64,000 bases of DNA from a virus. The DNA lies in the IMG/VR virus record IMGVR_UViG_3300028610_000426, positions 1-64,000 of that record; one strand, 5' to 3'. Positions 1 to 64,000 of this stretch are shown piece by piece; the stretch's first letter is position 1, and each line of letters begins with the position of its first letter. Below the pieces are notes generated by a model, which did no database searches, was not told the origin of the DNA, and saw nothing but the letters and a program-made list of their open reading frames with translations. Both the position numbers and the translations under genes were made by a program.

Positions 1-40
1 TACCATGAGTACGGTGGCCCTTTTTTATGGAGGTAGTGTC

Positions 41-217
41 ATGTTCAAGAAAAATAAGAATCCAGTATTCGAAGCCCGTGACCATCTGAAAGCGGCTATC
101 AAATGTATGAGACAAGTTGGAATGGATAAATGGGCCGCTAGAACTGAAAACATTTTACTTGACTTTGACAGACAAATAGTTAAACTTAAAAAGTATTCCG
201 GGATAGCTCAACGGTAG
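41..217 (+). CDS. Hypothetical protein, 58 aa, ending inside tRNA-Asn
   Basis: A short, basic and charged protein of unknown function. The ATG at 41 sits 8 bases behind a GGAGG site, which favours it over an upstream ATG at 5. The frame does not stop before the tRNA: it reads through the acceptor and D-stem of tRNA-Asn and ends at the TAG in the tRNA D-loop (215-217), so the last seven codons are tRNA sequence. RNase P cleavage at 197 would cut this message before its stop codon. No domain is recognised. Confidence 0.7.
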   Translation: MFKKNKNPVFEARDHLKAAIKCMRQVGMDKWAARTENILLDFDRQIVKLKKYSGIAQR

Positions 218-271
218 AGCCCCCGCCTGTTAAGCGGGTCGTTGTAGGTTCAAATCCTACTCCCGGAGCCA
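197..271 (+). tRNA. tRNA-Asn (GTT)
   Basis: Acceptor strands TCCGGGA and TCCCGGA pair, the D stem is GCTC/GAGC, the anticodon stem is CCCGC/GCGGG with loop CTGTTAA, and the T arm is GTAGG-TTCAAAT-CCTAC. The discriminator is G73 and CCA is encoded. The anticodon GTT reads AAC/AAT. The 5' third overlaps the coding region at 41-217. Confidence 0.96.
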
Positions 272-349
272 ATTTTGGGTGGAAGCCTTCGGGTCATGTG
301 GTGTTAGGGAAGAGCGGGAAGGCTCTGGGGATGAGACACTGCGGCATAT

Positions 350-423
350 AGACCTATGGTGTAAGGGTAGCACGGAAGGTTTTGGACCTTCTAGTTCTGG
401 TTCGACCCCAGATGGGTCTTCCA
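350..423 (+). tRNA. tRNA-Gln (TTG)
   Basis: Acceptor AGACCTA pairs with TGGGTCT, the anticodon stem is GAAGG/CCTTC with loop TTTTGGA, and the T arm is TCTGG-TTCGACC-CCAGA. CCA is encoded. The discriminator is T73, unlike the G73 usual in bacterial tRNA-Gln. The 78 bases between this gene and tRNA-Asn hold no gene, only a possible AGCCTTC/GAAGGCT stem. Confidence 0.93.
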
Positions 424-459
424 ATTTAACTCCACTCTGACGTGAAAGTGGAGTTAAAT
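424..459 (+). other. Perfect 13-bp hairpin directly after tRNA-Gln
   Basis: ATTTAACTCCACT (424-436) and AGTGGAGTTAAAT (447-459) form a perfect 13-bp stem with a 10-base loop, starting at the base after the tRNA CCA. There is no T-run after it, so a classical terminator is unlikely. An RNA-processing or 3'-end-protecting hairpin is possible. Similar hairpins lie near tRNAs at 12,223 and 15,426. Confidence 0.7.
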
Positions 460-480
460 TGAAATAAGTTATAACAAAGT

Positions 481-623
481 GGCCGTTTTGTGGTATAAAT
501 GAAGCCTGAGACTAAGGGAAGCGGCCAACGGCCCCACGTGAGTTTAGGTCGGTGACCCAATTAAGACCGATATTTGGATCACAATATGACCCATTTATTT
601 TGACGGCGGCATGGCCGCTTCCC
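481..623 (+). ncRNA. Candidate structured RNA or leader before the 642 gene
   Basis: This gene-free stretch contains GGGAAGCGGCC (516-526), which pairs perfectly with GGCCGCTTCCC (613-623), and GGCCGTT (481-487), which can pair with AACGGCC (527-533). The 3' arm ends 19 bases before the start of the downstream gene and 8 bases before its SD, so it could be a structured 5' leader. A separate RNA is equally possible. No known family is recognised. Confidence 0.45.
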
Positions 624-641
624 AGTCGCCAAGGAGATGTG

Positions 642-941
642 ATGAAAATACCGAAACATCTTGATATGGGATTGAACGAAACGTTTGCCAATCAGATTTA
701 TACCATTTTGGTTGAAGTCTGTGGAGCAAGGTCCAGCGAACGTTCCGCATTCGTTCATGAGATGGGAAGATTCGAACCAACCAACGAGTGGAGGTTCCAA
801 GGATGGTTGGGATTCGGCGGAAAATTCTGGCCGAAGGATTTTAGAGTGTCTGCTTACACAGAAGATATAGACGATGAAATGGCTGAAATCATCAAGGAAG
901 CGAACGAAAAATTAATAGAACTTTTAGACTTGACATCTTAA
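642..941 (+). CDS. Hypothetical protein, 99 aa
   Basis: The ATG at 642 lies six bases behind AAGGAG; an ATG at 552 in the same frame has no SD and falls inside the structured leader. The protein has an acidic C-terminal helix and a Trp/Gly-rich centre (WRFQGWLGFGGKFWP). I recognise no family. A sigma70-like promoter overlaps the 3' end of the gene and points towards tRNA-Cys. Confidence 0.75.
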   Translation: MKIPKHLDMGLNETFANQIYTILVEVCGARSSERSAFVHEMGRFEPTNEWRFQGWLGFGGKFWPKDFRVSAYTEDIDDEMAEIIKEANEKLIELLDLTS

Positions 942-957
942 GAAAAATAGTTATATT
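930..957 (+). promoter_or_regulatory. Sigma70-like promoter before tRNA-Cys and the RNA cluster
   Basis: TTGACA (930-935), a 16-base spacer and TATATT (952-957). The predicted start near 965 lies about 45 bases before tRNA-Cys and before the whole structured-RNA block. The same box pair recurs at 23,377, 23,576, 41,455, 47,208 and 49,695. Confidence 0.75.
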
Positions 958-1010
958 TGTATTGTAGCATTGATCTTTGAAAACTAAAGAGTAGTATGGA
1001 GTTCTGGCAA

Positions 1011-1084
1011 CACGGTGTAGCCAATCGGTTAGGCGCTGGATTGCAAATCCAGATAAGGGAGTTCAATTCTCCCCGCCGTGTCCA
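1011..1084 (+). tRNA. tRNA-Cys (GCA)
   Basis: Acceptor CACGGTG pairs with CGCCGTG with one wobble. The anticodon stem is CTGGA/TCCAG with loop TTGCAAA, and the T arm is GGGAG-TTCAATT-CTCCC. U73, the normal discriminator for tRNA-Cys, is followed by an encoded CCA. The ornate RNA region starts at the next base. Confidence 0.95.
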
Positions 1085-1085
1085 C

Positions 1086-1205
1086 CCTACCATGTAAAGA
1101 CCCCACTTCTTTGCTATCGTGGGCAGTACGCATAACGAGACGGCGTTTGAAGGGCTGTAGCAACCCGCTGGATTCCCACGGGAGGTCGGGTCTTTACATG
1201 GTAGG
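1086..1205 (+). ncRNA. Structured RNA domain A of the ornate RNA region
   Basis: CCTACCATGTAAAGACCC (1086-1103) pairs perfectly over 18 bp with 1188-1205 and encloses about 84 bases. There is no SD-led reading frame inside. The inner strand AAAGACCC can also pair with GGGTCTTT at 1281-1288 in domain B, suggesting an alternative fold or tertiary contact. It starts two bases after tRNA-Cys. Confidence 0.7.
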
Positions 1206-1221
1206 AATGGAAAGAATGTTA

Positions 1222-1604
1222 GGAAGCCAAGAACTGGTCGGTGACAGAATGCATCCCGCACAGGGTGTAATGTGGGCTGGTAGGGTCTTTGTAGGGAACT
1301 GCGGGGACTGCGCCGCCTTGGGTTATCCGGCCGCAAGCGAATCTCTGAAGAGTGTAACGCACAACGAACGGTCTCTCAAGTTCATCTCAAGGCTGGAGAC
1401 TTAGTAGTCTGGTCCCTTCGTAAACAGTCGATATGATATATCACTGGGTGTGCCGGGGGGTGCAAGTTTCGATCTTGCCAGTAGGGGTGCTTTAGTATGG
1501 GATGGCCATCCCGGAACAAGACCTTGAATCGTGGCGGAAAACACAAATCTAAGAAGAGCATGGGAACAATCCCAGAATGTTCCTCCGACCAGTTCTTGGT
1601 TTCC
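1222..1604 (+). ncRNA. Structured RNA domain B, closed by a 20-bp long-range stem
   Basis: Bases 1222-1241 and 1585-1604 pair over 20 bp with a single G-U wobble, closing a 343-base interior. Inside are local hairpins such as GGGATGGCCATCCC (1500-1513), TGGG/CCCA (1561-1574) and a T-arm-like GCAAG-TTTCGAT-CTTGC. Reading frames here lack SD sites and run across the stems. With the flanking domains it resembles the large ornate phage RNAs (GOLLD/ROOL type) in size and tRNA-adjacent position; this is inference from architecture, not sequence matching. Confidence 0.65.
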
Positions 1605-1617
1605 ATAAAAGTTATGG

Positions 1618-1852
1618 GGCTGGACAGAGCAATCAGTTTGAAGCTGATTGTCGAAAGTAGAAAACCGAGTGGTAAGGCCACCACAACGGAATGCTGGAGA
1701 GCGGAGCTATATGCCACCCACTGTCGGCCCAGCCAATTATGTTCCTGTACTAAGGATATATCGGGTCCACCGGAACCGTAAGGCACTTAGGGGTCTGCTA
1801 TCAAAGGCTATGCATGGCTGATGACAAGCTACCTTAGAGTCATACAGGAACA
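1618..1852 (+). ncRNA. Structured RNA domains C and D of the ornate RNA region
   Basis: GGCTGG (1618-1623) pairs with CCAGCC (1729-1734), enclosing a 7-bp hairpin CAATCAG/CTGATTG and a GTGG/CCAC hairpin. The next domain is closed by TGTTCCTGTA (1740-1749) with TACAGGAACA (1843-1852). It ends 10 bases before the initiator-like tRNA. With domains A and B the whole interval 1086-1852 is a run of closed RNA domains with no credible gene. Confidence 0.55.
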
Positions 1853-1861
1853 CCGTTTTAT

Positions 1862-1947
1862 AGCGGGATAGAGTAGTGGTCAAACTCACTGGGTTCATAT
1901 CCCAGCACCGAAAGGTAACGTCGGTTCAAATCCGACTCCCGCCACCA
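1862..1947 (+). tRNA. tRNA-Met (CAT), initiator-like, with enlarged variable arm
   Basis: Pairs 2-7 of the acceptor match but 1:72 is an A-C mismatch. The anticodon stem CTGGG/CCCAG carries three G-C pairs next to loop TTCATAT. The T arm GTCGG-TTCAAAT-CCGAC closely resembles bacterial fMet tRNA. These are initiator hallmarks. The variable region is 14 bases and can form ACC-GAAA-GGT, whereas Met tRNAs normally have about five bases. A73 and CCA are encoded. Confidence 0.88.
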
Positions 1948-1950
1948 AGT

Positions 1951-2072
1951 TTCAGAGTTGGTTTCTAACTGAGGGCAGGGTTAAGCCGGTTAGTGGGATA
2001 GCTTCCCACCTTATCTGAGTGCACCTTCTAGCCTAAAGAGACAGAAGGCCAGTGCTGGTAACCAACTTTGAA
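1951..2072 (+). ncRNA. Candidate structured RNA of about 122 nt
   Basis: TTCAGAGTTGGTT (1951-1963) pairs with AACCAACTTTGAA (2060-2072) over 13 bp with one wobble. Inside are GTGGGA/TCCCAC and CCTTCT/AGAAGG hairpins. It begins four bases after the tRNA-Met CCA. No reading frame with an SD is present and no known family is recognised. Confidence 0.6.
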
Positions 2073-2082
2073 TTTAATTTAT

Positions 2083-2211
2083 GTGGGAGTCATCCAAAAA
2101 GTGGGATACTGAGAGTAGGGACAGCAAATTACTGTCATGAAAGGAGTGTCTCTGGAATAGGAAGTAAGGGTTGGCCATTTTGCTAATGTGGGTTCGAACC
2201 CCACCTCCCAC
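2083..2211 (+). ncRNA. tRNA-like element with oversized centre, no CCA
   Basis: GTGGGAG (2083-2089) and CTCCCAC (2205-2211) form a perfect 7-bp acceptor-like stem. A canonical T arm (GTGGG-TTCGAAC-CCCAC, 2188-2204) and a 4-bp D-like arm (ATCC/GGAT, 2092-2107) are present. About 80 bases sit where an anticodon arm and variable loop should be, without a clear anticodon stem-loop. CCA is not encoded; CG and five Ts follow. It may be a tRNA-derived RNA, an intron-bearing tRNA, or a decayed gene. Confidence 0.6.
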
Positions 2212-2218
2212 CGTTTTT

Positions 2219-2377
2219 GAATCCATGTAGGCTCTCCAGCGGAGCAATACTATCCTACAATAAGGCGCTTTGTTGTAGGCCGTCCTAAACAATAGCAGGG
2301 GGTTGGAAGCTGGGCCTGTTAAAAAAGATGCTAACTTTTGCTTCCTTCAGTTTCGCTGGAGAAGCCTACATGGATTC
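2219..2377 (+). ncRNA. Candidate structured RNA closed by a 23-bp stem
   Basis: Bases 2219-2241 pair with 2354-2377 over 23 bp with one bulged A. Internal hairpins include CCTACAA/TTGTAGG and GGAAGC/GCTTCC. The long closed rod with an internal open region recalls 6S-type architecture, but I see no sequence basis for that name. It lies between the tRNA-like element and the tmRNA and contains no SD-led frame. Confidence 0.6.
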
Positions 2378-2390
2378 GGATTTACCTCAT

Positions 2391-2413
2391 GAATGTCTAT
2401 GCAGTAGACATTC
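2391..2413 (+). other. Perfect 9-bp hairpin before the tmRNA acceptor piece
   Basis: GAATGTCTA (2391-2399) and TAGACATTC (2405-2413) flank a five-base loop. It lies just before the acceptor half of the permuted tmRNA and may mark its 5' processing site. This placement is an inference. Confidence 0.5.
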
Positions 2414-2706
2414 AATCAATGTTGGTCGCCGTGGCTTCGGCCACAGAAGGTATACTGAAACGTTGTGGACCTGAGTTCGATTCTCAGCACCTCCACCCCT
2501 CTGTATCCTAGTGAGACGCTGACGCCTCATTAGCGGAGACTCAATAAGACTTCCGGGATATGGAGGGGTGGGGGTGAAATGGTTTCGACATGGCGGATGA
2601 GGTATGCTGGAAGACCCGTGGGTGGGCTGGCCCACGTTAATCAAGCCCACTCTTACAAGTGCCAACGCACCTGTAGAAATGGCCGCTTAGGTGGCTACGG
2701 GGTTGG
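2414..2706 (+). ncRNA. ssrA: Transfer-messenger RNA, circularly permuted (two-piece)
   Basis: tmRNA rescues ribosomes stalled on broken messages and tags the nascent peptide for proteolysis. The 3' acceptor half comes first: T arm CTGAG-TTCGATT-CTCAG (2471-2487), acceptor strand CACCTCC (2488-2494), A73 and C-rich end. After a 74-base intervening loop comes the 5' half: GGGGGTG (2570-2576), then GGTTTCGAC, the tmRNA D-loop signature. The two strands make a 7-bp acceptor stem with a G3-U70 wobble, the alanine identity pair. P2 forms from CATGGCG/CGTTGTG and GTATGC/GTATAC. An H-type pseudoknot (CGTGGG/CCCACG, TGGGCT/AGCCCA) precedes the resume codon. The tag frame stops in the loop of P5 (GCCGC-TTAG-GTGGC). 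The loop extends the acceptor helix by seven more pairs (ACCCCTC/GAGGGGT). Exact RNA ends are estimates. Confidence 0.93.
2661..2690 (+). other. tmRNA tag reading frame (ANAPVEMAA-stop)
   Basis: Nine sense codons from the GCC resume codon give A-N-A-P-V-E-M-A-A, followed by TAG at 2688-2690 within the P5 hairpin loop. The A-N start and A-A end match the pattern of bacterial ssrA degradation tags. The tag is short and has Met-Ala-Ala in place of the common Leu-Ala-Ala or Val-Ala-Ala. Confidence 0.9.
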
Positions 2707-2785
2707 GCCTCCTTCCTTATTATCCAATAGGAGGTGAAGTTTAGTCATGAAACATTATTATGCTCTTAACAAGGAGGAAAATATC

Positions 2786-3151
2786 ATGGAGCAAGTGAAG
2801 CAGTTGGTGGATGATGTTCTGGAAGAGAACACTGAATTAAAGGTGGTAGCTCTTGCAAACATTACGGAAGCTCTTGCAGAGACAGTTGAGGCTGTCACAG
2901 GATTTGGTGAGGTTTTGCCCCATCACGTCCGCAAGGCAATTGAACGGCCTTTGGGTCAGGTGAATTTTTTCATGAAAACGTATGAGAAAGCACGGGAAGA
3001 TGAAGTGCTTTCACCCCCAGAGGAAGAAGAATCCACGGAACCGACTGGGAGTGAAAATCTTCCCGGAGAGGGTAATGAGGAGGGTGGAAACCAGAACTCC
3101 AATCCTGATGATAAGGAGAGCGACCCTTCCTTACCAATGGGGGGAAACTAA
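2786..3151 (+). CDS. Hypothetical protein with acidic low-complexity tail, 121 aa
   Basis: The N-terminal 70 residues are predicted helical; the C-terminal 45 are rich in Glu, Pro, Gly, Asn and Asp and look disordered. ATG at 2786 follows AAGGAGG at an ideal distance. An in-frame ATG at 2747 also has GGAGG upstream but 12 bases away, so a 134-aa form is possible. It is the first coding gene after the tmRNA. No family is recognised. Confidence 0.75.
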   Translation: MEQVKQLVDDVLEENTELKVVALANITEALAETVEAVTGFGEVLPHHVRKAIERPLGQVNFFMKTYEKAREDEVLSPPEEEESTEPTGSENLPGEGNEEGGNQNSNPDDKESDPSLPMGGN

Positions 3152-3177
3152 ACCCCCTTTCATTAGGAGGTAGTATC

Positions 3178-3405
3178 ATGTCTGAAAAAGGTGCAACAGA
3201 CAAACAGCTTGCCAATGCCTATATCCTTACCAAGTTCAAGCATATCGAAGAGGGCTTCAGTGAAGAACTTCTTGCTGACTTGAACGGTGGCCGCCGTATG
3301 GCCGCCACCCGCAAGGAAAGGATTCGCCAACGAGTCGTTGACTGGTTGGATAAGAAAGGTAAGCCGTTGGGTGATTATCTTGTGAAGCAAGGTGTCACTC
3401 TGTAA
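3178..3405 (+). CDS. Hypothetical small basic protein, 75 aa
   Basis: ATG follows TAGGAGGTAG at good spacing. The protein is helical and rich in Arg/Lys in its middle (GGRRMAATRKERIRQR), which could bind nucleic acid. It lies 26 bases after the acidic-tail protein and is followed by a structured RNA. No family is recognised. Confidence 0.75.
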   Translation: MSEKGATDKQLANAYILTKFKHIEEGFSEELLADLNGGRRMAATRKERIRQRVVDWLDKKGKPLGDYLVKQGVTL

Positions 3406-3427
3406 AATGGGGCGTCTTTGGATGTCC

Positions 3428-3641
3428 CGTGATAGTGTGGAGCCATGGAGCGAATAAAAATGGCTTGCGGTGCTTGCTCTGCTTTCATCGCACATATTAA
3501 GAGCGCTCAGTGTTCCACCAAAATTAAATAAATTGGAGAGCTATCCCGGCCCAGAGCCGAAGTGCTGTCGGTGACCATACGGTAGACGGCAATTACTTAA
3601 ATAGGCGATGCTCCCCGGTGAGAATCCGGCACACTATCACG
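3428..3641 (+). ncRNA. Candidate structured RNA of about 214 nt before tRNA-Tyr
   Basis: CGTGATAGTGTG (3428-3439) and CACACTATCACG (3630-3641) pair perfectly over 12 bp. Inside are CCGG/CCGG, GCTGTC/GACGGC and other local hairpins. The closing stem ends nine bases before tRNA-Tyr. No SD-led frame is present, so this 245-base interval is best explained as RNA. Its family is unknown. Confidence 0.6.
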
Positions 3642-3650
3642 AACTTTTAT

Positions 3651-3741
3651 GGAGAGGTGGCAGAGTTTGGTTGATTGCGCCAGACTGTAAATCTGGTCCC
3701 ACTGGGTAAACACGGAGGTTCAAATCCTCCCCTCTCCACCA
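3651..3741 (+). tRNA. tRNA-Tyr (GTA)
   Basis: GGAGAGG pairs with CCTCTCC. The anticodon stem is CCAGA/TCTGG with loop CTGTAAA. A long variable arm typical of bacterial tRNA-Tyr is present (CCCACTGGG core), and the T arm is GGAGG-TTCAAAT-CCTCC. A73 and CCA are encoded. Confidence 0.96.
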
Positions 3742-3791
3742 CCATTCATTTACGTACTGTAACGAAAAGTGGTACTTTAGGAGAACGGTTC

Positions 3792-3995
3792 ATGCAAGAA
3801 GAGGTTAACATAATTCAGGGGGATAACCCCACTACATCAGAATTGGTTATTCATTGTTTAACCTGTGTGTTGGATTTTCAGTCTACTGCGGAAGCAGTTC
3901 AGCACATCAGGATGCATCAAAAAAGGGGGGATATCGTTCCCCCGGAAACAGCCGCCTTTTTTGAGGCGCAAGGACACTTTGAATTTATGAGATAA
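3792..3995 (+). CDS. Hypothetical C2H2-like small protein, 67 aa
   Basis: Start ATG 3792 is preceded by AGGAGAACGG. Residues HCLTC, followed about 15 residues later by HIRMH, make a C2H2-like zinc-finger arrangement. It fits between tRNA-Tyr and tRNA-Glu, stopping one base before the latter. Function is unknown. Confidence 0.7.
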   Translation: MQEEVNIIQGDNPTTSELVIHCLTCVLDFQSTAEAVQHIRMHQKRGDIVPPETAAFFEAQGHFEFMR

Positions 3996-3996
3996 T

Positions 3997-4072
3997 GGCC
4001 GCATCAGCTAACGGTTAGGCTATCAGGTTTTCACCCTGACAATCGTGGGTTCGATTCCCCGTGCGGTCACCA
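3997..4072 (+). tRNA. tRNA-Glu (TTC)
   Basis: GGCCGCA pairs with TGCGGTC with one wobble. The anticodon stem is TCAGG/CCTGA with loop TTTTCAC, and the T arm is GTGGG-TTCGATT-CCCCG. A73 and CCA are encoded. Confidence 0.94.
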
Positions 4073-4090
4073 ACTTTAAAAGGAGCAGTC

Positions 4091-4180
4091 ATGAAATGTC
4101 CGGCTTGTGGTTATCATGCAGTATGGTATAATAGTGATTACGAACGCCACGAATGTAATGACTGTGGTTGGCATAATTAA
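4091..4180 (+). CDS. Zinc-ribbon micro-protein, 29 aa
   Basis: ATG 4091 follows AAAAGGAG. The 29-residue product has CPAC near its start and CNDC near its end, making a minimal four-cysteine zinc ribbon. It ends directly before tRNA-Leu. Function is unknown; small ribbons of this kind recur through the window. Confidence 0.65.
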   Translation: MKCPACGYHAVWYNSDYERHECNDCGWHN

Positions 4181-4256
4181 GCGGGTGTGGCCGAACGGCA
4201 TAGGCGCTGGTCTTAGGAACCAGATTTTGTAGGTTCGACTCCTACCACCCGTACCA
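4181..4256 (+). tRNA. tRNA-Leu (TAG), short variable loop
   Basis: GCGGGTG pairs with CACCCGT. The anticodon stem is CTGGT/ACCAG with loop CTTAGGA, and the T arm is GTAGG-TTCGACT-CCTAC. A73 and CCA are encoded. The variable region is five bases (ATTTT), not the long arm expected in bacterial tRNA-Leu. Confidence 0.92.
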
Positions 4257-4275
4257 TTTTAAAAAGGAGGTTCAT

Positions 4276-4896
4276 GTGAAGTACGTATCGTTGGATATTG
4301 AGACTACCGGGCTTGACACGAAGTTGCATTCAGTTCTTTCCATCGGGGCCGTAATCGATGACCTTCAAAAGCCAGAGATTCCAGTGGAAGACCTTCCCCG
4401 AATACACATCCTTATACATTATGAGGAAATCACAGGAAGCCCAACGGCATTGGCTATGAACGCCGATCTCATCAAGCGTATTGAGAGACTGTCCAGATGG
4501 CATAACGAAGGTAGACTGGATGATTACCTTGAGGATTTTGAACAGTTCGTGAAAAGTCCTAAACAAGCTGGGGAAAACCTGAAGCAGTGGTTGGCTATAA
4601 ATCTACGACTTCCCTTGCCAGTGACGAACCCTAACCCCATTCCGATTATAGGAAAGAATGTGGGAACATTTGATGTTCCGTTTTTGGTCAATCAGTGTAA
4701 CGTTTCCCGGAGCACGTGGCATAGACGTGTCATGGACCCCACGACTCTCTGGATAGAGCCCACGGATGAAGTACCGCCGTCTCTGTTAGATTGTATGAAG
4801 AGAGCGGAGATTAAAGCTGGGACAATCCATGACGCCATTGAAGATGCGTGGAATACCATCCGGGTATTCCGGGCGGGACTGGCAAGGTTGAAGTAA
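4276..4896 (+). CDS. DEDDh-type 3'-5' exonuclease (DnaQ superfamily), 206 aa
   Basis: The protein should be a two-metal exonuclease acting on DNA or RNA ends. Motif I is at the N-terminus (LDIETTG, Asp7/Glu9), motif II is near residue 130 (NVGTFDVPFL), and motif III is HDAIEDAW with His and Asp spaced as in the DEDDh subgroup. It resembles the oligoribonuclease/DnaQ family, but the substrate cannot be set from sequence. Translation starts at GTG 4276 behind AAAGGAGG. The stop overlaps the next ATG by one base. Confidence 0.85.
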   Translation: MKYVSLDIETTGLDTKLHSVLSIGAVIDDLQKPEIPVEDLPRIHILIHYEEITGSPTALAMNADLIKRIERLSRWHNEGRLDDYLEDFEQFVKSPKQAGENLKQWLAINLRLPLPVTNPNPIPIIGKNVGTFDVPFLVNQCNVSRSTWHRRVMDPTTLWIEPTDEVPPSLLDCMKRAEIKAGTIHDAIEDAWNTIRVFRAGLARLK

Positions 4897-5222
4897 TGGG
4901 TATAGAAATTTGGAATGATAATTGGGATGTTGGCCGTGTTCGTGGATGTATTGAGACCCGGACATATAGGAATGGTAACAGGGATGACCTGATGGACACT
5001 TATCTGGATGGGACGGTGATTACTCCACACGGATACGTAGAGGTCATGGCCTATACTTACCCAAATTTCTCAGTGACCCGATTGGACTTTATCTGGAAAG
5101 GCCGGATGTATTCCCGGTCATTTCGGAGTAAGAGATACAGCAAGAGGTATTGCGTGACCCTTGCGAAAAAATTTGCGGAAGATGTTGTAGAAGGTAGCAT
5201 CCATGGGGATAATGGGCCTTGA
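4896..5222 (+). CDS. Hypothetical protein, 108 aa, ending inside tRNA-Ser
   Basis: Starts at ATG 4896 within the stop codon of the exonuclease gene, indicating coupled translation. The product is rich in Tyr, Arg and Trp. The last 11 codons lie within tRNA-Ser (from 5189), so tRNA processing would remove the stop codon. An earlier end is not available in this frame. No family is recognised. Confidence 0.65.
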   Translation: MGIEIWNDNWDVGRVRGCIETRTYRNGNRDDLMDTYLDGTVITPHGYVEVMAYTYPNFSVTRLDFIWKGRMYSRSFRSKRYSKRYCVTLAKKFAEDVVEGSIHGDNGP

Positions 5223-5272
5223 AAGCCTTGCCGGGGTTACACCCGAAGGTTCGATTCCTTTACCTTCTTCCA
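5189..5272 (+). tRNA. tRNA-Ser (TGA)
   Basis: AGAAGGT pairs with ACCTTCT. The anticodon loop is CTTGAAA in an imperfect stem (one T-T mismatch at the base). The long variable arm CGGG/CCCG supports serine, and the T arm is GAAGG-TTCGATT-CCTTT. CCA is encoded; discriminator T73 is unusual for serine. The 5' 34 bases are also coding sequence. Confidence 0.87.
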
Positions 5273-5295
5273 CCTTTAACTGGAGGTAGTTTGAA

Positions 5296-5751
5296 ATGAA
5301 GAAATTGATGGTGTGGGTATTATTATTGGTTATGGTGATGTTTACAAGTCCAGCGATTGCTGGAGAAATCGATTTGAACTGGGCAGAAGTTACAACAAAT
5401 TGTAACGAAACCCTTATCGGTGATTTGGCTGGTTATATTGTGTGGTGGGGAGTATCACCCCGGCCACCAATGTCATCACCAGTGCAAATGCCAACAGGTG
5501 AAACTGGAGGGTGTGATTATTCTGGATATACTGTCTGGCAATATGATAACTTTGTTGCGCCAGTGGGGACCGGAGCCACGTATACATTGACCGTTCCAGA
5601 ATCTGAAGTGGAAACGTATTATTATGTTGCGGTGACGGCTATTGATACTTATGGAAACCAATCCATATATTCTCCAGAACTTTTTGTCGCCATCCCTCCT
5701 ACGATGGTTCCCCCGTCAAACCCGGCGTCTCTAACGGGTGTGGTTCGATAG
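5296..5751 (+). CDS. Secreted fibronectin-III-like protein, 151 aa
   Basis: An N-terminal signal peptide (charged MKK, hydrophobic core, cleavage near AIA-GE) is followed by a beta-rich module ending YYYVAVTAIDTYGNQS, the classic end of a fibronectin type III domain. It should be exported and may act at the cell surface. ATG follows TGGAGGTAG. After the stop, the -1 frame continues open with a hydrophobic segment and a basic tail, so the true C-terminus may be reached by frameshift or may have been lost. Confidence 0.8.
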   Translation: MKKLMVWVLLLVMVMFTSPAIAGEIDLNWAEVTTNCNETLIGDLAGYIVWWGVSPRPPMSSPVQMPTGETGGCDYSGYTVWQYDNFVAPVGTGATYTLTVPESEVETYYYVAVTAIDTYGNQSIYSPELFVAIPPTMVPPSNPASLTGVVR

Positions 5752-5834
5752 GCTGGTTCGGGTATGTAGTCGGAGCGGGGGGTTTACCGGTATTCCGGCG
5801 CAAAAAGAAAGGAAAGGAAAATGCCGTACATTGA
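5751..5834 (+). other. Out-of-frame C-terminal anchor-like tail after the 5296 gene
   Basis: In the -1 frame relative to the upstream gene, the sequence is open from about 5700 to TGA 5832-5834. It reads NGCGSIGWFGYVVGAGGLPV, then FRRKKKGKE. This Gly/Cys patch, short hydrophobic stretch and Arg/Lys cluster is how C-terminal sorting or anchor tails look. It has no start codon of its own and overlaps the next gene start. Confidence 0.45.
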
Positions 5835-6111
5835 GCCTCAACTTCGGATCAAGATTGATGAAACGATAGATGAGCTTGCCCGTCTTATCAACGGTCCCGG
5901 TCTTCTGAATTATGCTATGACCCGGCTCTGGCATAGACTTCTCAAGGACGGTTCTGTCAGATATACACATCTCCGGAACATTATCGGAGATGTGGTTATG
6001 GCCATGTTGGAACTTTATCGGATGGTGGCCGCTCCGTATGAAGACCAGAAAGGCACGGAAAACGGCTTTATTGGTCTATTGGATGATGAGCATGGTAACT
6101 TTACTGGGTAA
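5821..6111 (+). CDS. Conserved phage protein, 96 aa (DUF6899-like)
   Basis: The pattern MPYIEP, ID..I..L...I, GLLNYAMTRL and ELYRMVAAPYEDQK is one I associate with a small phage family often listed as DUF6899; this is recall, not a search. The protein is helical and of unknown function. ATG follows AAAGGAAAGG. It overlaps the next gene by 20 bases. Confidence 0.8.
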   Translation: MPYIEPQLRIKIDETIDELARLINGPGLLNYAMTRLWHRLLKDGSVRYTHLRNIIGDVVMAMLELYRMVAAPYEDQKGTENGFIGLLDDEHGNFTG

Positions 6112-6310
6112 TAATATTTGTACACAATGCAGGGGACCAATAGGGAACGAAAGGCATTGGTATAGTATTATTGAGCGCTATCTTGTTGAAGAGCGTGATC
6201 CTCTTCCAGTATTTTGCTCTGAGTCTTGCATCCACAAATGGTGTCTGCTTCGGATACCAGATTTTTTAACATGGTTGGAGGTAAGAGAGACGGGGGTGGT
6301 GTTGAGTTGA
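6092..6310 (+). CDS. Zinc-finger small protein, 72 aa
   Basis: CTQC near residue 12 and CSESC near residue 45 form a treble-clef-like four-cysteine set, followed by hydrophobic and Trp-rich sequence. ATG 6092 is the best start because the frame upstream has no SD. The stop TGA overlaps the TTG start of the next gene. Function is unknown. Confidence 0.6.
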   Translation: MVTLLGNNICTQCRGPIGNERHWYSIIERYLVEERDPLPVFCSESCIHKWCLLRIPDFLTWLEVRETGVVLS

Positions 6311-6450
6311 AACATCTGATATACACCTGTGTACATTGTGAGAAAGAGGTAGTCACCCCCGAACCAGTAATTTCACTTCGGGGTGGCGAAGGATGGGAAT
6401 GTCCTGCATGTGGAGGAATTACTATCGTTCAGTTGAACCCGATGAGGTGA
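6307..6450 (+). CDS. Zinc-ribbon small protein, 47 aa
   Basis: CVHC and CPACGG are spaced as a classic zinc ribbon. The likely start is TTG 6307, which overlaps the preceding TGA as TTGA; the in-frame ATG codons upstream lack an SD. Function is unknown. Confidence 0.55.
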   Translation: MKHLIYTCVHCEKEVVTPEPVISLRGGEGWECPACGGITIVQLNPMR

Positions 6451-6453
6451 ATC

Positions 6454-6645
6454 ATGATGGATGATAAAATGGAATATGAGGGAATGATAGCAGAGATGAA
6501 TGCCGGGAAGGTGTTGAGACCACGCACATATGCGGATGAGGCTTGGAATCAAGCCATTGAACGTTCAGTGGGCATTGTTAAACGGTACGAAAAAGGAACC
6601 GGTTTGTTCCAACAGAAAACGGAGGCCCCCGATGGGGATGTATGA
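6454..6645 (+). CDS. Hypothetical protein, 63 aa
   Basis: ATG follows GAGGTG. The product is predicted helical and charged, with no recognised domain. Its 3' end overlaps the next gene by 14 bases. Confidence 0.65.
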   Translation: MMDDKMEYEGMIAEMNAGKVLRPRTYADEAWNQAIERSVGIVKRYEKGTGLFQQKTEAPDGDV

Positions 6646-6940
6646 CAACATACTGGTAGAAGAGGGTGTACCTCTTCCAGAGTTTCCGAAAGATGCACAA
6701 CGAACTTTCCAGACGAAAAGTTTGGATAATCTCCTGACTTTACATCGGATAACCAAGTCCGGACGACTCATGGAAAAGATAGCATGTTCAATTGGATTTA
6801 AGTGGCATGACACTGAATATCATGGTATTATTCGATTTTATACCAATCATGATGTTAAATGGTATGAATACGCCGCCAGATTCACTGATGGTCAATTGGT
6901 GTGTATGGATAAATTGGTTCTTCAAGATTGTGCTTATTGA
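6632..6940 (+). CDS. Hypothetical protein, 102 aa
   Basis: ATG 6632 lies behind ACGGAGG, and the product begins MGMYDNIL, a start often seen in small phage proteins. The remainder is mixed alpha/beta with several aromatic residues. The stop directly abuts tRNA-Ser. No family is assigned. Confidence 0.75.
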   Translation: MGMYDNILVEEGVPLPEFPKDAQRTFQTKSLDNLLTLHRITKSGRLMEKIACSIGFKWHDTEYHGIIRFYTNHDVKWYEYAARFTDGQLVCMDKLVLQDCAY

Positions 6941-7028
6941 GGAAGGGTGGCTGAGTGGTCTAAAGCACTAGGTTGCTAACTTAGAGAGGGTAACACCTCC
7001 GTGGGTCCGAATCCCACTCCTTCCTCCA
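6941..7028 (+). tRNA. tRNA-Ser (GCT)
   Basis: GGAAGGG pairs with TCCTTCC. The anticodon stem is CTAGG/CTTAG with loop TTGCTAA, and the long variable arm is GAGG/CCTC. The T arm is GTGGG-TCCGAAT-CCCAC, with C instead of T in the usual TTC motif. T73 and CCA are encoded. Confidence 0.93.
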
Positions 7029-7033
7029 GTTTT

Positions 7034-7109
7034 GCGCCTATAGCCTAATGGAAAAGGCGGGAGGTTTCTACCCTTCTAAATCGGGGTTCGAATCCCTGTA
7101 GGCGCTCCA
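7034..7109 (+). tRNA. tRNA-Arg (TCT)
   Basis: GCGCCTA pairs with TAGGCGC. The anticodon loop is TTTCTAC in stem GGAGG/CCTTC, and the T arm is GGGG-TTCGAAT-CCCT. T73 and CCA are encoded. It reads AGA/AGG, codons used in several genes here and in the minigene at 23,465. Confidence 0.94.
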
Positions 7110-7110
7110 T

Positions 7111-7186
7111 TGGCCCGTAGCTCAACCGGGGGAGCGTCCCGCTCATAACGGGAAGGGAGTAGGTTCAAGTCCTACCGGGCCAACCA
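7111..7186 (+). tRNA. tRNA with CAT anticodon (elongator Met or Ile2)
   Basis: TGGCCCG pairs with CGGGCCA. The anticodon stem is TCCCG/CGGGA with loop CTCATAA, and the T arm is GTAGG-TTCAAGT-CCTAC. A73 and CCA are encoded. Whether C34 is modified to lysidine, which would make it an AUA-reading Ile tRNA, cannot be seen from DNA. Confidence 0.92.
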
Positions 7187-7193
7187 AAAATTA

Positions 7194-7303
7194 TGCGGAG
7201 TACCGTTCCCTTCGCCTTCAGCATTCCGGATGTAACTGAGGGTGACCATTAAACGGAAGGGTGGTGAAGTCGAGAGGTTCGATTCCTCCGGGATGCCGCA
7301 CCA
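7194..7303 (+). ncRNA. tRNA-like element ending in CCA, abnormal core
   Basis: A T-arm-like hairpin (GAGG-TTCGATT-CCTC) is followed by a strand that pairs over nine bases (GCATTCCGG 7221-7229 with CCGGGATGC 7288-7296). TGCGG (7194-7198) can pair with CCGCA (7296-7300), directly before CCA. About 22 bases are inserted on the 5' side, and CTTCGCC there can pair with GGTGAAG in the core. No anticodon arm is evident. It sits between two ordinary tRNAs. Confidence 0.5.
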
Positions 7304-7306
7304 TAA

Positions 7307-7378
7307 GGGTTGTAGGTCATGGTGACCAAACGGCCTCCAAAGCCGTAGGAGAGGGTTCGATTCCTTCACTTCCCGCCA
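7307..7378 (+). tRNA. tRNA-Trp (CCA), mismatched acceptor stem
   Basis: The anticodon stem ACGGC/GCCGT with loop CTCCAAA, the T arm GAGGG-TTCGATT-CCTTC, G73 and an encoded CCA are all canonical. The acceptor strands GGGTTGT and ACTTCCC leave two adjacent T-T mismatches (positions 4 and 5). It may be a functional but weakened tRNA, or one needing repair or editing. Confidence 0.82.
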
Positions 7379-7394
7379 GATATAAGGAGGCAGA

Positions 7395-7589
7395 ATGAAA
7401 AAGTTCGGTGGGCTTCTTTACAATATTTATTATGGCAGACCTAAGATCAGTATTTGTAATTGTGATTGTAAACGTTGTAGAGACACTGGGGTTAAATATA
7501 TGCCTTCAGATAGTACCTTTGAATTTTGTGATTATTGCGATAAAGGACCGTTGATTAAAAGAGTTATAAAGGAGACACGCAATGCCTAA
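7395..7589 (+). CDS. Cysteine-rich zinc-binding protein, 64 aa
   Basis: Cys pairs (CNCDCKRC and CDYC) resemble a DnaJ-type or rubredoxin-like zinc site. ATG follows AAGGAGG. The 3' end overlaps the next gene by eight bases. Function is unknown. Confidence 0.75.
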   Translation: MKKFGGLLYNIYYGRPKISICNCDCKRCRDTGVKYMPSDSTFEFCDYCDKGPLIKRVIKETRNA

Positions 7590-7731
7590 CTGTACTTCAT
7601 GTGGTCAACCGATTCCAGAGGGTCAGGGTAGTTCCTGTTCCATGTGTTACGGAGATGTAGCGCATGGAACAGATGGATATTATCAGGATTATATGGATAG
7701 GTGCCGGGAACAGGAACAGGAACAGGAGTGA
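7582..7731 (+). CDS. Zinc-ribbon small protein, 49 aa
   Basis: CTSC and CSMC make a four-cysteine ribbon, followed by an acidic tail of repeated Glu-Gln. ATG 7582 follows AAAGGAGACACGC. Function is unknown. Confidence 0.65.
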   Translation: MPNCTSCGQPIPEGQGSSCSMCYGDVAHGTDGYYQDYMDRCREQEQEQE

Positions 7732-7735
7732 GATA

Positions 7736-8104
7736 TTGGGTTGTCAGTATTGTGGAGCTAAAATAATAATTAAAGATGGGACATTTCTTGGGTTTACAAA
7801 ACTCAGAGTGCCTGTGTTAACCGCTGTTTGTACAAAGGGGCATAAGTTACAAATACAGTTACAAGTAATAAACAATATGAGAATGATTAAAGCTGAATCA
7901 TTCCCACCAAAACATGGGGAGTGGTTTAAAAACAAAACATTATTTCTTGGGTGTCCTATTTGTTTAAAGTTAATATCTATTGGTGATACTCATTTGATTG
8001 ATAATAAGGGTAAAGTTACGCCCAGTATAATCTGTCCTCATGGGTGTGGCTGGCACACATTTATAACTTTAGATGGGTATGAGATAACAGAGAGTGAAAA
8101 ATGA
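7736..8104 (+). CDS. Double zinc-ribbon protein, 122 aa
   Basis: CQYCGA near the start and CPICLK plus CPHGCGW later suggest two zinc modules. The best start is TTG 7736, seven bases after AGGAG; the longer frame upstream overlaps the preceding gene without an SD. Stop and next start overlap as ATGA. Function is unknown. Confidence 0.65.
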   Translation: MGCQYCGAKIIIKDGTFLGFTKLRVPVLTAVCTKGHKLQIQLQVINNMRMIKAESFPPKHGEWFKNKTLFLGCPICLKLISIGDTHLIDNKGKVTPSIICPHGCGWHTFITLDGYEITESEK

Positions 8105-8478
8105 GATTCAATGAGGCTGTCCAAGAGTTCAATGACTGGATGATAACCATTCCAAAGAAGGTAAATTGGGATGAGTATATTCAGGAACTGGAAGACGCTC
8201 ATGCCAACGGGGATGTTGCCAACTTCCGTGTTGCGAATTTCCCGAAGAAAATGCGGCCGGGGGATAAGTGTTATATCGTTCATGATGGAGAGATGAAGGG
8301 ATGGACAGAGGTCAAGGCTATGAAACATTGGCCAGAAGGTTTTGAATGTTCTTCTACTGGACAGGAGTGGCCGCCGGGGAAATATATTCAACGATCCTGT
8401 GAATTCCATGCGATTGATTCTCCACCGAAAATAACTGGGTTTCAAGGAGTCAGGAGAAAAACTGATGGGATGGGGTAA
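8101..8478 (+). CDS. PUA/ASCH-like domain protein, 125 aa
   Basis: The segment from about residue 50 (GDKCYIVHDGEMKGW, then WPPGKYIQR and a C-terminal F-x-G strand) has the layout of ASCH/PUA-like RNA-binding folds found in phage proteins. The assignment is by pattern only. The start overlaps the previous stop (ATGA). Confidence 0.65.
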   Translation: MRFNEAVQEFNDWMITIPKKVNWDEYIQELEDAHANGDVANFRVANFPKKMRPGDKCYIVHDGEMKGWTEVKAMKHWPEGFECSSTGQEWPPGKYIQRSCEFHAIDSPPKITGFQGVRRKTDGMG

Positions 8479-8881
8479 TTGTGGGATCGATTCACAGGGC
8501 AGGATGATTGGTTACAGCTTTACAGCTATCTGTGACCACCCTGACTGTGAAAAGGTGATAGATAGGGGTCTAGCCTACGTCTGCGGAGATATGCACGGAG
8601 AGGACATCTATTCGTGTGAGAAGTATTACTGTGATGATCACAGGAGGGTTTACGTAGAAGATAACGAGTCTGATATTTGTTATCTGGTATGTGATGACTG
8701 TGAAGAGGGATTCAAGGATGTACATTCCGGGATGGAGTGGGATGATATGGAGGGGTGTTGGCGGCCAGAAGGAAGCAAATCATGTGGTTGTAAAGAAGAC
8801 TGTCCCATGGAATGTAAAGGGGAATGCGGCTGTAAGAATTGTAGAAGGAAGTGGGCAATGTTTCAGGCTACCAGAGGATAA
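8465..8881 (+). CDS. Cysteine-rich protein, 138 aa
   Basis: About 20 cysteines in pairs (CDHPDC, CDDC, CGCKEDC, CKGECGCKNC) indicate several zinc sites. The C-terminal CxC-rich block resembles the end of the 18,809 protein (CAGECGCKSC), so the two may be paralogues. Function is unknown. Confidence 0.75.
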   Translation: MGWGNCGIDSQGRMIGYSFTAICDHPDCEKVIDRGLAYVCGDMHGEDIYSCEKYYCDDHRRVYVEDNESDICYLVCDDCEEGFKDVHSGMEWDDMEGCWRPEGSKSCGCKEDCPMECKGECGCKNCRRKWAMFQATRG

Positions 8882-8890
8882 GGAGTTATC

Positions 8891-9346
8891 ATGACATTAA
8901 CAACAGACCCGAATGATCCACGGTTGAAAAAAGGTGTGGGTTCTGAAGAAGGTGGACAAGACGAAGTTCATTTGGTCTTATCCAAAAAAGAAAGAGCCAA
9001 GGGTTTTATTCGCCCTTTGCGTCATTCATATATTCATTCTGGAAAACAACCAAAATATTCTCTTCGTGATCTTGATGAGGATGAATTGGAACGACACAAA
9101 GGATGTGGGTATGTTAAATATGAAGAATACCCTGAAAGTGAATCCCCGATTTGTGGAAGGTTCTGGACACAAAAAGGCTTGGATAAGATGAATGGATGTG
9201 GTACTATAACAAAAATGACCTCAGAACTTGCCGAAACTCATGCAAGAGACCCTAAATTTTATGGGGGCACTTATTGTGTGGGGTGTCAAGAATATTTATC
9301 AGTAGAAGAATTTAAGTGGCTGGATGGTGAAGGGATGGGAACATAA
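8891..9346 (+). CDS. Conserved phage protein with zinc motif, 151 aa
   Basis: The features FIRPLRHSYIH, GCGTITKMTSELAETHARDP and FYGGTYCVGCQEYLSVEEFKW form a pattern I recognise from many uncharacterised phage proteins, with cysteines probably binding zinc. ATG follows AAGGAG. Function is unknown. Confidence 0.8.
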   Translation: MTLTTDPNDPRLKKGVGSEEGGQDEVHLVLSKKERAKGFIRPLRHSYIHSGKQPKYSLRDLDEDELERHKGCGYVKYEEYPESESPICGRFWTQKGLDKMNGCGTITKMTSELAETHARDPKFYGGTYCVGCQEYLSVEEFKWLDGEGMGT

Positions 9347-9347
9347 T

Positions 9348-9593
9348 ATGAACAAATCATGTGAATGTTGTGAAAAGGTATTAGGGCTTTGGTATCGTCA
9401 GGAATTAAATGTGTGGTTATGTTATCGATGTTTTATGATAACTCGTGTTGCTCCTATAACATATAAGGATTTATTGTGGGCTATCGATCAACTTCATACT
9501 CACCCAATGATGGAAAACAGTTATAATATTCCACGGGATCATGTGATTGTTGATAAAGATGAGTTTTTTAAAGTGAAATATCATGGGCGGTAG
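9348..9593 (+). CDS. Zinc-finger small protein, 81 aa
   Basis: CECC and CYRC form a four-cysteine site in the first third. ATG 9348 lies just after the previous stop; the longer form from 9324 lacks an SD. Function is unknown. Confidence 0.65.
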   Translation: MNKSCECCEKVLGLWYRQELNVWLCYRCFMITRVAPITYKDLLWAIDQLHTHPMMENSYNIPRDHVIVDKDEFFKVKYHGR

Positions 9594-9595
9594 AA

Positions 9596-9874
9596 ATGAT
9601 TAACTTTATACAAATGGATGAAGACACTCAAGTAACTTTCATTCTTTTGGAAGAGGATGGGGTTTTTGCGGCACAGGGTCTTCAGAGAGATATTGTCGGA
9701 CAAGGTGATACTCCTGAAGAAGCCTTTGAAGATTTTTCGAAAACATATGATGCTGAGATGAGGTTATTGGGAAGAGAACGTTTTTTGAAAATCCCCCCTG
9801 CTCCGGAGTATTATCAAAATTTGGCAAAGAAGGGGGTTGGGTTTGAGTGTATTCATAAAATTGATGAGAGATGA
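9596..9874 (+). CDS. HicB-like antitoxin-fold protein, 92 aa
   Basis: Residues 10-55 (VTFILLEEDGVFAAQGLQ, then GQGDTPEEAFEDFSK) follow the HicB partial RNase H fold: two strands with a charged turn, then a helix starting T-P-E-E-A. No HicA toxin gene is adjacent, so a stand-alone role is likely. The name is a fold-level guess. Confidence 0.65.
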   Translation: MINFIQMDEDTQVTFILLEEDGVFAAQGLQRDIVGQGDTPEEAFEDFSKTYDAEMRLLGRERFLKIPPAPEYYQNLAKKGVGFECIHKIDER

Positions 9875-9904
9875 TTTATTCGGTGGATATGTTATAATAT
9901 ATAT

Positions 9905-9978
9905 GGGGGTATAGCTTAGTGGCAAAGCAGTGGGCTTTTAACCCTCTGACTGGAGTTCGATTCTCTGTGCCCCTACCA
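9905..9978 (+). tRNA. tRNA-Lys (TTT)
   Basis: GGGGGTA pairs with TGCCCCT with wobbles. The anticodon loop is CTTTTAA in stem GTGGG/CCCTC with one T-T mismatch, and the T arm is TGGAG-TTCGATT-CTCTG. A73 and CCA are encoded. Confidence 0.9.
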
Positions 9979-9997
9979 AATAATATCGGAGGTTTTG

Positions 9998-10147
9998 ATG
10001 ACCTTATTAGAGGCGGCAGAATCATTAAGCGACATCCTTCATGAAATTGAGGCTTCTGGGGTTGAATTAACTAAGAGCCAAGACTTGAGATGGTTTGATG
10101 CTTCGATGGTTATCAATACTGCCCATGCTACGAAAAACACAGTTTAG
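9998..10147 (+). CDS. Hypothetical protein, 49 aa
   Basis: ATG 9998 follows CGGAGG at good spacing. The small acidic product (MTLLEAAESLSDILHEIE) is predicted helical. Its stop TAG shares its G with the first base of tRNA-Gly. No family is known. Confidence 0.6.
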   Translation: MTLLEAAESLSDILHEIEASGVELTKSQDLRWFDASMVINTAHATKNTV

Positions 10148-10222
10148 CGGGTATGGCCAAGCGGCTAAGGCGAGAGGCTTCCACCCTCTTATGCGAGAGT
10201 TCGAATCTCTCTATCCGCTCCA
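10147..10222 (+). tRNA. tRNA-Gly (TCC)
   Basis: GCGGGTA pairs with TATCCGC. The anticodon stem is AGAGG/CCTCT with loop CTTCCAC, and the T arm is GAGAG-TTCGAAT-CTCTC. T73 and CCA are encoded. Confidence 0.95.
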
Positions 10223-10235
10223 TTTTTTATACAGC

Positions 10236-10275
10236 CATACAAGAATTTGTATTGATGTATACAAGTTCTTGTATG
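10236..10275 (+). repeat. Inverted repeat between tRNA-Gly and tRNA-Arg
   Basis: CATACAAGAA (10236-10245) and TTCTTGTATG (10266-10275) are perfect inverse copies, with further TATACAA copies inside and after. It could fold as a hairpin in the tRNA precursor or act as a protein-binding site. No T-run follows. Confidence 0.55.
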
Positions 10276-10286
10276 AAAATATACAA

Positions 10287-10363
10287 GCCTCCGTTGCGTA
10301 ATGGAGAACGCATCTGGCTACGAACCAGACGGAATGCAAGTTCGAATCTTGCCGGGGGCTCCA
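10287..10363 (+). tRNA. tRNA-Arg (ACG)
   Basis: GCCTCCG pairs with CGGGGGC with one wobble. The anticodon stem is TCTGG/CCAGA with loop CTACGAA, and the T arm is GCAAG-TTCGAAT-CTTGC. T73 and CCA are encoded. A34 would need deamination to inosine by the host TadA. Confidence 0.94.
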
Positions 10364-10381
10364 TTTTTGAAAGGATATGTT

Positions 10382-10963
10382 ATGATAGGTAGACTAATAA
10401 TGTTCGGAGTTTTAGGGGTTATGGTTTGGAAGGTTCCCATCATTCTGGCCATAGTGGTTCTGTTTTTCCTTGGGGTGAATCTTGCTCACGGTAAGTCTGA
10501 GTGGCCCAAGGATTATTACCGGAAATCAAAAGCACCCGTTACATGGAAGCAGAAAATTAATCCGTGGTGGTGGATGCTTAACGATGATGACCCTGTGTAC
10601 GCCATTCCCGCCGATGGAACGCCAGTAAAAAATGACTGGTTCCATCCGACGTGGCCCCAGTGGTTTCGAAAAATTGCGTGGGGATGGAGGAACCCAACCT
10701 GTAATCTTGACAGGTACGTCCTTGGGTTCTGGGACAAACGGGATTGGTGGACAAGGGAACGAGGAGATAACCGGGGCTGGACAGGAGAGGATTGGAACGG
10801 GAAGGATACCATGTGGCCTCTACCCGGAGAACGGTGGGCTATCGCTCTTCCATTCATCAGTTTTCAAACCGCAAGGAACAAGAAGGGAAAGTATTGGGAG
10901 TTCTATCTGGGATGGAAACCGAACAGTGAATTTGCGTTAGGGTGCTTCAGGAGAAAGGGATAA
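10382..10963 (+). CDS. Membrane-anchored conserved phage protein, 193 aa
   Basis: One or two N-terminal hydrophobic segments (residues 5-35) precede a soluble part rich in Trp, Pro and Arg (NPWWWMLNDDDP, FRKIAWGWRNPTCN, CFRRKG). I have seen this architecture in uncharacterised phage proteins (DUF7338-like, uncertain). ATG 10382 follows AAAGGATATG. It likely sits in the inner membrane. Its stop overlaps the next ATG. Confidence 0.75.
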   Translation: MIGRLIMFGVLGVMVWKVPIILAIVVLFFLGVNLAHGKSEWPKDYYRKSKAPVTWKQKINPWWWMLNDDDPVYAIPADGTPVKNDWFHPTWPQWFRKIAWGWRNPTCNLDRYVLGFWDKRDWWTRERGDNRGWTGEDWNGKDTMWPLPGERWAIALPFISFQTARNKKGKYWEFYLGWKPNSEFALGCFRRKG

Positions 10964-11127
10964 TGTCTAAACAAAAAATAATAGAAATGGAGGAAGTTCT
11001 TAGGGAGATTATTAATCGTCCTCAATGGTTGGGACAGTTGATAGCCGCTAAGTATTTAAGAGGGGAAGATTGGAAAAGTCATTCTGAGGAAATACAATTG
11101 AAAAACAAACCATTGGAGAAATCATAA
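10963..11127 (+). CDS. Hypothetical protein, 54 aa
   Basis: Small charged helical protein whose ATG 10963 overlaps the previous TAA, with AGGAGAAAGG upstream. It ends at the first base of the dCMP deaminase gene. Function is unknown. Confidence 0.7.
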   Translation: MSKQKIIEMEEVLREIINRPQWLGQLIAAKYLRGEDWKSHSEEIQLKNKPLEKS

Positions 11128-11732
11128 TGCATACAGTAGTTTATGGACCGGGACCAGATGGAGATTATGGTGCTAAACGGGCAGAACGGGCACGGCTGAA
11201 GCAAGTACGGTGGGATGGGTATTTCCTGCGTGTGGCCGATGCTGTGGGTAGTAATTCCCAGTGTCTCTCCCGGAAAATTGGAGCAGTGCTGACCCGTGAC
11301 AAGTCCATTGTTTCAACTGGGTATAATGGTCCCCCAGTCGGAGTTCCAGTTTGTTCGGAACGGTATCATATTGACCCCATGGTTGAAAATAAGGTCTGTG
11401 AGATGGACTACGGTCCTGATCCAGATGATCTAATATGTCCCAGATACTTCTTTGGTTTCAAGTCCGGGGAAGGTCTTGAATACTGTGTAGCCGGACATGC
11501 TGAAAGAAATTCACTTATTCAAGCGGCTAAAAATGGTAGCGCAACTTTAGATACCACGATGTATATAAATTGCCCGGTTCCCTGTAAGGATTGTTTGATT
11601 GAGATCATCAACGCAGGGGTATCGGAGGTTGTCTGCACCACGATGGATTATTATGATGAAGCGTCCAAGTATTTGATCACGAATAGTGACTTGGCCGTCA
11701 GAACTTTCGAAAAGGAGGTAATGGAGGGGTGA
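11127..11732 (+). CDS. dCMP deaminase, 201 aa
   Basis: Deaminates dCMP to dUMP, feeding the ThyX thymidylate synthase encoded at 43,731. The zinc site is HAERN (His124, Glu126) and PCKDC (Cys153, Cys156), the standard cytidine/deoxycytidylate deaminase signature. An insertion with extra cysteines between residues 75 and 105 resembles the additional zinc region of T4-type enzymes. The length fits phage dCMP deaminases. ATG follows ATTGGAGAAATC. Confidence 0.92.
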   Translation: MHTVVYGPGPDGDYGAKRAERARLKQVRWDGYFLRVADAVGSNSQCLSRKIGAVLTRDKSIVSTGYNGPPVGVPVCSERYHIDPMVENKVCEMDYGPDPDDLICPRYFFGFKSGEGLEYCVAGHAERNSLIQAAKNGSATLDTTMYINCPVPCKDCLIEIINAGVSEVVCTTMDYYDEASKYLITNSDLAVRTFEKEVMEG

Positions 11733-11768
11733 TATTACCCTATTTAGACATTTCATTACCCCATTAAT

Positions 11769-11843
11769 GGTGGCCGTAACTCAATGGTAGAGTGTCCGGC
11801 TGTGACCCGGATGATTCCAGTTCAACTCTGGACGGTTACCCCA
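11769..11843 (+). tRNA. tRNA-His (GTG)
   Basis: GTGGCCG (11770-11776) pairs with CGGTTAC. A genomic G lies at position -1 (11769), opposite C73, the tRNA-His identity pair. The anticodon stem is TCCGG/CCGGA with loop CTGTGAC, and the T arm is TCCAG-TTCAACT-CTGGA. CCA is encoded. Confidence 0.95.
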
Positions 11844-11846
11844 ATT

Positions 11847-11921
11847 GGCTCAGTGGACCATTGGTAGGTCGCTTGCCTGTCGAGCAAGTGTATGAGGGTT
11901 CAATTCCCTTCTGAGTCGCCA
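11847..11921 (+). tRNA. tRNA-Asp (GTC)
   Basis: GGCTCAG pairs with CTGAGTC with one wobble. The anticodon stem is CTTGC/GCAAG with loop CTGTCGA, and the T arm is GAGGG-TTCAATT-CCCTT. G73, normal for Asp, and CCA are encoded. Confidence 0.95.
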
Positions 11922-11992
11922 AAATATAATGTCGCTTTTATAGGACATAAGCTATAGAATAGTTGCTTAATGCACAATAAAAGTATCATTAT

Positions 11993-12070
11993 GCGCCTCT
12001 ATGCTAATTGGCAATCGCAAACAGACTTAAAATCTGTTGACTCCCGGTTCGACTCCGGGGAGGCGTACCA
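11993..12070 (+). tRNA. tRNA-Leu (TAA), short variable loop
   Basis: GCGCCTC pairs with GAGGCGT. The anticodon stem is ACAGA/TCTGT with loop CTTAAAA, and the T arm is CCCGG-TTCGACT-CCGGG. A73 and CCA are encoded. The variable loop is about five bases instead of the long arm of bacterial tRNA-Leu. Confidence 0.93.
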
Positions 12071-12073
12071 TAA

Positions 12074-12149
12074 GGGGGTGTGGCCCAACGGCAGAGGCAT
12101 TGGGTTCAAAACTCAAGAGTTGCTGGTTCGAATCCAGCCACCCCTACCA
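12074..12149 (+). tRNA. tRNA-Leu (CAA), short variable loop
   Basis: GGGGGTG pairs with CACCCCT. The anticodon stem is TTGGG/CTCAA with loop TTCAAAA, and the T arm is GCTGG-TTCGAAT-CCAGC. A73 and CCA are encoded. The short variable loop is shared with the other two Leu tRNAs here. Confidence 0.93.
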
Positions 12150-12150
12150 C

Positions 12151-12179
12151 TTGACAATAATTGCTGTAAGACCTAGTTT
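12151..12179 (+). promoter_or_regulatory. Possible sigma70-like promoter after tRNA-Leu(CAA)
   Basis: TTGACA (12151-12156), a 17-base spacer and TAGTTT (12174-12179). The -35 is perfect but the -10 is weak. It would drive the 12,276 small gene and tRNA-Phe. Confidence 0.4.
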
Positions 12180-12222
12180 TACTGGTACTTACTGCGAATG
12201 ATGTCAAAAGATAATGAGTAAC

Positions 12223-12255
12223 ATATTAACCATTAACTGCTATAATGGTTAATAT
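12223..12255 (+). other. Perfect 13-bp hairpin upstream of the 12,276 gene
   Basis: ATATTAACCATTA (12223-12235) pairs with TAATGGTTAATAT (12243-12255) around a seven-base loop. There is no T-run. It may be a 5' leader hairpin or an operator. Confidence 0.65.
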
Positions 12256-12275
12256 ATGATCCAAAAGGACAGATT

Positions 12276-12446
12276 ATGATGTTATATCCAAAAATGACAA
12301 TCCCTTTATTAAACCACAGATTTCCACCGTTGTTGGTTGGACCACACCCAAACTTTACTGGAGAGGTTCAAAGGAATTGTCGAAACGGGTTTTCATATTT
12401 GTTAATAAGGTTGACACACCAAACATATTTTATGTTGGTGCAATAA
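12276..12446 (+). CDS. Possible small protein, 56 aa
   Basis: ATG-ATG (12276, 12279) follows AAAAGGAC at suitable spacing, and the frame stays open to TAA one base before tRNA-Phe. The product is basic and hydrophobic (MMLYPKMTIPLLNHRFPP). No relatives are known and it might be fortuitous, but otherwise this 300-base interval is empty. Confidence 0.4.
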   Translation: MMLYPKMTIPLLNHRFPPLLVGPHPNFTGEVQRNCRNGFSYLLIRLTHQTYFMLVQ

Positions 12447-12447
12447 T

Positions 12448-12523
12448 GGGACTGTAGCTCAAACGGTAGAGCGCCTGATTGAAGATCAGGGCGTAGTTGG
12501 TTCAATACCAGCCAGTCCCACCA
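12448..12523 (+). tRNA. tRNA-Phe (GAA)
   Basis: GGGACTG pairs with CAGTCCC. The anticodon stem is CCTGA/TCAGG with loop TTGAAGA, and the T arm is GTTGG-TTCAATA-CCAGC. A73 and CCA are encoded. Confidence 0.96.
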
Positions 12524-12526
12524 AAC

Positions 12527-12601
12527 GAGTCTGTAGCTCAGTGGGAGAGCATCTGGTTTACACCCAGAATGCCGTAGGTTCAAGCCCTACCAGACTCACC
12601 A
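12527..12601 (+). tRNA. tRNA-Val (TAC)
   Basis: GAGTCTG pairs with CAGACTC. The anticodon stem is TCTGG/CCAGA with loop TTTACAC, and the T arm is GTAGG-TTCAAGC-CCTAC. A73 and CCA are encoded. Confidence 0.96.
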
Positions 12602-12617
12602 AATATAAGGAATTCAC

Positions 12618-12860
12618 ATGGAATTCATTGGAACGGTTAAGTTCAATACTGAAGTCTTTGACAAGACACAGAAAACCATCTATAATATGGATATTAAGGA
12701 AGAACTGTTTTTTATAATGATGAATGAACTAGGTGAACAGATAAAGGTTTGGATTGAAGAACAGTATGGTGAGGAAATGAAATACAAATTCGGTATCCAA
12801 GAATGTGGGTGTTGGGGTTTTTATCCCCACTCATGTTGGAAGAACAGTCGCCCGGTGTAG
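12618..12860 (+). CDS. Hypothetical protein, 80 aa, stop codon inside tRNA-Ile
   Basis: ATG follows TAAGGAATTC. The N-terminal part is charged and helical; the end contains CGCW and a Cys/Trp segment. The stop TAG (12858-12860) is formed by the conserved T8-A9-G10 of tRNA-Ile, so the last codons are the acceptor 5' strand. Function is unknown. Confidence 0.7.
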   Translation: MEFIGTVKFNTEVFDKTQKTIYNMDIKEELFFIMMNELGEQIKVWIEEQYGEEMKYKFGIQECGCWGFYPHSCWKNSRPV

Positions 12861-12925
12861 CTAAGCGGCTTAGCACCGTCCCGATAAGGCGGGGCACATT
12901 GGTTCGAATCCAATCACCGGGACCA
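12851..12925 (+). tRNA. tRNA-Ile (GAT)
   Basis: CCCGGTG pairs with CACCGGG. The anticodon stem is CCGTC/GGCGG with loop CCGATAA, and the T arm is ATTGG-TTCGAAT-CCAAT. A73 and CCA are encoded. Ten bases overlap the upstream coding region. Confidence 0.94.
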
Positions 12926-12946
12926 TATAATTCACAGGAGGTTGTT

Positions 12947-13384
12947 ATGAAAAAGTTGAGTATTATCCTGTTAGTATTGGCCTTTTCTTTGGTCTTCGCT
13001 GTTCCGGTCATAGCCAATACCCCGGAATCGGGAGAGACTGTCGAAACTCTTCAGTATACTAAAGATAATTACCGGGATGCATACGCCGGGTTAATTACGG
13101 ATTATACTGATCAAGAAGTGGGGGTGGGAGCCGTTCTTATAGATCAAAGTCAGATTGACATTATAACCGAATCAGAGGTTATTGAATTAGTATGGGCTTA
13201 CGAATGGAAAGAGGGGTTTGGGCGGATAATTCATTATACAGGTATGACTGGGAGAACTCCTGTTCTGGTGCTTATCGTTCAAAGCTTAGAAGAATTGCAT
13301 TATGTTTATGCGGCTCATGAAGCTACGAGGTTTCTTAATATGTGGTTAGAAATTCGATTCATTACGCCGGGAATATTTGAATGA
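12947..13384 (+). CDS. Exported protein with signal peptide, 145 aa
   Basis: A clear Sec signal (MKKLSIILLVLAFSLVF, cleavage likely after VIA-NTPE) precedes a soluble alpha/beta domain of unknown type. ATG 12947 follows CACAGGAGG. The stop overlaps the next start as ATGA. It probably acts in the periplasm or at the surface. Confidence 0.82.
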   Translation: MKKLSIILLVLAFSLVFAVPVIANTPESGETVETLQYTKDNYRDAYAGLITDYTDQEVGVGAVLIDQSQIDIITESEVIELVWAYEWKEGFGRIIHYTGMTGRTPVLVLIVQSLEELHYVYAAHEATRFLNMWLEIRFITPGIFE

Positions 13385-13896
13385 TTGACCCGTCAACCCT
13401 TATGATAGTGACCATTGGTCTCCCCCGGAGCGGTAAATCCACATGGGCCAAAAAGATGGCCAAGGAAAAAGGATACGCTATCGTCAACCCGGACGCTATC
13501 CGGTTGGCCCTTCACGGTCAAGCTTTTTATGGGGATGCTGAACCTATGGTGTGGGGTATCGCCCAGACTATGACCCGTGCCCTGTATGAAGCTGGACACC
13601 GGGGAGTTATTATCGATGCTACTAACACCACAGAGAAGCGCCGGATCATGTGGCGTATGATGCACCCTCGGATTATCTGGGCGGTCTTTGATGTGCCTTT
13701 GGAGGTTTGTATTGCACGGGCCAAGGAAGGTGATAACTCCGATCTTTTTGATATCATTATGAGGATGCACAAAGCCATGGAACCTCTGAGGGATGAGGAT
13801 CAGGCATCTTTTATTGATCAAACGGGGAATAGGTTGAAACATGAACCATCGGGGTGGAGAAAGAGTCCAGACTTTCAAGAAGGATCAACGGTATGA
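13381..13896 (+). CDS. P-loop kinase, polynucleotide-kinase-like, 171 aa
   Basis: A Walker A motif at residues 13-20 (GLPRSGKST) is followed by the features of the PNK/zeta-like small kinase group: IVNPDAIRLALHG, GVIIDATNTT and an Arg-rich lid region. It most resembles the kinase domain of phage Pnkp or predicted tRNA/RNA 5'-kinases and lacks a phosphatase domain. In this RNA-rich region a role in RNA end repair is plausible but unproven. Confidence 0.82.
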   Translation: MIDPSTLMIVTIGLPRSGKSTWAKKMAKEKGYAIVNPDAIRLALHGQAFYGDAEPMVWGIAQTMTRALYEAGHRGVIIDATNTTEKRRIMWRMMHPRIIWAVFDVPLEVCIARAKEGDNSDLFDIIMRMHKAMEPLRDEDQASFIDQTGNRLKHEPSGWRKSPDFQEGSTV

Positions 13897-14096
13897 TAAA
13901 AGTTTTTTTGATGGATGGGAATGCTCCCATATCCACTTTTCATCTATCCGTTTTACCGAAATCGGGAGAACGGCTTCTCGTGAACATCAAAGGTATCATT
14001 CGGAAGTATGAGGTAGAGCGGCTAGAATTTTACGTCCAACCCGGCGAACCAGAAAATTCGCATATTAAGTTATACTGTTTTGAGGTTGATTTATGA
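13893..14096 (+). CDS. Hypothetical protein, 67 aa
   Basis: ATG 13893 overlaps the kinase stop (ATGA) and is preceded by AAGGA. It is a small beta-rich protein with no recognised domain. Confidence 0.7.
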   Translation: MIKVFLMDGNAPISTFHLSVLPKSGERLLVNIKGIIRKYEVERLEFYVQPGEPENSHIKLYCFEVDL

Positions 14097-14380
14097 CTGG
14101 AGAAAAGACTCTTCAAATAAAAGAAGTGACCCACGATTTGACTATTCACGAACAGGCAATGATTTTGGCGGTCTCTCATCTTGTTCCGATACAACGGGGA
14201 ATTGTTGTGATGGTGGGTGTATATCCGTTTGTTGTCTGGAATAACGGGACTCACATCCTTGTTCTTAAATGGGATGGACCGGATAAACACCCATCTCCCG
14301 GCACTATAGTTGACATGCAAGATCAAAATACGGAACTATTAGAAAGTCTTAATGTTCCAAAGGGAGCGATGTTGAACTAA
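14093..14380 (+). CDS. Hypothetical protein, 95 aa
   Basis: Starts with ATGA overlap. The middle is hydrophobic and beta-rich (GIVVMVGVYPFVVW). No family is recognised. Confidence 0.7.
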   Translation: MTGEKTLQIKEVTHDLTIHEQAMILAVSHLVPIQRGIVVMVGVYPFVVWNNGTHILVLKWDGPDKHPSPGTIVDMQDQNTELLESLNVPKGAMLN

Positions 14381-14435
14381 TGAGGGGGTGGTTGAAATTA
14401 AACCATCTTCTGATGAAATTTCACCCAAAACATGA

Positions 14436-14455
14436 TTTTCACCGGATGGTGAAAA
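14436..14455 (+). promoter_or_regulatory. Hairpin touching the SD of the 14,468 gene
   Basis: TTTTCACC (14436-14443) pairs with GGTGAAAA (14448-14455) around GGAT. The last two A's of the stem are the first of AAGGAGG. Folding would crowd the ribosome site and could modulate translation. Confidence 0.5.
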
Positions 14456-14467
14456 GGAGGATTAAGA

Positions 14468-14632
14468 ATGAAATGTTATAAAGAATTGTGGGATGAGATT
14501 TTTTATGAATATATAACACAAACCCCTCATAACACGCTTGCTCATAAAAGCGATGCTGAGCGTTTGGAGGATCGCATTGGAATTTTTCTTTCCCGTCTTG
14601 ATGAAAAGGAAATAAATGAAAATGGACTGTGA
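14468..14632 (+). CDS. Hypothetical conserved-looking protein, 54 aa
   Basis: ATG 14468 follows AAAAGGAGG. The product is helical and charged (YITQTPHNTLAHKSDAERLE). The stop lies within the next gene, which starts 17 bases earlier. Function is unknown. Confidence 0.7.
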   Translation: MKCYKELWDEIFYEYITQTPHNTLAHKSDAERLEDRIGIFLSRLDEKEINENGL

Positions 14633-15044
14633 TGGGTCTAAAAAATGTAAAGGTAAAAAACTTGGGGGGCATTGGGGAGATTGTCCGGCTTCTCCTGTAA
14701 GTGTGGGGGAAGAGATTATCGTGATAGACCCGGCGGTGGCTGATAAAGACATTACCACATATTCCATTCCTGTTCCACAATGTGATCTATGTGGATTTAC
14801 CCCAGCGGCCATGCAGATAGAAGAAGATATCCCACAGAATCCGAGTGATATTACAGAAGCGCCGTCTATCACTCGTTACTGTCTGGCCTGTTATAGTGGT
14901 CGGAAGATGATACACGAATTGGTCAAGAAAATTTTCCACCATAAATTGCAACCATCAAGGGATACTATGGTGGAAATGGAAAAGACTGTTGGAGAGATTG
15001 TCTCGATGAGTAGAAAGGTATTTCTCTCCTACGAAGATAAATAG
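14616..15044 (+). CDS. Cysteine-containing protein, 142 aa
   Basis: Two paired-cysteine regions (CDLC and CLAC) suggest one zinc site, followed by a helical C-terminus. The start at 14616 overlaps the previous gene, with AAAAGGAAAT upstream. Function is unknown. Confidence 0.75.
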   Translation: MKMDCDGSKKCKGKKLGGHWGDCPASPVSVGEEIIVIDPAVADKDITTYSIPVPQCDLCGFTPAAMQIEEDIPQNPSDITEAPSITRYCLACYSGRKMIHELVKKIFHHKLQPSRDTMVEMEKTVGEIVSMSRKVFLSYEDK

Positions 15045-15061
15045 TTGTAGAAGGTATATAT

Positions 15062-15134
15062 GGGGCGGCCAGCGGGACTGGATCGCTGATTTGCACTCAG
15101 AGGAACTAGGGTTCAATTCCCTATCGCTCCACCA
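15062..15134 (+). tRNA. tRNA-Ala (TGC), reduced D arm
   Basis: GGGGCGG pairs with TCGCTCC including G3-U70, the alanine identity pair. The anticodon loop is TTTGCAC in a four-pair stem with a mismatch at its base, and the T arm is TAGGG-TTCAATT-CCCTA. A73 and CCA are encoded. The D arm is unusually compact: CCAG/CTGG stacks directly on the acceptor. Confidence 0.85.
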
Positions 15135-15153
15135 ATTATTTTTGGAGACGTAG

Positions 15154-15378
15154 ATGGCGTTTTTAATGAACCAGAAAGCGAAATGTCCAGAATGCAAAAC
15201 GACCTATGAGGTTTTTCGGGTAAGACAGGATGAACCCATTATAGAACCTTGTGGCCCGTGCGCTGTGGAAAAAATGGCTGAATTGTTTTTCAGACAGCCA
15301 GAGCAAATTGAGTTTGAATTCGCTTTCTCACATAAGAAAGTCCTGCGTTTTGGGCTGGGGTCGTTGCTTAAAGCATAA
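15154..15378 (+). CDS. Zinc-ribbon protein, 74 aa
   Basis: CPEC and CGPC, 25 residues apart, form a ribbon. ATG lies eight bases behind TTGGAG. Function is unknown. Confidence 0.75.
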   Translation: MAFLMNQKAKCPECKTTYEVFRVRQDEPIIEPCGPCAVEKMAELFFRQPEQIEFEFAFSHKKVLRFGLGSLLKA

Positions 15379-15425
15379 GACGTACACCCTTAACGTAGGC
15401 ATCCTTTACTACTGGGGCCAATCTA

Positions 15426-15460
15426 GCATAGTAACTCCTGTGGGTTAGGAGTTACTATGC
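15426..15460 (+). other. Perfect 14-bp hairpin upstream of tRNA-Pro
   Basis: GCATAGTAACTCCT (15426-15439) pairs with AGGAGTTACTATGC (15447-15460). No T-run follows, so it may be an RNase III-type processing signal or a leader hairpin. It is the strongest of the perfect hairpins near tRNAs. Confidence 0.7.
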
Positions 15461-15462
15461 AC

Positions 15463-15599
15463 AATCTATTCACATTTCTATTCGTAAATATGTCGGAGTA
15501 TAGCTGAGACTGGTTTAGCGCATGGTTTGGGGCCATGGGACGGAGGTTCGAATCCTCCTACTCCGACCACTTTTCTATTCAAAATCTATTCACGTTTCT
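15463..15599 (+). repeat. Direct repeats of 17 bases flanking tRNA-Pro
   Basis: AATCTATTCACATTTCT (15463-15479) recurs at 15583-15599 with one change (A to G), 120 bases apart, with tRNA-Pro between them. This could be the trace of a tRNA insertion or duplication. Confidence 0.7.
15494..15569 (+). tRNA. tRNA-Pro (TGG)
   Basis: CGGAGTA pairs with TACTCCG. The anticodon stem is CATGG/CCATG with loop TTTGGGG, and the T arm is GGAGG-TTCGAAT-CCTCC. A73 and CCA are encoded. Confidence 0.96.
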
Positions 15600-15614
15600 T
15601 ATATATATTTCTCC

Positions 15615-15642
15615 TTGACACTATCCCTTAATGTGTTACATT
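15615..15642 (+). promoter_or_regulatory. Sigma70-like promoter
   Basis: TTGACA (15615-15620), a 16-base spacer and TACATT (15637-15642), 26 bases before the ATG of the next gene. Confidence 0.7.
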
Positions 15643-15667
15643 ATAGATGTTGAAAGGAGATAGTATA

Positions 15668-16006
15668 ATGAGCAAAGACGAGGCTACGTTGGCGGTGTTT
15701 TATATGACTGAAGATATCAGGCATAGGGCTGAAACTGAAGCTGGTCATTATGAGCCTTATTGTTTAACTGATAGGAAGTATCCATTCCTTGAACCAGAAC
15801 AAGAGATCGCTTATAAATGGCAGACAGGACGGTTTGGTGGTTTTTGGATGGCTTTTTTTGATAACGTCCATCGGGCAGATAGTGGAAATCTTATGCGGTT
15901 GTTCAAAACGTTTCCAGTAGAAACATCTGCAATCAGATTATTTTATACTGTTCCCGGTTGGTACGAAGAGGTAGAGAAACTGGTTGAGGAATTTAAAGAC
16001 AAATAA
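15668..16006 (+). CDS. Hypothetical protein, 112 aa
   Basis: ATG 15668 follows AAAGGAGATAG and its own promoter. The product has a Phe/Trp-rich centre (GGFWMAFFDNVHRA) and a charged C-terminus. Function is unknown; it opens a run of small genes. Confidence 0.75.
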   Translation: MSKDEATLAVFYMTEDIRHRAETEAGHYEPYCLTDRKYPFLEPEQEIAYKWQTGRFGGFWMAFFDNVHRADSGNLMRLFKTFPVETSAIRLFYTVPGWYEEVEKLVEEFKDK

Positions 16007-16018
16007 GGGAGGTTTATC

Positions 16019-16186
16019 ATGGCTAGATTAACATGTTGCTGTTGTGGGGCTGACCTTGGGTTCGATGATTCAGACCCTTATGCTGACCCGGATTGCATGG
16101 AATGTTTACGCCGAGAAGATGAGGCACATGATGAAAGGGAAGACCTTTCGGTAGAAGAGGAACTGGATGTCGTTGGTGGCGTCTGA
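16019..16186 (+). CDS. Cysteine-cluster small protein, 55 aa
   Basis: CCCCG near the start and CMEC 20 residues later probably bind zinc, and the tail is strongly acidic. ATG follows GGGAGG. Function is unknown. Confidence 0.7.
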   Translation: MARLTCCCCGADLGFDDSDPYADPDCMECLRREDEAHDEREDLSVEEELDVVGGV

Positions 16187-16194
16187 ATGAATTT

Positions 16195-16560
16195 ATGAAC
16201 CTCTTACCTTTCATAATTTTTCCGGCGGAAGAGGACGCCACGTGTTATGTTTGCCGAAAAGATTTTCCGGCTGATAAAATATATCTTTGTGGTCCTGACC
16301 ATTATCCATATGACGGAAACTCAAACATGATTTGTGAGGATCATATTGACCCCGAAGCGGAAATCGTGATACTGGAAGATAAAGAAATTCCGTTATTTGG
16401 TTATGTCTGTCCTCACTGCAAAAAAACGTTTCCAGCATTTTATAAAAATAAAGGAATAGGGAGAATAGTGGGATATTGGGGAAACGGTCAGCGATACAAT
16501 TTTCGGGGACCAGTGGCAAATTTTAATCGCCATGTTAAAGCATGTTCAAAGAAGGAGTAA
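16195..16560 (+). CDS. Zinc-finger protein, 121 aa
   Basis: CYVC near residue 17 and a C-terminal C2H2 finger (CPHC, then H and C in FNRHVKAC) are visible. The start is ATG 16195, with a weak SD. Function is unknown; it may bind nucleic acid. Confidence 0.7.
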   Translation: MNLLPFIIFPAEEDATCYVCRKDFPADKIYLCGPDHYPYDGNSNMICEDHIDPEAEIVILEDKEIPLFGYVCPHCKKTFPAFYKNKGIGRIVGYWGNGQRYNFRGPVANFNRHVKACSKKE

Positions 16561-16562
16561 CC

Positions 16563-16922
16563 ATGTGGGAAGCTGAAGAGAATATCCAAGACCTTGAGGT
16601 TGGGGATAAGGTGACGATCCACGATCACTACCACGGCCCTACCAGACTTACAAAAGTGGTCCGTCTTACGAAGGCCATGATTGTGACCATAAAGGATGGC
16701 CGGGAAGAGAAATGGTCTCGCAAGACTGGTAGAAATTATGGTCAGGATTCCAACACGTGGTATACTGGACAGACTATTGCGGCCACGATGGATGATGATC
16801 ATTATGCTCTTATTCGCCGTATCCTAAAAACTCATTGTCCTCATATTAAATGGAAAGAGGTGACGGAGGCCACCTTGATAGAATTTTGGGGCTTTTACAA
16901 GTTGCTTCCACGGAAGGAGTAA
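16563..16922 (+). CDS. Hypothetical protein, 119 aa
   Basis: ATG 16563 follows AAGAAGGAG. The first half is beta-rich with a KOW/SH3-like look (LEVGDKVTIHDHYHGPTRL). The second half is helical. No firm family. Confidence 0.75.
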   Translation: MWEAEENIQDLEVGDKVTIHDHYHGPTRLTKVVRLTKAMIVTIKDGREEKWSRKTGRNYGQDSNTWYTGQTIAATMDDDHYALIRRILKTHCPHIKWKEVTEATLIEFWGFYKLLPRKE

Positions 16923-16924
16923 TT

Positions 16925-17260
16925 ATGAAAATGTGGCCGTTGAAGCATCTTAATTATGAGCGTTGTCCAATCTGCGGCGCAGAGGTACAGGGGTTGTATG
17001 TATCTTCTACCCATTGCTCTGGCGAACAGTTTGAACATGTCAAGTTTAAGTGTGGTGCCAAAATAAAATATGTACCAAACTTCAAACGAGAAGAAATTGA
17101 AACTCAGTGTTCCAAACATCCAGACGAGGTGGAGAAGTTAGTGCGGGATAAGGAAGCTCTGGAGAGTATTCTGAAAAGGGTCAACAAGAGTGCCCTGTCC
17201 GCTCACCGTAAGGAGGGTCTAAGGAGGCATATTGAATTCTTGATACCAAAGGAGTGGTAA
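16925..17260 (+). CDS. Zinc-ribbon protein, 111 aa
   Basis: CPICGAEV and later C-x(n)-C residues make an N-terminal ribbon; the C-terminal half is a charged helix. ATG 16925 follows GGAAGGAG. Function is unknown. Confidence 0.75.
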   Translation: MKMWPLKHLNYERCPICGAEVQGLYVSSTHCSGEQFEHVKFKCGAKIKYVPNFKREEIETQCSKHPDEVEKLVRDKEALESILKRVNKSALSAHRKEGLRRHIEFLIPKEW

Positions 17261-17261
17261 G

Positions 17262-17996
17262 ATGGCTTTATCAAATTGGGCAACAGTAGCTTTTGATCAT
17301 AAAGGACAGTCCGGTGTGGGTTGGATTAAGAATCCTCGTGGAACAGTTTTGCGTATCTACAAGAATTGGGTCTACCTGTCCAATAAGAAGATGTGGACTG
17401 AAGGCATGGATTATATACACCCGACTATCGCCCACATCAATGCGGGTGATCTGACTGTCGGTGGATTTGAAATTCATGCTAAACGTGGCCCTCAGAATAC
17501 CATCTTCGTAGTGGGGAGTTATCGGTATGGCCGGGGATACAATAGACGGTTCTTCGGAGGTATCGGTGGGAACCCGTGGCGTGATATAGTAGCTGACGTG
17601 CTGAAGGAACACGGCATTGTCGATGACGGGGAAGATATATGGTGTGACACGTGGGAGATTGACCCAGACGGTGATGAGATTCGTTCAGTGGTGAGCGCCC
17701 GGACCCAAAAGGCTCTTACCTATCACCGGGAAAGAGAACACGGCAAGTACGATATCTCCAAGGATTATCTGGGGATCACCAAAAGGACATTCCAAGAGTT
17801 TTGTGTCTGGTTGGGACACCTTGATTTGATACATGATAAAAAGTATCAAGAGTGGTATAACACTATAACAAATTTGGACCCCGTGTGTTACAATCAGGGT
17901 GATGCATTTTTTGGTGGAGTGCTTGGAGTTGACATTCCAACGTCTCCAATAGGGGGAGTACAGGAAATTCCAATGTTGATTCAATTATTAATTTGA
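17262..17996 (+). CDS. Hypothetical protein, 244 aa
   Basis: Soluble Trp- and Gly-rich protein with short Asp-rich stretches. It lies one base after the previous stop with AAAGGAGTGG upstream. No known family; it is among the larger unassigned genes of region 1. A TATAAATA box lies at its stop codon. Confidence 0.75.
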   Translation: MALSNWATVAFDHKGQSGVGWIKNPRGTVLRIYKNWVYLSNKKMWTEGMDYIHPTIAHINAGDLTVGGFEIHAKRGPQNTIFVVGSYRYGRGYNRRFFGGIGGNPWRDIVADVLKEHGIVDDGEDIWCDTWEIDPDGDEIRSVVSARTQKALTYHREREHGKYDISKDYLGITKRTFQEFCVWLGHLDLIHDKKYQEWYNTITNLDPVCYNQGDAFFGGVLGVDIPTSPIGGVQEIPMLIQLLI

Positions 17997-18004
17997 TATA
18001 AATA
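17997..18004 (+). promoter_or_regulatory. T4-late-like TATAAATA box
   Basis: TATAAATA overlaps the end of the 17,262 gene, 19 bases before the next ATG. It matches the T4 late consensus recognised by gp55-type sigma factors; no gp55 gene is visible in the window. Confidence 0.45.
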
Positions 18005-18022
18005 TTTACTTGGAGGTTTATC

Positions 18023-18220
18023 ATGGCGTTCTGGATATGGTTGGCGCTTATCACTGGATTGCTGGCTGGCTGGGCTTCTGGGTACTCCATCGGGAATCAA
18101 GCTGGACAGATGGATGAACGCCGGAAATGGGAAGAGTGGTCTGAAAATCTAGCCAACCATTTCAGAGATGCTCAAGATGTTGGTTCTGAAAATTATATTA
18201 GAAACGAAAGGCCGGAGTAG
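18023..18220 (+). CDS. Single-pass membrane protein, 65 aa, stop inside tRNA-Thr
   Basis: Residues 3-25 are hydrophobic with small residues (IWLALITGLLAGWASG), followed by a charged cytoplasmic part. ATG follows TTGGAGG. The stop TAG (18218-18220) is T8-A9-G10 of tRNA-Thr, so the final codons are tRNA acceptor sequence. Confidence 0.75.
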   Translation: MAFWIWLALITGLLAGWASGYSIGNQAGQMDERRKWEEWSENLANHFRDAQDVGSENYIRNERPE

Positions 18221-18287
18221 CTTTAATTGGTAGAGCGCCGCACTTGTAATGCGGATGTTGCGGGTTCAAGTCCTGTCTCCGGCTCCA
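18211..18287 (+). tRNA. tRNA-Thr (TGT)
   Basis: GCCGGAG pairs with CTCCGGC. The anticodon stem is CCGCA/TGCGG with loop CTTGTAA, and the T arm is GCGGG-TTCAAGT-CCTGT. T73 and CCA are encoded. Ten bases overlap the upstream coding region. Confidence 0.95.
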
Positions 18288-18305
18288 TTTTATTTTGAGG
18301 TGATT

Positions 18306-18812
18306 ATGAAAATTCCGTCATGGCTCCAGAAACAATTGACCTTCGTTCTGACAGAGGCTGGGGATGTGGTCCGGGCGTATAACACAGACGCCAAAGATTT
18401 GAAAGACAAGGTGGCACGTCTCCAGAAATCCCTTAGCTGGCTCTTGAAGAAATATCCTAAATACATATTCGATGATGAGGGCGTGAAGTGGTTCGTCACT
18501 ACCATCGGCTATAAACCCGTATACATTCTTTATGGTCCCCGCAAAGGAGAATGTGTTGGAACACTGTTGATGGATCAGCGAACTCCGGGATATTTTGATA
18601 CGGAAGCAGATGCTATTGAGTGTGTTCTGGGGAACCATATGGATATCTTTGAATACAGTTATGTTTATGCCATTATCGAACCGTTTGGTTCCGGACTCTA
18701 CCCGAATGAGTCTTATAAACGGGAGAGATTCTTCTGGTGGTACGCTGGGAAGTATATGGAAATTGGCCGACCCCATTGGGCCAAACAAACGGTGAATTGG
18801 GGAATGGGATGA
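18306..18812 (+). CDS. Hypothetical protein, 168 aa
   Basis: ATG 18306 follows TTGAGGTG. The N-terminus is helical and amphipathic, and the middle contains a beta region with LYGPRKGECVG. No known family. The stop overlaps the next ATG. Confidence 0.75.
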   Translation: MKIPSWLQKQLTFVLTEAGDVVRAYNTDAKDLKDKVARLQKSLSWLLKKYPKYIFDDEGVKWFVTTIGYKPVYILYGPRKGECVGTLLMDQRTPGYFDTEADAIECVLGNHMDIFEYSYVYAIIEPFGSGLYPNESYKRERFFWWYAGKYMEIGRPHWAKQTVNWGMG

Positions 18813-19027
18813 CAACTAACACTGATAAAAGATTAGGGGTGAAGAAACATAAGGATTGGTGTTGCTATTGGGGGTTCGGTCGGGATACAACGATGTGCTG
18901 TTGTTTTGAGTGTACCTGTAATGATGATTGTAGTTACGCTTGTGCTGGGGAATGTGGTTGTAAAAGTTGCCACGTTTCAATGACTATACAGGAGTGTTAC
19001 CGTGACATTAAAAATAGAAAGACGTAG
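18809..19027 (+). CDS. Cysteine-rich protein, 72 aa
   Basis: Thirteen cysteines are concentrated in CCYWGF, CCCFECTC and CAGECGCKSC. The last block resembles the end of the 8,465 protein. Probably zinc-binding. It overlaps the next gene by 26 bases. Confidence 0.75.
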   Translation: MTTNTDKRLGVKKHKDWCCYWGFGRDTTMCCCFECTCNDDCSYACAGECGCKSCHVSMTIQECYRDIKNRKT

Positions 19028-19289
19028 CTTTCTAAAGACTTTGGGCGCTGGTTTTGCGTTAATGGCTGTCAGTCCTACCAAATTGTTGGCTATGCTCCCG
19101 AAACCAAATTCGGGACCATTCGTTTTTATCAGTGATTGGCATTACGGAATTGATAGTATAGATATGGAATTTCATTTGAGAAAAATTCTAACAACGGAAT
19201 TTGGTGAACGAATTGACCAAGACCTTTTAATGACAATGGGAGACACATTTCATGAAACGCTTTTTTCGAAGAATGCGGTCACGGATTAG
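19002..19289 (+). CDS. Twin-arginine-signal protein, 95 aa, truncated phosphoesterase-like
   Basis: The N-terminus ERRSFLKTLGAGFALMAVS fits the Tat motif (R-R-x-F-L-K), followed by a hydrophobic stretch. After it, FVFISDWHYG and MTMGDTFHE resemble the first two metal motifs of calcineurin-like phosphoesterases. The protein ends before the GNH(D/E) motif, so it looks like a fragment or a minimal exported domain. GTG start behind AGGAG. A Tat-exported phage protein is uncommon. Confidence 0.7.
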   Translation: MTLKIERRSFLKTLGAGFALMAVSPTKLLAMLPKPNSGPFVFISDWHYGIDSIDMEFHLRKILTTEFGERIDQDLLMTMGDTFHETLFSKNAVTD

Positions 19290-19635
19290 AGATTTTAAAT
19301 TCAATATCAAGATACGACTCCAAAGAAAATTTCGGGGTTATTCTGATGATGAGGTTTGGGACTTGGGGTATTCCACTTTGTACTGGATGCTTCCTCGGCT
19401 CAAGGCGTATCGTAAAAATTTAATGGGCCATCCAATGCCTCTTACCTCTAATCAATGGGAAGCATACGTTGATAAACTCATTGCGGCCATTGAATTGCTG
19501 GCGGCGGACAGGGATGGAACCCTTCCTCCAGATGAGTTTGGCCAACCCCGTTATGGCCTGAACGTGGAAGAGTATGAACAGATTGATGAAGCCCTCAGAT
19601 TGCTGGGCTTTTGGATACTTGCGATCTGGGATTGA
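19252..19635 (+). CDS. Hypothetical basic protein, 127 aa
   Basis: A strongly basic N-terminus (MKRFFRRMRSRIRDFKFN) precedes a helical segment (RGYSDDEVWDLGYSTLYWML) seen in small uncharacterised phage proteins. It overlaps the previous gene by 38 bases. It may bind nucleic acid. Confidence 0.75.
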   Translation: MKRFFRRMRSRIRDFKFNIKIRLQRKFRGYSDDEVWDLGYSTLYWMLPRLKAYRKNLMGHPMPLTSNQWEAYVDKLIAAIELLAADRDGTLPPDEFGQPRYGLNVEEYEQIDEALRLLGFWILAIWD

Positions 19636-19660
19636 CATTACTCCAACGTTCTGGTACATT
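19632..19660 (+). promoter_or_regulatory. Sigma70-like promoter directly before DNA polymerase
   Basis: TTGACA (19632-19637), a 17-base spacer and TACATT (19655-19660). The predicted start near 19667 leaves only about 11 bases before the polymerase ATG. Confidence 0.65.
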
Positions 19661-19677
19661 ATTCAAATACGCTTCAA

Positions 19678-22509
19678 ATGAGAAAGGATAGGTTTGTGGT
19701 AGAGAAGATCGACGGAACTTATATTTCTTCGTCTTTTAGAGGAAACCGCAGAAGCTCACTCATCGTTTCTTATTACACTAAGAACGGTGAACGGCGTTAC
19801 AAAGAATACAAAATCCCCGAAGATTTCAAACCCCGATTAGGGTGGGCTTTCCACGGAGAGTCTGAGTGGAAGTCTTTGAACGGCACTCCCGTATACCTTC
19901 AGGAATTCAATTCCATTAACGAATATTATGAAGCGGCTCCTTATGGGGATATCCATAATCCCAACAAGTTGTCACCCCTCCACGATATTGCTATCCCTAC
20001 CCAGCTTATTGCTGAGGTGTTCCCAAGGAGTGAGCGTTCATTCACATGTCCTTTTATCCGAGTGGGGGTATTAGATATTGAGGTTGATACCATGGGTGGA
20101 TTTGCGAAACCCGACAACCCCTTCCAACCTATCGTAGCCTTGACCTATTACGATGTTGCTAGAGATAAAAAGTATGTTTTCTCAGCACCTCCAGATGGTC
20201 AGTCGGATTATGTTCCACATGAGCCCAACGTGCGGTACTTCAACTGTTCTGGGCCGGATGGAAAACTGAACGAAGCGTTCCTTATTAAATCATTCATCGA
20301 CGTGTTTTCTGGGGAAGGTGGTAAGGACTATCCGGATGTCTTAACAGGGTGGTTCTCATTCGGGTTTGATATCCCATACTTCATCAATCGTATCAAATAT
20401 CTGGCGAAGTACGGTCAAATTGAAGAGAAAATAATGTACAAACTATCTCCCTTCAGAACTATCCGAGAAAAACGGGTTATTGCTGATTCAGGATTGAGGC
20501 ATCAAGATGTTGAAGGTTACACTATTACTGGCGTGGCTCACCTTGATTATATTGAATTGTATAGGAAGTTCCAACCGGGGGGCCGGGAGAGTTTTACATT
20601 AGATTACATTTCCAAGTACGAATTGGGTAAAGAGAAAGTTGACTACCGGGATAAGTATGGTGACCTTGCCACCCTTTACCGTCAGAATTTTCAATTGTTC
20701 GTTGAGTACAACATTTATGACGCCGATCTTGTTAAGATGTTGGATGACAAACTTCAGCTTATCCAACTGGGAGCCACCATTTCTTACATGGCCGGACTGG
20801 GGGATTTTGAACAGGTGTTGGGCACCTTGCGTATCTGGGAAGCTTATCTATATAATATTCTGAACGAACGGAAGATTGCCACACCAACCCGTGAGACTAA
20901 GCGGTGGACTCCTTACCCCGGAGCGTTCGTGAAGGAACCTATCAAGGGGTTGGATGAATGGGTTATCAGCTTTGACGTGGCATCGGAATATCCAACATGT
21001 CTTATCAGCAACAACATTTCCCCGGAACGGAAAATAAACGAAAATGAACTCCCGGAAGCTTTACAGGCATTGTCAGATAATGTAACCGTGGATGGGTTAG
21101 TCAACGGGTTGGTAGATACCTCTATCCTTGAGGAGTACCCGGATTATAATCTATGTGTGGCGTGGCAGGAGGATCAAACTGTAGAAGCTGGCGGCCGAGA
21201 GTATGGTCAATTTTACTACCGGGACGGCGGAACTCTTGGATTCATTCCCGAAGTGGTCAAGGATATCTTTGAACAAAGAAAAACCACTCAAAAAGAGATG
21301 AGAACACTTGAACAGCAACTTGATGATGAGATGACTGGTGGGGGGCATATTGATGAATATCGTTATTTGGAGGATGAAATAGCCGCTAAGGACCAGATAC
21401 AGTATGCTCTCAAGATTCTCCTGAACTCCCTGTACGGAGCCTATGCTAACAAGTTCTTCCCCTATTATGACGTGGCGCTGGCTTCATCCATCACACTGAC
21501 ATCCCAATTTTATATCAAATCAGTGGAGAAGGCTATTAGTGAGTACCTGACACTCGCATTTGGGCCTCTGGAGACGTTTACTGCTGAGGGGGTGCCCGTG
21601 GTACACCCTTATATCAAAATGATTGATACAGACAGCGTGTACGTCCGTCTGGGGACTGTGGTGACTCAGCGGTTCCCTGATGGGGGCTCACAAGAAGAAA
21701 TCGTCCGATTCTTAAATAGACTTAGTGAACAGGTATTATTACCTGTCATTGAAAAGGCATTCCATGATTGTGCTGTAAAGTTGAACTCCAGTGTCAATTA
21801 CATGTCTATGGGCCGAGAGAAAATTTGTGGTGGGGTCATTGCGCTGGCTAAAAAGAAATATGCTTATATGGTGTTGGATGATGAGGGTAAAGATTACACT
21901 AAGAACCCCAAGATTGATCAGACCGGAATTCAGGTGGTACGGTCAGATAGCCCACAAGTTATTCGGGACTGGCTCAAGGAATCACTGCGGATGGCATTCC
22001 TTGAAGACAATGATACACTTATTGATTTTATCAGGGAAAAGAAGAAGGAGTTTTTCACGTTACCGTTTGAGGCCGTGGCATTCCCCAAAGGAGTCAATAC
22101 GTATGATAAATATCGTGATACTAAGATAATAACCGTTCCCGGTCTGGACGGAGAAATGGTCAAAGTGTTGGCAGACAAAGAGCATGATGAACTGAAAGGA
22201 TTGCCTATTCAAGTCCGAGCGTCTATGGTTTATAATCAAGCTGTAAAGAAGTATGGTTTGGAAAATAAATATCCATTCATCGCTGAAGGAGAGAAAATTA
22301 AATTTGCCTACATGATTGAGCCTAATGTTTTACGTTCTAATGTGATCGGTATCAGTACGAAGTTTCCACATGAATGGAAGGATATTATCCAAGTGGATTA
22401 TGGTCTTCAGTGGAAGAAAGCGTTTATCAATCCATTAAAGGATATTCTTGATACAATAGGATGGACTACGGAAAGAGTTGTCACGATTTGGGATATGATA
22501 AATAATTGA
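19678..22509 (+). CDS. Family B DNA polymerase (T4 gp43-like), 943 aa
   Basis: Replicative polymerase with proofreading. Exonuclease motifs are LDIEVDT (Asp133, Glu135), GWFSFGFDIPYF and YNIYDADLVK. Polymerase motifs are DVASEYPTCL (Asp433, motif A), KILLNSLYGAYAN (from Lys579, motif B) and DTDS (650-653, motif C). Length and order match T4 gp43. Motif A has S-E-Y-P where S-L-Y-P is usual. The ATG at 19678 lacks a good SD and lies about 11 bases after a predicted transcript start. It works with the clamp and clamp loader encoded at 30,301-32,757. Confidence 0.97.
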   Translation: MRKDRFVVEKIDGTYISSSFRGNRRSSLIVSYYTKNGERRYKEYKIPEDFKPRLGWAFHGESEWKSLNGTPVYLQEFNSINEYYEAAPYGDIHNPNKLSPLHDIAIPTQLIAEVFPRSERSFTCPFIRVGVLDIEVDTMGGFAKPDNPFQPIVALTYYDVARDKKYVFSAPPDGQSDYVPHEPNVRYFNCSGPDGKLNEAFLIKSFIDVFSGEGGKDYPDVLTGWFSFGFDIPYFINRIKYLAKYGQIEEKIMYKLSPFRTIREKRVIADSGLRHQDVEGYTITGVAHLDYIELYRKFQPGGRESFTLDYISKYELGKEKVDYRDKYGDLATLYRQNFQLFVEYNIYDADLVKMLDDKLQLIQLGATISYMAGLGDFEQVLGTLRIWEAYLYNILNERKIATPTRETKRWTPYPGAFVKEPIKGLDEWVISFDVASEYPTCLISNNISPERKINENELPEALQALSDNVTVDGLVNGLVDTSILEEYPDYNLCVAWQEDQTVEAGGREYGQFYYRDGGTLGFIPEVVKDIFEQRKTTQKEMRTLEQQLDDEMTGGGHIDEYRYLEDEIAAKDQIQYALKILLNSLYGAYANKFFPYYDVALASSITLTSQFYIKSVEKAISEYLTLAFGPLETFTAEGVPVVHPYIKMIDTDSVYVRLGTVVTQRFPDGGSQEEIVRFLNRLSEQVLLPVIEKAFHDCAVKLNSSVNYMSMGREKICGGVIALAKKKYAYMVLDDEGKDYTKNPKIDQTGIQVVRSDSPQVIRDWLKESLRMAFLEDNDTLIDFIREKKKEFFTLPFEAVAFPKGVNTYDKYRDTKIITVPGLDGEMVKVLADKEHDELKGLPIQVRASMVYNQAVKKYGLENKYPFIAEGEKIKFAYMIEPNVLRSNVIGISTKFPHEWKDIIQVDYGLQWKKAFINPLKDILDTIGWTTERVVTIWDMINN

Positions 22510-22517
22510 TATAAATA
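22510..22517 (+). promoter_or_regulatory. T4-late-like TATAAATA box
   Basis: TATAAATACTTAA immediately follows the polymerase stop, 22 bases before the likely start of the next gene. It matches the T4 late box. Confidence 0.45.
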
Positions 22518-22538
22518 CTTAAAATGGCGGGAGCGAGA

Positions 22539-23054
22539 ATGCAATCATCAGAAATGGTTCACTTGGTTCAGGGTATAGATTTTCTGTGTGAATTAGGGGA
22601 TTATCGGGAAATAGAAAACGGGGGAGAGGTAATTGACCTACCCCCAACCAACGTGTTGACTATTATGATGGTGGAAATGATTACAGGAGGGGAGTGGCAA
22701 ACAGTTGATCATATGATAGATGATCTAATGTCTTATTACGATATTGAAACTGCCAGACCTTTTTGGAAAGCACTAGAAGGAACCCAATTTTGTAAAAAGG
22801 ATTATAATAATCCAGTGGTTGGATTTATCAACGGCGTTCCTTTAAAACGGACATCATTGATTAATTATACAAAGAAAATTTTAGAGAAGGTGTTTCAGAG
22901 AAGTATGAAAAGGGGTCTTGATCCGTTAGATGTTGTGCAGGGGCTGGCGTTGGCACTTAATACGGATGTTGAAGACATTATTGATAAAATTAAAAAGATT
23001 GTACATTATTACATCAATAAGATGGATAAAGGAGAAATACGATATGAGCAATAA
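22539..23054 (+). CDS. Hypothetical protein, 171 aa
   Basis: ATG 22539 lies behind CGGGAG; an in-frame ATG at 22524 has no SD. The protein is helical and acidic at the N-terminus with a Lys-rich C-terminal helix (DIIDKIKKIVHYYINKM). It follows DNA polymerase, but no T4 counterpart is recognised. Confidence 0.72.
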   Translation: MQSSEMVHLVQGIDFLCELGDYREIENGGEVIDLPPTNVLTIMMVEMITGGEWQTVDHMIDDLMSYYDIETARPFWKALEGTQFCKKDYNNPVVGFINGVPLKRTSLINYTKKILEKVFQRSMKRGLDPLDVVQGLALALNTDVEDIIDKIKKIVHYYINKMDKGEIRYEQ

Positions 23055-23367
23055 AACTCCAAAAGAGGTTATGCTGGAAAGCTTCGAAGCAGAGGAATTG
23101 GCCGAGAAGGAAACCATGAATCGATTGGAAGAGGCCAGAGAAACCATTGAAGAGGATAAGGGTAATAAGAATGCCATTGTTCATGATGCTGATGGCAAGA
23201 AGCTGGGGAATCTGGGCAACCAGATCGACTGGGCGGCTTTTGATGATTATGAGGGGCTTGGCCCCACAAAGAAAATCAAAGGCAAGGAGATGTTTGTGGT
23301 GCCCGGAAAACTCTTCACCCACATCCCGGCCGTCAAAGGTGTAAAAACCGTTTATGTGTCCGTGTAA
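23044..23367 (+). CDS. Hypothetical protein, 107 aa
   Basis: ATG 23044 follows AAAGGAG. The N-terminal 45 residues are an acidic helix likely to form a coiled coil; the C-terminus is beta-rich. It is the last gene of the polymerase group before the intergenic RNA unit. Confidence 0.75.
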   Translation: MSNKTPKEVMLESFEAEELAEKETMNRLEEARETIEEDKGNKNAIVHDADGKKLGNLGNQIDWAAFDDYEGLGPTKKIKGKEMFVVPGKLFTHIPAVKGVKTVYVSV

Positions 23368-23376
23368 AATTTTCAC

Positions 23377-23404
23377 TTGACAACAGTTCAAAAATGATTA
23401 TACT
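23377..23404 (+). promoter_or_regulatory. Sigma70-like promoter of the small RNA/minigene unit
   Basis: TTGACA (23377-23382), a 16-base spacer and TATACT (23399-23404). The -35 lies within TTTCACTTGAC, whose exact inverse GTCAAGTGAAA occurs at 23443-23453 just before the SD, a possible operator or RNA stem pair. Confidence 0.75.
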
Positions 23405-23410
23405 TGAATT

Positions 23411-23566
23411 GTAAGTGGTTGAGAGAAACAAATTTATTTTGAGTCAAGTGAAAGGAGGTTATATATGAGATAAACAAAATAACCTGTTAATATAAAAAAA
23501 TAAGACAATCTAAAAAGAAATGAAAGACCAAAAAGGGAGCCTGTACATACAGGCTCCCTTTTTGCA
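23411..23566 (+). ncRNA. Short transcription unit with ATG-AGA-TAA minigene, candidate sRNA
   Basis: A promoter at 23,377 and a strong terminator at 23,530-23,566 bound about 155 bases with no ordinary gene. At 23,451-23,459 lies a near-perfect SD (AAAGGAGGT), six bases before ATG-AGA-TAA (23,465-23,473). This is a two-codon minigene with an AGA sense codon. Such minigenes, as in the phage lambda bar loci, are known to trap peptidyl-tRNA. The unit may instead be a regulatory RNA. Expression is not shown. Confidence 0.6.
23530..23566 (+). terminator. Rho-independent terminator
   Basis: GGGAGCCTGT (23535-23544) pairs with ACAGGCTCCC (23549-23558) around ACAT, flanked by five A's and five T's. 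It is strong and partly bidirectional. Confidence 0.92.
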
Positions 23567-23575
23567 TGTTTTTAC

Positions 23576-23603
23576 TTGACATTCTCTGAATAAGAGGTAT
23601 ATT
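23576..23603 (+). promoter_or_regulatory. Sigma70-like promoter of the AT-hook-like gene
   Basis: TTGACA (23576-23581), a 16-base spacer and TATATT (23598-23603), directly after the terminator and 24 bases before the gene start. Confidence 0.8.
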
Positions 23604-23626
23604 TCTATACAAAGGAGGTGTTTAAT

Positions 23627-24112
23627 ATGACTGACACCGAATATCAAAAGTACGTAGATGAGCTTTGGGTGATGTTGGATAAAGAACTGGTACACGAAAA
23701 GACGGCCATTGGTAAAGCCAAGTTGGTTTTTTTGATATTGGATGGTGTGACCGTCGAAGACCTTATGAGGGCTGGCATTGATCTTGGCCGTGCTCGTACA
23801 CTTATCTTTCAAAACTTCCTTACCAACAAATTCATTCGTCGGGTTGAGCGCCGGGTGTATGAGGTAACCAAAAAAGGTGCGAAAGAATTCAGGAAACCAC
23901 CCCGGAAGCGTGGACGCCCGACCAAGACTATCAAAGTTCCAGCGGGTCTCACGGTATCAACCCACACCAACCTTATGGATGCGCTTGCTGTAATGCGCCC
24001 CGTATTGAAGCGGATAGTAAAGCTTAATCCAACAACAGAACGTGAACCAATTCGATATCAAGCCAGATGTGCGCTTGTTGAAATTAACATGCTTATCGAA
24101 ACACTTCAGTAA
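23627..24112 (+). CDS. Putative DNA-binding protein with AT-hook-like motif, 161 aa
   Basis: The N-terminal 90 residues are helical with a likely helix-turn-helix (VEDLMRAGIDLGRARTLIFQ). They are followed by PPRKRGRPTKTIK, an AT-hook-like basic motif (R-G-R-P). It has its own promoter and is followed by a probable terminator, which fits a monocistronic regulator. ATG 23627 is favoured, with GTG 23618 also possible after AAAGGAGG. The exact family is not known. Confidence 0.75.
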   Translation: MTDTEYQKYVDELWVMLDKELVHEKTAIGKAKLVFLILDGVTVEDLMRAGIDLGRARTLIFQNFLTNKFIRRVERRVYEVTKKGAKEFRKPPRKRGRPTKTIKVPAGLTVSTHTNLMDALAVMRPVLKRIVKLNPTTEREPIRYQARCALVEINMLIETLQ

Positions 24113-24127
24113 ATTCGGCCTCTAACA

Positions 24128-24161
24128 GGGAGAGGGTTAGCCTTCTGTTTGGCCCTCTCCC
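24128..24161 (+). terminator. Probable terminator hairpin
   Basis: GGGAGAGGG (24128-24136) and CCCTCTCCC (24153-24161) form a 9-bp GC-rich stem with a 16-base loop. Only a weak T content follows. Between it and the next gene lie a palindrome TATATAC/GTATATA (24,201-24,222 region) and a poor sigma70-like box. Confidence 0.55.
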
Positions 24162-24272
24162 AGCTTAAAATTATTTAATAACATTTCCTGTTGAATCATA
24201 TATACTTAAGAGAGTATATATCATAGCCCTCTAAATTAGGGGGCTGTCCCTTATGAAACACAGGAGGTGTGC

Positions 24273-25451
24273 ATGACTGTAACGCCAGAGCCTCACAAAC
24301 GAAATGTTACAAATGGTAACCCATCTTATCAAGGACAGCGGGTTAGCAAGGAGCAACTCCACAAAAGAATATTGAAACTTAGAACTGAGGGATTGTCTTA
24401 TGATAAAATTGCTATTCAGTTAAGAAGTGAAGGTTATCGAATCAGTAAAAATACTGTAAGATATGTTTGTTATGAAGCTTCTGGGGGTAGCCCCGATCCT
24501 AAACACAAATCAACCAAGAAGCAACGGTCTAAGAAAAGTGTGGATAAAGATTGGAAGGATAAAAAGAAACCCCTAAACGTGGATACCACTATTAAATTAG
24601 AGGGACACGACCCCGGAAAATGTCCAGAAGAGCTTTTGAATGAAATCATTGCGAAGCAGAAGAAGGAGGGGATTTTTGATATAGATAAACCCCCTATCAA
24701 AATTACGACTACTCATCCAGTGGGGCTTTGTGCAATTTCTGATCTTCATCTAGGGAGTTCTGGAGTTAATTATGAATATCTGAAAGAAGTTGTCGAACTT
24801 ATTAATGACACACCCAACCTTTTCGTGGCTATTGGCGGAGACCTTATCGACAACTTCATCATTCAGAAATTGAACATTGCCACGGAGCAACGTGAGTTCA
24901 AGGTTGAAATGCAATACAAGTTTGTTGCTTATATTTTGGATATGTTGGCAGGGCGTGTGCTGTGGATGATTCGTGGTAACCATGAGGCATGGACAGAGCG
25001 CTATGCATTCGTGGACCAAATGGCAAAGTTCGCCACATGGAAGAATCTTCCGTATTACAAGGACGGGGGTATCGTCAAACTGGACATCAACGGAATTCGA
25101 TACAAGGTTCACCACCGTCATAAGTTCTGGGGGATGTCTAAACTGAATAGGCACAATGCCGGGAAGCGGATGTATGATTTTGGACAAGAGCCTTATGACA
25201 TTGGTATTCTTGAACATTTCCATGAAGGGAGCATAGAGAGCTTCCATAGGCATGATGAAAAGCGTATCTCTATCAATAGTGCTACCTTCAAAGAGAAAGA
25301 CCCATATGCTGAATCTTTGGGATACTATCACACGGGTATTGAAATTCCTGTAGCAATAATGTATCCTAATCAGAAGAAATTAGCTGTCATTGATGACATG
25401 GACACGGCCGCACTTACTTTAAGGGCAATGGCGGAAATGGAATGGAATTAA
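24273..25451 (+). CDS. HTH plus calcineurin-like metallophosphoesterase, 392 aa
   Basis: Residues about 25-70 resemble a recombinase/sigma-like helix-turn-helix (EGLSYDKIAIQLRSEGYRIS). After a Lys-rich linker, the phosphoesterase domain shows AISDLHLGS, GGDLIDN, IRGNHEAW and HFHEG, the metal-binding motifs of the Mre11/SbcD and MPE superfamily. It could cut or dephosphorylate nucleic acid. ATG 24273 follows ACAGGAGG. The HTH-MPE fusion is a phage-like arrangement, and the substrate is unknown. Confidence 0.87.
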   Translation: MTVTPEPHKRNVTNGNPSYQGQRVSKEQLHKRILKLRTEGLSYDKIAIQLRSEGYRISKNTVRYVCYEASGGSPDPKHKSTKKQRSKKSVDKDWKDKKKPLNVDTTIKLEGHDPGKCPEELLNEIIAKQKKEGIFDIDKPPIKITTTHPVGLCAISDLHLGSSGVNYEYLKEVVELINDTPNLFVAIGGDLIDNFIIQKLNIATEQREFKVEMQYKFVAYILDMLAGRVLWMIRGNHEAWTERYAFVDQMAKFATWKNLPYYKDGGIVKLDINGIRYKVHHRHKFWGMSKLNRHNAGKRMYDFGQEPYDIGILEHFHEGSIESFHRHDEKRISINSATFKEKDPYAESLGYYHTGIEIPVAIMYPNQKKLAVIDDMDTAALTLRAMAEMEWN

Positions 25452-25490
25452 AGAGTCGTAAAAGTTGTAACAAAAAATGCCAACCTGTGA

Positions 25491-25532
25491 TATAAATAAT
25501 TTAAAAGGAGGCTGTGAAATATCTCACAGCCT
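25491..25532 (+). promoter_or_regulatory. T4-late-like box followed by a 5' leader hairpin
   Basis: TATAAATA (25491-25498) is followed by AGGCTGTGA (25509-25517) pairing with TCACAGCCT (25524-25532). A transcript starting near 25,505 would begin with this stem-loop, and the SD AAGGAGG comes next. The pair looks like a late promoter with a protective leader hairpin. Confidence 0.5.
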
Positions 25533-25550
25533 ATCACAAGGAGGCGTATT

Positions 25551-25679
25551 ATGTTAGAATTTCTCACAATGATGTCAGTCATCGCAATGATTTTTTGTGC
25601 GGCCACAGCATTCGTAGCGTTTATCTCCGGGGTGCTACTTAAAGTCGCACGAAAGATAGGGGAGATTATTAAGACATAA
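25551..25679 (+). CDS. Small membrane protein, 42 aa
   Basis: Residues 5-31 are hydrophobic and the end is basic (KVARKIGEIIKT). ATG follows AAGGAGG. It is a single transmembrane segment of unknown function, with its own late-like box. Confidence 0.72.
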   Translation: MLEFLTMMSVIAMIFCAATAFVAFISGVLLKVARKIGEIIKT

Positions 25680-25696
25680 TCCCCAAGGAGGTTCGT

Positions 25697-26707
25697 TTGA
25701 GCCTGTATGAATATGATGTAAAGCAGATTCAGGAAAAGTATCTCGGATACATGAATCTCAAGGGACTGAAGCGGCATCACTCCGGAAAATGGAATTTCCG
25801 TTGTCCACTTTGCGGGGATTCCAAGCGTAATATCAACAAGAAGCGTGGTTGGTTTGAACCGGACATGAGAGTTTTTTCATGTTTCAATTGTGATCAGAGG
25901 GGCATATCATTTGAGAAATTTATGGAAATAGTACAACCCACTTTGCTTCATCAATACAAACAAGAGATTGGAGCGGCGTGGCTGGAGGACCGAGAGAAGA
26001 ATGGTCCCCAATTGCCGCCTGAAGTTCATATTCCAGAAGAGCAGATTGAGTTTGAAGAAAAAGTCAAGAAGTTTGAGATTGAGTTACCTAAAGGCACCGT
26101 ACCTGTCTGGGAATTACCAGAAGATCACCCTGTCCGTGTATATTTGACCGATAGACTTATCACCATGGAGATGTGTAAAGATCATGGTGTTTCCTTCTGT
26201 ATGGCTGAGAGAGGGGATTACCAACAACGAATGATCCTTCCTTTTGTTTGGAAGACGGAGAAGCGTATTTATGGATTCCAAGCTCGGAGGTTAGACGGTG
26301 ATGGGTATCCAAAGTATCTGACCAAAGTGTTGGATGGTCATCCCAAAATCTGGAACATGTTCAATGTTAATCATGATGGTACTGAGGTTGTGTATGTGAC
26401 AGAAGGTGTCATTGATGCTATGTTCTTATCTAATTCCATAGCATTGTGCGGTTCTGATTTTTCTGCTGAATATCAGAAGGCACTCAAGTCATGGAATTTT
26501 TGTTTTGTTTTCGACAACGATGAAACCGGCCGAAAGAAATCAATCAAGTTTGCTGAATTAGGATATAAGGTTTTTGTGTGGCCCCCAGATTGTCCGGCGA
26601 AAGATGTCAATATGGCTATTCAAATGGGGCTGAATATAGATTTTAAAACATCTTACAGGTCTTATAAGGGCGTTGAAGCAGTGGTGAGAATTAAACTAGG
26701 GAGGTAG
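25697..26707 (+). CDS. DNA primase (DnaG/TOPRIM type), 336 aa
   Basis: Makes RNA primers for lagging-strand synthesis. The N-terminal zinc finger is CPLCGDSKRN (Cys36, Cys39) with CFNC (Cys62, Cys65). The TOPRIM domain shows VTEGVIDAM (Glu236) and FVFDNDETG. It resembles T4 gp61/DnaG-type phage primases, although a helicase gene is not recognised in the window. It starts at TTG 25697 behind AAGGAGG. Confidence 0.9.
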   Translation: MSLYEYDVKQIQEKYLGYMNLKGLKRHHSGKWNFRCPLCGDSKRNINKKRGWFEPDMRVFSCFNCDQRGISFEKFMEIVQPTLLHQYKQEIGAAWLEDREKNGPQLPPEVHIPEEQIEFEEKVKKFEIELPKGTVPVWELPEDHPVRVYLTDRLITMEMCKDHGVSFCMAERGDYQQRMILPFVWKTEKRIYGFQARRLDGDGYPKYLTKVLDGHPKIWNMFNVNHDGTEVVYVTEGVIDAMFLSNSIALCGSDFSAEYQKALKSWNFCFVFDNDETGRKKSIKFAELGYKVFVWPPDCPAKDVNMAIQMGLNIDFKTSYRSYKGVEAVVRIKLGR

Positions 26708-26709
26708 TT

Positions 26710-27291
26710 ATGAGTGAACAAGATGATATTTTGAATGAAATTTTTCCGAAGAGTGTTTATCTGTCTGGGTCCATTGAGCATAACGAAGATGGTCATGATT
26801 GGTGGGATGATATTACGGGGTTATTTGAAGCCGAAGGTTTCAAGACATTAGACCCCACCAAAGGACAGGAGGAACTGGAAGAACGGTGTAGTGCCGCTAG
26901 TGGCGACAAGACTTCTGTTCAGTATAAAGACGCTATTTATGAAATCGTAAACAAGGACATAATAATGACTTGTGTCGGCCACGGTTCTTTCGTCCGATAT
27001 TGTGAGGGAGTCCGTAGGGGTGCTGGCACCCATGGGGAGATTACCCTTCATAGGGCCATAGGACTCCCGGTTGTGGTCTGGGCCAACGGGTACGACAAAC
27101 AGGATATTCCGGGGTGGGTGTGGGGGTGTACTAATTATATTATCAACGATAAAGAGGCCGCTGTTCACACACTTATTGAATTAGTGAAGATAAATATTTC
27201 TTCAGACACGTATATGATAACATTGGCCATTCAAGAATTGATGAAAGGATTGATCGGTGAAACTGGACAAAAAAACCAAAAAAGAAATTAA
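26710..27291 (+). CDS. Nucleoside 2-deoxyribosyltransferase-like protein, 193 aa
   Basis: VYLSGSIEHNEDGHDWWDDI is the typical start of the nucleoside deoxyribosyltransferase/TIR-like Rossmann family. Next come a DP-x(n)-K segment, KDIIMTCVGHGS and a GTHGEI motif with a possible catalytic Glu. It may hydrolyse or exchange N-glycosidic bonds of nucleotides; a role against NAD-based defence is speculative. ATG follows GGGAGG. Confidence 0.75.
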   Translation: MSEQDDILNEIFPKSVYLSGSIEHNEDGHDWWDDITGLFEAEGFKTLDPTKGQEELEERCSAASGDKTSVQYKDAIYEIVNKDIIMTCVGHGSFVRYCEGVRRGAGTHGEITLHRAIGLPVVVWANGYDKQDIPGWVWGCTNYIINDKEAAVHTLIELVKINISSDTYMITLAIQELMKGLIGETGQKNQKRN

Positions 27292-27625
27292 AGAGGTTGT
27301 CGAGGAGGCTACTAAAGAAACGCTTTCTGGCACCCTTTCTAAAATGTTGGGGAATGAACCTAAAAAGACTACGGCTGTCAGGAAACCGGGAACGCCACGG
27401 TCAACTTCTATTATCACCCCACACGAGGCGAGACCTCCGAAAATTCCCAAACCCCCGGCTCCCGGCACCCGGAAACGTCGCCATCCTATGGCCATTAAAG
27501 GACAGATATTATTCTGGCGTGATACTGTTATTGAAGTAATTGGGTTAGCGATTGGTATTGCCGTCGTGGTTGGTTTATTTATCCTTATTATCAAATGGGG
27601 ACAGTGGCTCTGGAGGGTTCTCTAA
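27257..27625 (+). CDS. Membrane protein with charged N-terminus, 122 aa
   Basis: A Lys/Glu-rich helix and a Pro-rich linker precede one C-terminal transmembrane segment (VIGLAIGIAVVVGLFILII). GTG start behind AAAGGA overlaps the previous gene. Function is unknown. Confidence 0.7.
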   Translation: MKLDKKTKKEIKEVVEEATKETLSGTLSKMLGNEPKKTTAVRKPGTPRSTSIITPHEARPPKIPKPPAPGTRKRRHPMAIKGQILFWRDTVIEVIGLAIGIAVVVGLFILIIKWGQWLWRVL

Positions 27626-27921
27626 TGCCCACATATCAATATAAATGTAATCATTGCAGTCGAGTGTTTGAAGTGGATAAAAAGATCAGTGAATTTGATC
27701 GGGAAGAGTGGTGTCCCAAGTGTGATAAAGATACCCGAATTCAGATTCAGTTAATACCGTTTCATTTGAAAGGTTCTGGGTGGGCTCACCAAGACCCCAT
27801 GAAAAATGATTTGGAGGGTCGGGATGGATATGATGTTCTCCAGTCAGAGGTTGATCGTCACGCAGATCAGGCGAAAAGGACCGATGACCGGATTGCTGAA
27901 GGTATGGAAAAAACCGGATAA
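27625..27921 (+). CDS. FmdB-type zinc-ribbon protein, 98 aa
   Basis: MPTYQYKCNHCSRVFEV followed by CPKC is the FmdB/CxxC regulatory-protein signature. The rest is acidic and probably flexible. ATG 27625 overlaps the previous stop. Molecular role unknown. Confidence 0.85.
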   Translation: MPTYQYKCNHCSRVFEVDKKISEFDREEWCPKCDKDTRIQIQLIPFHLKGSGWAHQDPMKNDLEGRDGYDVLQSEVDRHADQAKRTDDRIAEGMEKTG

Positions 27922-28139
27922 TGAAATATCAGGTAGATAAATTATGTCTTGCTCAGACCCGACCAACGGTTTGTGTTTTGGGTGTTCAAGATAAATGTTG
28001 TGCTGTTTGCGATGAGCGCATTCAGTGTGAGCAAATGAATTCTAAAATTGGCTCACCACTTCCTTGTATTCCAGAGTTCGATGAGGGGTGTGAATTTATT
28101 AAATTGAAACGTCGTAGGATTCTGGATGATGATAATTAA
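27921..28139 (+). CDS. Cysteine-containing protein, 72 aa
   Basis: Seven cysteines (CCAVC, C-x(5)-CE, C) suggest a metal site, and the C-terminus is basic then acidic. The ATG overlaps the previous TAA. Function is unknown. Confidence 0.7.
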   Translation: MKYQVDKLCLAQTRPTVCVLGVQDKCCAVCDERIQCEQMNSKIGSPLPCIPEFDEGCEFIKLKRRRILDDDN

Positions 28140-28141
28140 AC

Positions 28142-28169
28142 TTGACATTTACAAAAAAATGGGTATAAT
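28142..28169 (+). promoter_or_regulatory. Sigma70-like promoter, near-consensus
   Basis: TTGACA (28142-28147), a 16-base spacer and TATAAT (28164-28169), the only full double consensus in the window. It drives the gene pair that includes the bS22-like micro-protein. Confidence 0.85.
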
Positions 28170-28193
28170 AGGAGAATAGCTAAAGGAGAATCA

Positions 28194-28538
28194 GTGTATC
28201 CAGAAGCGTTAACAAAGAAAAGTGTGGAGAAGGAAACCATCGAAGAAATGTTTCCGATAGTGGTTAATCATTTGTATGATTGGCCCAATCCACGTAAGCT
28301 GTTAGGCGTGGCGAGGAAAGTGGGAACCAAACATTATAGCACTAAAGGATTAGCTTCGGTGGTTTTAGTAATGGCAGTAAATGATGCTTTTGTGTTTTTG
28401 GTAAATACGGCAACGTGTCGTGGAGGGTGGCTCCCGTTGCAGTTATTTCATAAAAATTATGAAAAAATAACCCGAAAGGAAGCGCTGAGGCGTTTAACCA
28501 TGCATGGCAAGGGAGGTAGTTATGGGAAGCGTAATTAA
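28194..28538 (+). CDS. Hypothetical protein, 114 aa
   Basis: GTG 28194 lies eight bases behind AAAGGAG. The mixed alpha/beta product has a Cys-Arg-Gly-Gly loop and a basic C-terminus. It overlaps the bS22-like gene by 17 bases, suggesting coupling. No family is known. Confidence 0.72.
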   Translation: MYPEALTKKSVEKETIEEMFPIVVNHLYDWPNPRKLLGVARKVGTKHYSTKGLASVVLVMAVNDAFVFLVNTATCRGGWLPLQLFHKNYEKITRKEALRRLTMHGKGGSYGKRN

Positions 28539-28617
28539 AAAACGTCGTAAAATGATGAGTAAACACAAGCATCGTAAACGGCTTAAAGGAAGTCGTCACA
28601 AAGCAGGGAAGAAGTAA
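28522..28617 (+). CDS. bS22/COX24-like ribosomal micro-protein, 31 aa
   Basis: The product starts MGSVIKKRRKMMSKHKHRKR and is almost entirely basic. From memory this matches the AURKAIP1/COX24 domain micro-proteins of bacteria (consensus start MGSVIKKRRKRM, then K-K-H-R-K), identified as small-subunit ribosomal protein bS22 in mycobacteria. That suggests it binds the host 30S subunit. ATG follows GGGAGG. The short length is normal for the family. A viral copy is unusual. Confidence 0.8.
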   Translation: MGSVIKKRRKMMSKHKHRKRLKGSRHKAGKK

Positions 28618-29105
28618 TGAATTACAAATTAAAGCCTTTTGGTACGGATGGATGCTCCGGAAATATGTCGTGGTTATGGTCCAGAATAGCCGCTATCAGG
28701 AATACTTTATCTCCGACTATCGTTAGATACTTCGGTAAATGGTCTTCACGTCTTCCTTGGTATGAAGATTGTGTTGAGCATGACAAGACCTATTGGCTGG
28801 GTGGCAATCGCATGTCTCGTCTCCGGGCGGACGCCAAGCTGATGGAAGCGGTGGCCCGGAAAGGATATCCAGTTATCGGAGTCTACATGTTCCTTGGTGT
28901 TCAGCTTGGTGGATATGGCTGGAGGGCTGAAATTGGTTATTGGCTCACGAGGATTGTCAACTGGAATGCTACCCGGTATAACTGGGGTTATGGTTTCGGT
29001 AAGGGATACAAGTATAAGCATTCCCAAGAAGTCTTCAGGAGGTTGCAAAATGGAGAGTATGCAACGGAAACGGGGTGTACGAAAATCACCACATTCCCCG
29101 AATGA
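28617..29105 (+). CDS. Phospholipase A2-fold-like protein, 162 aa
   Basis: The segment LPWYEDCVEHDKTYWLGGNR has the C-x-x-H-D and Y-W-x-G-G pattern of PLA2-like proteins in phages and bacteria, with the preceding DGCSG loop. Downstream GVYMFLGVQLGG is a hydrophobic helix. It may act on membranes. The ATG overlaps the previous TAA. Activity is not provable from sequence. Confidence 0.7.
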   Translation: MNYKLKPFGTDGCSGNMSWLWSRIAAIRNTLSPTIVRYFGKWSSRLPWYEDCVEHDKTYWLGGNRMSRLRADAKLMEAVARKGYPVIGVYMFLGVQLGGYGWRAEIGYWLTRIVNWNATRYNWGYGFGKGYKYKHSQEVFRRLQNGEYATETGCTKITTFPE

Positions 29106-29367
29106 GAGGAATCCTAATCCACACAACATGCCTCAATTTTTAGATTGGTATTACAGGAGATCGGAAGACGGGCGGTTGATATTGGAGACGGCCCCGTTCC
29201 TTGCGGAAACGGAAACAGAGATTCGGCCTGAGTTTGAAAAAGAAGAAGGCTTTTTCCGGTGGCTAACCCAAGATGATATCGATTCTATCAATAACCAATT
29301 TCAAAAAATGTTGATTGAAGCTCTTTCGAAAGAGGTGCCGGGTGAGACTGCTGGCGATAGCGGATAA
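29050..29367 (+). CDS. Hypothetical protein, 105 aa
   Basis: ATG 29050 lies behind AGGAGG, overlapping the end of the previous gene. The N-terminus is basic and Pro/Asn-rich; the rest is acidic and helical. Function is unknown. Confidence 0.65.
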   Translation: MESMQRKRGVRKSPHSPNERNPNPHNMPQFLDWYYRRSEDGRLILETAPFLAETETEIRPEFEKEEGFFRWLTQDDIDSINNQFQKMLIEALSKEVPGETAGDSG

Positions 29368-29884
29368 CCACTTCTACCACAAAGAAATCATCAAACATTG
29401 CAATAGACCATTTCAGGATTATGATGAGATGAACGCTCACATGATTAAGAAATGGAATGCCGTAGTCCAGTCGGAGGATCGTGTTATTATCGTGGGAGAC
29501 TTCTTCTGGTCCAAGGCTGGAAAAGAAAAGTTTGATGATCTTCTAGCTGAATTGAACGGCGTCAAGGGACTTATCCTTGGCAACCACGATGGTTGGTCAA
29601 AGAGTTTTTATCTATCCAAGTTTACTTTCGTGGCCGACAGACTGGATTGGAATCAATTCATTTTTACCCACTACCCCCTCAAAAAAATTCCCCATGGCAA
29701 GATTAACATTCATGGTCACACCCACCAATATCACCAACGTTGTGGACGTGAAATAAAAGCTATAACAAAAAAGTGGGATTGTGATAGAGTGTGTGTATCT
29801 GTAGAAGCAATTGATTATGAACCCGTGGTAATTTGGAAGGGAAAATCCAATGTCAGCCAAACCACTTCTGGTACAACTTCTTGA
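29342..29884 (+). CDS. Calcineurin-like metallophosphoesterase, 180 aa
   Basis: All core motifs are present: IADNHFYH (D-x-H variant), VGDFFW (GD), LGNHDGW (GNHD), THYPL and HGHTHQ (GHxH). It is a compact single-domain enzyme of the YfcE/MPE type that hydrolyses phosphodiesters or monoesters; the substrate is unknown. The start is GTG 29342 behind AAGAGG. Confidence 0.88.
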   Translation: MRLLAIADNHFYHKEIIKHCNRPFQDYDEMNAHMIKKWNAVVQSEDRVIIVGDFFWSKAGKEKFDDLLAELNGVKGLILGNHDGWSKSFYLSKFTFVADRLDWNQFIFTHYPLKKIPHGKINIHGHTHQYHQRCGREIKAITKKWDCDRVCVSVEAIDYEPVVIWKGKSNVSQTTSGTTS

Positions 29885-30116
29885 ATTCACCGAAGCTGAA
29901 GGCGAAGAACTAAAGCTTCGGTATAACGCCATATATATGACCTTTTGGTCTGATGGTAAAATCACATTCTGTAAAGAGTTTAATAATCCCACCTCTATTG
30001 CTGATATTGATATGGAGCTTCCCCTGACCACGTTCCTTGAGGGGTTAAGAATCTTTGTCAAGAACGTTAACGATGTATTATGTGACGACGGATACCGAAT
30101 ATGCAACCACGAATAA
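29850..30116 (+). CDS. Hypothetical protein, 88 aa
   Basis: Starts 35 bases inside the previous gene with TTGGAAGGGA upstream. The mixed alpha/beta product has no recognised domain. Overlaps on both sides suggest coupled translation. Confidence 0.68.
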   Translation: MSAKPLLVQLLEFTEAEGEELKLRYNAIYMTFWSDGKITFCKEFNNPTSIADIDMELPLTTFLEGLRIFVKNVNDVLCDDGYRICNHE

Positions 30117-30304
30117 GTTTTTGTCGGGGGTCTAACGGTGGGGAAGCTGTCTACCTGTATTATGAGGATAGCGGCGGTTATAGGATATTCGGCCCGAAGT
30201 GTTGGGGAAATATAACGGAGGTAATGTCTGTGGACGTTCATCCCAGTGATGTGGGTGTTGCCATATCTGCCTTACAATTAATGGTTAAAGAGGATTCAAA
30301 ATGA
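30101..30304 (+). CDS. Hypothetical protein, 67 aa
   Basis: Small beta-rich product with a Gly-rich start, overlapping both neighbours. It ends four bases inside the sliding clamp gene. Function is unknown. Confidence 0.62.
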   Translation: MQPRISFCRGSNGGEAVYLYYEDSGGYRIFGPKCWGNITEVMSVDVHPSDVGVAISALQLMVKEDSK

Positions 30305-30969
30305 AATTATTTGAAGCTGATGACCTGAAGATTCTTCAAAATCTTTCTCTTATTAACCCTTCGATTGTGTTTAGAGAGAGTGTAATAAGGGTGATGAAAC
30401 GGAATAGTTCTGTGGTAGCTTATTACATCTGGAATAAGCCTGAAAAGTTTATGTTCGGAATTTATGATGTAAAACAATTCCTTTCCATTGTAGAGGTGAT
30501 GGGTGGTCAAGAAGTAGATGTGAATATCAAGGATTCACACGCTGTCTTGAAGAGGAATGGTAAACGGTCTACCTATCGGTTCATGCCGATTGATGGAATC
30601 AAGGAAGCACCGGACCCGGAAAAATTGACAATGCCGGATGATGTTGTTACTATCTCCATGGAACAAAATGATATCAAGGAATTGCTTCGGGCTTCCACTA
30701 TCCTAAACACGCCGGATATCAAGGCTGAAATCAGGAATGGTAAGGTTATTCTGTCCACGTTGGATAAGGACAACAAAACTAAGAGCGATTTCAGTCTGAC
30801 CTATGAGGTAGATACCGGGAAGTTTGATCAAGAACATTTTGTGAGCGTGGAGAATATCACCATGCTTCCTAATGCTTATCGGGTTCAATTCACTAATCAG
30901 GGATTCGCTCGTTGGATACCCAAAGATTTGGACACTCTTATTTACATCGTAGCGTTCCAAGCCGAATAA
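30301..30969 (+). CDS. Sliding clamp (T4 gp45-like), 222 aa
   Basis: Trimeric ring that tethers DNA polymerase and, in T4, activates late transcription. The length (T4 gp45 is 228 aa) and two-repeat beta-alpha architecture fit, as do the start MKLFEADDLKILQN, the central YRFMPIDGI and the end LDTLIYIVAFQAE. It lies just upstream of the clamp loader genes, as in T4. ATGA overlap with the preceding gene. Confidence 0.9.
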   Translation: MKLFEADDLKILQNLSLINPSIVFRESVIRVMKRNSSVVAYYIWNKPEKFMFGIYDVKQFLSIVEVMGGQEVDVNIKDSHAVLKRNGKRSTYRFMPIDGIKEAPDPEKLTMPDDVVTISMEQNDIKELLRASTILNTPDIKAEIRNGKVILSTLDKDNKTKSDFSLTYEVDTGKFDQEHFVSVENITMLPNAYRVQFTNQGFARWIPKDLDTLIYIVAFQAE

Positions 30970-30978
30970 GGAGGCATT

Positions 30979-31119
30979 ATGGACCTCATGATACCGAGTT
31001 GGATGTTGTGGACATTCGTGGGTGCTGGGCTGGTCATTTTTTTAGTTTTCGTTCAGATTGGGATTCGGTTCGCCAAATTTCTGTTGGACTGGATCGCTCG
31101 TTTCACGGGGTGGGATTGA
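30979..31119 (+). CDS. Small membrane protein, 46 aa
   Basis: A single hydrophobic segment (WTFVGAGLVIFLVFVQIGI) is followed by an amphipathic end. ATG follows AAGGAGG. It sits between clamp and clamp-loader genes; function is unknown. Its stop overlaps the next start. Confidence 0.7.
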   Translation: MDLMIPSWMLWTFVGAGLVIFLVFVQIGIRFAKFLLDWIARFTGWD

Positions 31120-31400
31120 TGGATAGACGTGACTTTCTGAAAGCTACGGCTGTTTTGGCCGGGATGATATCAGCGGGGGTCTTACCAAAAGGAAACGGGC
31201 TGGCCATCATACATCGTTGGGATGGCCAAAAGTTCAATCAGGTTCGAATGAGTGAACTTACCCCCGGTGATATATTCACTACCGAAAATGCAGAGGGTCT
31301 GTATAAGGCGGAAACTTGGCCATTCCTTCAACATTATTTACCCCCTTTACCTGATGGGAATTCTGTTATGGGGGTTCATGCGAGAAGATTGGAGATGTGA
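31119..31400 (+). CDS. Twin-arginine-signal protein, 93 aa
   Basis: The N-terminus MDRRDFLKATAVLAGMISAG is a textbook Tat signal (R-R-D-F-L-K plus hydrophobic region). The mature part of about 65 residues is of unknown type. It is the second Tat-like protein in the window and shares the start style of the 19,002 protein. It would need a folded or cofactor-bound cargo, which is not evident. Confidence 0.72.
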   Translation: MDRRDFLKATAVLAGMISAGVLPKGNGLAIIHRWDGQKFNQVRMSELTPGDIFTTENAEGLYKAETWPFLQHYLPPLPDGNSVMGVHARRLEM

Positions 31401-32377
31401 TGACAGCGGCAAAATTAGGAGACCTTACCCAGAATCCAAAACATTTTCTTTGGGCTGAGAAGTACAGGCCCATGAATCTTGCTGAGACTGTCATGTCCGA
31501 AGCTCTCAGACAACAATTCAAATCTTTCATCGTTACTCAAAATATTCCACATCTCCTGTTTTATGCGCCGGAGTCTGGGCTGGGGAAGACAACCCTTGCC
31601 TACATTCTCGCACATTCCATTGCTGGGAGAGATAACACCCTCTATATCAATGCTTCCAGCGAAAGCTCCATTGATGTCATCAGGAATGATGTGATGGACT
31701 TCGCCAATACAATGACGCTTACCGGGAACGGGCTTAAGATTGTTATCCTTGATGAGTTCGAACGTATGGGCGCTCAGGATGCCCAGTCTGCGCTCAGGGC
31801 TGTCATGGAAGAGGCCGCCAAGACCTGTCGGTTTATACTGACCACGAATTATCTCCATAAGGTCATTAACCCCATTCAGTCCCGGTGTGTGGTGGTGGAT
31901 TTCTCTGAGGACTTTCAGCATAACGAAGAAGCCCTTAAGGTAGCATTCTTTAAGAGGGTCAAGGCTATTTTCGGGAATGAGGGTATCACTGATTACTCGG
32001 AGGAAGTCCTTGCTAAAATCATTAACAAGTATTACCCGGATATGCGGAAGTGTTTGAATATTATCCAAGGTGCTTGTCGGGATAATATTATGAGTACCAT
32101 TGCTATGGAAGATGCTACTCTCGTAGCTGAACTGTTTACCTTGATTCTGGAAGGACGTTGGAAGCCCGTCCGTCAGTTCATCGCTGAGCGGGTTGGTCAG
32201 AATGCAACCTATCTGTATGGTCAGATATTCGCTATGCTGGAACAGTATGTCCCAGAGAAAGCTATTCCTGATATTATTGTCATGATGTCCAATTACCAGT
32301 TTCAAGATTCTCTTGCGGCTGATAAGGAGATTCCTTTTACGGCCATGTGCATGAGGATGATTGAGAGTGTCAAGTGA
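31400..32377 (+). CDS. Clamp loader large subunit (T4 gp44-like AAA+), 325 aa
   Basis: ATPase that opens and loads the sliding clamp. Walker A is around residues 57-64 (ESGLGKTT), Walker B is VILDEFE (Asp118, Glu119), and the arginine-finger SRC motif follows PIQ (161-163). Length and sequence order match T4 gp44 (319 aa). ATG 31400 overlaps the previous stop; GTG 31397 is an alternative. Confidence 0.94.
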   Translation: MTAAKLGDLTQNPKHFLWAEKYRPMNLAETVMSEALRQQFKSFIVTQNIPHLLFYAPESGLGKTTLAYILAHSIAGRDNTLYINASSESSIDVIRNDVMDFANTMTLTGNGLKIVILDEFERMGAQDAQSALRAVMEEAAKTCRFILTTNYLHKVINPIQSRCVVVDFSEDFQHNEEALKVAFFKRVKAIFGNEGITDYSEEVLAKIINKYYPDMRKCLNIIQGACRDNIMSTIAMEDATLVAELFTLILEGRWKPVRQFIAERVGQNATYLYGQIFAMLEQYVPEKAIPDIIVMMSNYQFQDSLAADKEIPFTAMCMRMIESVK

Positions 32378-32757
32378 GTAAAAAGGGTCGGTCTCCATAT
32401 GATTATGTCAAGAACCTCAGTGAAAAATTAGATATTAACGCCTTCGATGAGAAGGAGTATGTTCCGTGGATGGTTAATCGTATCATCTCCCTTGGAGGAT
32501 CGAAAGAGGCACAACTTGCAACAGTGGCCACAGGTCTCAACGTGCCAAAGCGTATACATTTCCTCTTTTATTGGTATCTTTTACCCCATAAGAAGCGGTT
32601 CATTAAGTATTATAAGAAGGGGGCAGACAAGGCGCTAGAGGCTGTTATGTATATTTATGGGGTGGATGAGGCTGTAGGTGAAAGTTATACGGCGCTTCTG
32701 ACAGTGGAACAAATTCAAATTATAATATCACAAACGAAGTTTTATAAAGAAGGTTAA
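32374..32757 (+). CDS. Clamp loader small subunit (T4 gp62-like), 127 aa
   Basis: Position directly after the gp44-like gene with GTGA overlap, and the start PYDYVKNLSEKLDI, fit the gp62 family. It is shorter than T4 gp62 (187 aa), like other reduced versions. It should complete the pentameric loader. Sequence support is weaker than for gp44. Confidence 0.78.
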   Translation: MSKKGRSPYDYVKNLSEKLDINAFDEKEYVPWMVNRIISLGGSKEAQLATVATGLNVPKRIHFLFYWYLLPHKKRFIKYYKKGADKALEAVMYIYGVDEAVGESYTALLTVEQIQIIISQTKFYKEG

Positions 32758-32764
32758 TTAACTA

Positions 32765-33307
32765 ATGACATGTATTATTGCGCTTAAACATGATAATGGA
32801 ATTTTGGTTGGGGCTGATTCGTTGATGACAATAGGATATGAATGTGATGTTCTTAAACAAAAGAAAATTTTTAAAAAAGGTAGGTATGTAATAGGTATAA
32901 CCGGAAGATTGCGTTCATCATCATTATTAATAGGGGCCGATAATCCACCCGAACCAAAAACAAAAGTAACACATAATTATATGATACAAAAATTTATTCC
33001 GTGGCTTAAAAAAGTAATGACCGATTCAGGATTTCAGAAGAAAAAAGATGAAGTTGAAGAAATGGTGGGAACGTGGTTGTTAGTCGTGGTTGATGGTGAA
33101 ATTTATACTATTGACAGTGATTATTCGTTATATCAAAATAGATTAGATTTCCAAGCTGATGGTAGTGGTGCTCCTTACGCAAAGGGGTCGCTTTTTAAAA
33201 GTGAAGGCAGTCCGAAAGAAAGAATGAAAAAAGCTTTGGAAGCCGCTGAATATTTTTCGGCGGGTGTTAGAAGACCGTTTTATTACATTGATATAAAGGA
33301 GGATTAA
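32765..33307 (+). CDS. Ntn-hydrolase/proteasome-beta-like protein, 180 aa
   Basis: MTCIIALKHDNGILVGADSL places a Thr at position 2, ready to become the N-terminal nucleophile after Met removal. The following strand-turn-strand with G-A-D-S is that of HslV and proteasome beta subunits. Later DGEIYTIDSDYS and the G-S-G-A-P-Y-A-KG segment match the same fold. It may be a phage protease or processing enzyme. Local base composition is AT-richer than its neighbours. Confidence 0.75.
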   Translation: MTCIIALKHDNGILVGADSLMTIGYECDVLKQKKIFKKGRYVIGITGRLRSSSLLIGADNPPEPKTKVTHNYMIQKFIPWLKKVMTDSGFQKKKDEVEEMVGTWLLVVVDGEIYTIDSDYSLYQNRLDFQADGSGAPYAKGSLFKSEGSPKERMKKALEAAEYFSAGVRRPFYYIDIKED

Positions 33308-33308
33308 T

Positions 33309-33560
33309 ATGTCAACACCAGTGAAAGATAATTGGGCCGACAGGCCAAAAGGCATGAGATGTGCCACGTGCATGTATTGGGTTTGTAAAATGGGTATTGT
33401 GGGCCGCTGTCGCCGCCGTTCGCCGACCATGAATGGCTGGCCTGTTCTCTTCAACACCGATTGGTGTGGAGATCACAAATTGAACGAAGCCACGGTGGAT
33501 CAACAGCCACAAGCTTCGCCAGAAGCCTCACAGCCGAAGGAAAAGGAAGCCGCCGCCTGA
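33309..33560 (+). CDS. Zinc-finger phage protein, 83 aa
   Basis: RCATCMYWV followed by GRCRRRSPTMNGWP and DWCGDHK contains four conserved cysteines. Similar short proteins occur in other phages. The C-terminus is Pro/Ala/Glu-rich. ATG follows AAAGGAGG. Function is unknown. Confidence 0.78.
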   Translation: MSTPVKDNWADRPKGMRCATCMYWVCKMGIVGRCRRRSPTMNGWPVLFNTDWCGDHKLNEATVDQQPQASPEASQPKEKEAAA

Positions 33561-33587
33561 TCAAAGCACTCCATACCCCCTTTCCAT

Positions 33588-33614
33588 GATAAATACTTAA
33601 AATACCATGAGTAT
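33588..33614 (+). promoter_or_regulatory. Late-like GATAAATA box and operator-like repeat before regA
   Basis: GATAAATACTTAAAA (33588-33602) resembles the late box, and AAATAC/GTATTT (33600-33614) forms a small inverted repeat. In T4 RegA binds its own leader RNA. Whether this repeat serves that role is unknown. Confidence 0.4.
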
Positions 33615-33638
33615 TTATTATGCGAAAGGGGGTTTACT

Positions 33639-34043
33639 ATGGATGTCGAACAAATCCTAGAGTCGTTCATTGAAGTATCCCTTGTGAACGATTTTTCTGT
33701 TATTGCCGAAACGCTCACCAGAATTGGCATAGCGGATACCAAACAGAAAAAACTTTATCAGTCCTGCCACATTCTCCAAAAGAGGGGCAAGTTTTATATT
33801 GTCCATTTTAAGGAGATGTTTTTGTTGGATGGAAAAACCGCCAACCTTTCAGATAGTGACAGGTGGAGGCGGAACGCCGTGGCCTATCTTCTGGAGAAGT
33901 GGGGTCTCATCGAAATCCTAACCAACGAGGACGGGATTGAGGACCGGACCACACAAGTCTACGTTCTTAAAGCGGCGGAAAGGGATGAGTGGTCATTAAT
34001 TCCCAAGTATACCTTTACGAAAAGGCGGAGAAACACAGAGTGA
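33639..34043 (+). CDS. regA: RegA translational repressor, 134 aa
   Basis: In T4, RegA binds translation start sites of early mRNAs and blocks ribosomes. Here ETLTRIGIADTKQKKLYQSC, HILQKRGKFYIVHFKEMFLL and the end WSLIPKYTF match my recollection of T4 RegA closely, with a slightly longer C-terminus. It sits downstream of the clamp and loader genes as in T4. ATG follows AAGGGGG. Confidence 0.93.
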   Translation: MDVEQILESFIEVSLVNDFSVIAETLTRIGIADTKQKKLYQSCHILQKRGKFYIVHFKEMFLLDGKTANLSDSDRWRRNAVAYLLEKWGLIEILTNEDGIEDRTTQVYVLKAAERDEWSLIPKYTFTKRRRNTE

Positions 34044-34309
34044 GTGTAACATACCTGAAGTGGGAACAGGTTTGGTCCGTCTTCACGAAGTTGGCCGCCC
34101 GGAAAGGATACACCCAGCCAGACGGGGATGCGCTTGGATGTTACAATCCGGCTACTGGGGATTATATCAGACTTGGTAAAATAATGGGACACAATGTCAC
34201 CTTAATTGAGAAGGGGATATCACAAGTATTCCCTTTCTCCGTATTGGAAGAGTGGACTAAACGGAATGAAACGATTCAATACTTTCATAAACGACAAGAC
34301 ACTAATTGA
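34040..34309 (+). CDS. Hypothetical protein, 89 aa
   Basis: GTG 34040 overlaps the regA stop. The start MSVTYLKWEQVW and the middle GYTQPDGDALGCYN are not recognised. Overlap indicates coupling with regA. Confidence 0.65.
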   Translation: MSVTYLKWEQVWSVFTKLAARKGYTQPDGDALGCYNPATGDYIRLGKIMGHNVTLIEKGISQVFPFSVLEEWTKRNETIQYFHKRQDTN

Positions 34310-35180
34310 TGAAGGACTGTCTGATACTCTATTCCATATAACTAACACTGGTAGTGCGGAAAGTATATTAAAATCGAACAAATTTATGTTGACACTAAGT
34401 TTGGGAACACCATCAGACGATACATCAAGGAAAAGCAAAAATAAGATATATTATTTCTCAACAGCGAGAACACCAAACGCACGTTATTTTGAGAGTATCG
34501 GCTACACTGGTTTATATTTTGAGTTGGATGGAAAAAAGTTAGGACAAAGGTATTCAGGAAAGACTGTGGATTATTGGGGTCCGGAATTTGGGAGACAAGC
34601 ATCTGAAGCAGAGGATCGTTTGTTTAGTACAAGTTCAACAATCCCAAACGCAATATCGTACATTAAAGCCATTCATGTGTTTTTTGATTTGGAAGATCAA
34701 AAATATATACATCAACAAGACTTGAAATCAATACGAAATATTTTGACCATCGCAAAACAGAAAAAAATTCCTATATATTTTTATGATAATGATAGGAACT
34801 GGAGAACCCGTAATATTAGAAAAACGTTCAATCCACTAAAGAGTGGACTGTTTGGGTCAACAGAACCATTAAGTATTAATATATATGCCGGAAGGAAAAG
34901 AAGAAACCCGTTCGATCCGTGGATAGAATTAGCACATAGTCCGGTTGCTAATGTGACAAGGTTAAGTAAAGATGGGCGTGAATTGTTGGACACCCTACAA
35001 CGTGGTTATAATTATGAGAGAGATCGGATAGATATTAAAAGAGGGTTGGAGAATGATATACATAATTATAAAGCCCGTGGCGGTTCTGATTCTCTGGTTA
35101 AGGCGATGAGACATTTAAAAACCACAAACGTTGAAGATTTTATTGAAAAAATATATAAGAGATGGAGTATCGCCCCATGA
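34266..35180 (+). CDS. ADP-ribosyltransferase-like protein with CTS-like N-terminus, 304 aa
   Basis: After the start MKRFNTFINDK, the motif LFHITNTGSAESILKSNKF with a following YYFSTARTP strand resembles ADP-ribosyltransferase folds. EAEDRLFS could carry a catalytic Glu. T4 Alt is an ADP-ribosyltransferase injected with DNA and carries a capsid-targeting N-terminus of similar shape (M-K-x-Y-x-x-F). Both assignments are by pattern. The gene is AT-rich and may be recently acquired. Confidence 0.55.
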   Translation: MKRFNTFINDKTLIDEGLSDTLFHITNTGSAESILKSNKFMLTLSLGTPSDDTSRKSKNKIYYFSTARTPNARYFESIGYTGLYFELDGKKLGQRYSGKTVDYWGPEFGRQASEAEDRLFSTSSTIPNAISYIKAIHVFFDLEDQKYIHQQDLKSIRNILTIAKQKKIPIYFYDNDRNWRTRNIRKTFNPLKSGLFGSTEPLSINIYAGRKRRNPFDPWIELAHSPVANVTRLSKDGRELLDTLQRGYNYERDRIDIKRGLENDIHNYKARGGSDSLVKAMRHLKTTNVEDFIEKIYKRWSIAP

Positions 35181-35563
35181 AACGTTTTAACACCTTCGTA
35201 AATGAAATGTCGATGGGGGAAGTCCGGAGTCTTGAACAGAAGCTGGATAAGATGTTTGAGCCCTTCGGGGTTGATATTGTGTTCACCCGGCATGTTGTTA
35301 AAGACAGGCTTTTGACAGGCCAACGTGAGGGTGGTGTCACGGCTGATGAAATCCTTGATGTGTTCAAGCGATTCATCGCCCGGTATAAAGATAAGCTTAC
35401 CAAAAAGGAATGGGAAGCGGTCATCAAGGACGTGCGGACTAAATTGAATCTTCCGGTTACCTATAAGAAAGATGCTCTTGAAGGTGACATGGACATGATT
35501 GTCAAGACCATCATGAAGAAGCGAGACTTTAAGGGTGGCGGGAAAGTTTTGACAGTCAAATGA
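35177..35563 (+). CDS. Phage protein with CTS-like N-terminus, 128 aa
   Basis: The start MKRFNTFVNEMSMGE is nearly the same as that of the preceding protein. The rest (FTRHVVKDRLLTGQREGGVT, then helical) resembles small uncharacterised T4-like proteins. If the N-terminus is a capsid-targeting signal, this could be an internal head protein. ATGA overlap. Confidence 0.68.
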   Translation: MKRFNTFVNEMSMGEVRSLEQKLDKMFEPFGVDIVFTRHVVKDRLLTGQREGGVTADEILDVFKRFIARYKDKLTKKEWEAVIKDVRTKLNLPVTYKKDALEGDMDMIVKTIMKKRDFKGGGKVLTVK

Positions 35564-35973
35564 TAAAATTTACTGAATTCAGAGAAATTCTTCTTGAATA
35601 CGAAACTTTTAAGTTCGGGTTGATTCGGTATGATGTTGATAAAGCCAAACGTTGGATTCGTGCTAATCGTGATAAGGTTAAGATAACAAACATACCCACG
35701 AAAGATTTGGTGAAATGGTTATCCATACGGATTAAAGATTGGAAGAAGACTGGGGATAAAATGGGTAATTTGATGAGTATAGGAGTGGACCCCGAAAAAG
35801 CGGAAAAAACAAAATTTTCCGCCCCGGTCATTTTAGTAGATGATCCAGATTTAGGTGGAAGTATGGTCATTGATGGCTGGCACAGAATAGCCATGGCTGA
35901 TTATAAAGGTTGGAAACATGTTCCGGCTTATCACATAACAGACCCAGAAGTGGTCAAGTCTCTTAAGAATTAA
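35560..35973 (+). CDS. ParB-like protein, 137 aa
   Basis: MVIDGWHRIAMADYKGW resembles the D-G-x-H-R box of ParB/sulfiredoxin-like domains (ParB nuclease fold). The start MIKFTEFREILLEYE again has the M-K/I-x-F-x-x-F look of the two previous genes. Substrate and role are unknown. ATGA overlap. Confidence 0.68.
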   Translation: MIKFTEFREILLEYETFKFGLIRYDVDKAKRWIRANRDKVKITNIPTKDLVKWLSIRIKDWKKTGDKMGNLMSIGVDPEKAEKTKFSAPVILVDDPDLGGSMVIDGWHRIAMADYKGWKHVPAYHITDPEVVKSLKN

Positions 35974-36004
35974 TTTGTCATTTTAATAACAAAGGAGTAA
36001 TGAT

Positions 36005-36301
36005 ATGAACATTTTATTTGCCATTATAGTAGCCTTTTTCGTTGGGACACAGGTCGTTCCCCCGACTGAACTTCCGGACCTTCAGGCTCCGGCCATGTCT
36101 GATTTCGATACAGCCGTGTACAAGGTATGTGTTTCTGTTACGGCTTCTTCGGGATTTGGATCAGTTACAGAGTTTCTGCTTCCGGAAGGTGAAGCTTGTC
36201 CAGATCAATTTTATCTTGAGACTTATCAACTCAAGCCCTATTTTTATGATCAATTGAAAAACTTTAGGCTGAAGTATGAAGAAGCCAAGAAGGATGAGTA
36301 G
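36005..36301 (+). CDS. Secreted or membrane-anchored protein, 98 aa
   Basis: A hydrophobic N-terminus (MNILFAIIVAFFVGTQV) acts as a signal or anchor. The mature part is acidic and contains two cysteines that may pair. ATG follows AAAGGAG. Function is unknown. Confidence 0.72.
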   Translation: MNILFAIIVAFFVGTQVVPPTELPDLQAPAMSDFDTAVYKVCVSVTASSGFGSVTEFLLPEGEACPDQFYLETYQLKPYFYDQLKNFRLKYEEAKKDE

Positions 36302-36452
36302 AGACCTTCATCCTTGGCAATGTCGAGCTTGTGTAAATTGCGAACCCCGATGTTCTTTTTATGGTAAGGGAGAATTTTGGGAAAAAAATCATAACAAAAC
36401 TGATCGAATGATATATACTGGTGTAACAATTGAAACTAAAGGAGGTTACAGA

Positions 36453-36812
36453 ATGAAAGACGTGTCAATTATCGGGCTTAAAAATGGGACTATTATTGCT
36501 GGTCAAATGGATGGAGAAAAAGTTTTACACCCGGTTATGCTGAAGACTGGAATGACTTCAGATGGTTTTCAAATCAGTGTTGGCCCTTATCCCACCGCAA
36601 TCATTTGGTTCACGGATGATTTGAGGGATTACTCCTGCAACGTGTCCGAAGACGAAATTCGGTTCAGGGTTCCCGCTCCACAGCGTCTTCTTGATGAATA
36701 CAAGAAAGCTGTAGGTCAATCCTATATGGGAATTCAGCTTGCTACGTCTACTGAAATCGCCGCTGTCAACAAATCTCAGGCTAAAGATTCTGAGTTGATT
36801 ATTAAAAAATAA
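36453..36812 (+). CDS. Sm-like beta-barrel protein, 119 aa
   Basis: IIGLKNGTIIAGQMDGEKVL resembles an Sm/LSm strand pattern, followed by an acidic helix. ATG 36453 lies behind AAAGGAGG. The frame is open upstream to 36276, where a Cys-rich extension would be encoded, but no SD supports that start. The fold is a suggestion. Confidence 0.68.
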   Translation: MKDVSIIGLKNGTIIAGQMDGEKVLHPVMLKTGMTSDGFQISVGPYPTAIIWFTDDLRDYSCNVSEDEIRFRVPAPQRLLDEYKKAVGQSYMGIQLATSTEIAAVNKSQAKDSELIIKK

Positions 36813-37012
36813 TGGCGAATCCAGAAGTTTGTGCCAAAATAGAATATGAAGCGGCTAAACATGATGTCCCCCTCAAAGACCTCATTGTGGAATACTGCGT
36901 TCGTAATGGAGTAGACCCAGAGGATTTTGCTGATGACGTGATAACACCCCGACTCAAAAAGAAGCTCAAGGAAGAACTTATTGCGTCTGGGGGGTTGAAG
37001 AGGAAGCGGTGA
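36812..37012 (+). CDS. Late transcription coactivator-like protein (gp33 family), 66 aa
   Basis: In T4, gp33 links RNA polymerase to the sliding clamp for late transcription. This small protein (LIVEYCVRNGVDPEDFADD, then a LKKKLKEEL helix) resembles the short gp33-like proteins of T4-like phages, and its position just before the gp59-like and gp32 genes matches T4 order 33-59-32. Sequence evidence alone would be weak. Confidence 0.58.
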   Translation: MANPEVCAKIEYEAAKHDVPLKDLIVEYCVRNGVDPEDFADDVITPRLKKKLKEELIASGGLKRKR

Positions 37013-37674
37013 AAGTAGACCCATTGGTAGCGTATCAATATGATGTGTTGATACGTTCTTATTATAAGAAGGTGAAGTATCAACGGTTTGCTCATGGGAT
37101 GAAGAATATCACCGTGTCCACATTATTGAATTCCCCTCTTCAAAAACATTATAGATGGCTGGCGGCCAACGTTTCCTCTAAAAAGGAACTCAAGCTTTGG
37201 TTGTCAGTCGCTTATCTCTTCCCGAATGTCAAAGCTGTCCCGGACGTTACATCCAATATCACCAACATCCAAGAAGTGGCAATGCTCTTGGAAGCCCCAG
37301 AGTATCACATCAAGAAAGACCTTCGTCGTATGGAGGAAGATGAATTTCCATTATTTTATGCATTGGCTAATGGATTTATCAATCCTTTAACATTTTGTTT
37401 TTGTGTTGGTTGGCTTAATCTTGAAGCTAATCCACGGGACTTTTATCGTAATGGTATGATTCAAAAGGCTTATCGTTGGCTTATTATCAACGATTTTGCA
37501 ATGGTATCAGGAGGAAAAATATTTATAACAAAAAATGAAGTTTGGGATATACTAAAAACACGATTCAAAGAAGAGCCAGATAATTATTTAAAATTAGACG
37601 GCGACGGTAATGGTAACAGTAACGGTAATGGTAACGGTAATGGAAAAGGAGAAAATGATGGAAACGGATTTTGA
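37009..37674 (+). CDS. DNA helicase loader-like protein (gp59), 221 aa
   Basis: The length (T4 gp59 is 217 aa), all-helical profile and position between gp33-like and gp32 genes identify it. It would load the replicative helicase onto gp32-coated forks. The C-terminus is an unusual Gly-Asn-Asp-rich repeat from about residue 200, encoded by a GGTAAC/GGTAAT repeat. GTG start overlaps the previous stop. Confidence 0.7.
   Translation: MKVDPLVAYQYDVLIRSYYKKVKYQRFAHGMKNITVSTLLNSPLQKHYRWLAANVSSKKELKLWLSVAYLFPNVKAVPDVTSNITNIQEVAMLLEAPEYHIKKDLRRMEEDEFPLFYALANGFINPLTFCFCVGWLNLEANPRDFYRNGMIQKAYRWLIINDFAMVSGGKIFITKNEVWDILKTRFKEEPDNYLKLDGDGNGNSNGNGNGNGKGENDGNGF
37606..37643 (+). repeat. GGTAAY microsatellite at the end of the gp59-like gene
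   Basis: Six-base units GGTAAT/GGTAAC/AGTAAC repeat about six times and encode the Gly/Asn/Ser tail. Copy-number change here would alter the tail in whole-codon steps and lies just before the gp32 SD. Confidence 0.75.
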
Positions 37675-38749
37675 TAAGTATTTAGCTGAACAGATGGGCA
37701 AATTGGATGAGAGTGTCCGGGATGCTAAGGATGAGGCCACACCCACGGGGTTTGATGATAACAAGACGTGGTATCCAGACAGGGGGTCTGATGGAAAGGG
37801 CCGTCACCTTGTACGGTTCCTGCCCCAGATGCCTCTGGAGGACAAAAAAGTTCCTTTTGTTCCCAACTTCTATCATAGGATAGAAAGAGGCGGACGTTTT
37901 TTCTGGGAACTATGTCCCGCCACTATCGGGCTGGAGTGTGATATTTGTATCGCAACCAAGCCTTATTGGAAAGCCCCGGATGGTTCTCCGGAAAAGCAGA
38001 TTGCGTACACGTTCTACCGCAAGAAGCAGTACGTAGCCAACGTGTTCGTTATCAAGGACTCTGTTCACCCGGAAAACACCGGTAAGGTGAAGCTCTGGAA
38101 GTTCGGTGTCACTGTCTTTAACAAACTCATGAGCAAATTGGAGAACGACCCGGAACTGAATATTGAAGGTGTCAATCCTTTTAATCTCCTGACAGGCGCT
38201 GACTTTATTGTTGAGGTCGCTACGAAGGACAAACGTGCTAATTATGACAACTGTTCCTTCATGACCCCCGCTCCGTTCCTTGGTGGTGATGGTAAGAAGA
38301 TTCAGGCCGTACTGGGTATGGTCTATGATCTTGATGAATTTGGGGAAGAGTCCCGGTTCAAGAGCGGAGAGGTTCTGTTGGAAAGTCTCCAGAAGTTTAT
38401 GCGAGATGCCAACGAGCCGGACATCTTCGACAAGATGCTCCGTGCCGAACAAGAAGCCGGAGACGGCGGTAAAGTTGATGCTGGGGATAATTCCGGTCTG
38501 GCCGCATGGCTCAAAGAACAGGATGGGGGAAAGGCCCCGGATACACCTCCCGAAACTCCGTCAAACACACCGCCCGATTCCCCACCGGAGACGGAAACTC
38601 CTGCGGTCCAGACCGCAGAGATTCAAACCTTCGGGGAAGAAATGAAGGTTGAACAAGAGGCCAGTGTCACCGAAACACTTCCGGAAACCTCGGAGGAAAA
38701 TGATCCTGATGCGGAATTCTTCAAGAAATTGAAGGATTCTAAAGGATAA
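37655..38749 (+). CDS. Single-stranded DNA-binding protein (T4 gp32-like), 364 aa
   Basis: Coats ssDNA during replication, recombination and repair. The core YVANVFVIKDSVHPENTGKV matches the gp32 OB fold, and the zinc site is His74, Cys87, Cys95, Cys98. The C-terminal 100 residues are Pro/Glu/Thr-rich ending in an acidic D-A-E-F-F cluster used for protein contacts. ATG 37655 follows AAAGGAG and overlaps the gp59-like gene. Confidence 0.94.
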   Translation: MMETDFDKYLAEQMGKLDESVRDAKDEATPTGFDDNKTWYPDRGSDGKGRHLVRFLPQMPLEDKKVPFVPNFYHRIERGGRFFWELCPATIGLECDICIATKPYWKAPDGSPEKQIAYTFYRKKQYVANVFVIKDSVHPENTGKVKLWKFGVTVFNKLMSKLENDPELNIEGVNPFNLLTGADFIVEVATKDKRANYDNCSFMTPAPFLGGDGKKIQAVLGMVYDLDEFGEESRFKSGEVLLESLQKFMRDANEPDIFDKMLRAEQEAGDGGKVDAGDNSGLAAWLKEQDGGKAPDTPPETPSNTPPDSPPETETPAVQTAEIQTFGEEMKVEQEASVTETLPETSEENDPDAEFFKKLKDSKG

Positions 38750-38775
38750 GCCATAGCCCCTCTGCCACGCCCATA

Positions 38776-38803
38776 GGGGAGGGAGACTCCGGTTTCCCTC
38801 CCC
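38776..38803 (+). terminator. Probable terminator after gp32
   Basis: GGGGAGGGA (38776-38784) pairs with TCCCTCCCC (38795-38803) around a 10-base loop. The following GCCTCTTAT is only moderately T-rich, so termination may be partial. Confidence 0.6.
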
Positions 38804-38830
38804 GCCTCTTATCCCAACAGGAGTCTCATA

Positions 38831-41446
38831 ATGTTTTTTGACAACCCGTTCTCTGAACAAATCTGGCGGGAAAACTACCAGTACGGCAATGAAACGATTG
38901 AAGATACAATGGCACGTCTGGCCAATACCATTATGGCCGGGGAAGATGGGGTGTATAGAGATCAACTCTATCTTGCACTTATCAACCGCCGCATATCCTT
39001 TGGCGGTCGTATCGTGGCTAATGTAGGAACCCATTATAAAAACACCTCTAACTTTAATTGTTACGGAGCCCAACGTGCTATTAAGCCTGTGGACTCTATT
39101 GCGAATATCTACCAAGATTTGACCAATGCCGCTCACATCCTGAAGACGGAGGGTGGAATTGGGTTCGATTTTTCTCATCTCCGGCCACAAGGAACTTTCA
39201 TTAAAGGTATTGGAGTGGGCACCCCCGGCGTAACCAAATTCATGGAACTGTATGATAAGTCATCTGAGATAATGACTCAAGGTCATCCCGGCGGAGAGTA
39301 CACACAGGTTCCTTCAGATGTGAACCCGAAGCGCCGGGTACGCAAGGGTGCCATGATGGGGATGCTACATATTTCTCATCCGGAGATACTTCGGTTTATT
39401 AAAGCCAAAAACATTCCGAATGTTCTGACCAAATTCAACATGTCTGTCATCGTGACAGATAAGTTTATGAAGGCCCTGTCCAAAAATGCTGACTGGGAGC
39501 TTTGGTTTCCGGATATTAATTGGAAAGATTATGACAAGCACTGGAACGGTGATTTTGATTTATGGGAGAGTAATGACTTCCCCCGTAAGGTCTATGAGAC
39601 CATCCCGGCCCGTGACCTTTGGGACATTCTCATGGAGTCCATGTACAAGAGGAATGAACCCGGTATCTGGTTCAAGGATGCCGCCAACCGATATAACAAC
39701 CTCTGGTATCACGGCAAGGTCAGCACTACAAATCCCTGTGGGGAGATAGGGATGATTGGTGACGCCGGACATGCCAAAGGGCTGGATCATATTGGTGACA
39801 TTTGCAATCTTGGTCACCACAACATGACTCAGTATGTTTCGGTAGACGAAGAAAGCGGTTACCCTAAATTTGATATGGAGTTATTCAGACAGGACAACTC
39901 CATTTTGGTCCGGGCTTTGGATAACCTTATTGATATCTCCGGGTATCCTTTAGAGGGGTTAAAGAACGCCGCCTTACTCCGCCGGAAAATCGGGGTAGGG
40001 GTTTTGGGTTATGGTTCTATGCTCTACATGTTAGGACTCAGGTACGGTTCACAGGACGCAAACACATTTACCACAATGCTTCTTACTTACAAAAGCCGCA
40101 ATGAATATAAAATTTCGGCGGGTTTGGCTACAGAAAAAGGAGCTTTTCCGCTTTGTGATATGGCTAAGATATGGAAAGAAGGTTATCTAGCCAACGGACC
40201 TCTTGCCAATGATGTCTTTATAGAAGAATGGAAACGTCAAGGTATATTCAAAAATGGACTTAGGAATGCCCAACTCTCCACTTGTGCGCCTACTGGGAAT
40301 ACTGGCGTTTTCATGGGGCTGGTCTCCGGGGGTATGGAGCCTGTCTTCGAACAAGAATATTATCGTTGGGTCATTGAGACACACCGCTGGAAATGGTATG
40401 CAAAAAAGTATAAACTGGATTTCCCAGACTTCGTGAACGGAGATTACAGCCCGACCAAGAGTTTCAAGAAGGTCAAGCTTGGGGATGAGGAAGTTCTGAT
40501 GACTGAGGATGGGAACTTCATGCTGGACCCCAATCACGGATTCAGGGAGAGAATCTACTGTGAAGACTACGGGTATGCATGGGCCAAGAAGAACTTACCC
40601 AACTTCGAAGAATTGAAGGAGAGGGGTATTTTCGTGTCTGCCCATGAACTGGATGTGTCTGAACACCTCTCACCATTTATTATTTTCTCTCAGTATGTAG
40701 ACAATTCTGTGTCCAAGACGGTAAACCTTCACAGGGATTACCCTCTGGATGATTACAAGGGCCTGTGGGAACGTTTGTGGGTTGAAGGTGTCCGTGGTAT
40801 TACCACATATAGAGAGGGCACCACAGCGGCTGTGTTGGAGACTAAAGCCCAATCTGAAGAGCGTACCAAGTCTGCCAAGAAGCAGATACGGGAATTTCTT
40901 AAGAATTTTGATGGTCATGAGAACGGAGAGGTTTTCAAAGAGGTTTCTTTACCAGATGAATATCCGGCCCGTGGTTTTATCATCAAGTCAGAAGGACGGA
41001 AATGGTATCTCCATATCTGTTTTAAGGATAAGCAAATGACAGCGCCTTTTGCAATCTTCGCTTCTACCAATTCACGTGAGAAGAATGTGTGGGCAGAAGA
41101 GGCTGTGGAAGTCATGGAAACGCTGGCCCGGTCCCATGGAATTCCAGAGGAACGGATTGTAGAGACACAAGAGAAAGCGGCCGTTCAATCAAACGTGGAC
41201 AAGATATGCCGGATGGTTGGACTCTTATGTCGTCATAATGTTCCGATCATTGAAACTATCAAGGCACTGGATACGGTGAACGTTGGTGTGGGGTCTTTCG
41301 TTTATCATATCAAGAAGTTCCTCATGCGGTTTGTACAAGATGAGAATCTACAGGAGTTCCTTGGCGCTTGCCCGGAGTGTGGTGGTAAACTGAGGATGGC
41401 TGAAGGGTGTATCAACTGTGTAGATTGTGGTCATTCGAAATGTTAA
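38831..41446 (+). CDS. nrdJ: Ribonucleotide reductase, class II (adenosylcobalamin-dependent), 871 aa
   Basis: Reduces ribonucleotides to deoxyribonucleotides. NPCGEI (Asn301, Cys303, Glu305) is the radical-site motif. The N-terminal cysteine (NFNCYGA) and the C-terminal cysteines complete the redox set. The C-terminus is the NrdJ-type zinc region (CPECGGKL, then CINCVDCGHSKC). No NrdB gene is adjacent, consistent with class II and dependence on host B12. SD is ACAGGAG. A deoxynucleotide pathway with the dCMP deaminase and ThyX is implied. Confidence 0.94.
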   Translation: MFFDNPFSEQIWRENYQYGNETIEDTMARLANTIMAGEDGVYRDQLYLALINRRISFGGRIVANVGTHYKNTSNFNCYGAQRAIKPVDSIANIYQDLTNAAHILKTEGGIGFDFSHLRPQGTFIKGIGVGTPGVTKFMELYDKSSEIMTQGHPGGEYTQVPSDVNPKRRVRKGAMMGMLHISHPEILRFIKAKNIPNVLTKFNMSVIVTDKFMKALSKNADWELWFPDINWKDYDKHWNGDFDLWESNDFPRKVYETIPARDLWDILMESMYKRNEPGIWFKDAANRYNNLWYHGKVSTTNPCGEIGMIGDAGHAKGLDHIGDICNLGHHNMTQYVSVDEESGYPKFDMELFRQDNSILVRALDNLIDISGYPLEGLKNAALLRRKIGVGVLGYGSMLYMLGLRYGSQDANTFTTMLLTYKSRNEYKISAGLATEKGAFPLCDMAKIWKEGYLANGPLANDVFIEEWKRQGIFKNGLRNAQLSTCAPTGNTGVFMGLVSGGMEPVFEQEYYRWVIETHRWKWYAKKYKLDFPDFVNGDYSPTKSFKKVKLGDEEVLMTEDGNFMLDPNHGFRERIYCEDYGYAWAKKNLPNFEELKERGIFVSAHELDVSEHLSPFIIFSQYVDNSVSKTVNLHRDYPLDDYKGLWERLWVEGVRGITTYREGTTAAVLETKAQSEERTKSAKKQIREFLKNFDGHENGEVFKEVSLPDEYPARGFIIKSEGRKWYLHICFKDKQMTAPFAIFASTNSREKNVWAEEAVEVMETLARSHGIPEERIVETQEKAAVQSNVDKICRMVGLLCRHNVPIIETIKALDTVNVGVGSFVYHIKKFLMRFVQDENLQEFLGACPECGGKLRMAEGCINCVDCGHSKC

Positions 41447-41454
41447 TAAAAAGC

Positions 41455-41521
41455 TTGACATGTCGAAAAAATAGGTTATATTAGATAGCAATGATAGACG
41501 TGTACATCTAATCGACATGTC
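41455..41521 (+). promoter_or_regulatory. Sigma70-like promoter with two GACATGTC palindromes
   Basis: TTGACA (41455-41460), a 16-base spacer and TATATT (41477-41482). The palindrome GACATGTC occurs at 41457-41464, overlapping the -35, and at 41514-41521, downstream of the start. This is the arrangement of a repressor with two operators. Confidence 0.72.
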
Positions 41522-41540
41522 ATAACAAAAGGAGCGTGGA

Positions 41541-41780
41541 ATGAAACAAGAGAAGCGCATACAAAAAAAGAACCGCAAACAGGCGGCCACGGAAAAATCA
41601 AAGAAGGCCACTAAACCCAAAATCATTGCTGGTACGGGGTACGTTAAACCAGAAGATCGCCCCATTTGTCAGAACTGTGATCATCACAGGAACAAACCGT
41701 CAAGGTGTCGATTACACGGCACTTATGTAGAGCGTAAAGGATCATGTTTAGAAGGTTTCACAAAGGAGCGTATGGCATGA
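41541..41780 (+). CDS. Zinc-finger small protein, 79 aa
   Basis: A Lys-rich N-terminus is followed by CQNCDHHRNKPSRCRLHG and a further Cys, a compact zinc site. ATG follows AAAGGAG, behind an operator-bearing promoter. It might bind DNA; function is unknown. Confidence 0.75.
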   Translation: MKQEKRIQKKNRKQAATEKSKKATKPKIIAGTGYVKPEDRPICQNCDHHRNKPSRCRLHGTYVERKGSCLEGFTKERMA

Positions 41781-42427
41781 AAGAGTTTACTGTATACAAT
41801 CGAGAATCTGGGGATATTGATGTAGCTTCTTACATCCTTGTGGATGAGAATATCAATATCATTTATGTGGGCCGTGCCTACAGGAGTCCAATCGATCAAC
41901 CCAACCGTAAGTTGGGTCGGAAGATTGCTCAAGGCCGTGCCGTGAAGATGGTTGATATCTTTAATGGGGACAGTTTACCTGAAAAAATGGTGAACGATAT
42001 TAAGAATCGGACCCATGAAGAAATCACTCCTGATACTGTGGCCGCCGCAGTAACAACCGTCCCGTTCAGGGAGGTTAATTATTGTCGTTGCCATTACTCC
42101 AATATTCAGGGCATTCCCCGGTTGGTTACGGCTTTCGCCATGCCGGTAGAAGATGCTGACCAGTTTCTGAGTTGTCGGGAAGCGGAAGTGCTTCGGGCAT
42201 ATGCTTTTAACAAAGGCGGCCTAGAAGAGTCGATCAACTCTCCTCTCTTATCATCGGCCGGTGAGATGGTCAAAGATTTACGGGAAATGGGGGCCGACAA
42301 TCCAGAACTCAAAGCAAAAATCATCAAGGATATCAAACCACTTTTCGATCTTCTGAAAGAACTGGTGAGTGATGGTGCTGGCGATAGTGGGGAGCAGAAC
42401 GATAACGAAGAAAGTTCTGGTATCTAG
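41777..42427 (+). CDS. Hypothetical protein, 216 aa
   Basis: ATG 41777 overlaps the previous stop. The N-terminal half is alpha/beta with a conserved-looking NYCRCHYSNIQGIPRL. The C-terminus is helical and ends acidic. No family is assigned. Confidence 0.75.
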   Translation: MKEFTVYNRESGDIDVASYILVDENINIIYVGRAYRSPIDQPNRKLGRKIAQGRAVKMVDIFNGDSLPEKMVNDIKNRTHEEITPDTVAAAVTTVPFREVNYCRCHYSNIQGIPRLVTAFAMPVEDADQFLSCREAEVLRAYAFNKGGLEESINSPLLSSAGEMVKDLREMGADNPELKAKIIKDIKPLFDLLKELVSDGAGDSGEQNDNEESSGI

Positions 42428-42761
42428 AACGGTTCGGGTCGGGCTGGATGCTCTTGGTGTGAAGCCGGGGGATATCACCCTTATTATTTCTGGAGGTGCT
42501 CGTGGAGTTGATACGATTGCCAAACAGATTGCTGATGAGAGTGGTATCCCTTTCAAGCTTTACCCAGCCAACTGGTCCAAGTACGGACGTTACCGGGCTG
42601 GCCGCATTCGTAATTCGGAAATGGCGGATGATGCTGATATAGTGGTAGCTGTCTGGGATGGCGTAAGCACAGGCACCCACCATATGATAAAGGAGTCGAT
42701 GAACAGAGGTAACTTAACATACTGGAATGATAATATCGAACCAGTTATTCTTGATTCGTGA
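42372..42761 (+). CDS. SLOG/YspA-type Rossmann protein, 129 aa
   Basis: MVLAIVGSRTITKKVL, then LIISGGARGVDTIAKQIADE and DADIVVAVWDGVSTGT are the three glycine-containing motifs of the SLOG (DprA/LOG-like) superfamily, DUF2493 group, thought to bind nucleotides or nucleotide-like ligands. ATG 42372 is out of frame within the previous gene end. Confidence 0.85.
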   Translation: MVLAIVGSRTITKKVLVSRTVRVGLDALGVKPGDITLIISGGARGVDTIAKQIADESGIPFKLYPANWSKYGRYRAGRIRNSEMADDADIVVAVWDGVSTGTHHMIKESMNRGNLTYWNDNIEPVILDS

Positions 42762-42783
42762 ATAGCGAATATGGAGGTTGGTT

Positions 42784-42999
42784 ATGGCAAACTGTTGGTA
42801 TGGGGACAAAGGCGGTAAACAGGAACACAAGAAACAATTCTTTGTGCGGTCATACATTGTGATTTTCCATATCATTATTCTGGCCGCTCTTTTCCTCTAC
42901 AAAGCTCCCATGAATTATGTAAAGTACATCGGCATCTTCACAGTGGTATGGGCGCTGGCGGCTCTCTTGTCTTATGTGGGATTCAAAGAGACTCCCTGA
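42784..42999 (+). CDS. Small membrane protein, 71 aa
   Basis: Two hydrophobic segments (YIVIFHIIILAALFLY and YIGIFTVVWALAALLSYVGF) after a basic N-terminus. ATG 42784 follows GGAGG. Function is unknown. Confidence 0.75.
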   Translation: MANCWYGDKGGKQEHKKQFFVRSYIVIFHIIILAALFLYKAPMNYVKYIGIFTVVWALAALLSYVGFKETP

Positions 43000-43021
43000 T
43001 GGGATACAAATTGGAGTGCTT

Positions 43022-43510
43022 ATGAGAAATCGACAAGGTAATATAATTTCATTCGATGGGGATGAGCGCTACCTGAGCAACTTCGCCACACTGGAAGACT
43101 CCATCTATTTGGACGGGATGCCTTTCATCACGGTGGAGGCGGCATACCAAGCGGCCAAGACGTTCAATCATGAACTTCGAAGAGCTATCTCCTGTATGTC
43201 TCCCGGCAACGCCAAGAAAGCTGGTAACGCCGTGAAGCTCCGGGATGATTGGGAACAGGTTCGGGTATCCATTATGAAAGACCTTGTTCACCAGAAATTT
43301 GAACAGGAGCCTTTCCGTTCCAGCCTCATACAGACCCATGAGCATGTTGTCATCATTGAGGGGAATCACTGGGGAGACATCTTCTGGGGGATGAGCGGGG
43401 GAATCGGTGCGAATAACCTTGGCAAGATTATCATGGAAATACGTGATGATTTAAAGGGGGTCAGGGATATGCCTTTTGACCCCCAAGACGTAATGAGAAG
43501 AAGGAGGTAA
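43022..43510 (+). CDS. NADAR domain protein (YbiA/RibX-like), 162 aa
   Basis: YLSNFATL, FITVEAAYQAAKTF and GNHWGDIFWG with NNLGKIIMEIR are the conserved blocks of the NADAR family (COG3236). Members cleave N-glycosidic bonds of riboflavin intermediates or remove ADP-ribose from guanine. In a phage it could reverse DNA ADP-ribosylation or change NAD-derived signals. ATG 43022 follows GGAGTG. Confidence 0.85.
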   Translation: MRNRQGNIISFDGDERYLSNFATLEDSIYLDGMPFITVEAAYQAAKTFNHELRRAISCMSPGNAKKAGNAVKLRDDWEQVRVSIMKDLVHQKFEQEPFRSSLIQTHEHVVIIEGNHWGDIFWGMSGGIGANNLGKIIMEIRDDLKGVRDMPFDPQDVMRRRR

Positions 43511-43513
43511 TCT

Positions 43514-43744
43514 ATGTATACCCAGCTATCTGAAGAGCAACAGGGACAAGTGAAGAGAGTGCTGACCCAGACACTGGGCTCTGATTTTATGGGCTCCATG
43601 GATTTCATCGCTCTGGTTTTGATTCCTAACAACGGTCGCAAGACGTTTATAGGAATCAAGGAGAGAACGTCCATTGAGGCCGTAACCGTGACAGTGAGTA
43701 CCAACCATTGTATTAAAAGGGAAGATAACAATGATTCCAGTTAA
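43514..43744 (+). CDS. Hypothetical protein, 76 aa
   Basis: ATG follows AAGGAGGTAA. A helical start precedes a beta-rich end; no domain is recognised. It overlaps ThyX by 14 bases. Confidence 0.7.
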   Translation: MYTQLSEEQQGQVKRVLTQTLGSDFMGSMDFIALVLIPNNGRKTFIGIKERTSIEAVTVTVSTNHCIKREDNNDSS

Positions 43745-44426
43745 ACCCCGTTTTGTAATTGAAAGTTCCGTTAGTGGGAAACGTATTCTTGAACACATTG
43801 AAAAGTGTGGTCGGACCTGTTACAAGTCAGAGCATAAGATGAATATAAACCCTGAGCATGTTATTGCATCCGAAGCTACCAAAAAGTTTGTTCGGATGAT
43901 TATCGCTCGTGGTCATGAATCTGTTTTAGAACATGCCAGTTTGACAGTTCGGTTCATCTGTAACCGGGGCGTATCTCATGAAGAGGTTCGTCACCGTCTT
44001 TGTTCTTTCTCACAAGAATCCACTCGTTACTGTAATTATACCAATGACCGCCACGGTGGAGAGATTCAAATTATCGAGAATCCACCGTCATGGTACGATG
44101 ATGAGCGGTACGGGGAAGGCATGGGAGAAAAGCTTTATGATGAGTTCAATCAGGCCATGATGAACGCTGAACGCCATTACTTTAATCTCGTTGAAATGGG
44201 GTGGAAACCGGAACAGGCCCGGAACGTTCTACCTATCGGTCTGAAGACGGAAATCATGGTGACGGCCAACATGCGTCAGTGGAGACTCATGTTTAATCAG
44301 AGGACTGCTCCTACGGCTCACCCCCAGATGCGTCAGCTTATGAAACCGCTCTTGAAACAACTTAAGAAAATCATTCCCGTTATCTTTGAGGACATTGTTG
44401 TCAAGGAAGATGATGAATTCGTTTAG
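43731..44426 (+). CDS. thyX: Flavin-dependent thymidylate synthase ThyX, 231 aa
   Basis: Converts dUMP to dTMP using FAD and NADPH. The ThyX signature RHR-x7-S is at Arg87-Ser97 (RHRLCSFSQESTR). The N-terminal RGHESVLEHA and C-terminal RQWRLMFNQRT helices are typical. It provides the step after dCMP deaminase, replacing the ThyA-type enzyme of T4. ATG follows AAAAGGGAAGATAAC. Confidence 0.95.
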   Translation: MIPVKPRFVIESSVSGKRILEHIEKCGRTCYKSEHKMNINPEHVIASEATKKFVRMIIARGHESVLEHASLTVRFICNRGVSHEEVRHRLCSFSQESTRYCNYTNDRHGGEIQIIENPPSWYDDERYGEGMGEKLYDEFNQAMMNAERHYFNLVEMGWKPEQARNVLPIGLKTEIMVTANMRQWRLMFNQRTAPTAHPQMRQLMKPLLKQLKKIIPVIFEDIVVKEDDEFV

Positions 44427-44435
44427 GAGGTAGTT

Positions 44436-44702
44436 ATGTATATTGATCGCATAAAAGACATGGTGGCCGCCGCTATAGCCAAGGGTAATGTCATCAATCC
44501 GTCTCCAGAACTTGTAGCATCTCTGGAAGAAATGTTAAAAAGTATCTGGAGTCAGGCATGGCTGGACAATGCCACCACCCGTGAACTTATTGATGAACTG
44601 TCCACAAGGATAGGCATGAATAATTGCGGCCGATTTGGATGTGACTGTATGGGGTTGGATTACAAGCCCACGGGTCGTATATGTGCGGATGCTCCCCATT
44701 GA
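44436..44702 (+). CDS. Hypothetical protein, 88 aa
   Basis: ATG follows TAGGAGG. A helical N-terminal two-thirds is followed by CGRFGCDCMG, a possible metal site. Function is unknown. Confidence 0.72.
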   Translation: MYIDRIKDMVAAAIAKGNVINPSPELVASLEEMLKSIWSQAWLDNATTRELIDELSTRIGMNNCGRFGCDCMGLDYKPTGRICADAPH

Positions 44703-44747
44703 GCATGTCTGATTTTTAAAAAAGAAAATCGAAGGAAGTACAGAAAA

Positions 44748-44945
44748 ATGAAATGGGGTAAGCCTGTCAAACAATGCTCCACTTGTAAATATGTAAAAGT
44801 ATTGTTTGGGGAGCATATTGATGGTAGCAATGTTTGGTATTGCAACAAGTGGGATGTCCACTTTCTTCCGTGGTACGTACCACGGATTTTAAAAAAACCC
44901 TTTTGGTGTCCCGGCTGGATGAGGGATTTGAATGGAGTAATATGA
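44748..44945 (+). CDS. Cysteine/Trp-rich protein, 65 aa
   Basis: CSTC, a later C and a C-terminal CPGWM make a four-cysteine zinc pattern. ATG follows GAAGGAAG. Function is unknown. Confidence 0.7.
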   Translation: MKWGKPVKQCSTCKYVKVLFGEHIDGSNVWYCNKWDVHFLPWYVPRILKKPFWCPGWMRDLNGVI

Positions 44946-45250
44946 AAGTAAAATTTCCACCATCATCACATGAAGACCCGGAAGCAGTTATCCCCCACGG
45001 GTGTTATTGTTACTGGCATACTGGGCGGAGAGAAAGTTCAGGGGGTATGCGCTTAACAAGTCAGGTTTGTCCTTTTTGGGCTAACATTCCAGATGCTCCG
45101 CCTCAAATGAATGGGTATTGTCATTACCTGAAAACAGGTGATATGATGGATAGGGGGACCATGCTCATCTGGGATATGGTCAAAGAGTGTGGAATTAATG
45201 ATGACTGGGATGAGACAGACTGGATGTACGGTCCCCACGGAGAATGTTAA
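44942..45250 (+). CDS. Hypothetical protein, 102 aa
   Basis: ATG 44942 overlaps the previous stop. Cys- and Trp-rich (HGCYCYWHTG, CPFW, CHYL), probably metal-binding. No family is known. Confidence 0.7.
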   Translation: MKVKFPPSSHEDPEAVIPHGCYCYWHTGRRESSGGMRLTSQVCPFWANIPDAPPQMNGYCHYLKTGDMMDRGTMLIWDMVKECGINDDWDETDWMYGPHGEC

Positions 45251-45555
45251 TGAAATGTCCAATAGGAGTAGACGCATCTAATTGGAAATGGAACGGTCCC
45301 ACAAATGACAAACCCTATCATCAAACGTGGGCTAAGGTTTCTAAGTATCCCCGATACATTAGAAAATTTTACCAGTGGTTTTGTGGACTAAAAGGACATG
45401 AAATTTCAGCAACCGAGTGGGGATATGGTGGTGGTAACGTGGATTGTTGGTGTCGGTGGTGTAATAAATTTGGATCACTGAAACCAGAGACAGCGAGGTT
45501 TTTGTGGGAATCTTTTAACGTCTGGGGACGATTTCAGGAATTTGGAGAAGAATAA
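45250..45555 (+). CDS. Hypothetical zinc-ribbon-like protein, 101 aa
   Basis: The ATG overlaps the previous TAA. CGLKGHE and CWCRWCNKFG suggest a small zinc site, and many Trp residues are present. Function is unknown. Confidence 0.7.
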   Translation: MKCPIGVDASNWKWNGPTNDKPYHQTWAKVSKYPRYIRKFYQWFCGLKGHEISATEWGYGGGNVDCWCRWCNKFGSLKPETARFLWESFNVWGRFQEFGEE

Positions 45556-45686
45556 TGAAATATACACACAGTGCCTATTTTTCTGATAAGATAGAGCTTA
45601 CTTTACGGGACATCATTAAACTCTTGTTGGGACATACTCTCAAAGAGGGGGCAATGGAAATAAGACTGGGAGGAAAATATGAGTGA
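45555..45686 (+). CDS. Hypothetical protein, 43 aa
   Basis: The ATG overlaps the previous TAA with GGAGAAG upstream. A small amphipathic protein (IELTLRDIIKLLLGHTL). It overlaps the next gene by eight bases. Confidence 0.6.
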   Translation: MKYTHSAYFSDKIELTLRDIIKLLLGHTLKEGAMEIRLGGKYE

Positions 45687-46038
45687 TTCAGCCCTATGGA
45701 CAGAGGTAGGCTTTCGGCAATATCTAATGATAGAGCCGGATAAGAAATTATATCCTTATTATGGTTTAACGGAGTGGTACGTAGATTACACGCTCATCCT
45801 TATTTCCGATAGATTCAAAAAGGGCACAGCCGCCTATGAGTTTATCTTTGATCATGAAGTGTATCATACCAATCAAACGGCCGATGAGTACCATATGGCT
45901 GTCATCTGGTCAGAGGTCCGGGCAAACTGGTATGCAATGAAACGACACCCGTTCGGGTTTATTCGGGTTCTTTTTATGACCTTAACTGACAAAACCAGAC
46001 TAAAATTATACATTGACAAGATCAAAAATGCCCGATAG
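45679..46038 (+). CDS. HExxH metallopeptidase-like protein, 119 aa
   Basis: FDHEVYHTNQTADEY contains HEVYH (H-E-x-x-H) in a helix, followed by EVRANWYAMKRHPFGF, a third-ligand-like region seen in small phage peptidases. ATG follows GGGAGG. It could be an anti-restriction or regulatory protease; no substrate is known. Confidence 0.7.
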   Translation: MSDSALWTEVGFRQYLMIEPDKKLYPYYGLTEWYVDYTLILISDRFKKGTAAYEFIFDHEVYHTNQTADEYHMAVIWSEVRANWYAMKRHPFGFIRVLFMTLTDKTRLKLYIDKIKNAR

Positions 46039-46046
46039 GGTATAAA

Positions 46047-46149
46047 GGACATTTAAGCGGACATTTCAGGAGCCTGAATTACCGCAAGTATCTATAATGT
46101 ATAAACATTGTGTGGACATTTAAACGGACAAAGTAGAGGACATAAACGA
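46047..46149 (+). promoter_or_regulatory. Repeat-bearing promoter region of the DHH gene
   Basis: GGACATTTAAGCGGACA (46047-46063) and GGACATTTAAACGGACA (46114-46130) differ by one base, and AGGACATAAACG follows at 46,138. A TATAAT box (46093-46098) lies between the repeats without a good -35, suggesting a regulated promoter. Confidence 0.6.
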
Positions 46150-47084
46150 TGAAAAGTAGAATAATTATTTATCACGGGCCGCACTGTTCAGATGGATTCA
46201 CCGGGGCATGGATAGCACACAACGCTTTGAGGGAATCTGAAGAAGACGTGATGGTGGTGTATTATCCCACCCATTACGGCGAAGAAAAAATTCCGGATGT
46301 TGTGGGGTATGATGAAGTCATCTTAATCGATTTCTGTTATCCCGTGGATGTACTTCATAATATGTGTATGGAAGCTGGACAAGTTTTTTTGTTGGATCAT
46401 CATAAGACGACTGAAGAAGCTCTTGAAGAATACCGTGAAGCTGGGGTATCACTTCCGGATAATCTAACCGCCCATATCAAATTTGATGTCTCCGGCGCTG
46501 TTATAGCGTGGCAGTTCTTTACGAATACCTTGGGGGTGGTCAAGGGTTGGGATTCAGATATGCCCACACTTATCAAGTATGTAAGTGATCGTGATTTGTA
46601 CAACTGGGCTCTTCCTTATAGCCGGGAGATATCCGCATACATTATGACCGCAAAAAAAACCTTCGAACGTTGGGATGCTCTATCTGCGGAACTGGAGAAC
46701 GATTTCCAAGGGGTCGTAGAGAAGGGGAAGATCATCCTTGAGACCCGGATGTCCATTGTCAATGAGATCGTCTCTAACACAGCCTGTTATGCATGGATAG
46801 GGAAATACCCTGTTTGGACATGCAACAGCCCAACCCTATACAGCGACGCCGCTGATGCTTTGATAGCTGAAAAGGCGTTTATTGACCGAGTAGCAGTCTG
46901 TTACAGCTTCACTTCCAATCATGTGAAGTTTTCTGTCAGGTCAGCCGAAGGGTGTTACGTAACGGCTAAGGAACTTGCGGAATACTTTGGTGGCGGCGGC
47001 CATGTTCACGCCGCCGGATTTGAGTTGAGTCATGAGGAATTCTTTGACTTGGTAACGTTCATGCCGGGTAAAAATATCATTTGA
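46149..47084 (+). CDS. DHH-family phosphoesterase, 311 aa
   Basis: HCSDGFTGAW (Asp15), ILIDFCYP (Asp61), LLDHHKT (Asp83-His84-His85) and the C-terminal GGGGHVHAAGF of DHHA1 define the DHH/DHHA1 superfamily. These enzymes hydrolyse nano-RNA, cyclic dinucleotides or pNp. In a phage, removal of host signalling nucleotides is an attractive but unproven role. A repeat-bearing promoter precedes it, a terminator follows. Confidence 0.92.
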   Translation: MKSRIIIYHGPHCSDGFTGAWIAHNALRESEEDVMVVYYPTHYGEEKIPDVVGYDEVILIDFCYPVDVLHNMCMEAGQVFLLDHHKTTEEALEEYREAGVSLPDNLTAHIKFDVSGAVIAWQFFTNTLGVVKGWDSDMPTLIKYVSDRDLYNWALPYSREISAYIMTAKKTFERWDALSAELENDFQGVVEKGKIILETRMSIVNEIVSNTACYAWIGKYPVWTCNSPTLYSDAADALIAEKAFIDRVAVCYSFTSNHVKFSVRSAEGCYVTAKELAEYFGGGGHVHAAGFELSHEEFFDLVTFMPGKNII

Positions 47085-47144
47085 GTAGCCATAGGAAAGG
47101 GGTGGGGTTTTTCTTTACCGTTTCTCCCTGTCCCGAACCTCCTA

Positions 47145-47180
47145 GCCCCCGATAGGAATGGCCTATCGGGGGCATTTTTT
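47145..47180 (+). terminator. Rho-independent terminator after the DHH gene
   Basis: GCCCCCGATAGG (47145-47156) pairs perfectly with CCTATCGGGGGC (47162-47173) around AATGG, followed by A and six T's. Confidence 0.95.
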
Positions 47181-47207
47181 GACCTAAAATAAATGTAGGT
47201 ATTTTAC

Positions 47208-47236
47208 TTGACATCACTGCTTAAATTGGTTATATT
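47208..47236 (+). promoter_or_regulatory. Sigma70-like promoter of the accessory block
   Basis: TTGACA (47208-47213), a 17-base spacer and TATATT (47231-47236), directly after the strong terminator. Confidence 0.82.
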
Positions 47237-47266
47237 ATAGATGGAGGTAGATGAAAGGAGATTGAA

Positions 47267-47437
47267 ATGCGTAAACACATTCACGAACTTGATTATGTTA
47301 AAACGGATTGTATGGCTCTTGCCAAGTGTGATTACTGCGGTAAATACTTTCCTTGTCATGCATTAATTCCACGAGAAGATGGTGATTATGATAATTACCG
47401 TGATTCTTTTTATTGCGTGACTTGTAACTCAAAATAG
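47267..47437 (+). CDS. Zinc-finger small protein, 56 aa
   Basis: CDYCGKYFPC and the C-terminal CVTC make a zinc ribbon. ATG 47267 follows AAAGGAG. It opens the accessory block. Function is unknown. Confidence 0.72.
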   Translation: MRKHIHELDYVKTDCMALAKCDYCGKYFPCHALIPREDGDYDNYRDSFYCVTCNSK

Positions 47438-47442
47438 GAGAG

Positions 47443-48810
47443 ATGACTGTGGAATTCGTTGAGAATTTTAAAAGTAAAATAACCTACGATGAGGAAAGCG
47501 GCCTCCCCCATCTTGATGGGAAGAGGGTCTTTCTTGTTCCTGAACGAAACCTTCCAGCTTTCAACGCCCGGTTTGCCAAGGTGGTTAAGAAGGCCAAGAA
47601 GGTTGGTGTTGAGGAACCCACTTTCACTGTTCACTTCAAGACCCGTATCGAAGTGGAAGTTGACTACTGCCCTGTAACGTATCACATCAAGCGGGAATGG
47701 GTTAGCGCTCTCGCTATCACGGTGGCCGGACCCAAGCCTATCATTGAGGGTTGGACCTTTGTTGCTTCTATTCTTCATACCGCCACTGAGGACGGCAAGA
47801 ACTTAGTAGTATCATCCAGTGATATCACTCTTCCTCTTGAGTACAGGACAGCGGATGATTCCTGTGATCATTGTGGCCACAAGCGTTTCAGAAAAAACAC
47901 CTTTGTTCTTGTCGATGAGGACGGGAATTTCAAAAAGGTTGGTAGCACATGCCTTAAAGATTTCATCGGTAACATGACCGCTTCTTCTGTTGCTAACTGG
48001 GCAACGTTTTGGTGGACCTTCGAAAATGATTGTGGTAATGAGTTTTGGGGTGACGGTGAATACAAGGGTGAGAATTACATCTCATTGGCCGCTTTCATGA
48101 ACTACGTGGCCAAGAACGTCAGGTTGGATGGTAAGTTTATGTCCATCAGTAAGTGCCGGGATGAATGGGGTGACATAGTTGAGACCCCTACTGTTGATAA
48201 GGCTTCGTGGGATATTGAAGATGTCAACTCTAAAGCTTCCAAAGATTGGTCAGTTGAGAAAAGAACCGAAATGCTCCCCACGGTGGAAGATGTTGAGACC
48301 GCTACTGAGTGGATAGAGGCTATCAGGGAGTATGCGGAGAATCTGACCGATGAAGAGTCTGAGGCTCTCAACGATTATGAGTGGAACCTGATAACGGTAA
48401 CCGCTGGCGATGCTCTTAATAAGAGGGCAAAGGGTCTGGCCGCTTCACTGGCTTCATGGTACTGGAGACGGTTCACGCTTCCTGAGCTTGAGGCCACAAG
48501 GGTTAACTACTCCGAGACCTCTGAGTATGTCGGTGAAATTAAAGAACGTTTAAGAGGGTTAGAAGTTACGGTTTTGAGCAAGCATGGTTTTGAAGGTGGG
48601 TTTGGTTGGACCGATATTTACAAGTTTGCCGATACCGATGACAACCTCTTCACTTGGTTCTCAACAGGTAATGTCAAGAGGCCGGACGGTGAGACCGGGT
48701 TGAGCAAGGATGAGACGGTTGTGATAGACGGTACGGTCAAGGCTCACAATGTCTACAGGGATGCCAAAGAGACCCTGCTTAATAGATGTACAGTGAAGGA
48801 GATCAAGTAA
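47443..48810 (+). CDS. Conserved mobile-element protein with zinc motif, 455 aa
   Basis: CDHCGHKRFRKNTFVLVDED and KVGSTCLKDFIG form a pattern I know from uncharacterised plasmid and phage proteins. A long helical, acidic region follows, and the C-terminus is beta-rich (GTVKAHNVY), OB-like. ATG follows AGGAGAG. It is the largest gene of region 3 before UvsX. Function is unknown. Confidence 0.8.
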   Translation: MTVEFVENFKSKITYDEESGLPHLDGKRVFLVPERNLPAFNARFAKVVKKAKKVGVEEPTFTVHFKTRIEVEVDYCPVTYHIKREWVSALAITVAGPKPIIEGWTFVASILHTATEDGKNLVVSSSDITLPLEYRTADDSCDHCGHKRFRKNTFVLVDEDGNFKKVGSTCLKDFIGNMTASSVANWATFWWTFENDCGNEFWGDGEYKGENYISLAAFMNYVAKNVRLDGKFMSISKCRDEWGDIVETPTVDKASWDIEDVNSKASKDWSVEKRTEMLPTVEDVETATEWIEAIREYAENLTDEESEALNDYEWNLITVTAGDALNKRAKGLAASLASWYWRRFTLPELEATRVNYSETSEYVGEIKERLRGLEVTVLSKHGFEGGFGWTDIYKFADTDDNLFTWFSTGNVKRPDGETGLSKDETVVIDGTVKAHNVYRDAKETLLNRCTVKEIK

Positions 48811-48992
48811 TGGCCATATCATGTTTTAGTTGTAAGCGTGGAGAAATTGAGTTCACCGCTAAAGATGGTAAACTAGTTAAAGCTGATGTTCGTGATCCTG
48901 ATACTGGAAGTCTGGAAGGTAGGGGGTGGTTGTGTGAAGACCATCTTAATATGTACGTTGATGATGGATATAAAGTAAAGGAGATCAAGTGA
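48810..48992 (+). CDS. Zinc-ribbon small protein, 60 aa
   Basis: CFSC near the start and a Cys-x-x-His (CEDH) later could bind zinc. The ATG overlaps the previous TAA with AAGGAG upstream. Function is unknown. Confidence 0.7.
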   Translation: MAISCFSCKRGEIEFTAKDGKLVKADVRDPDTGSLEGRGWLCEDHLNMYVDDGYKVKEIK

Positions 48993-49171
48993 AAAAAGGT
49001 AGGTGGGCCGTTTTAGCTGGATGGGCCGCAACGGGGAGAATACTCCATAGGAAGGTGAATGCGGCTGAAGCGGCTCATTTAAGGAAGCTGGCGAAGGATG
49101 GTAAATTGGGTCCACACGCCGTTTCGAATTTAAAGAAGGTTGGCATCTTAAAGGAAGGGGATATATCATGA
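48989..49171 (+). CDS. Small basic protein, 60 aa
   Basis: GTG start overlaps the previous stop behind AAAGGAG. A basic helical protein (ILHRKVNAAEAAHLRKLAKD). Function is unknown. Confidence 0.68.
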   Translation: MKKGRWAVLAGWAATGRILHRKVNAAEAAHLRKLAKDGKLGPHAVSNLKKVGILKEGDIS

Positions 49172-49518
49172 TAAGGGAACTGAAAGCAGATGAAGTGTTA
49201 TTCAAGGTTGATGCCGGTGTCTCTGATATTCCGATTATTGGTAACTGTTCGGCTATCGATGAAGAGACGGACAAGGCAATGGCAGAGTTTATCGTCAAGG
49301 AACTGCTTGCAGGGAACAAGTGGGTATGGTGTGATATAATCGTGACCGCTTCATGGAAAGGGTTTAAGGGTCATGACAATCTGGGAGCTTGTTCCTATAA
49401 GGATGAAAAAGATTTCTGTGAGCCCGGTGGGTATTTCGATGACATGAAGAGTGAGGCTTTGAAGATGCTCAATGCAGTAGTTTTCAATGCCTATTCCAAT
49501 ATCAGCAAATTGGTGTAA
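49168..49518 (+). CDS. Hypothetical protein, 116 aa
   Basis: ATGA overlap. Mixed alpha/beta with WVWCDIIVTASWKGFKGHD in the centre. No recognised family. Confidence 0.72.
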   Translation: MIRELKADEVLFKVDAGVSDIPIIGNCSAIDEETDKAMAEFIVKELLAGNKWVWCDIIVTASWKGFKGHDNLGACSYKDEKDFCEPGGYFDDMKSEALKMLNAVVFNAYSNISKLV

Positions 49519-49524
49519 AATAAA

Positions 49525-49698
49525 ATGGCTTTGATGAGACACCACATGATTCCTGAAATGAGGGAACTGGAGTGTGAACACACTCTAGGATTTCCGTATA
49601 CTGGTACTATCCCTTGCACCGGCCCACGTGTCTGTCCGATGTGTGGGACTGATCTGGAGGATATAGAGGAAATTCCAATTATAAGGAATAACACTTGA
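49525..49698 (+). CDS. Zinc-ribbon small protein, 57 aa
   Basis: CEH, C and CPMCGTDLE suggest a zinc site. The SD is weak. The stop lies inside a downstream promoter -35. Function is unknown. Confidence 0.55.
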   Translation: MALMRHHMIPEMRELECEHTLGFPYTGTIPCTGPRVCPMCGTDLEDIEEIPIIRNNT

Positions 49699-49723
49699 CA
49701 CGAACATAATTAATAGTTATATT
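49695..49723 (+). promoter_or_regulatory. Sigma70-like promoter
   Basis: TTGACA (49695-49700), a 17-base spacer and TATATT (49718-49723), 22 bases before the next ATG. Confidence 0.78.
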
Positions 49724-49744
49724 GTAATTGAAAAGGAGGCTATC

Positions 49745-50020
49745 ATGGAGAGAGGAATTATCAAAAGTTTTGGCGGCTCGTGGGGTTCGGGAATTGGTTA
49801 CTTGCTGGTTGAATCCAACGGCAAAGGTCTCACCATCCCCTGTGAAAACGCTTCTACTGTCCGGGCGCTGGAGGCTTGCTTCGGTAATGTCATCGGCCCC
49901 GGTCATACGGTGGATAACGAAAATGGTGGGCATATCGGGGAAGAGATTTTCTTTAGCACTGATTGTGTCGGTATGCTGGAGGGTTTTACTCCCATTCACG
50001 AACGTTTAATCGATTGTTAG
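49745..50020 (+). CDS. Cold-shock-like OB-fold protein, 91 aa
   Basis: The start GIIKSFGGSWGSGIGYLLVE resembles the first strands of a cold-shock domain (G-x-V-K-x-F, then G-F/Y-G/L), but the canonical RNP motifs are not clear. ATG follows AAAAGGAGG and its own promoter. Confidence 0.7.
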   Translation: MERGIIKSFGGSWGSGIGYLLVESNGKGLTIPCENASTVRALEACFGNVIGPGHTVDNENGGHIGEEIFFSTDCVGMLEGFTPIHERLIDC

Positions 50021-50030
50021 GAGGTTTATT

Positions 50031-50459
50031 ATGACCGAATCTGAACTTCATAGAGCTATAGGAGAATTCGTGGATCGGGAACTTCTGTGCTGTGATTCCA
50101 GTCTGGTTGAGGACATCAGGGCTTTGGAAACACCTCTTGAGGGATTCTCTTATGATGAGATCGAGAATGCCTACACGGAGTTTGAAGAGGGGGAAGAGGG
50201 CACCTGTTCTGAGTGCGATGAGGAAGAGATTCCTTTGGATGAAGACATGAACGTCTGTGAAGACTGTTTCGAATCGGAGCCCAAAGAAATTTACGAGTGG
50301 TGGAGGGTGACCAAGTGGTTTGCTGGGAAGCTCCGGGCCGCCGGGGAACCCGTCCTTGATAATAACTACGGTACGTGGTGGGGACGTTGTACCACCGGAC
50401 AGGCCGTTCTTTTGGATTACGTTATAAGGAAAATCTATAAAGAGGTCAATAAGCTGTGA
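50031..50459 (+). CDS. Zinc-finger acidic protein, 142 aa
   Basis: Very acidic, with CSECDEEEI and CEDC forming a zinc site and a Trp-rich C-terminal region (WWRVTKWFAGKL). ATG follows TAGGAGG. Function is unknown. Confidence 0.75.
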   Translation: MTESELHRAIGEFVDRELLCCDSSLVEDIRALETPLEGFSYDEIENAYTEFEEGEEGTCSECDEEEIPLDEDMNVCEDCFESEPKEIYEWWRVTKWFAGKLRAAGEPVLDNNYGTWWGRCTTGQAVLLDYVIRKIYKEVNKL

Positions 50460-50923
50460 AACCAAACAAACACCCAATTATGGAATGTCCTTATTGTAAG
50501 AAGACTTATTCAGCTTCTTATCATATAAGGGATTGTATACATTCCAGTATTCCTTTTGAATGTCCCATGTGTAAAGAGACAATAACAGACCCTTACAATG
50601 CTATCTCAACCGAATACCAAAGACTTCCCGTATTTGATGAGTTTGATGAAAGCTGGTTAAATAGTAATATTAATAGTATTCTACATAAAAATCTTTACGG
50701 GTGTCCTCTAATAAAATGTGTAGTATTCCCCTTATTACAAAAGTCTATCTCAGAAATTCAACAGTTTGTCAGGGGTGATAATAGATTGAAAGAATTGGTG
50801 GAAGATGTTTTGATAGATACATCAACATATAATGATGATGATAACCCACGAGTAGTGGATATTTCAATAAAATTAAGATCAACAGAGCACCTGTTTACAT
50901 TTCCACTTACTTTAGGGAGTTAA
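50456..50923 (+). CDS. Zinc-ribbon protein, 155 aa
   Basis: CPYCKKTY and CPMCKETI form an N-terminal ribbon. The C-terminal part is alpha/beta. GTG start overlaps the previous stop. Local AT content is higher. Function is unknown. Confidence 0.72.
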   Translation: MKPNKHPIMECPYCKKTYSASYHIRDCIHSSIPFECPMCKETITDPYNAISTEYQRLPVFDEFDESWLNSNINSILHKNLYGCPLIKCVVFPLLQKSISEIQQFVRGDNRLKELVEDVLIDTSTYNDDDNPRVVDISIKLRSTEHLFTFPLTLGS

Positions 50924-50924
50924 C

Positions 50925-51203
50925 ATGATAATCAAACACATGGTAAAAGGTGAAGTGGTTAAGGAACGGGAGTTTAAAAGTAAACTCATGGAACTCAGTC
51001 CCACGATGAGGGGGTTCAACAAATACATTGACCTGACCGCTTCTAAATTCATGCGCCGCTTGAATGTTCTTATTAAAAGGGAGTTTGTTTTCGTTGAGAC
51101 CGGGATGGGCACGGATAGGAATGGTCTCCATCTTTGGGTTATCTTCAATCTTGGGGATAACTGTCTCAAGATTTATCCGGAAGACGGGTGTTACGTTGTC
51201 TGA
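50925..51203 (+). CDS. Hypothetical protein, 92 aa
   Basis: ATG follows TTAGGGAG. Basic helical N-terminus, beta-rich C-terminus. No family is known. Confidence 0.7.
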   Translation: MIIKHMVKGEVVKEREFKSKLMELSPTMRGFNKYIDLTASKFMRRLNVLIKREFVFVETGMGTDRNGLHLWVIFNLGDNCLKIYPEDGCYVV

Positions 51204-51543
51204 GCGCAAATGGCCATGTCCACCAAAGGAGTGGGATGAGACTGGAGGTATTGATGTATACAGCAATGTTGCTTATACTGTTATGGAACGCTACCCCGAT
51301 CTACACCGGGATGTTGTTAGGCAAATTGCCTATAGTGCCGGGGCTCATGCCCATAAAAGCCGGGATGAGTACATAGACAATATCCGGATACTGAGAGTCA
51401 AGGAACCCACAGATGCGTACTTCAAACAGTTTAAGGGTGGTTGTTGTGGAGAACAGGACATTGTAGTAATATCATCTGGCCCATTCAGAGACAAGGATTC
51501 TGAAACAGAGATGTGGTTGGTAGGTTGGAATCACGGACATTAG
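51196..51543 (+). CDS. Hypothetical protein, 115 aa
   Basis: The likely start is TTG 51196, overlapping the previous stop; the frame upstream is the shadow of the previous gene. The product contains GGCCGEQD, possibly a metal or disulphide site. Function is unknown. Confidence 0.6.
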   Translation: MSERKWPCPPKEWDETGGIDVYSNVAYTVMERYPDLHRDVVRQIAYSAGAHAHKSRDEYIDNIRILRVKEPTDAYFKQFKGGCCGEQDIVVISSGPFRDKDSETEMWLVGWNHGH

Positions 51544-51552
51544 GAGGTAACC

Positions 51553-52299
51553 ATGTGGAGTCTGCCCGATATCAAACGGATTAACGCAGTGGCCGAAGAG
51601 AGAGCCCGTCTCAAGAGGGAGGCTCTGGCCGGACCCGGTTCTGAGAAGCAGGGTGATATGCTCACCGGGGAATTCATGGAGTTTCCTGAGCTTCCTCTGG
51701 ACCCGGATGATGAAAACTACGAAGAGTGTGAATACTGCGAAGAAGCGGCTGAGCATACTCTGGAGTGGTTTGACATCTTCTCCGATGATCCCAAGGGTGA
51801 ACTACATCTCTGTGAGGACCATTATGAGGATCAGCTTTATTCTGATTCTTACTTCGAATGTGATACGTGTAACCGTCTCATGATTATGAACTACACGTGG
51901 GAGAATTATTACCGTGTGGGGGATGGTTACATTCAGTGCCTTAAGTGTGCCTTCAAGGAATTTATTGAAGAGCCTACAAACGCTATCACAATGGATAATT
52001 TGGATGAGGTTATGGATGATATCGCTGAACGTCGGCTTGAAGCTTTGGGTGAAAGGTGTCCCCATTTAATAGCCGTGGGGTCTGATTACTGGAAAGAGTA
52101 TTTGAACTTCGAAGCCAACCACGAATTCTCTGAATGGGAGCCGGGTGGAACATTGGGTACTTCGTGGGTTCGATTCAGTAATGATATCAGGCTGGCCGTC
52201 AGGGACACTGGCATAGTCTACCTGATAATGGATGCCGCTTATCAGTGGAGTATTAGCATCGGTATTTATGTGCCGATAACAAAGGAGGCAATATCATGA
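51553..52299 (+). CDS. Zinc-finger protein, 248 aa
   Basis: Two zinc-like clusters, CEYCEEAAEH with CEDHYE and CDTC with CLKC, lie in an acidic protein. The C-terminal half is beta-rich. ATG follows TAGGAGG. Function is unknown. Confidence 0.75.
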   Translation: MWSLPDIKRINAVAEERARLKREALAGPGSEKQGDMLTGEFMEFPELPLDPDDENYEECEYCEEAAEHTLEWFDIFSDDPKGELHLCEDHYEDQLYSDSYFECDTCNRLMIMNYTWENYYRVGDGYIQCLKCAFKEFIEEPTNAITMDNLDEVMDDIAERRLEALGERCPHLIAVGSDYWKEYLNFEANHEFSEWEPGGTLGTSWVRFSNDIRLAVRDTGIVYLIMDAAYQWSISIGIYVPITKEAIS

Positions 52300-52736
52300 T
52301 ACTATATGGGTTAATAATGGCTTTCGTGACCATTGCGGTCATTCTTACGCTCCATGCTTTCTTCCCCGATTTCCGGAGGACTGTACAAACCACACTATCC
52401 TACTTTACCTTTCCTGTTAAGGATAGGGAAGAGAAGACCCACAAATACAAGTCCAAACGGAAGTGGGTGCCGGATATGGAAGAGAAGGATTCATGGAGAA
52501 TACTTTTTTATGAACTGGGGCTCATGCCCTGTTGCCGGGGAAATATGAAATTCTTTGAAGGCCCCCGTGGTGGCATGGCTACGAATATCAAGTGTGCTCA
52601 TTGTAGCCATAAATGGAATATAACGCCGGGATTTGCACAATATATTGAAAATATAGGCGGAGCACTGCCTGTAATGGTTCCGGACCCAAGTGATCCTCAT
52701 AACATGGAGATAGCAGAAATGAGGCAAAACGGATGA
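52296..52736 (+). CDS. Membrane-anchored zinc-ribbon protein, 146 aa
   Basis: An N-terminal transmembrane segment (GLIMAFVTIAVILTLHAFF) precedes a soluble part with CC and CAHC cysteine pairs. ATGA overlap. Function is unknown. Confidence 0.75.
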   Translation: MILYGLIMAFVTIAVILTLHAFFPDFRRTVQTTLSYFTFPVKDREEKTHKYKSKRKWVPDMEEKDSWRILFYELGLMPCCRGNMKFFEGPRGGMATNIKCAHCSHKWNITPGFAQYIENIGGALPVMVPDPSDPHNMEIAEMRQNG

Positions 52737-53023
52737 ATAAGGATATCCGATTCACTCAGAGGGGTGCGGAGCTTTCCCGTGAACTGCGGCGAATGCACGA
52801 AGAGTCTGCGGACTTATCGGCCAGTTTAGCTCACGTGGGATTCAGTCGTCTATCTAAGACATTTCATAAACATTCCAAGTCTTTGTTGAAACTGTCGGGA
52901 GAACTCCGGGAACTCATCGGTGATAAAGTTGATGAGGATATGAGGAATGCCAGAGGTATGACCAAGGCTGTGATTGAGAGTGCGTTGGTCGGGGCGAAAC
53001 TGGAGAAACAGAATCATGAATAA
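52733..53023 (+). CDS. Coiled-coil-like protein, 96 aa
   Basis: Almost wholly helical with heptad-like Leu spacing (ELSRELRRMHEESADLSASL). ATGA overlap with the previous gene. Function is unknown. Confidence 0.72.
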   Translation: MNKDIRFTQRGAELSRELRRMHEESADLSASLAHVGFSRLSKTFHKHSKSLLKLSGELRELIGDKVDEDMRNARGMTKAVIESALVGAKLEKQNHE

Positions 53024-53459
53024 TCTTTCTGTGGTACAAGAATGGCTTGCCTTATGTACCTTGAAACAACAGACAGTATTACTGTCAGCATTACGGGGGT
53101 GTGATGGGAAATATAAGGAGGACTACAGCAAGCCCTTTACCCGGAAGCTCAGGTCTGTGTTATTGAAGAACGCTGGCGGGATACAATTAACCGGGAAGTT
53201 TATGGCGGATTTTGTGGGAGTGGAAGAGCTTACAAAGTTCATATCGAATCTTGACCATTACCCCATGCATTGGTTATTGCATTTTACTCATGCGGTAGAG
53301 ATTGCCGGGTACAAACATCCTGACCCCGCCATTCGAGATTTTTGGTATACTCTGTATTTGGAAATTTGTAATGTATTACATATGAATCCTGAAACTGAAA
53401 AACAATTGGATGAGCGGTTGGTGGATATCATAGGAGAAGAGAATAATGAATCTGGATAA
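53016..53459 (+). CDS. Hypothetical helical protein, 147 aa
   Basis: ATG 53016 lies inside the previous gene end. Mostly helical; no recognised motif. It overlaps the next gene by 14 bases. Confidence 0.72.
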   Translation: MNNLSVVQEWLALCTLKQQTVLLSALRGCDGKYKEDYSKPFTRKLRSVLLKNAGGIQLTGKFMADFVGVEELTKFISNLDHYPMHWLLHFTHAVEIAGYKHPDPAIRDFWYTLYLEICNVLHMNPETEKQLDERLVDIIGEENNESG

Positions 53460-53778
53460 CCTACCCACATCTGAATATATTATCCTTCGTGATAAGGTGA
53501 CCAAATATGTCCGGAGTTTCCAACTCCGCTCTGGGATGATGGATTGTCCCACTATTGAACGCATAGCTAAAAGCCTTAGACTTAAACAGGCGAATGTGTT
53601 AGAATTCTGTGAGGACGCTGAGACCTTGTGTGTAAATATAGGCTTTCAGATTCCACAAGTGGGATGGGCGGTTTATGACAGAATAGGGGAATATCAGATT
53701 GAATGCTTATCAGACGAAATCTGGATAGAACACGAAAGGAGACAGCGCCGTGGTAGATATAACAATGTGCAAAGGTGA
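53446..53778 (+). CDS. Hypothetical protein with HTH-like segment, 110 aa
   Basis: CPTIERIAKSLRLKQANVLEF reads like a helix-turn-helix. The end is basic and Arg-rich. A DNA-binding role is possible. It overlaps both neighbours. Confidence 0.7.
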   Translation: MNLDNLPTSEYIILRDKVTKYVRSFQLRSGMMDCPTIERIAKSLRLKQANVLEFCEDAETLCVNIGFQIPQVGWAVYDRIGEYQIECLSDEIWIEHERRQRRGRYNNVQR

Positions 53779-53941
53779 AACAGGAGAACTTGATGAAAAG
53801 AGGGTATGTCCTGTTCGTGGTGACTGTTACAGGTATACGGCTTCGGCCGATCCCTACTGGCAAAGTTACTTTGTGAACACGCCATATAAATGGCAAAACG
53901 ATGATTGCCAAAATTTCATGAATAACGAAATCAAACCATAA
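53750..53941 (+). CDS. Small cysteine-containing protein, 63 aa
   Basis: GTG start behind AAAGGAG within the previous gene. CPVRGDC and two other cysteines could bind metal. Function is unknown. A weak late-like ATAAATAC element follows at 53,938. Confidence 0.65.
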   Translation: MVDITMCKGETGELDEKRVCPVRGDCYRYTASADPYWQSYFVNTPYKWQNDDCQNFMNNEIKP

Positions 53942-53963
53942 ATACTTTGACAAGGAGATATTT

Positions 53964-54647
53964 ATGAATTTCGCAGAGGCAAGAAAAGTCTTTGGATCAG
54001 AAGACATTGAAGAATCCCGTTCGTGGTTGGGATATATCGATGAGTCCAGCTTATCAAGAGTCTGGAGACTCATGGAGAAGCCGTTTGCTATCCTTACAGC
54101 GTTCAGGGGGCAGTTGGACCTGAAGACCAACCAAAAGCGTAACAGAGAGCTTCTGAGCGCCTTAAATGGTATGGGTATGGGTCCACACCTCCTTATTGGG
54201 CACTGGCAAGAAGCACCTGATGGTTTCGCCGTCACGGGGTCCGGGAATTCGTTGGTCATCGTGACACCGGACGGTCAGCGTTTACCTCTGGCCAAGGCTG
54301 TCAGTGATGGTATCGTTCAGGATGTTACGGAGGAATCATTTTTCGTACCCATACCGGCAGATATGACTTATATAGAATTCGTGGAGACCATCACCAAGTT
54401 CGTTAAGAAGTACAAACAAGACGCCGCCATTCTGGGAGATGGGGAGAATATGTATTTCCTAACACGAAGTGGAAGATTGACAAAGTTTGCCTCCACCGCC
54501 GCATTCGGAAAGATCGCTCAGGCGTATAGCCAGCTTCGTAAAAAGCCGGGGGTTCCGTTCGTCTTTGAAGGTGTGACCCAGCCACAAGGCGTCATCTCCA
54601 GAATGGCTTTTGCTTTTTTGGGACTTCATTACATTCACGACATGTGA
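53964..54647 (+). CDS. DUF3293-like protein, 227 aa
   Basis: FAILTAFRGQLDLKTNQKRN and GPHLLIGHWQEAPDG are features I associate with DUF3293-type proteins found in bacteria and phages. The C-terminal half is alpha/beta. ATG follows CAAGGAG. Function is unknown. Confidence 0.72.
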   Translation: MNFAEARKVFGSEDIEESRSWLGYIDESSLSRVWRLMEKPFAILTAFRGQLDLKTNQKRNRELLSALNGMGMGPHLLIGHWQEAPDGFAVTGSGNSLVIVTPDGQRLPLAKAVSDGIVQDVTEESFFVPIPADMTYIEFVETITKFVKKYKQDAAILGDGENMYFLTRSGRLTKFASTAAFGKIAQAYSQLRKKPGVPFVFEGVTQPQGVISRMAFAFLGLHYIHDM

Positions 54648-54656
54648 TAAATTATC

Positions 54657-54685
54657 TTGACATCATCATTATAATTGGTTACATT
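54657..54685 (+). promoter_or_regulatory. Sigma70-like promoter
   Basis: TTGACA (54657-54662), a 17-base spacer and TACATT (54680-54685), 19 bases before the next ATG. Confidence 0.72.
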
Positions 54686-54703
54686 TTGAGTAGGAGGTTA
54701 ATC

Positions 54704-55249
54704 ATGTTTATTATTGGTATTAAAGATGGTAAATTCGAACTTCATAGACAAGGATATGAAGGACGGGTTTTCGAACTGCATGACAAGGAAGGGCTTAAGG
54801 AGCATTTCCAAAGATTGGGTATAACCAATATTATGTCATCATCATCCATGAACTGGCCCGAAGATTGTGGAGTTTCAGAAGACGTGATGACTGTCGGAGA
54901 GATTGCTGATATCGTTAAGTACGCTCTGTCATGGCAGGGGGAAGTTCCCGTCGATTTCCGTGATCTTCCCGGTTATACCACAAAGGATAAAACTGAAGGT
55001 CTTATCCATACGTTGGAAGGTGGTATCAACATTATGGGTAATGATTTCGCTGAGGTGTTAAAGGAGAAGATTCCTCATATGCACAGGACGCTTCAGCAAG
55101 GTCTTATGAGGGATATAGTGAAGCCCATTATTGAGGTGTTTGCTGAACTCTGGGAGAATGGTGAAATTGATCCCCGAAATGAGGCAACCTGTGAGGCGGC
55201 ATCGAAACTGAAGGAGGTAATGGATAGTTATGGCTTCCCATGTATCTAA
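54704..55249 (+). CDS. Hypothetical protein, 181 aa
   Basis: ATG 54704 follows TAGGAGG and its own promoter. A beta-rich start is followed by long helices (DFAEVLKEKIPHMHRTLQQG). No family is known. Confidence 0.75.
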   Translation: MFIIGIKDGKFELHRQGYEGRVFELHDKEGLKEHFQRLGITNIMSSSSMNWPEDCGVSEDVMTVGEIADIVKYALSWQGEVPVDFRDLPGYTTKDKTEGLIHTLEGGINIMGNDFAEVLKEKIPHMHRTLQQGLMRDIVKPIIEVFAELWENGEIDPRNEATCEAASKLKEVMDSYGFPCI

Positions 55250-55439
55250 ACCGAAAAGACGCAGGGTCAGTAGTAGAGACCCGGCTGAACCAAAGCCGAA
55301 GAAGGTAATCCAGAAAAAGGGTTATACTGTTCAAGGGAAGGCCGCTCAAACAAGAATGTGCCGATGGTGTTATGGCTCTGGTAAATTGGATGGCAAACCT
55401 TGCTCATGGTGTAAAGGAACAGGACATGTCAAAGGATGA
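55230..55439 (+). CDS. DnaJ-type zinc motif protein, 69 aa
   Basis: A Lys/Arg-rich N-terminus precedes CRWCYGSGKLDGKPCSWCKG, two C-x-x-C-x-G-x-G-like repeats of DnaJ central domains. It may bind RNA or protein. ATG follows AAGGAGG inside the previous gene. Confidence 0.75.
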   Translation: MASHVSKPKRRRVSSRDPAEPKPKKVIQKKGYTVQGKAAQTRMCRWCYGSGKLDGKPCSWCKGTGHVKG

Positions 55440-55608
55440 GTATAAAAGACATGCTGGGAAAGGCGTCCGTTGGCGCTGTCCTTGCTGTGATCCCAAACCA
55501 AAAGATCGCCCGGTGTATCGCCGTCAGGCTAGACGCCGTGTGAAAACCATGGACCGTGTAGAATTTCTGAAAGGAGAATACGATGGCGGCAACCCCATCT
55601 CCAACTAA
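55426..55608 (+). CDS. Small basic zinc-like protein, 60 aa
   Basis: CPCC near the middle, flanked by Arg/Lys-rich stretches (YRRQARRRVK). ATG 55426 lies within the previous gene. Possibly nucleic acid-binding. Confidence 0.65.
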   Translation: MSKDEYKRHAGKGVRWRCPCCDPKPKDRPVYRRQARRRVKTMDRVEFLKGEYDGGNPISN

Positions 55609-55747
55609 ATTCACACCAGAGTTTAAGCCTTATGAATATCATATCGATTTCGAACCTTATAGAAAGAAGAGGCCGAACAGAGGTATGAATAGCCGGGGAT
55701 CAACCCGTATCAAACCTGATCGCCGTTACAAGAAGAGTGGCCGGTAA
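55583..55747 (+). CDS. Small basic protein, 54 aa (MAATPSP start)
   Basis: ATG 55583 follows AAAGGAG. The start MAATPSPT is shared with the 55,929 protein. The rest is Tyr/Arg/Lys-rich and probably disordered. Function is unknown. Confidence 0.68.
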   Translation: MAATPSPTKFTPEFKPYEYHIDFEPYRKKRPNRGMNSRGSTRIKPDRRYKKSGR

Positions 55748-55929
55748 TGACACTCATCAGGCAATGTGACAATCCTTTGTGTTCTCGTTGGTATAAAGAC
55801 AGTCTGAGAAAATGTCCTGAGTGTGAGTGTGTAGTATCAACCCCATATACCACAGATGATGCCATCCAGTTCCTCAATGAGTACAAAATTAATTATTCTG
55901 ACTGGAAACAGAAAAGGAGACCCAGATAA
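55747..55929 (+). CDS. Zinc-ribbon small protein, 60 aa
   Basis: CDNPLC and CPECEC form the zinc site. The ATG overlaps the previous TAA. Function is unknown. Confidence 0.7.
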   Translation: MTLIRQCDNPLCSRWYKDSLRKCPECECVVSTPYTTDDAIQFLNEYKINYSDWKQKRRPR

Positions 55930-56174
55930 TGGCCGCTACACCTTCACCATCAAACGCTACGTTTGGTCCTGAACCCACGGCCAAGGAAAAGAGTGACGCT
56001 ATGGCCAAAGCTCAGATGGCCGGACTATTTGGGAGCATGGCCGACTTCCTGTCTCAGCCTTCCCATAGGCATTGGGCCGGGGTAGGTCCAGCGCCAAAAA
56101 CGAAGGATAAGAACCGGGCCAAAAAGAAGAGTCGGAATAAAATGGCCAAAGCCAGTCGCAGAAAAAATCGATAA
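55929..56174 (+). CDS. Basic-tail protein, 81 aa (MAATPSP start)
   Basis: Starts MAATPSPSN, like the 55,583 protein, suggesting duplication of the start region. The C-terminal 30 residues are Lys/Arg-rich (DKNRAKKKSRNKMAKASRRK). A probable nucleic-acid binder. The ATG overlaps the previous TAA. Confidence 0.7.
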   Translation: MAATPSPSNATFGPEPTAKEKSDAMAKAQMAGLFGSMADFLSQPSHRHWAGVGPAPKTKDKNRAKKKSRNKMAKASRRKNR

Positions 56175-56185
56175 GGAATATCAAA

Positions 56186-56437
56186 ATGGGTGAGGTAGGA
56201 GTAACTTGTACATGTGACAATGATATGGTGTTTTGTAGAGATTGCCATGTTGATGAAATTAATCGTCTCAATTCTAAAAATGAAGAATTTGAGATTGTGG
56301 TAAATGCGGCGAAGTTATTTCAAGAATATGTAGGAGCTTCGTGTGAACACGATGACGATAAAGAGTTTTTTAAAAGTTGTGAGCGTTGTCAATTATCGGT
56401 GAGCTTGCGTACAAAAATCGAGGCTCTGGATAAATAA
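56186..56437 (+). CDS. Cysteine-rich coiled-coil protein, 83 aa
   Basis: CTCDNDMVFCRDCH at the start and CERC near the end bracket a helical middle. ATG follows TAAGGAAT. Function is unknown. Confidence 0.7.
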   Translation: MGEVGVTCTCDNDMVFCRDCHVDEINRLNSKNEEFEIVVNAAKLFQEYVGASCEHDDDKEFFKSCERCQLSVSLRTKIEALDK

Positions 56438-56477
56438 ATAGTAACAAAACTTCAATATCATGATATAATGAGGGCTT

Positions 56478-56765
56478 ATGGAAGCTGAAATTCAAACATT
56501 AAAGGTAAAGCTGGAAGCGCTGGAAACCCAGCATAACAAGCTTATAGAGAAGCATGAAGAGTCTCGTGAGATGAATATCTTATATGGGACCACCATACAT
56601 GTTATGCTCCAAGCACTGCGTATTTACGCCAATGAAGAAATGTGGGCAGAAGATGAGAACGGTAAGCGCACATTTTTCGGAGACGGTGAACAACACGGTT
56701 TTGAACTTGCATTGCATTCACTTATCGAGATAGGGGCCATTAAACAGGAGGATGAGGATGAGTAG
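56478..56765 (+). CDS. Coiled-coil protein, 95 aa
   Basis: The first 35 residues have clear heptads (IQTLKVKLEALETQHNKLIE). The rest is helical and acidic. The SD is weak (GAGGGC). Function is unknown. Confidence 0.65.
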   Translation: MEAEIQTLKVKLEALETQHNKLIEKHEESREMNILYGTTIHVMLQALRIYANEEMWAEDENGKRTFFGDGEQHGFELALHSLIEIGAIKQEDEDE

Positions 56766-57030
56766 CAAATCAATTGAGTGGTATCTACTAAATGGGTGTG
56801 AGTTGTGCAATCCTTCTTTAGAGATGTTTGTATTAGTTTATACGGCAACTGTAGGTAATCCTTGCAATGGTTGTAATTGTAAGGGCACTTGTAAGGCATG
56901 GCCATTAATCAATCACCCGACTGCAAAATTACATCCCACCAAAAAAGTAGAGACAAATGCTGATATAGCAGAACGTCTTGGTATTAGTAAACGTCAAGTT
57001 GCAAAGATGAGACGTGAAGGAAAACTTTAA
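56758..57030 (+). CDS. Zinc and helix-turn-helix protein, 90 aa
   Basis: A cysteine-rich N-terminal half (CELC, CNGCNCKGTC) is joined to a C-terminal helix-turn-helix (NADIAERLGISKRQVAKMRR). ATG 56758 follows CAGGAGG. A likely DNA-binding regulator. Confidence 0.74.
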   Translation: MSSKSIEWYLLNGCELCNPSLEMFVLVYTATVGNPCNGCNCKGTCKAWPLINHPTAKLHPTKKVETNADIAERLGISKRQVAKMRREGKL

Positions 57031-57051
57031 CACTGAAAGGATGATGAGCAA

Positions 57052-57186
57052 ATGCTGATAGAAATTAAATGTGTTATTTGTGGACATAAAGAAAAAGTGG
57101 AACCTTCATTTGATGCGCCAACGTGTTCGGAATGCTTTGGTCCAGTTACAGCGGTAAGTGCTGAATTGAAAGAGGGCGTGATATGA
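57052..57186 (+). CDS. Zinc-ribbon micro-protein, 44 aa
   Basis: CVICGH and CSEC form a ribbon. ATG 57052 follows GAAAGGATG. It overlaps the next start (ATGA). Function is unknown. Confidence 0.62.
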   Translation: MLIEIKCVICGHKEKVEPSFDAPTCSECFGPVTAVSAELKEGVI

Positions 57187-57431
57187 AAATGATGGGTAAT
57201 TGTAGAATTCCCAAAATCATAGATTGTCCATTTCTTTTAGCTCCATCTGATCATTCTGGATATACAGGAAAATCTGGATTCTGGACATGGTGGAATTGCA
57301 AACTTCACAAAATACCCATTCGGTATATTACATCATGTGAATTAGCCGGAGACGAAAACCTAATGACAAACACATTCATAGAGTATCAGTATGAACAGGG
57401 TCAAAAGGAAATGAAAGAAAATTCTATATAA
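57183..57431 (+). CDS. Hypothetical protein, 82 aa
   Basis: The ATG overlaps the previous stop. Cys and Trp residues are frequent (CPFLLAP, WTWWNCK). Function is unknown. The 71 bases after it form the uvsX leader. Confidence 0.68.
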   Translation: MKMMGNCRIPKIIDCPFLLAPSDHSGYTGKSGFWTWWNCKLHKIPIRYITSCELAGDENLMTNTFIEYQYEQGQKEMKENSI

Positions 57432-57502
57432 CATTCATGAAAAACTGTGATATAGTATGAAAAATGATTATTTAATGCTTGTTTGGTGGAGGAACGTTTA
57501 TA

Positions 57503-58594
57503 ATGGTAAAAAGTCTCACTTCCCAGTTGGCTAAAATTTCTTCATTTGACGTTGGGGGTATGGGCGCAGAAGGGTTGGATATTCCATATTACATTCCCTC
57601 TTCTATTCTCGGTCTCAACGCACTTATCACGGCCGATATTTATAAAGGATTCCCGGCCACACTCATTACTCAAATATCAGGACCACCCGGTTGCGGCAAG
57701 ACTCGTATCGCCGTGGATGCCGCACAGAACTGTCAAGCTATAGGTGGTGAGGTTTTTTGGATTGACACAGAACGTGCCATGACCCAAGAAGGTCTCATGT
57801 CTGACAAACTTGATCCAGAACGGATGTTTGTTGGGGTTTGTAATGTGGCTGAAGAGGTTACTATTGAGCTTCGAAACATGTTAGGAGCAGTCAAAAAAAT
57901 GCGAGATGGGGGTGATAATACCCCATTGCTTGTTGTGGTGGATTCCATTGGGAACCTCATGTCCATGTTGGAAGTTTCCCAGATTGAGGGTGGAGAAATT
58001 AAGGCTGATCCCGGCCGAAGGGCACAGGCTATCAAACAGATATTCCGGGCCTCTATTACTCCAGTATTGGCCGCCAAGGTTGTTATGATCGTCATCAACC
58101 ATGAATACACCGCCATTGGTGAAGGTAAGTTCGCCGCCAACAAGCAGTCCGGTGGTCACGGCACTGTCTATCTGTCTAGCATCACCATCTCTATGACTAA
58201 GGCTCAAGAGAAAGAAGATACTCTTATTGTGGGCGCTAATATGAAAATGCAGACCACAAAGAATAGACTGGCCAGAGAACGTCAGAAGATGAACGCCCGG
58301 TTATTCTTCGACACTGGGTTCAACCCTTACGTGGGGCTCCTACCCTATGCGATTGAGGCCGGGGCTATTGTTAAGAAGGATAAGAAATTCATTGTTCCAC
58401 ATATTGATGCCAAGAAAACTTTCTGGGAGAAGAGCTTATATAGAGAAGAAGTTTTCACGCCAGAGTTATTGAAAGAGATAGCGCCGGTCGTGACCAAGTT
58501 CTTCGCCTATGGGTCAGAGGAAATCTCTTCAGCCGCTGTTGAAATGGAACAAGAGGCGCTGGAGACAGAGGTATTGGGGGATGAAGATAATTAA
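57503..58594 (+). CDS. uvsX: UvsX/RecA-like recombinase, 363 aa
   Basis: Forms ATP-dependent filaments for strand exchange and recombination-dependent replication. Walker A is GPPGCGKT (60-67) and Walker B is LLVVVDS (Asp147). The later YLSSITISMTKAQ and the acidic C-terminus fit phage UvsX. ATG 57503 lies behind GGTGGAGG. It works with the gp32-like SSB. Confidence 0.93.
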   Translation: MVKSLTSQLAKISSFDVGGMGAEGLDIPYYIPSSILGLNALITADIYKGFPATLITQISGPPGCGKTRIAVDAAQNCQAIGGEVFWIDTERAMTQEGLMSDKLDPERMFVGVCNVAEEVTIELRNMLGAVKKMRDGGDNTPLLVVVDSIGNLMSMLEVSQIEGGEIKADPGRRAQAIKQIFRASITPVLAAKVVMIVINHEYTAIGEGKFAANKQSGGHGTVYLSSITISMTKAQEKEDTLIVGANMKMQTTKNRLARERQKMNARLFFDTGFNPYVGLLPYAIEAGAIVKKDKKFIVPHIDAKKTFWEKSLYREEVFTPELLKEIAPVVTKFFAYGSEEISSAAVEMEQEALETEVLGDEDN

Positions 58595-59034
58595 TGGCTA
58601 TAAGAGTAAGGTTATTGAAAGGAAGATGGGTAGCTTTCTGTGCGGCCGTTACTGACCCAGAACCCAAAGATTTATATGTTGACGATGCTCAGGATCATGC
58701 ATTAAGGCGTAAATATATCGCTGATTATTTGAGAGAAGGGTTAATATCAAAAACTGATTATAAAAAGGATACAAAGATGAAGAGTAAACAAAACTCCGGA
58801 TATCAACCAGAAGGAGAGGATATATTGAACCCAGTTCCTCCGCATGGAGAATCTATTTTAAAACCTCCCATGCATACCATCAATTATGGACGGGGGATTA
58901 GGTTGGAAATTTCTCTGGATATCCTGAAAACGATACTTGCTTCCAAATCTATTCCCCAGTCACAATTAGAAGCTTTGGTGGAAAAGTCTGTTAAGATAGC
59001 AGACCTCCTGATTGAAAAGGTGGGGGTGACATGA
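58594..59034 (+). CDS. Hypothetical protein, 146 aa
   Basis: The ATG overlaps the uvsX stop, indicating coupling. A basic N-terminus, a Pro-rich centre and a C-terminal helix are seen. A recombination accessory role is possible from context only. Confidence 0.7.
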   Translation: MAIRVRLLKGRWVAFCAAVTDPEPKDLYVDDAQDHALRRKYIADYLREGLISKTDYKKDTKMKSKQNSGYQPEGEDILNPVPPHGESILKPPMHTINYGRGIRLEISLDILKTILASKSIPQSQLEALVEKSVKIADLLIEKVGVT

Positions 59035-59546
59035 GACTAATTGTAGGATTGATTAATTTATTAGTGGTTGTGATCATCGTTGTTTTATTAGGGGTGGCGT
59101 ACACCGAAACTACTCAATCCAATGAGCAAAACAAAAACCCGGCACCCGCTGAATCTGAGATAATCCATTCGTCTCTGAGCGGAGTGGTAAGTGATACTAT
59201 AGATCAATGGTCTTCTGATGAAGGAGATGAGGTCGCATATTTAAACACTCTTGGTAATAATAAGAATTGGGTTGTTACCAACGAATATCCCAACATTGTA
59301 GCTTTTACCGGATCACTCTATAACCTTGGAACCACTTATGGTTATGCCAAGGAGTTATATTTCCAAGGTGAGACAGACGGTAGCTGGTTGAAAATTGACC
59401 TTGACACGTGGGAAATAACCATCTCTAAAGAACTTGATATGGACGCCGCTTCCTTGATGTTCATCCGGGGAGTGCAATATTACGCTGAGGACCGGATAGA
59501 GTATCTGGAACGAATTCTTAATCAAAAAGGGATACCTTATGAGTGA
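59031..59546 (+). CDS. Membrane-anchored protein, 171 aa
   Basis: Residues 4-24 form a transmembrane or signal anchor (LIVGLINLLVVVIIVVLLG), followed by a soluble alpha/beta domain. ATGA overlap. Function is unknown. Confidence 0.75.
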   Translation: MRLIVGLINLLVVVIIVVLLGVAYTETTQSNEQNKNPAPAESEIIHSSLSGVVSDTIDQWSSDEGDEVAYLNTLGNNKNWVVTNEYPNIVAFTGSLYNLGTTYGYAKELYFQGETDGSWLKIDLDTWEITISKELDMDAASLMFIRGVQYYAEDRIEYLERILNQKGIPYE

Positions 59547-60258
59547 TGAAAAAAGCATTGAACGTTTCCGAACCATTCTCAACAATGAGGGGTACACAGA
59601 CTGGACCATCAAATTGATTGGTGACGGTGGTCTCTGTATCCATAAAACGAAAGAGATATGGCTTGGGGAAGATTGCCGTTATGACCTCCCGATGTTCCTT
59701 CATGAGATGGCTCATATAAAAGTCCCCAACCATGAAGGGAGTTTCGTTGACCATTTCACATATCTGATCCGGAAGTATATGTCTGATGCTCCCATCATGT
59801 GGAATGTTTATTCCATGACCGGGAAGATTACAAGTCCCGGTTGGACGTTTCAAATCTGTAAATACTGTGGCCGGGAACAGAGATTGGATTTCTACGCCGA
59901 AAATAACATTTGGGAGCGGGTAGCCGGACCAGAACTTTGTGGTAAGGTTTTGTGTCTGGAGTGTTTTCTATTACTAGCGGATTCAAAAGGCATTTCTTTA
60001 ACTAAAGAAGATGTATGGCCTATATGCATCATATCCAAATCGGGGTGGAGTTGGGATATGAGGGGTGGTTTCGAAACTGGGGCATTGCGGTGTGATGATG
60101 ACGGTCATTGGTATGTGATGCCACTAAATAGAACCACTCTTTTCAGCGAATTGTTATCTAAAAGAGATTGGAAACGGTTCGGTGATGAATTCGAACAGTA
60201 CAGAATAGATGGTGGTCCACAACACGCACCTGTTCTTTTACAAAAGAGGTTGGAGTAA
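59539..60258 (+). CDS. HExxH metalloprotease-like protein with zinc ribbon, 239 aa
   Basis: LPMFLHEMAHIKV contains HEMAH (H-E-x-x-H) in a helix, with HEGSFVDHF downstream as a possible third-ligand region, as in SprT/WSS1-type proteases. CKYCGREQR and CLEC form a zinc ribbon. The C-terminus resembles a separate domain. It may act on proteins bound to DNA, but this is inference. Confidence 0.75.
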   Translation: MSDEKSIERFRTILNNEGYTDWTIKLIGDGGLCIHKTKEIWLGEDCRYDLPMFLHEMAHIKVPNHEGSFVDHFTYLIRKYMSDAPIMWNVYSMTGKITSPGWTFQICKYCGREQRLDFYAENNIWERVAGPELCGKVLCLECFLLLADSKGISLTKEDVWPICIISKSGWSWDMRGGFETGALRCDDDGHWYVMPLNRTTLFSELLSKRDWKRFGDEFEQYRIDGGPQHAPVLLQKRLE

Positions 60259-60262
60259 GTTT

Positions 60263-60511
60263 ATGACCGATTTAAAGGCTGAATTAGAAAAAGAGTATAC
60301 CATCTTTATAGAATATTCTAATGGGGATCATTCTGAGTTTATGGTTAATTACACTAACGCTCGGAATATTGTGACCGTTCTTAAAGAAGGTGATCCACCC
60401 CCGGTTATCTCTTTTGTTGATTTGAATGAAGAGGATATTTTTCCCTTTACAAACAAGATCGATATCATTAGAATACAGGAAATGAGGGAAGAAGAGATGG
60501 AGAATTTATAA
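60263..60511 (+). CDS. Hypothetical protein, 82 aa
   Basis: ATG 60263 follows AGAGGTTGGAG. An acidic alpha/beta protein whose stop overlaps the ligase start. Function is unknown. Confidence 0.7.
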   Translation: MTDLKAELEKEYTIFIEYSNGDHSEFMVNYTNARNIVTVLKEGDPPPVISFVDLNEEDIFPFTNKIDIIRIQEMREEEMENL

Positions 60512-62358
60512 TGAGCAAGAAACGGTTAATTGAACAAGCTAACGAAGCCTACTATGAGGATGATACTCCTGTCCTGACGGATGAGGAATTTGATCTTCTG
60601 GCAGAGTCCGGGTTGGAACGTGCTGAAGGACATACGTTCAGGAAGAAAGTCAAACACACCATCCCCATGGGCTCCCTGTCCAAGATCAAGACCTTTGAAG
60701 ATTTCAAAGCGTGGGTACATAAATACCCGGACGCCAAGTTTATCGTCACCCCCAAAATTGACGGAAATTCAATCGCCGTTACCTACATTGATGGTCATCT
60801 GAAGACGGCTGTTACACGTGGGGATGGCATCCATGGGAATGATTGTACAGACAAGGTGAAAGCATCCGGGAATATTCTTCACCGTTTACGCAAACCTGTC
60901 AACTTGACTGTTCGGTGTGAGGCTGTCATTCCCAAAGAGAATCAAGCCTACTTTGAAAAGAATATCCGGAACGTTGCATCCGGCCTCTTGAATTCTAAGG
61001 AGGTCTCTCAGGGGGTCAACCTCCTGAAGTTCATGGTCTTCGATTCCGCTCTGTTGGATGATGAGAAAATTTATCAACCCACAAATTGGATGCTTCACCA
61101 AGAGGAAATACAGGATCATGGTTTCTACTGGATAAAACCTTACATGCTTATAGGTAATGCCAAAACCATGTATGAGAATGTGGAGAGTTGGTTCAAAAGC
61201 TGGGATACATCATTCCCTTACTTTATTGACGGGGTTGTGGTGGAGGCTCTGGATGAAAATGGCAACCATCTGGAGAAGGAAGGTAAACATCCGGCTCATA
61301 TGATCGCCGTGAAGTTCCAGAGACCGCCTGTAAGGGCAATAATTGATAAAGTGGAGTGGACGTTGGGGATGCATAACAAATTAGCTCCTGTGCTTGTCCT
61401 AGAGACTCCTGTGACCATTGATGGAACATCTGTCCAGCGTATATCAGCCAGCAACTACGGAATCATGTGTGCGGCTGGATTGTGGCCGGGTGCTGAAGTG
61501 GGAGTGATTAAGTCTGGGGACATTATTCCCTACATCGCTGAGGTTTACCAAAGAAGCGTTCATGAAAACATCGTGGTGTGTCCGGAGTGTAAAAGACAGG
61601 CTGAAATTGATGATCGTCGGATAGATTTGATATGTCCTTATAATGATTGTCAGGGGAAGGAAATTATTAAACTCCAGACAGTGTTTCGGGTGCTGGACAT
61701 TGACGGCATTTCTGACAAGACCATTGAGAATTTATACCGTGAGGGGTTTCAAACACTGGAGCTTATCTTTAAAGCCTTTCCATATGAGCTTGCACGGTTA
61801 GAGGGGTGGGGGGAAAAGAGCGCTGAGGTGTTCTTGAATTCTCTTCGGGGTGTGTCTATGACAGAGGCCCAGATAATTGCGGCCACCGGTATCAAAGGTA
61901 TTGCTTTGAAACAGGCAGAAAAGTTGATGTATGCTTATGGGTCTTTGGAAGACCTAGTGCGGGATGTACGCACTATGGGCGGCCTTAAGATTATTGATGG
62001 TTTCGGAGACATCCTCTCCAAACAAGTGGTGGATAATATGCGAATTATTATGGAGATGGCCATACAAGTGGTTTTGTCTGGCATCTCCATTAAAGTCGTT
62101 ATTGACATGCCTCTTGTTCCTGTCTGTGTTACCGGCCCTCATCCAACTATGGGACGTAAGGAGTTTTCCCGTTTCCTAGAGGGACATGGATACAAGATGG
62201 TGTCCAGCGTTACAAAGGAATGTAAGATCGTCTTGACGGCGGACACTACCAGCAACTCTGGTAAGATGAAGAAGGCCAAGGCTAGAGAGGACGTGGAGAT
62301 CATGTTGTATGAGGACTTCGAAGACTGGTTATTGGTCAATCAGGTGAAGGACCGATAG
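60511..62358 (+). CDS. ligA: NAD+-dependent DNA ligase, 615 aa
   Basis: Seals nicks using NAD+. The adenylation motif is TPKIDGNS (Lys82). The nucleotidyltransferase region contains VTRGDGIHGND, and a zinc finger follows (CPECKRQ with CPYNDC). Helix-hairpin-helix repeats (EGWGEKSAEV, IIDGFGDIL) and a C-terminal BRCT-like domain (VTGPHPTMGRKEF) complete the LigA order, slightly shorter than bacterial LigA. The N-terminal Ia domain looks short. The ATG overlaps the previous TAA. Confidence 0.93.
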   Translation: MSKKRLIEQANEAYYEDDTPVLTDEEFDLLAESGLERAEGHTFRKKVKHTIPMGSLSKIKTFEDFKAWVHKYPDAKFIVTPKIDGNSIAVTYIDGHLKTAVTRGDGIHGNDCTDKVKASGNILHRLRKPVNLTVRCEAVIPKENQAYFEKNIRNVASGLLNSKEVSQGVNLLKFMVFDSALLDDEKIYQPTNWMLHQEEIQDHGFYWIKPYMLIGNAKTMYENVESWFKSWDTSFPYFIDGVVVEALDENGNHLEKEGKHPAHMIAVKFQRPPVRAIIDKVEWTLGMHNKLAPVLVLETPVTIDGTSVQRISASNYGIMCAAGLWPGAEVGVIKSGDIIPYIAEVYQRSVHENIVVCPECKRQAEIDDRRIDLICPYNDCQGKEIIKLQTVFRVLDIDGISDKTIENLYREGFQTLELIFKAFPYELARLEGWGEKSAEVFLNSLRGVSMTEAQIIAATGIKGIALKQAEKLMYAYGSLEDLVRDVRTMGGLKIIDGFGDILSKQVVDNMRIIMEMAIQVVLSGISIKVVIDMPLVPVCVTGPHPTMGRKEFSRFLEGHGYKMVSSVTKECKIVLTADTTSNSGKMKKAKAREDVEIMLYEDFEDWLLVNQVKDR

Positions 62359-62367
62359 GGGGATATC

Positions 62368-62658
62368 ATGACAGAGAAAATTCACGTTCTTGATGTACCA
62401 ATGGAAGGACAATTTGAAGGAGAAACAATCCGGGATTATCTCCGGGAACTGTTCTTGACTCTTTGGGATGAAGGAGAAGGTTTCTCTGGTAAGCGCCCAT
62501 TCGGAAACAGTGGGTGGGAGTATGATTTGTATATCCCTCTAGTCAGACATGGCTTCATTAAAGGCACTATCGATAAAGAGTACGATGATGTCTCAGTGGG
62601 GGACAAAAAGGAAGCGCATAACTTTGTGCGTAAAATAATCGAAGGAGTATTCGTATGA
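62368..62658 (+). CDS. Hypothetical protein, 96 aa
   Basis: ATG 62368 follows AGGGGG. An alpha/beta protein typical of small phage early genes; no named family. ATGA overlap with the next gene. Confidence 0.72.
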   Translation: MTEKIHVLDVPMEGQFEGETIRDYLRELFLTLWDEGEGFSGKRPFGNSGWEYDLYIPLVRHGFIKGTIDKEYDDVSVGDKKEAHNFVRKIIEGVFV

Positions 62659-63092
62659 CAGATAAAGAGATGGCGGAATATATAGGAATTCGTAAAGAGA
62701 GTATGGGAACGTGGGAACGTATTCCGAAGAATATCAAGGTTCTTATTCGTAGTCTCATCCTGAACAAAAAGTCTATGGAGGAAGACCTTGCGGCCGTTCT
62801 CGGCAAAACCTCTAAAAGTCATTTGTTTTTGATGAACTTCGGAGTCGCCGGAAAAAATACTCCCATCCCGGCTGATACCTCTATCCGCTTCCTGCTTAAC
62901 CCAGAGACAGACGCATACCTTGAGGTTAAGTCCAATGGTGAAGGGGTTGAGCTTCGGTCCAGCAAGAAAATATTCATATCTCCCCGGACAGCGAATATCG
63001 CTGATATCAGGGTGGCTATGGGCCTTGGGTTCGATGGAACTCAACAAAAGAAAAAGAGGGGTGGACGGCCACGGGCGGCGGCCAACGCATGA
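62655..63092 (+). CDS. HTH-like N-terminal protein, 145 aa
   Basis: EMAEYIGIRKESMGTWERI reads like a Cro/C1-type helix-turn-helix. The rest is alpha/beta with a basic tail (KKKRGGRPRAAANA). It may be a DNA-binding regulator. ATGA overlap. Confidence 0.72.
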   Translation: MTDKEMAEYIGIRKESMGTWERIPKNIKVLIRSLILNKKSMEEDLAAVLGKTSKSHLFLMNFGVAGKNTPIPADTSIRFLLNPETDAYLEVKSNGEGVELRSSKKIFISPRTANIADIRVAMGLGFDGTQQKKKRGGRPRAAANA

Positions 63093-63313
63093 TTAAAAGA
63101 TGTTTTCTTAAACATAAGTGGAAGAAATGGATTCCGCTTTATGGTAATCGCCTTTACATTACTCGGATGATACGGCACTGTACCAACTGTCCGTATGTTC
63201 AGGTGAAACGGTTGGAGGAATACTGGGTTACCTCTACATACCCCAATAGGATATCAGGGATGACAGGAAAGGTTGTTAAAATTCCTCCTGTTTTAAGAGG
63301 ATCACCAAAATGA
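63089..63313 (+). CDS. Small basic protein, 74 aa
   Basis: Lys/Arg-rich with CTNC in the middle. ATGA overlap on both sides. Function is unknown. Confidence 0.7.
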   Translation: MIKRCFLKHKWKKWIPLYGNRLYITRMIRHCTNCPYVQVKRLEEYWVTSTYPNRISGMTGKVVKIPPVLRGSPK

Positions 63314-63543
63314 ATACTGTGTTCTGTTTATATTACGAAGGCTATGAGGGTGACTTCCTAATACAAATATTCTCTACCTCTGAGAAGGCGATGACGTATG
63401 TTACGAAGAAGAGATTGTCTAAGAAAGATCATCGTTTGGATGAAGTGGAAGTTGATTCAGATATGCATTGTAGAACGTGGTGGCCGACCTATTACAAGGA
63501 TGATATGTCTGGCCAGCCGGAGCCTTGGCCTAACCAAATTTAA
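63310..63543 (+). CDS. Hypothetical protein, 77 aa
   Basis: ATGA overlap. Acidic and aromatic C-terminus. It is the last + strand gene; the next genes are convergent and no clear terminator is visible in the 14-base gap. Confidence 0.7.
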   Translation: MNTVFCLYYEGYEGDFLIQIFSTSEKAMTYVTKKRLSKKDHRLDEVEVDSDMHCRTWWPTYYKDDMSGQPEPWPNQI

Positions 63544-63557
63544 TCGAACAGTTTTTA

Positions 63558-63779
63558 TTACATTCCGCCGGAACCAGACCCACTTAAATAAGCATCACCG
63601 TCTTTCATTGCTTTCGACAATACGCTGGTCGGTATTTTTCCACCACCACTAAGAACGGTGTTGGCTCCCTGTTTGCCGGTAATTTTATAACGTGCGGGTT
63701 TTACACCATTGATTTCTTTTTTAAGAATAATGTAAGACCCTGCGGTAAATTCGTTGAGTAACACATCTTCAAATTTCAT
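63558..63779 (-). CDS. Hypothetical protein on the opposite strand, 73 aa
   Basis: On the - strand ATG follows AAGGGGG. The product begins MKFEDVLLNEF and ends in a Gly/Ser-rich tail. It lies three codons after the next - strand gene, so the two form an operon entering from beyond the window. Function is unknown; structural genes may start here. Confidence 0.75.
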   Translation of the reverse strand: MKFEDVLLNEFTAGSYIILKKEINGVKPARYKITGKQGANTVLSGGGKIPTSVLSKAMKDGDAYLSGSGSGGM

Positions 63780-63792
63780 CTATAACCCCCTT

Positions 63793-64000
63793 CTATGATA
63801 CGTAGGCAATGACTTCAAATGTTCCGGAGTCCATCTTATGCCATGTCATCACGAACTGAGTATTGGTGAATGGGGTGAAGAATTTCACGCCTTTATAGTT
63901 AGTCTCTGTTTCTGTCGGGGCCAGAGGAACCAACATTTTCCCACTCTTGCCAGTGACGAATCCCTCCCACTCTGTGCTGTCTTCCTGTAGGATAACCAGC
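63793..64000 (-). CDS. Partial - strand gene, at least 68 aa, 5' end outside window
   Basis: The - strand is open from the window edge to TAG at 63793-63795. The visible part reads beta-rich (FTPFTNTQFVMTWHKMDSGT), similar in style to virion surface or adaptor proteins. The start is outside the window, so no family can be named. Confidence 0.65.
   Translation of the reverse strand, partial: LVILQEDSTEWEGFVTGKSGKMLVPLAPTETETNYKGVKFFTPFTNTQFVMTWHKMDSGTFEVIAYVS

Follow-up and report, generated by a model that had tools for sequence, protein, structure and literature searches.

The locus and its setting

The DNA analysed here (64,000 nucleotides, hereafter the window) comes from a linear IMG/VR contig of 83.1 kb that is possibly a fragment. 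It holds a circularly permuted tmRNA gene (tmRNA*), called by ARAGORN over the 64-kb window at 2406-2781 (+; all parts of the gene given below lie on this strand) with the tag ANAPVEMAA*, the 3' tRNA domain (2460-2497) being encoded ahead of the 5' tRNA domain (2570-2596) with an intervening segment between them. A covariance search of both strands of the 64 kb against Rfam, a check that the initial annotation had proposed for 2380-2720, matched RF04321 (tmRNA_permuted) at 2439-2690 in the permuted order, aligned from the first to the last model position with 83.9 bits (gathering score 47; E 1.4e-14). Because this E value holds over the entire window and both strands, chance is excluded as the source of the match. 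The gene has some non-consensus P2 pairs relative to this model, and extra bases in the intervening segment. Among the older subtype models the best match is to RF01850 (beta_tmRNA), at 2408-2747 over the full model (positions 1-331, including P2, the PK1 region and the 3' stem); the gene lacks the terminator hairpin at the 3' end and, with 73.5 bits, lies under the gathering score of 84, so that it resembles beta_tmRNA but is not filed as a member. The folding energy of the precursor strand beats that of 100 of 100 shuffles (z -4.4). The ARAGORN call and the end-to-end RF04321 match together establish that the gene is real, in permuted order and at this place. The phage carries a circularly permuted tmRNA gene beside a large tRNA set, and its tag is the one that had initially been read from the sequence. 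From the form of the gene, the mature RNA would consist of two pieces.

The contig carries genes for a T4-type DNA polymerase, a clamp loader, a single-strand binding protein, a phage primase, a ribonucleotide reductase and an NAD-dependent ligase, a content by which the source is a T4-like virus of bacteria. Since the record is a linear IMG/VR contig of this size that may be a fragment, one could suppose that it is a stray bacterial contig and its tmRNA an ordinary bacterial ssrA; the T4-type replication genes, and a polymerase whose best matches are cyanophage enzymes (33-34% identity; top match Kyanoviridae), largely refute this, and we regard it as exceedingly improbable. A near-DNA search of phage records with 24 kb of the window found no relatives. 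In viral contigs the DNA polymerase has one relative (31% identity), which is without a permuted tmRNA, and the single-strand binding protein has none. No SmpB gene was found in the record, and host SmpB would therefore be needed.

The tRNA set that had been noted alongside the gene comprises 24 ARAGORN-called tRNAs in the window; together they serve all 20 amino acids, and each of them encodes CCA. The cluster lies within 1-18300. Small ORFs are interspersed in it, including a predicted deaminase (11127-11732) and an AAA_33 kinase-like protein (13381-13896). The tRNA-Met(CAU) at 1862-1947 (+) resembles an initiator in its A1-C72 mismatch and in the GGG/CCC of its anticodon stem, but its variable region is 14 nt long and could fold into a short stem. 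At 5176-5275 (+) lies a possible tRNA-Ser(UGA) with a long variable arm and an odd acceptor, which received no default ARAGORN call and matches the tRNA-Sec model weakly (31.4 bits, below the cut-off of 47). Three tandem structured stretches (+) stand upstream of the tmRNA: the first (1951-2074) has a 13-bp closing stem; the second (2083-2213) is tRNA-like, its acceptor and its T arm both perfect (GTGGGAG...GTGGGTTCGAACCCCACCTCCCAC), with about 100 unexplained bases in between and without CCA; and the third (2219-2379) is a 160-nt RNA closed by a stem of more than 20 bp. This region folds with z -5.1; Rfam returned nothing convincing on 1940-2400, nor were convincing phage relatives of these stretches found. 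We presume that the stretches (1951-2379) may be like the stable RNAs of the T4 tRNA cluster.

Parts of the gene

The 3' (acceptor) half, delimited at 2450-2497 by ARAGORN, RF04321, the pairs listed here and comparison of tails, comprises the 3' strands of P2 (2450-2455 and 2461-2467, pairing with 2602-2607 and 2589-2595; 6 + 7 bp), a fully paired T arm (2471-2487), the acceptor 3' strand (2488-2494), A73 (2495) and C74-C75 (2496-2497). The base after C75 is again a C, and CCA is therefore not fully encoded. Just upstream of this half, the sequence can form a hairpin (GUGGC-UUCG-GCCAC, 2431-2444), with which the acceptor piece may begin. The 5' half (2570-2607) contains the acceptor 5' strand (2570-2576), the D-loop region (AAAUGGUUUCGAC) and the P2 5' strands (2589-2595, 2602-2607). 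Its first seven bases pair with 2488-2494 in a 7-bp acceptor stem that contains the G3-U70 wobble of alanine identity (G2572-U2492), and P2 (7 + 6 bp between the halves) takes the place of the anticodon arm; the order of the halves, the bounding positions (2471, 2495 and 2570), the seven-base pairing and the wobble all agree with the initial annotation.

Between A73 and the 5' half lie 74 nt, of which the 72 nt that follow the encoded ACC (2498-2569) form the intervening segment, putatively excised. The acceptor stem was at first described as extended by seven pairs into this loop; we found 15 consecutive pairs (2495-2509 with 2555-2569), a perfect extension that includes A73-C75.

Downstream of the 5' half, a candidate PK1-like H-type pseudoknot (2617-2649; stems 2617-2622/2631-2636 and 2623-2627/2645-2649) precedes the resume codon. 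Its 6 + 5 complementary bases are placed as in RF04321 and RF01850, in a region that aligns poorly among relatives. The tag frame (2661-2690; GCC AAC GCA CCT GTA GAA ATG GCC GCT TAG, codons 2661-2687 and stop 2688-2690) was obtained from ARAGORN and by alignment; it is open, ends in a hydrophobic residue followed by Ala-Ala, and aligns with viral relatives at both the resume codon and the stop. Its UAG stands in the loop of P5, a 5-bp hairpin (2680-2697; 2680-2684/2693-2697) for which 82% of the letter-bearing alignment cells are paired, in few sequences. A terminal stem (CCUCCU/AGGAGG, 2708-2734; 2708-2713/2729-2734) corresponds to the 3' stem of RF01850. In the window all of the proposed helices pair in full, among them P2, the PK1-like element and P5, which had been recognized originally.

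The 3' strand of the terminal stem may double as a Shine-Dalgarno-like stretch ahead of an ORF at 2747. Its AGGAGG (from 2729) is separated by 12 nt from the ATG at 2747; as an in-frame ATG at 2786 has a better-placed AAGGAGG ahead of it, the ORF may begin at either.

When the two mature pieces were folded as separate strands, the acceptor and P2 helices formed. The dimer energy gain was no better than that of a shuffled acceptor piece (-12.9 vs -10.8, sd 3.5 kcal/mol), and energy alone is therefore no proof of pairing; covariation does better. In an alignment of 29 viral permuted tmRNAs, pairing of the acceptor and of the T arm is essentially invariable. P2a pairs in 93% of cells, and each of its seven pairs shows changes on both sides (covariation score 0.224, vs 0.101 shuffled and at most 0.088 with slid partners); the alignment is poor at P2b, PK1 and the terminal stem. 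Covariation in these sequences thus supports the tRNA-like domain and P2.

Relatives and their frequency

Scanning viral contigs for the permuted order gave at least 120 contigs (57 with a narrower pattern), and ARAGORN, applied to 160 loci fetched, called 151 tmRNA genes, 150 of them permuted (one being the window itself); many of the loci are near-identical, so that independent genes number fewer than 150. The window gene shares with such genes in IMG/VR phages (for example, L148, L138 and L004) the gene order, the G3-U70 pair (present in all 132 parsed relatives as well as the window), a conserved TTCGAC region, P2, an intervening segment that extends the acceptor (72 nt in the window, 56-84 nt in relatives), the resume codon and the hydrophobic-Ala-Ala end of the tag. 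It differs from them in sequence (40-48% identity), in its RF04321 score (83.9 bits vs 116-148 in the six relatives scored) and in its tail, which is ACCC where 122 of the 132 parsed relatives encode ACCA; it is likewise unlike the tRNAs of the window, 24 of 24 of which encode CCA. In 127 of the 132, pairing halts after the A73 pair, mostly at a C74 mismatch that the window gene lacks, and the extension then resumes; an uninterrupted extension was seen elsewhere only in L004 and L146 among the matches listed. The extension as such was rejected as a special feature, most relatives pairing 12-14 of the 15 positions there. The relatives' tags, as called by ARAGORN, mostly start with AND, end with LAA and have 10 or 14 residues, whereas that of the window has nine and ends in MAA, an ending found in three others among the matches listed (L048, L082 and L121). 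The exact 5'-half pattern had no matches in viral contigs, and two patterns, both strict, had none in bacterial genome contigs, which says little about bacterial permuted tmRNAs generally. Comparison of the tmRNA region with phage records gave just short matches, mostly to tRNA-Ala.

A sequence this divergent from its viral relatives, in a kind of gene that often serves as an integration site, could have been captured from a host, or be what is left of an attachment site, and have no function. We consider this very unlikely, given that the gene is full length with all helices intact, that it sits inside the phage tRNA cluster and not at a junction, and that no tyrosine integrase was found in the 83-kb record.

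The initial annotation had held a permuted viral copy beside a full tRNA set to be uncommon. We took 15 viral contigs of more than 68 kb that match the permuted pattern (of those also run through ARAGORN, only L028 received no tmRNA call): ten also hold large numbers of tRNA matches (22, 24, 24, 25, 25, 26, 27, 29, 33 and 48), three hold 5-9 tRNAs and two hold none. In L148, 15 tRNAs and the permuted tmRNA lie inside 14 kb. A 2022 study (PMC9004378) reported, from public genomes, 402 phages with tmRNA, 53 of 133 unique structures being two-piece, and described the two-piece tmRNA of phage Melnitz, which is permuted like the window gene and alphaproteobacterial in type; a 2025 study (PMC11915505), the source of the RF04321 model, listed 79 tmRNA sequences from phages; and huge phages with tmRNAs and SmpB have been described (PMC7162821). 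Given the pattern count, the ten tRNA-rich contigs of 15 and the counts of PMC9004378, the claim of rarity is unsupported: permuted tmRNA genes prove to be common in viruses, beside large tRNA sets as well. The window gene is therefore a divergent but ordinary member of an already described class, to which it adds a divergent example; its low score, 9-residue MAA tag, ACCC and absent C74 mismatch are minor variations. The wider point is that permuted tmRNAs are widespread in viral contigs, often with near-complete tRNA sets.

Proposed function

The gene very probably encodes a functional phage tmRNA of the permuted form, one that would be processed to two pieces and carry out trans-translation with host SmpB during infection. 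The RF04321 match, the open tag frame called by ARAGORN, the paired helices, the covariation, G3-U70 and the setting in a tRNA cluster of a T4-like phage argue for this function; against it stand the RF01850 score below the cut-off, the CCA that is not encoded and the dimer gain, no better than with a shuffled acceptor piece. Beyond the observed gene form, helices, tag frame and conservation, we infer from established tmRNA biology a course of transcription, cutting, charging and tagging, and a benefit to the phage. The tmRNA would be transcribed together with the tRNA cluster and fold as a precursor whose acceptor stem continues into the intervening segment, which host tRNA-processing enzymes would remove. 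Because CCA is not fully encoded, the 3' end would be trimmed to ACC and then completed to CCA by A addition, and the two pieces would be held together by the acceptor stem and P2. Alanyl-tRNA synthetase would charge the tmRNA via G3-U70; with host SmpB it would then enter stalled ribosomes and add (A)ANAPVEMAA, a tag that is similar at its Met-Ala-Ala end to a ClpXP-type degradation signal. The phage would probably benefit because ribosomes that stall on broken messages while it infects the cell would be rescued.

The same tag, in departing from the usual AND...LAA (nine residues, ANAPVE followed by MAA), could instead speak for a decoy or inhibitor, that is, a phage RNA that draws SmpB or ribosomes away from host tmRNA and marks stalled products with a tag poorly handled by host adaptors, so that host trans-translation is dampened. 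The tag-less form of phage DS6A inhibits endogenous tmRNA in E. coli (PMC11915505); that form is without the frame, whereas the window gene keeps a complete open tag frame with its stop, P5, the PK1-like element and G3-U70, and we hold a decoy role to be unlikely. Of a similarly low probability, in our judgement, is an elaboration of the functional reading in which the unbroken 22-bp precursor stem, with its ACCC and without the C74 mismatch, would be matured by another route, one that might begin with RNase III and end with trimming and A addition. In this reading the unusual tag would steer products away from the host's usual adaptor, so that the phage would run a trans-translation variant of its own.

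Isolated Pseudomonas aeruginosa phages (Samunavirus) offer a culturable system for tests of cutting and tagging. SM1 (KU245542), PA_L9 (PP869205) and UF_RH6 (OQ383211) carry a permuted tmRNA (L163-L165) that is not annotated as such in their records; it is permuted and beta-type, the window gene being permuted and resembling that type. It scores 116-119 bits with RF04321 and differs from the window gene in its tag (ANDTSFDVRLAA) and in the greater length of the gene. A search for an SmpB gene in SM1 found none. The phages PaMx31 and FBPa45 match too, and a permuted tmRNA there is a candidate.
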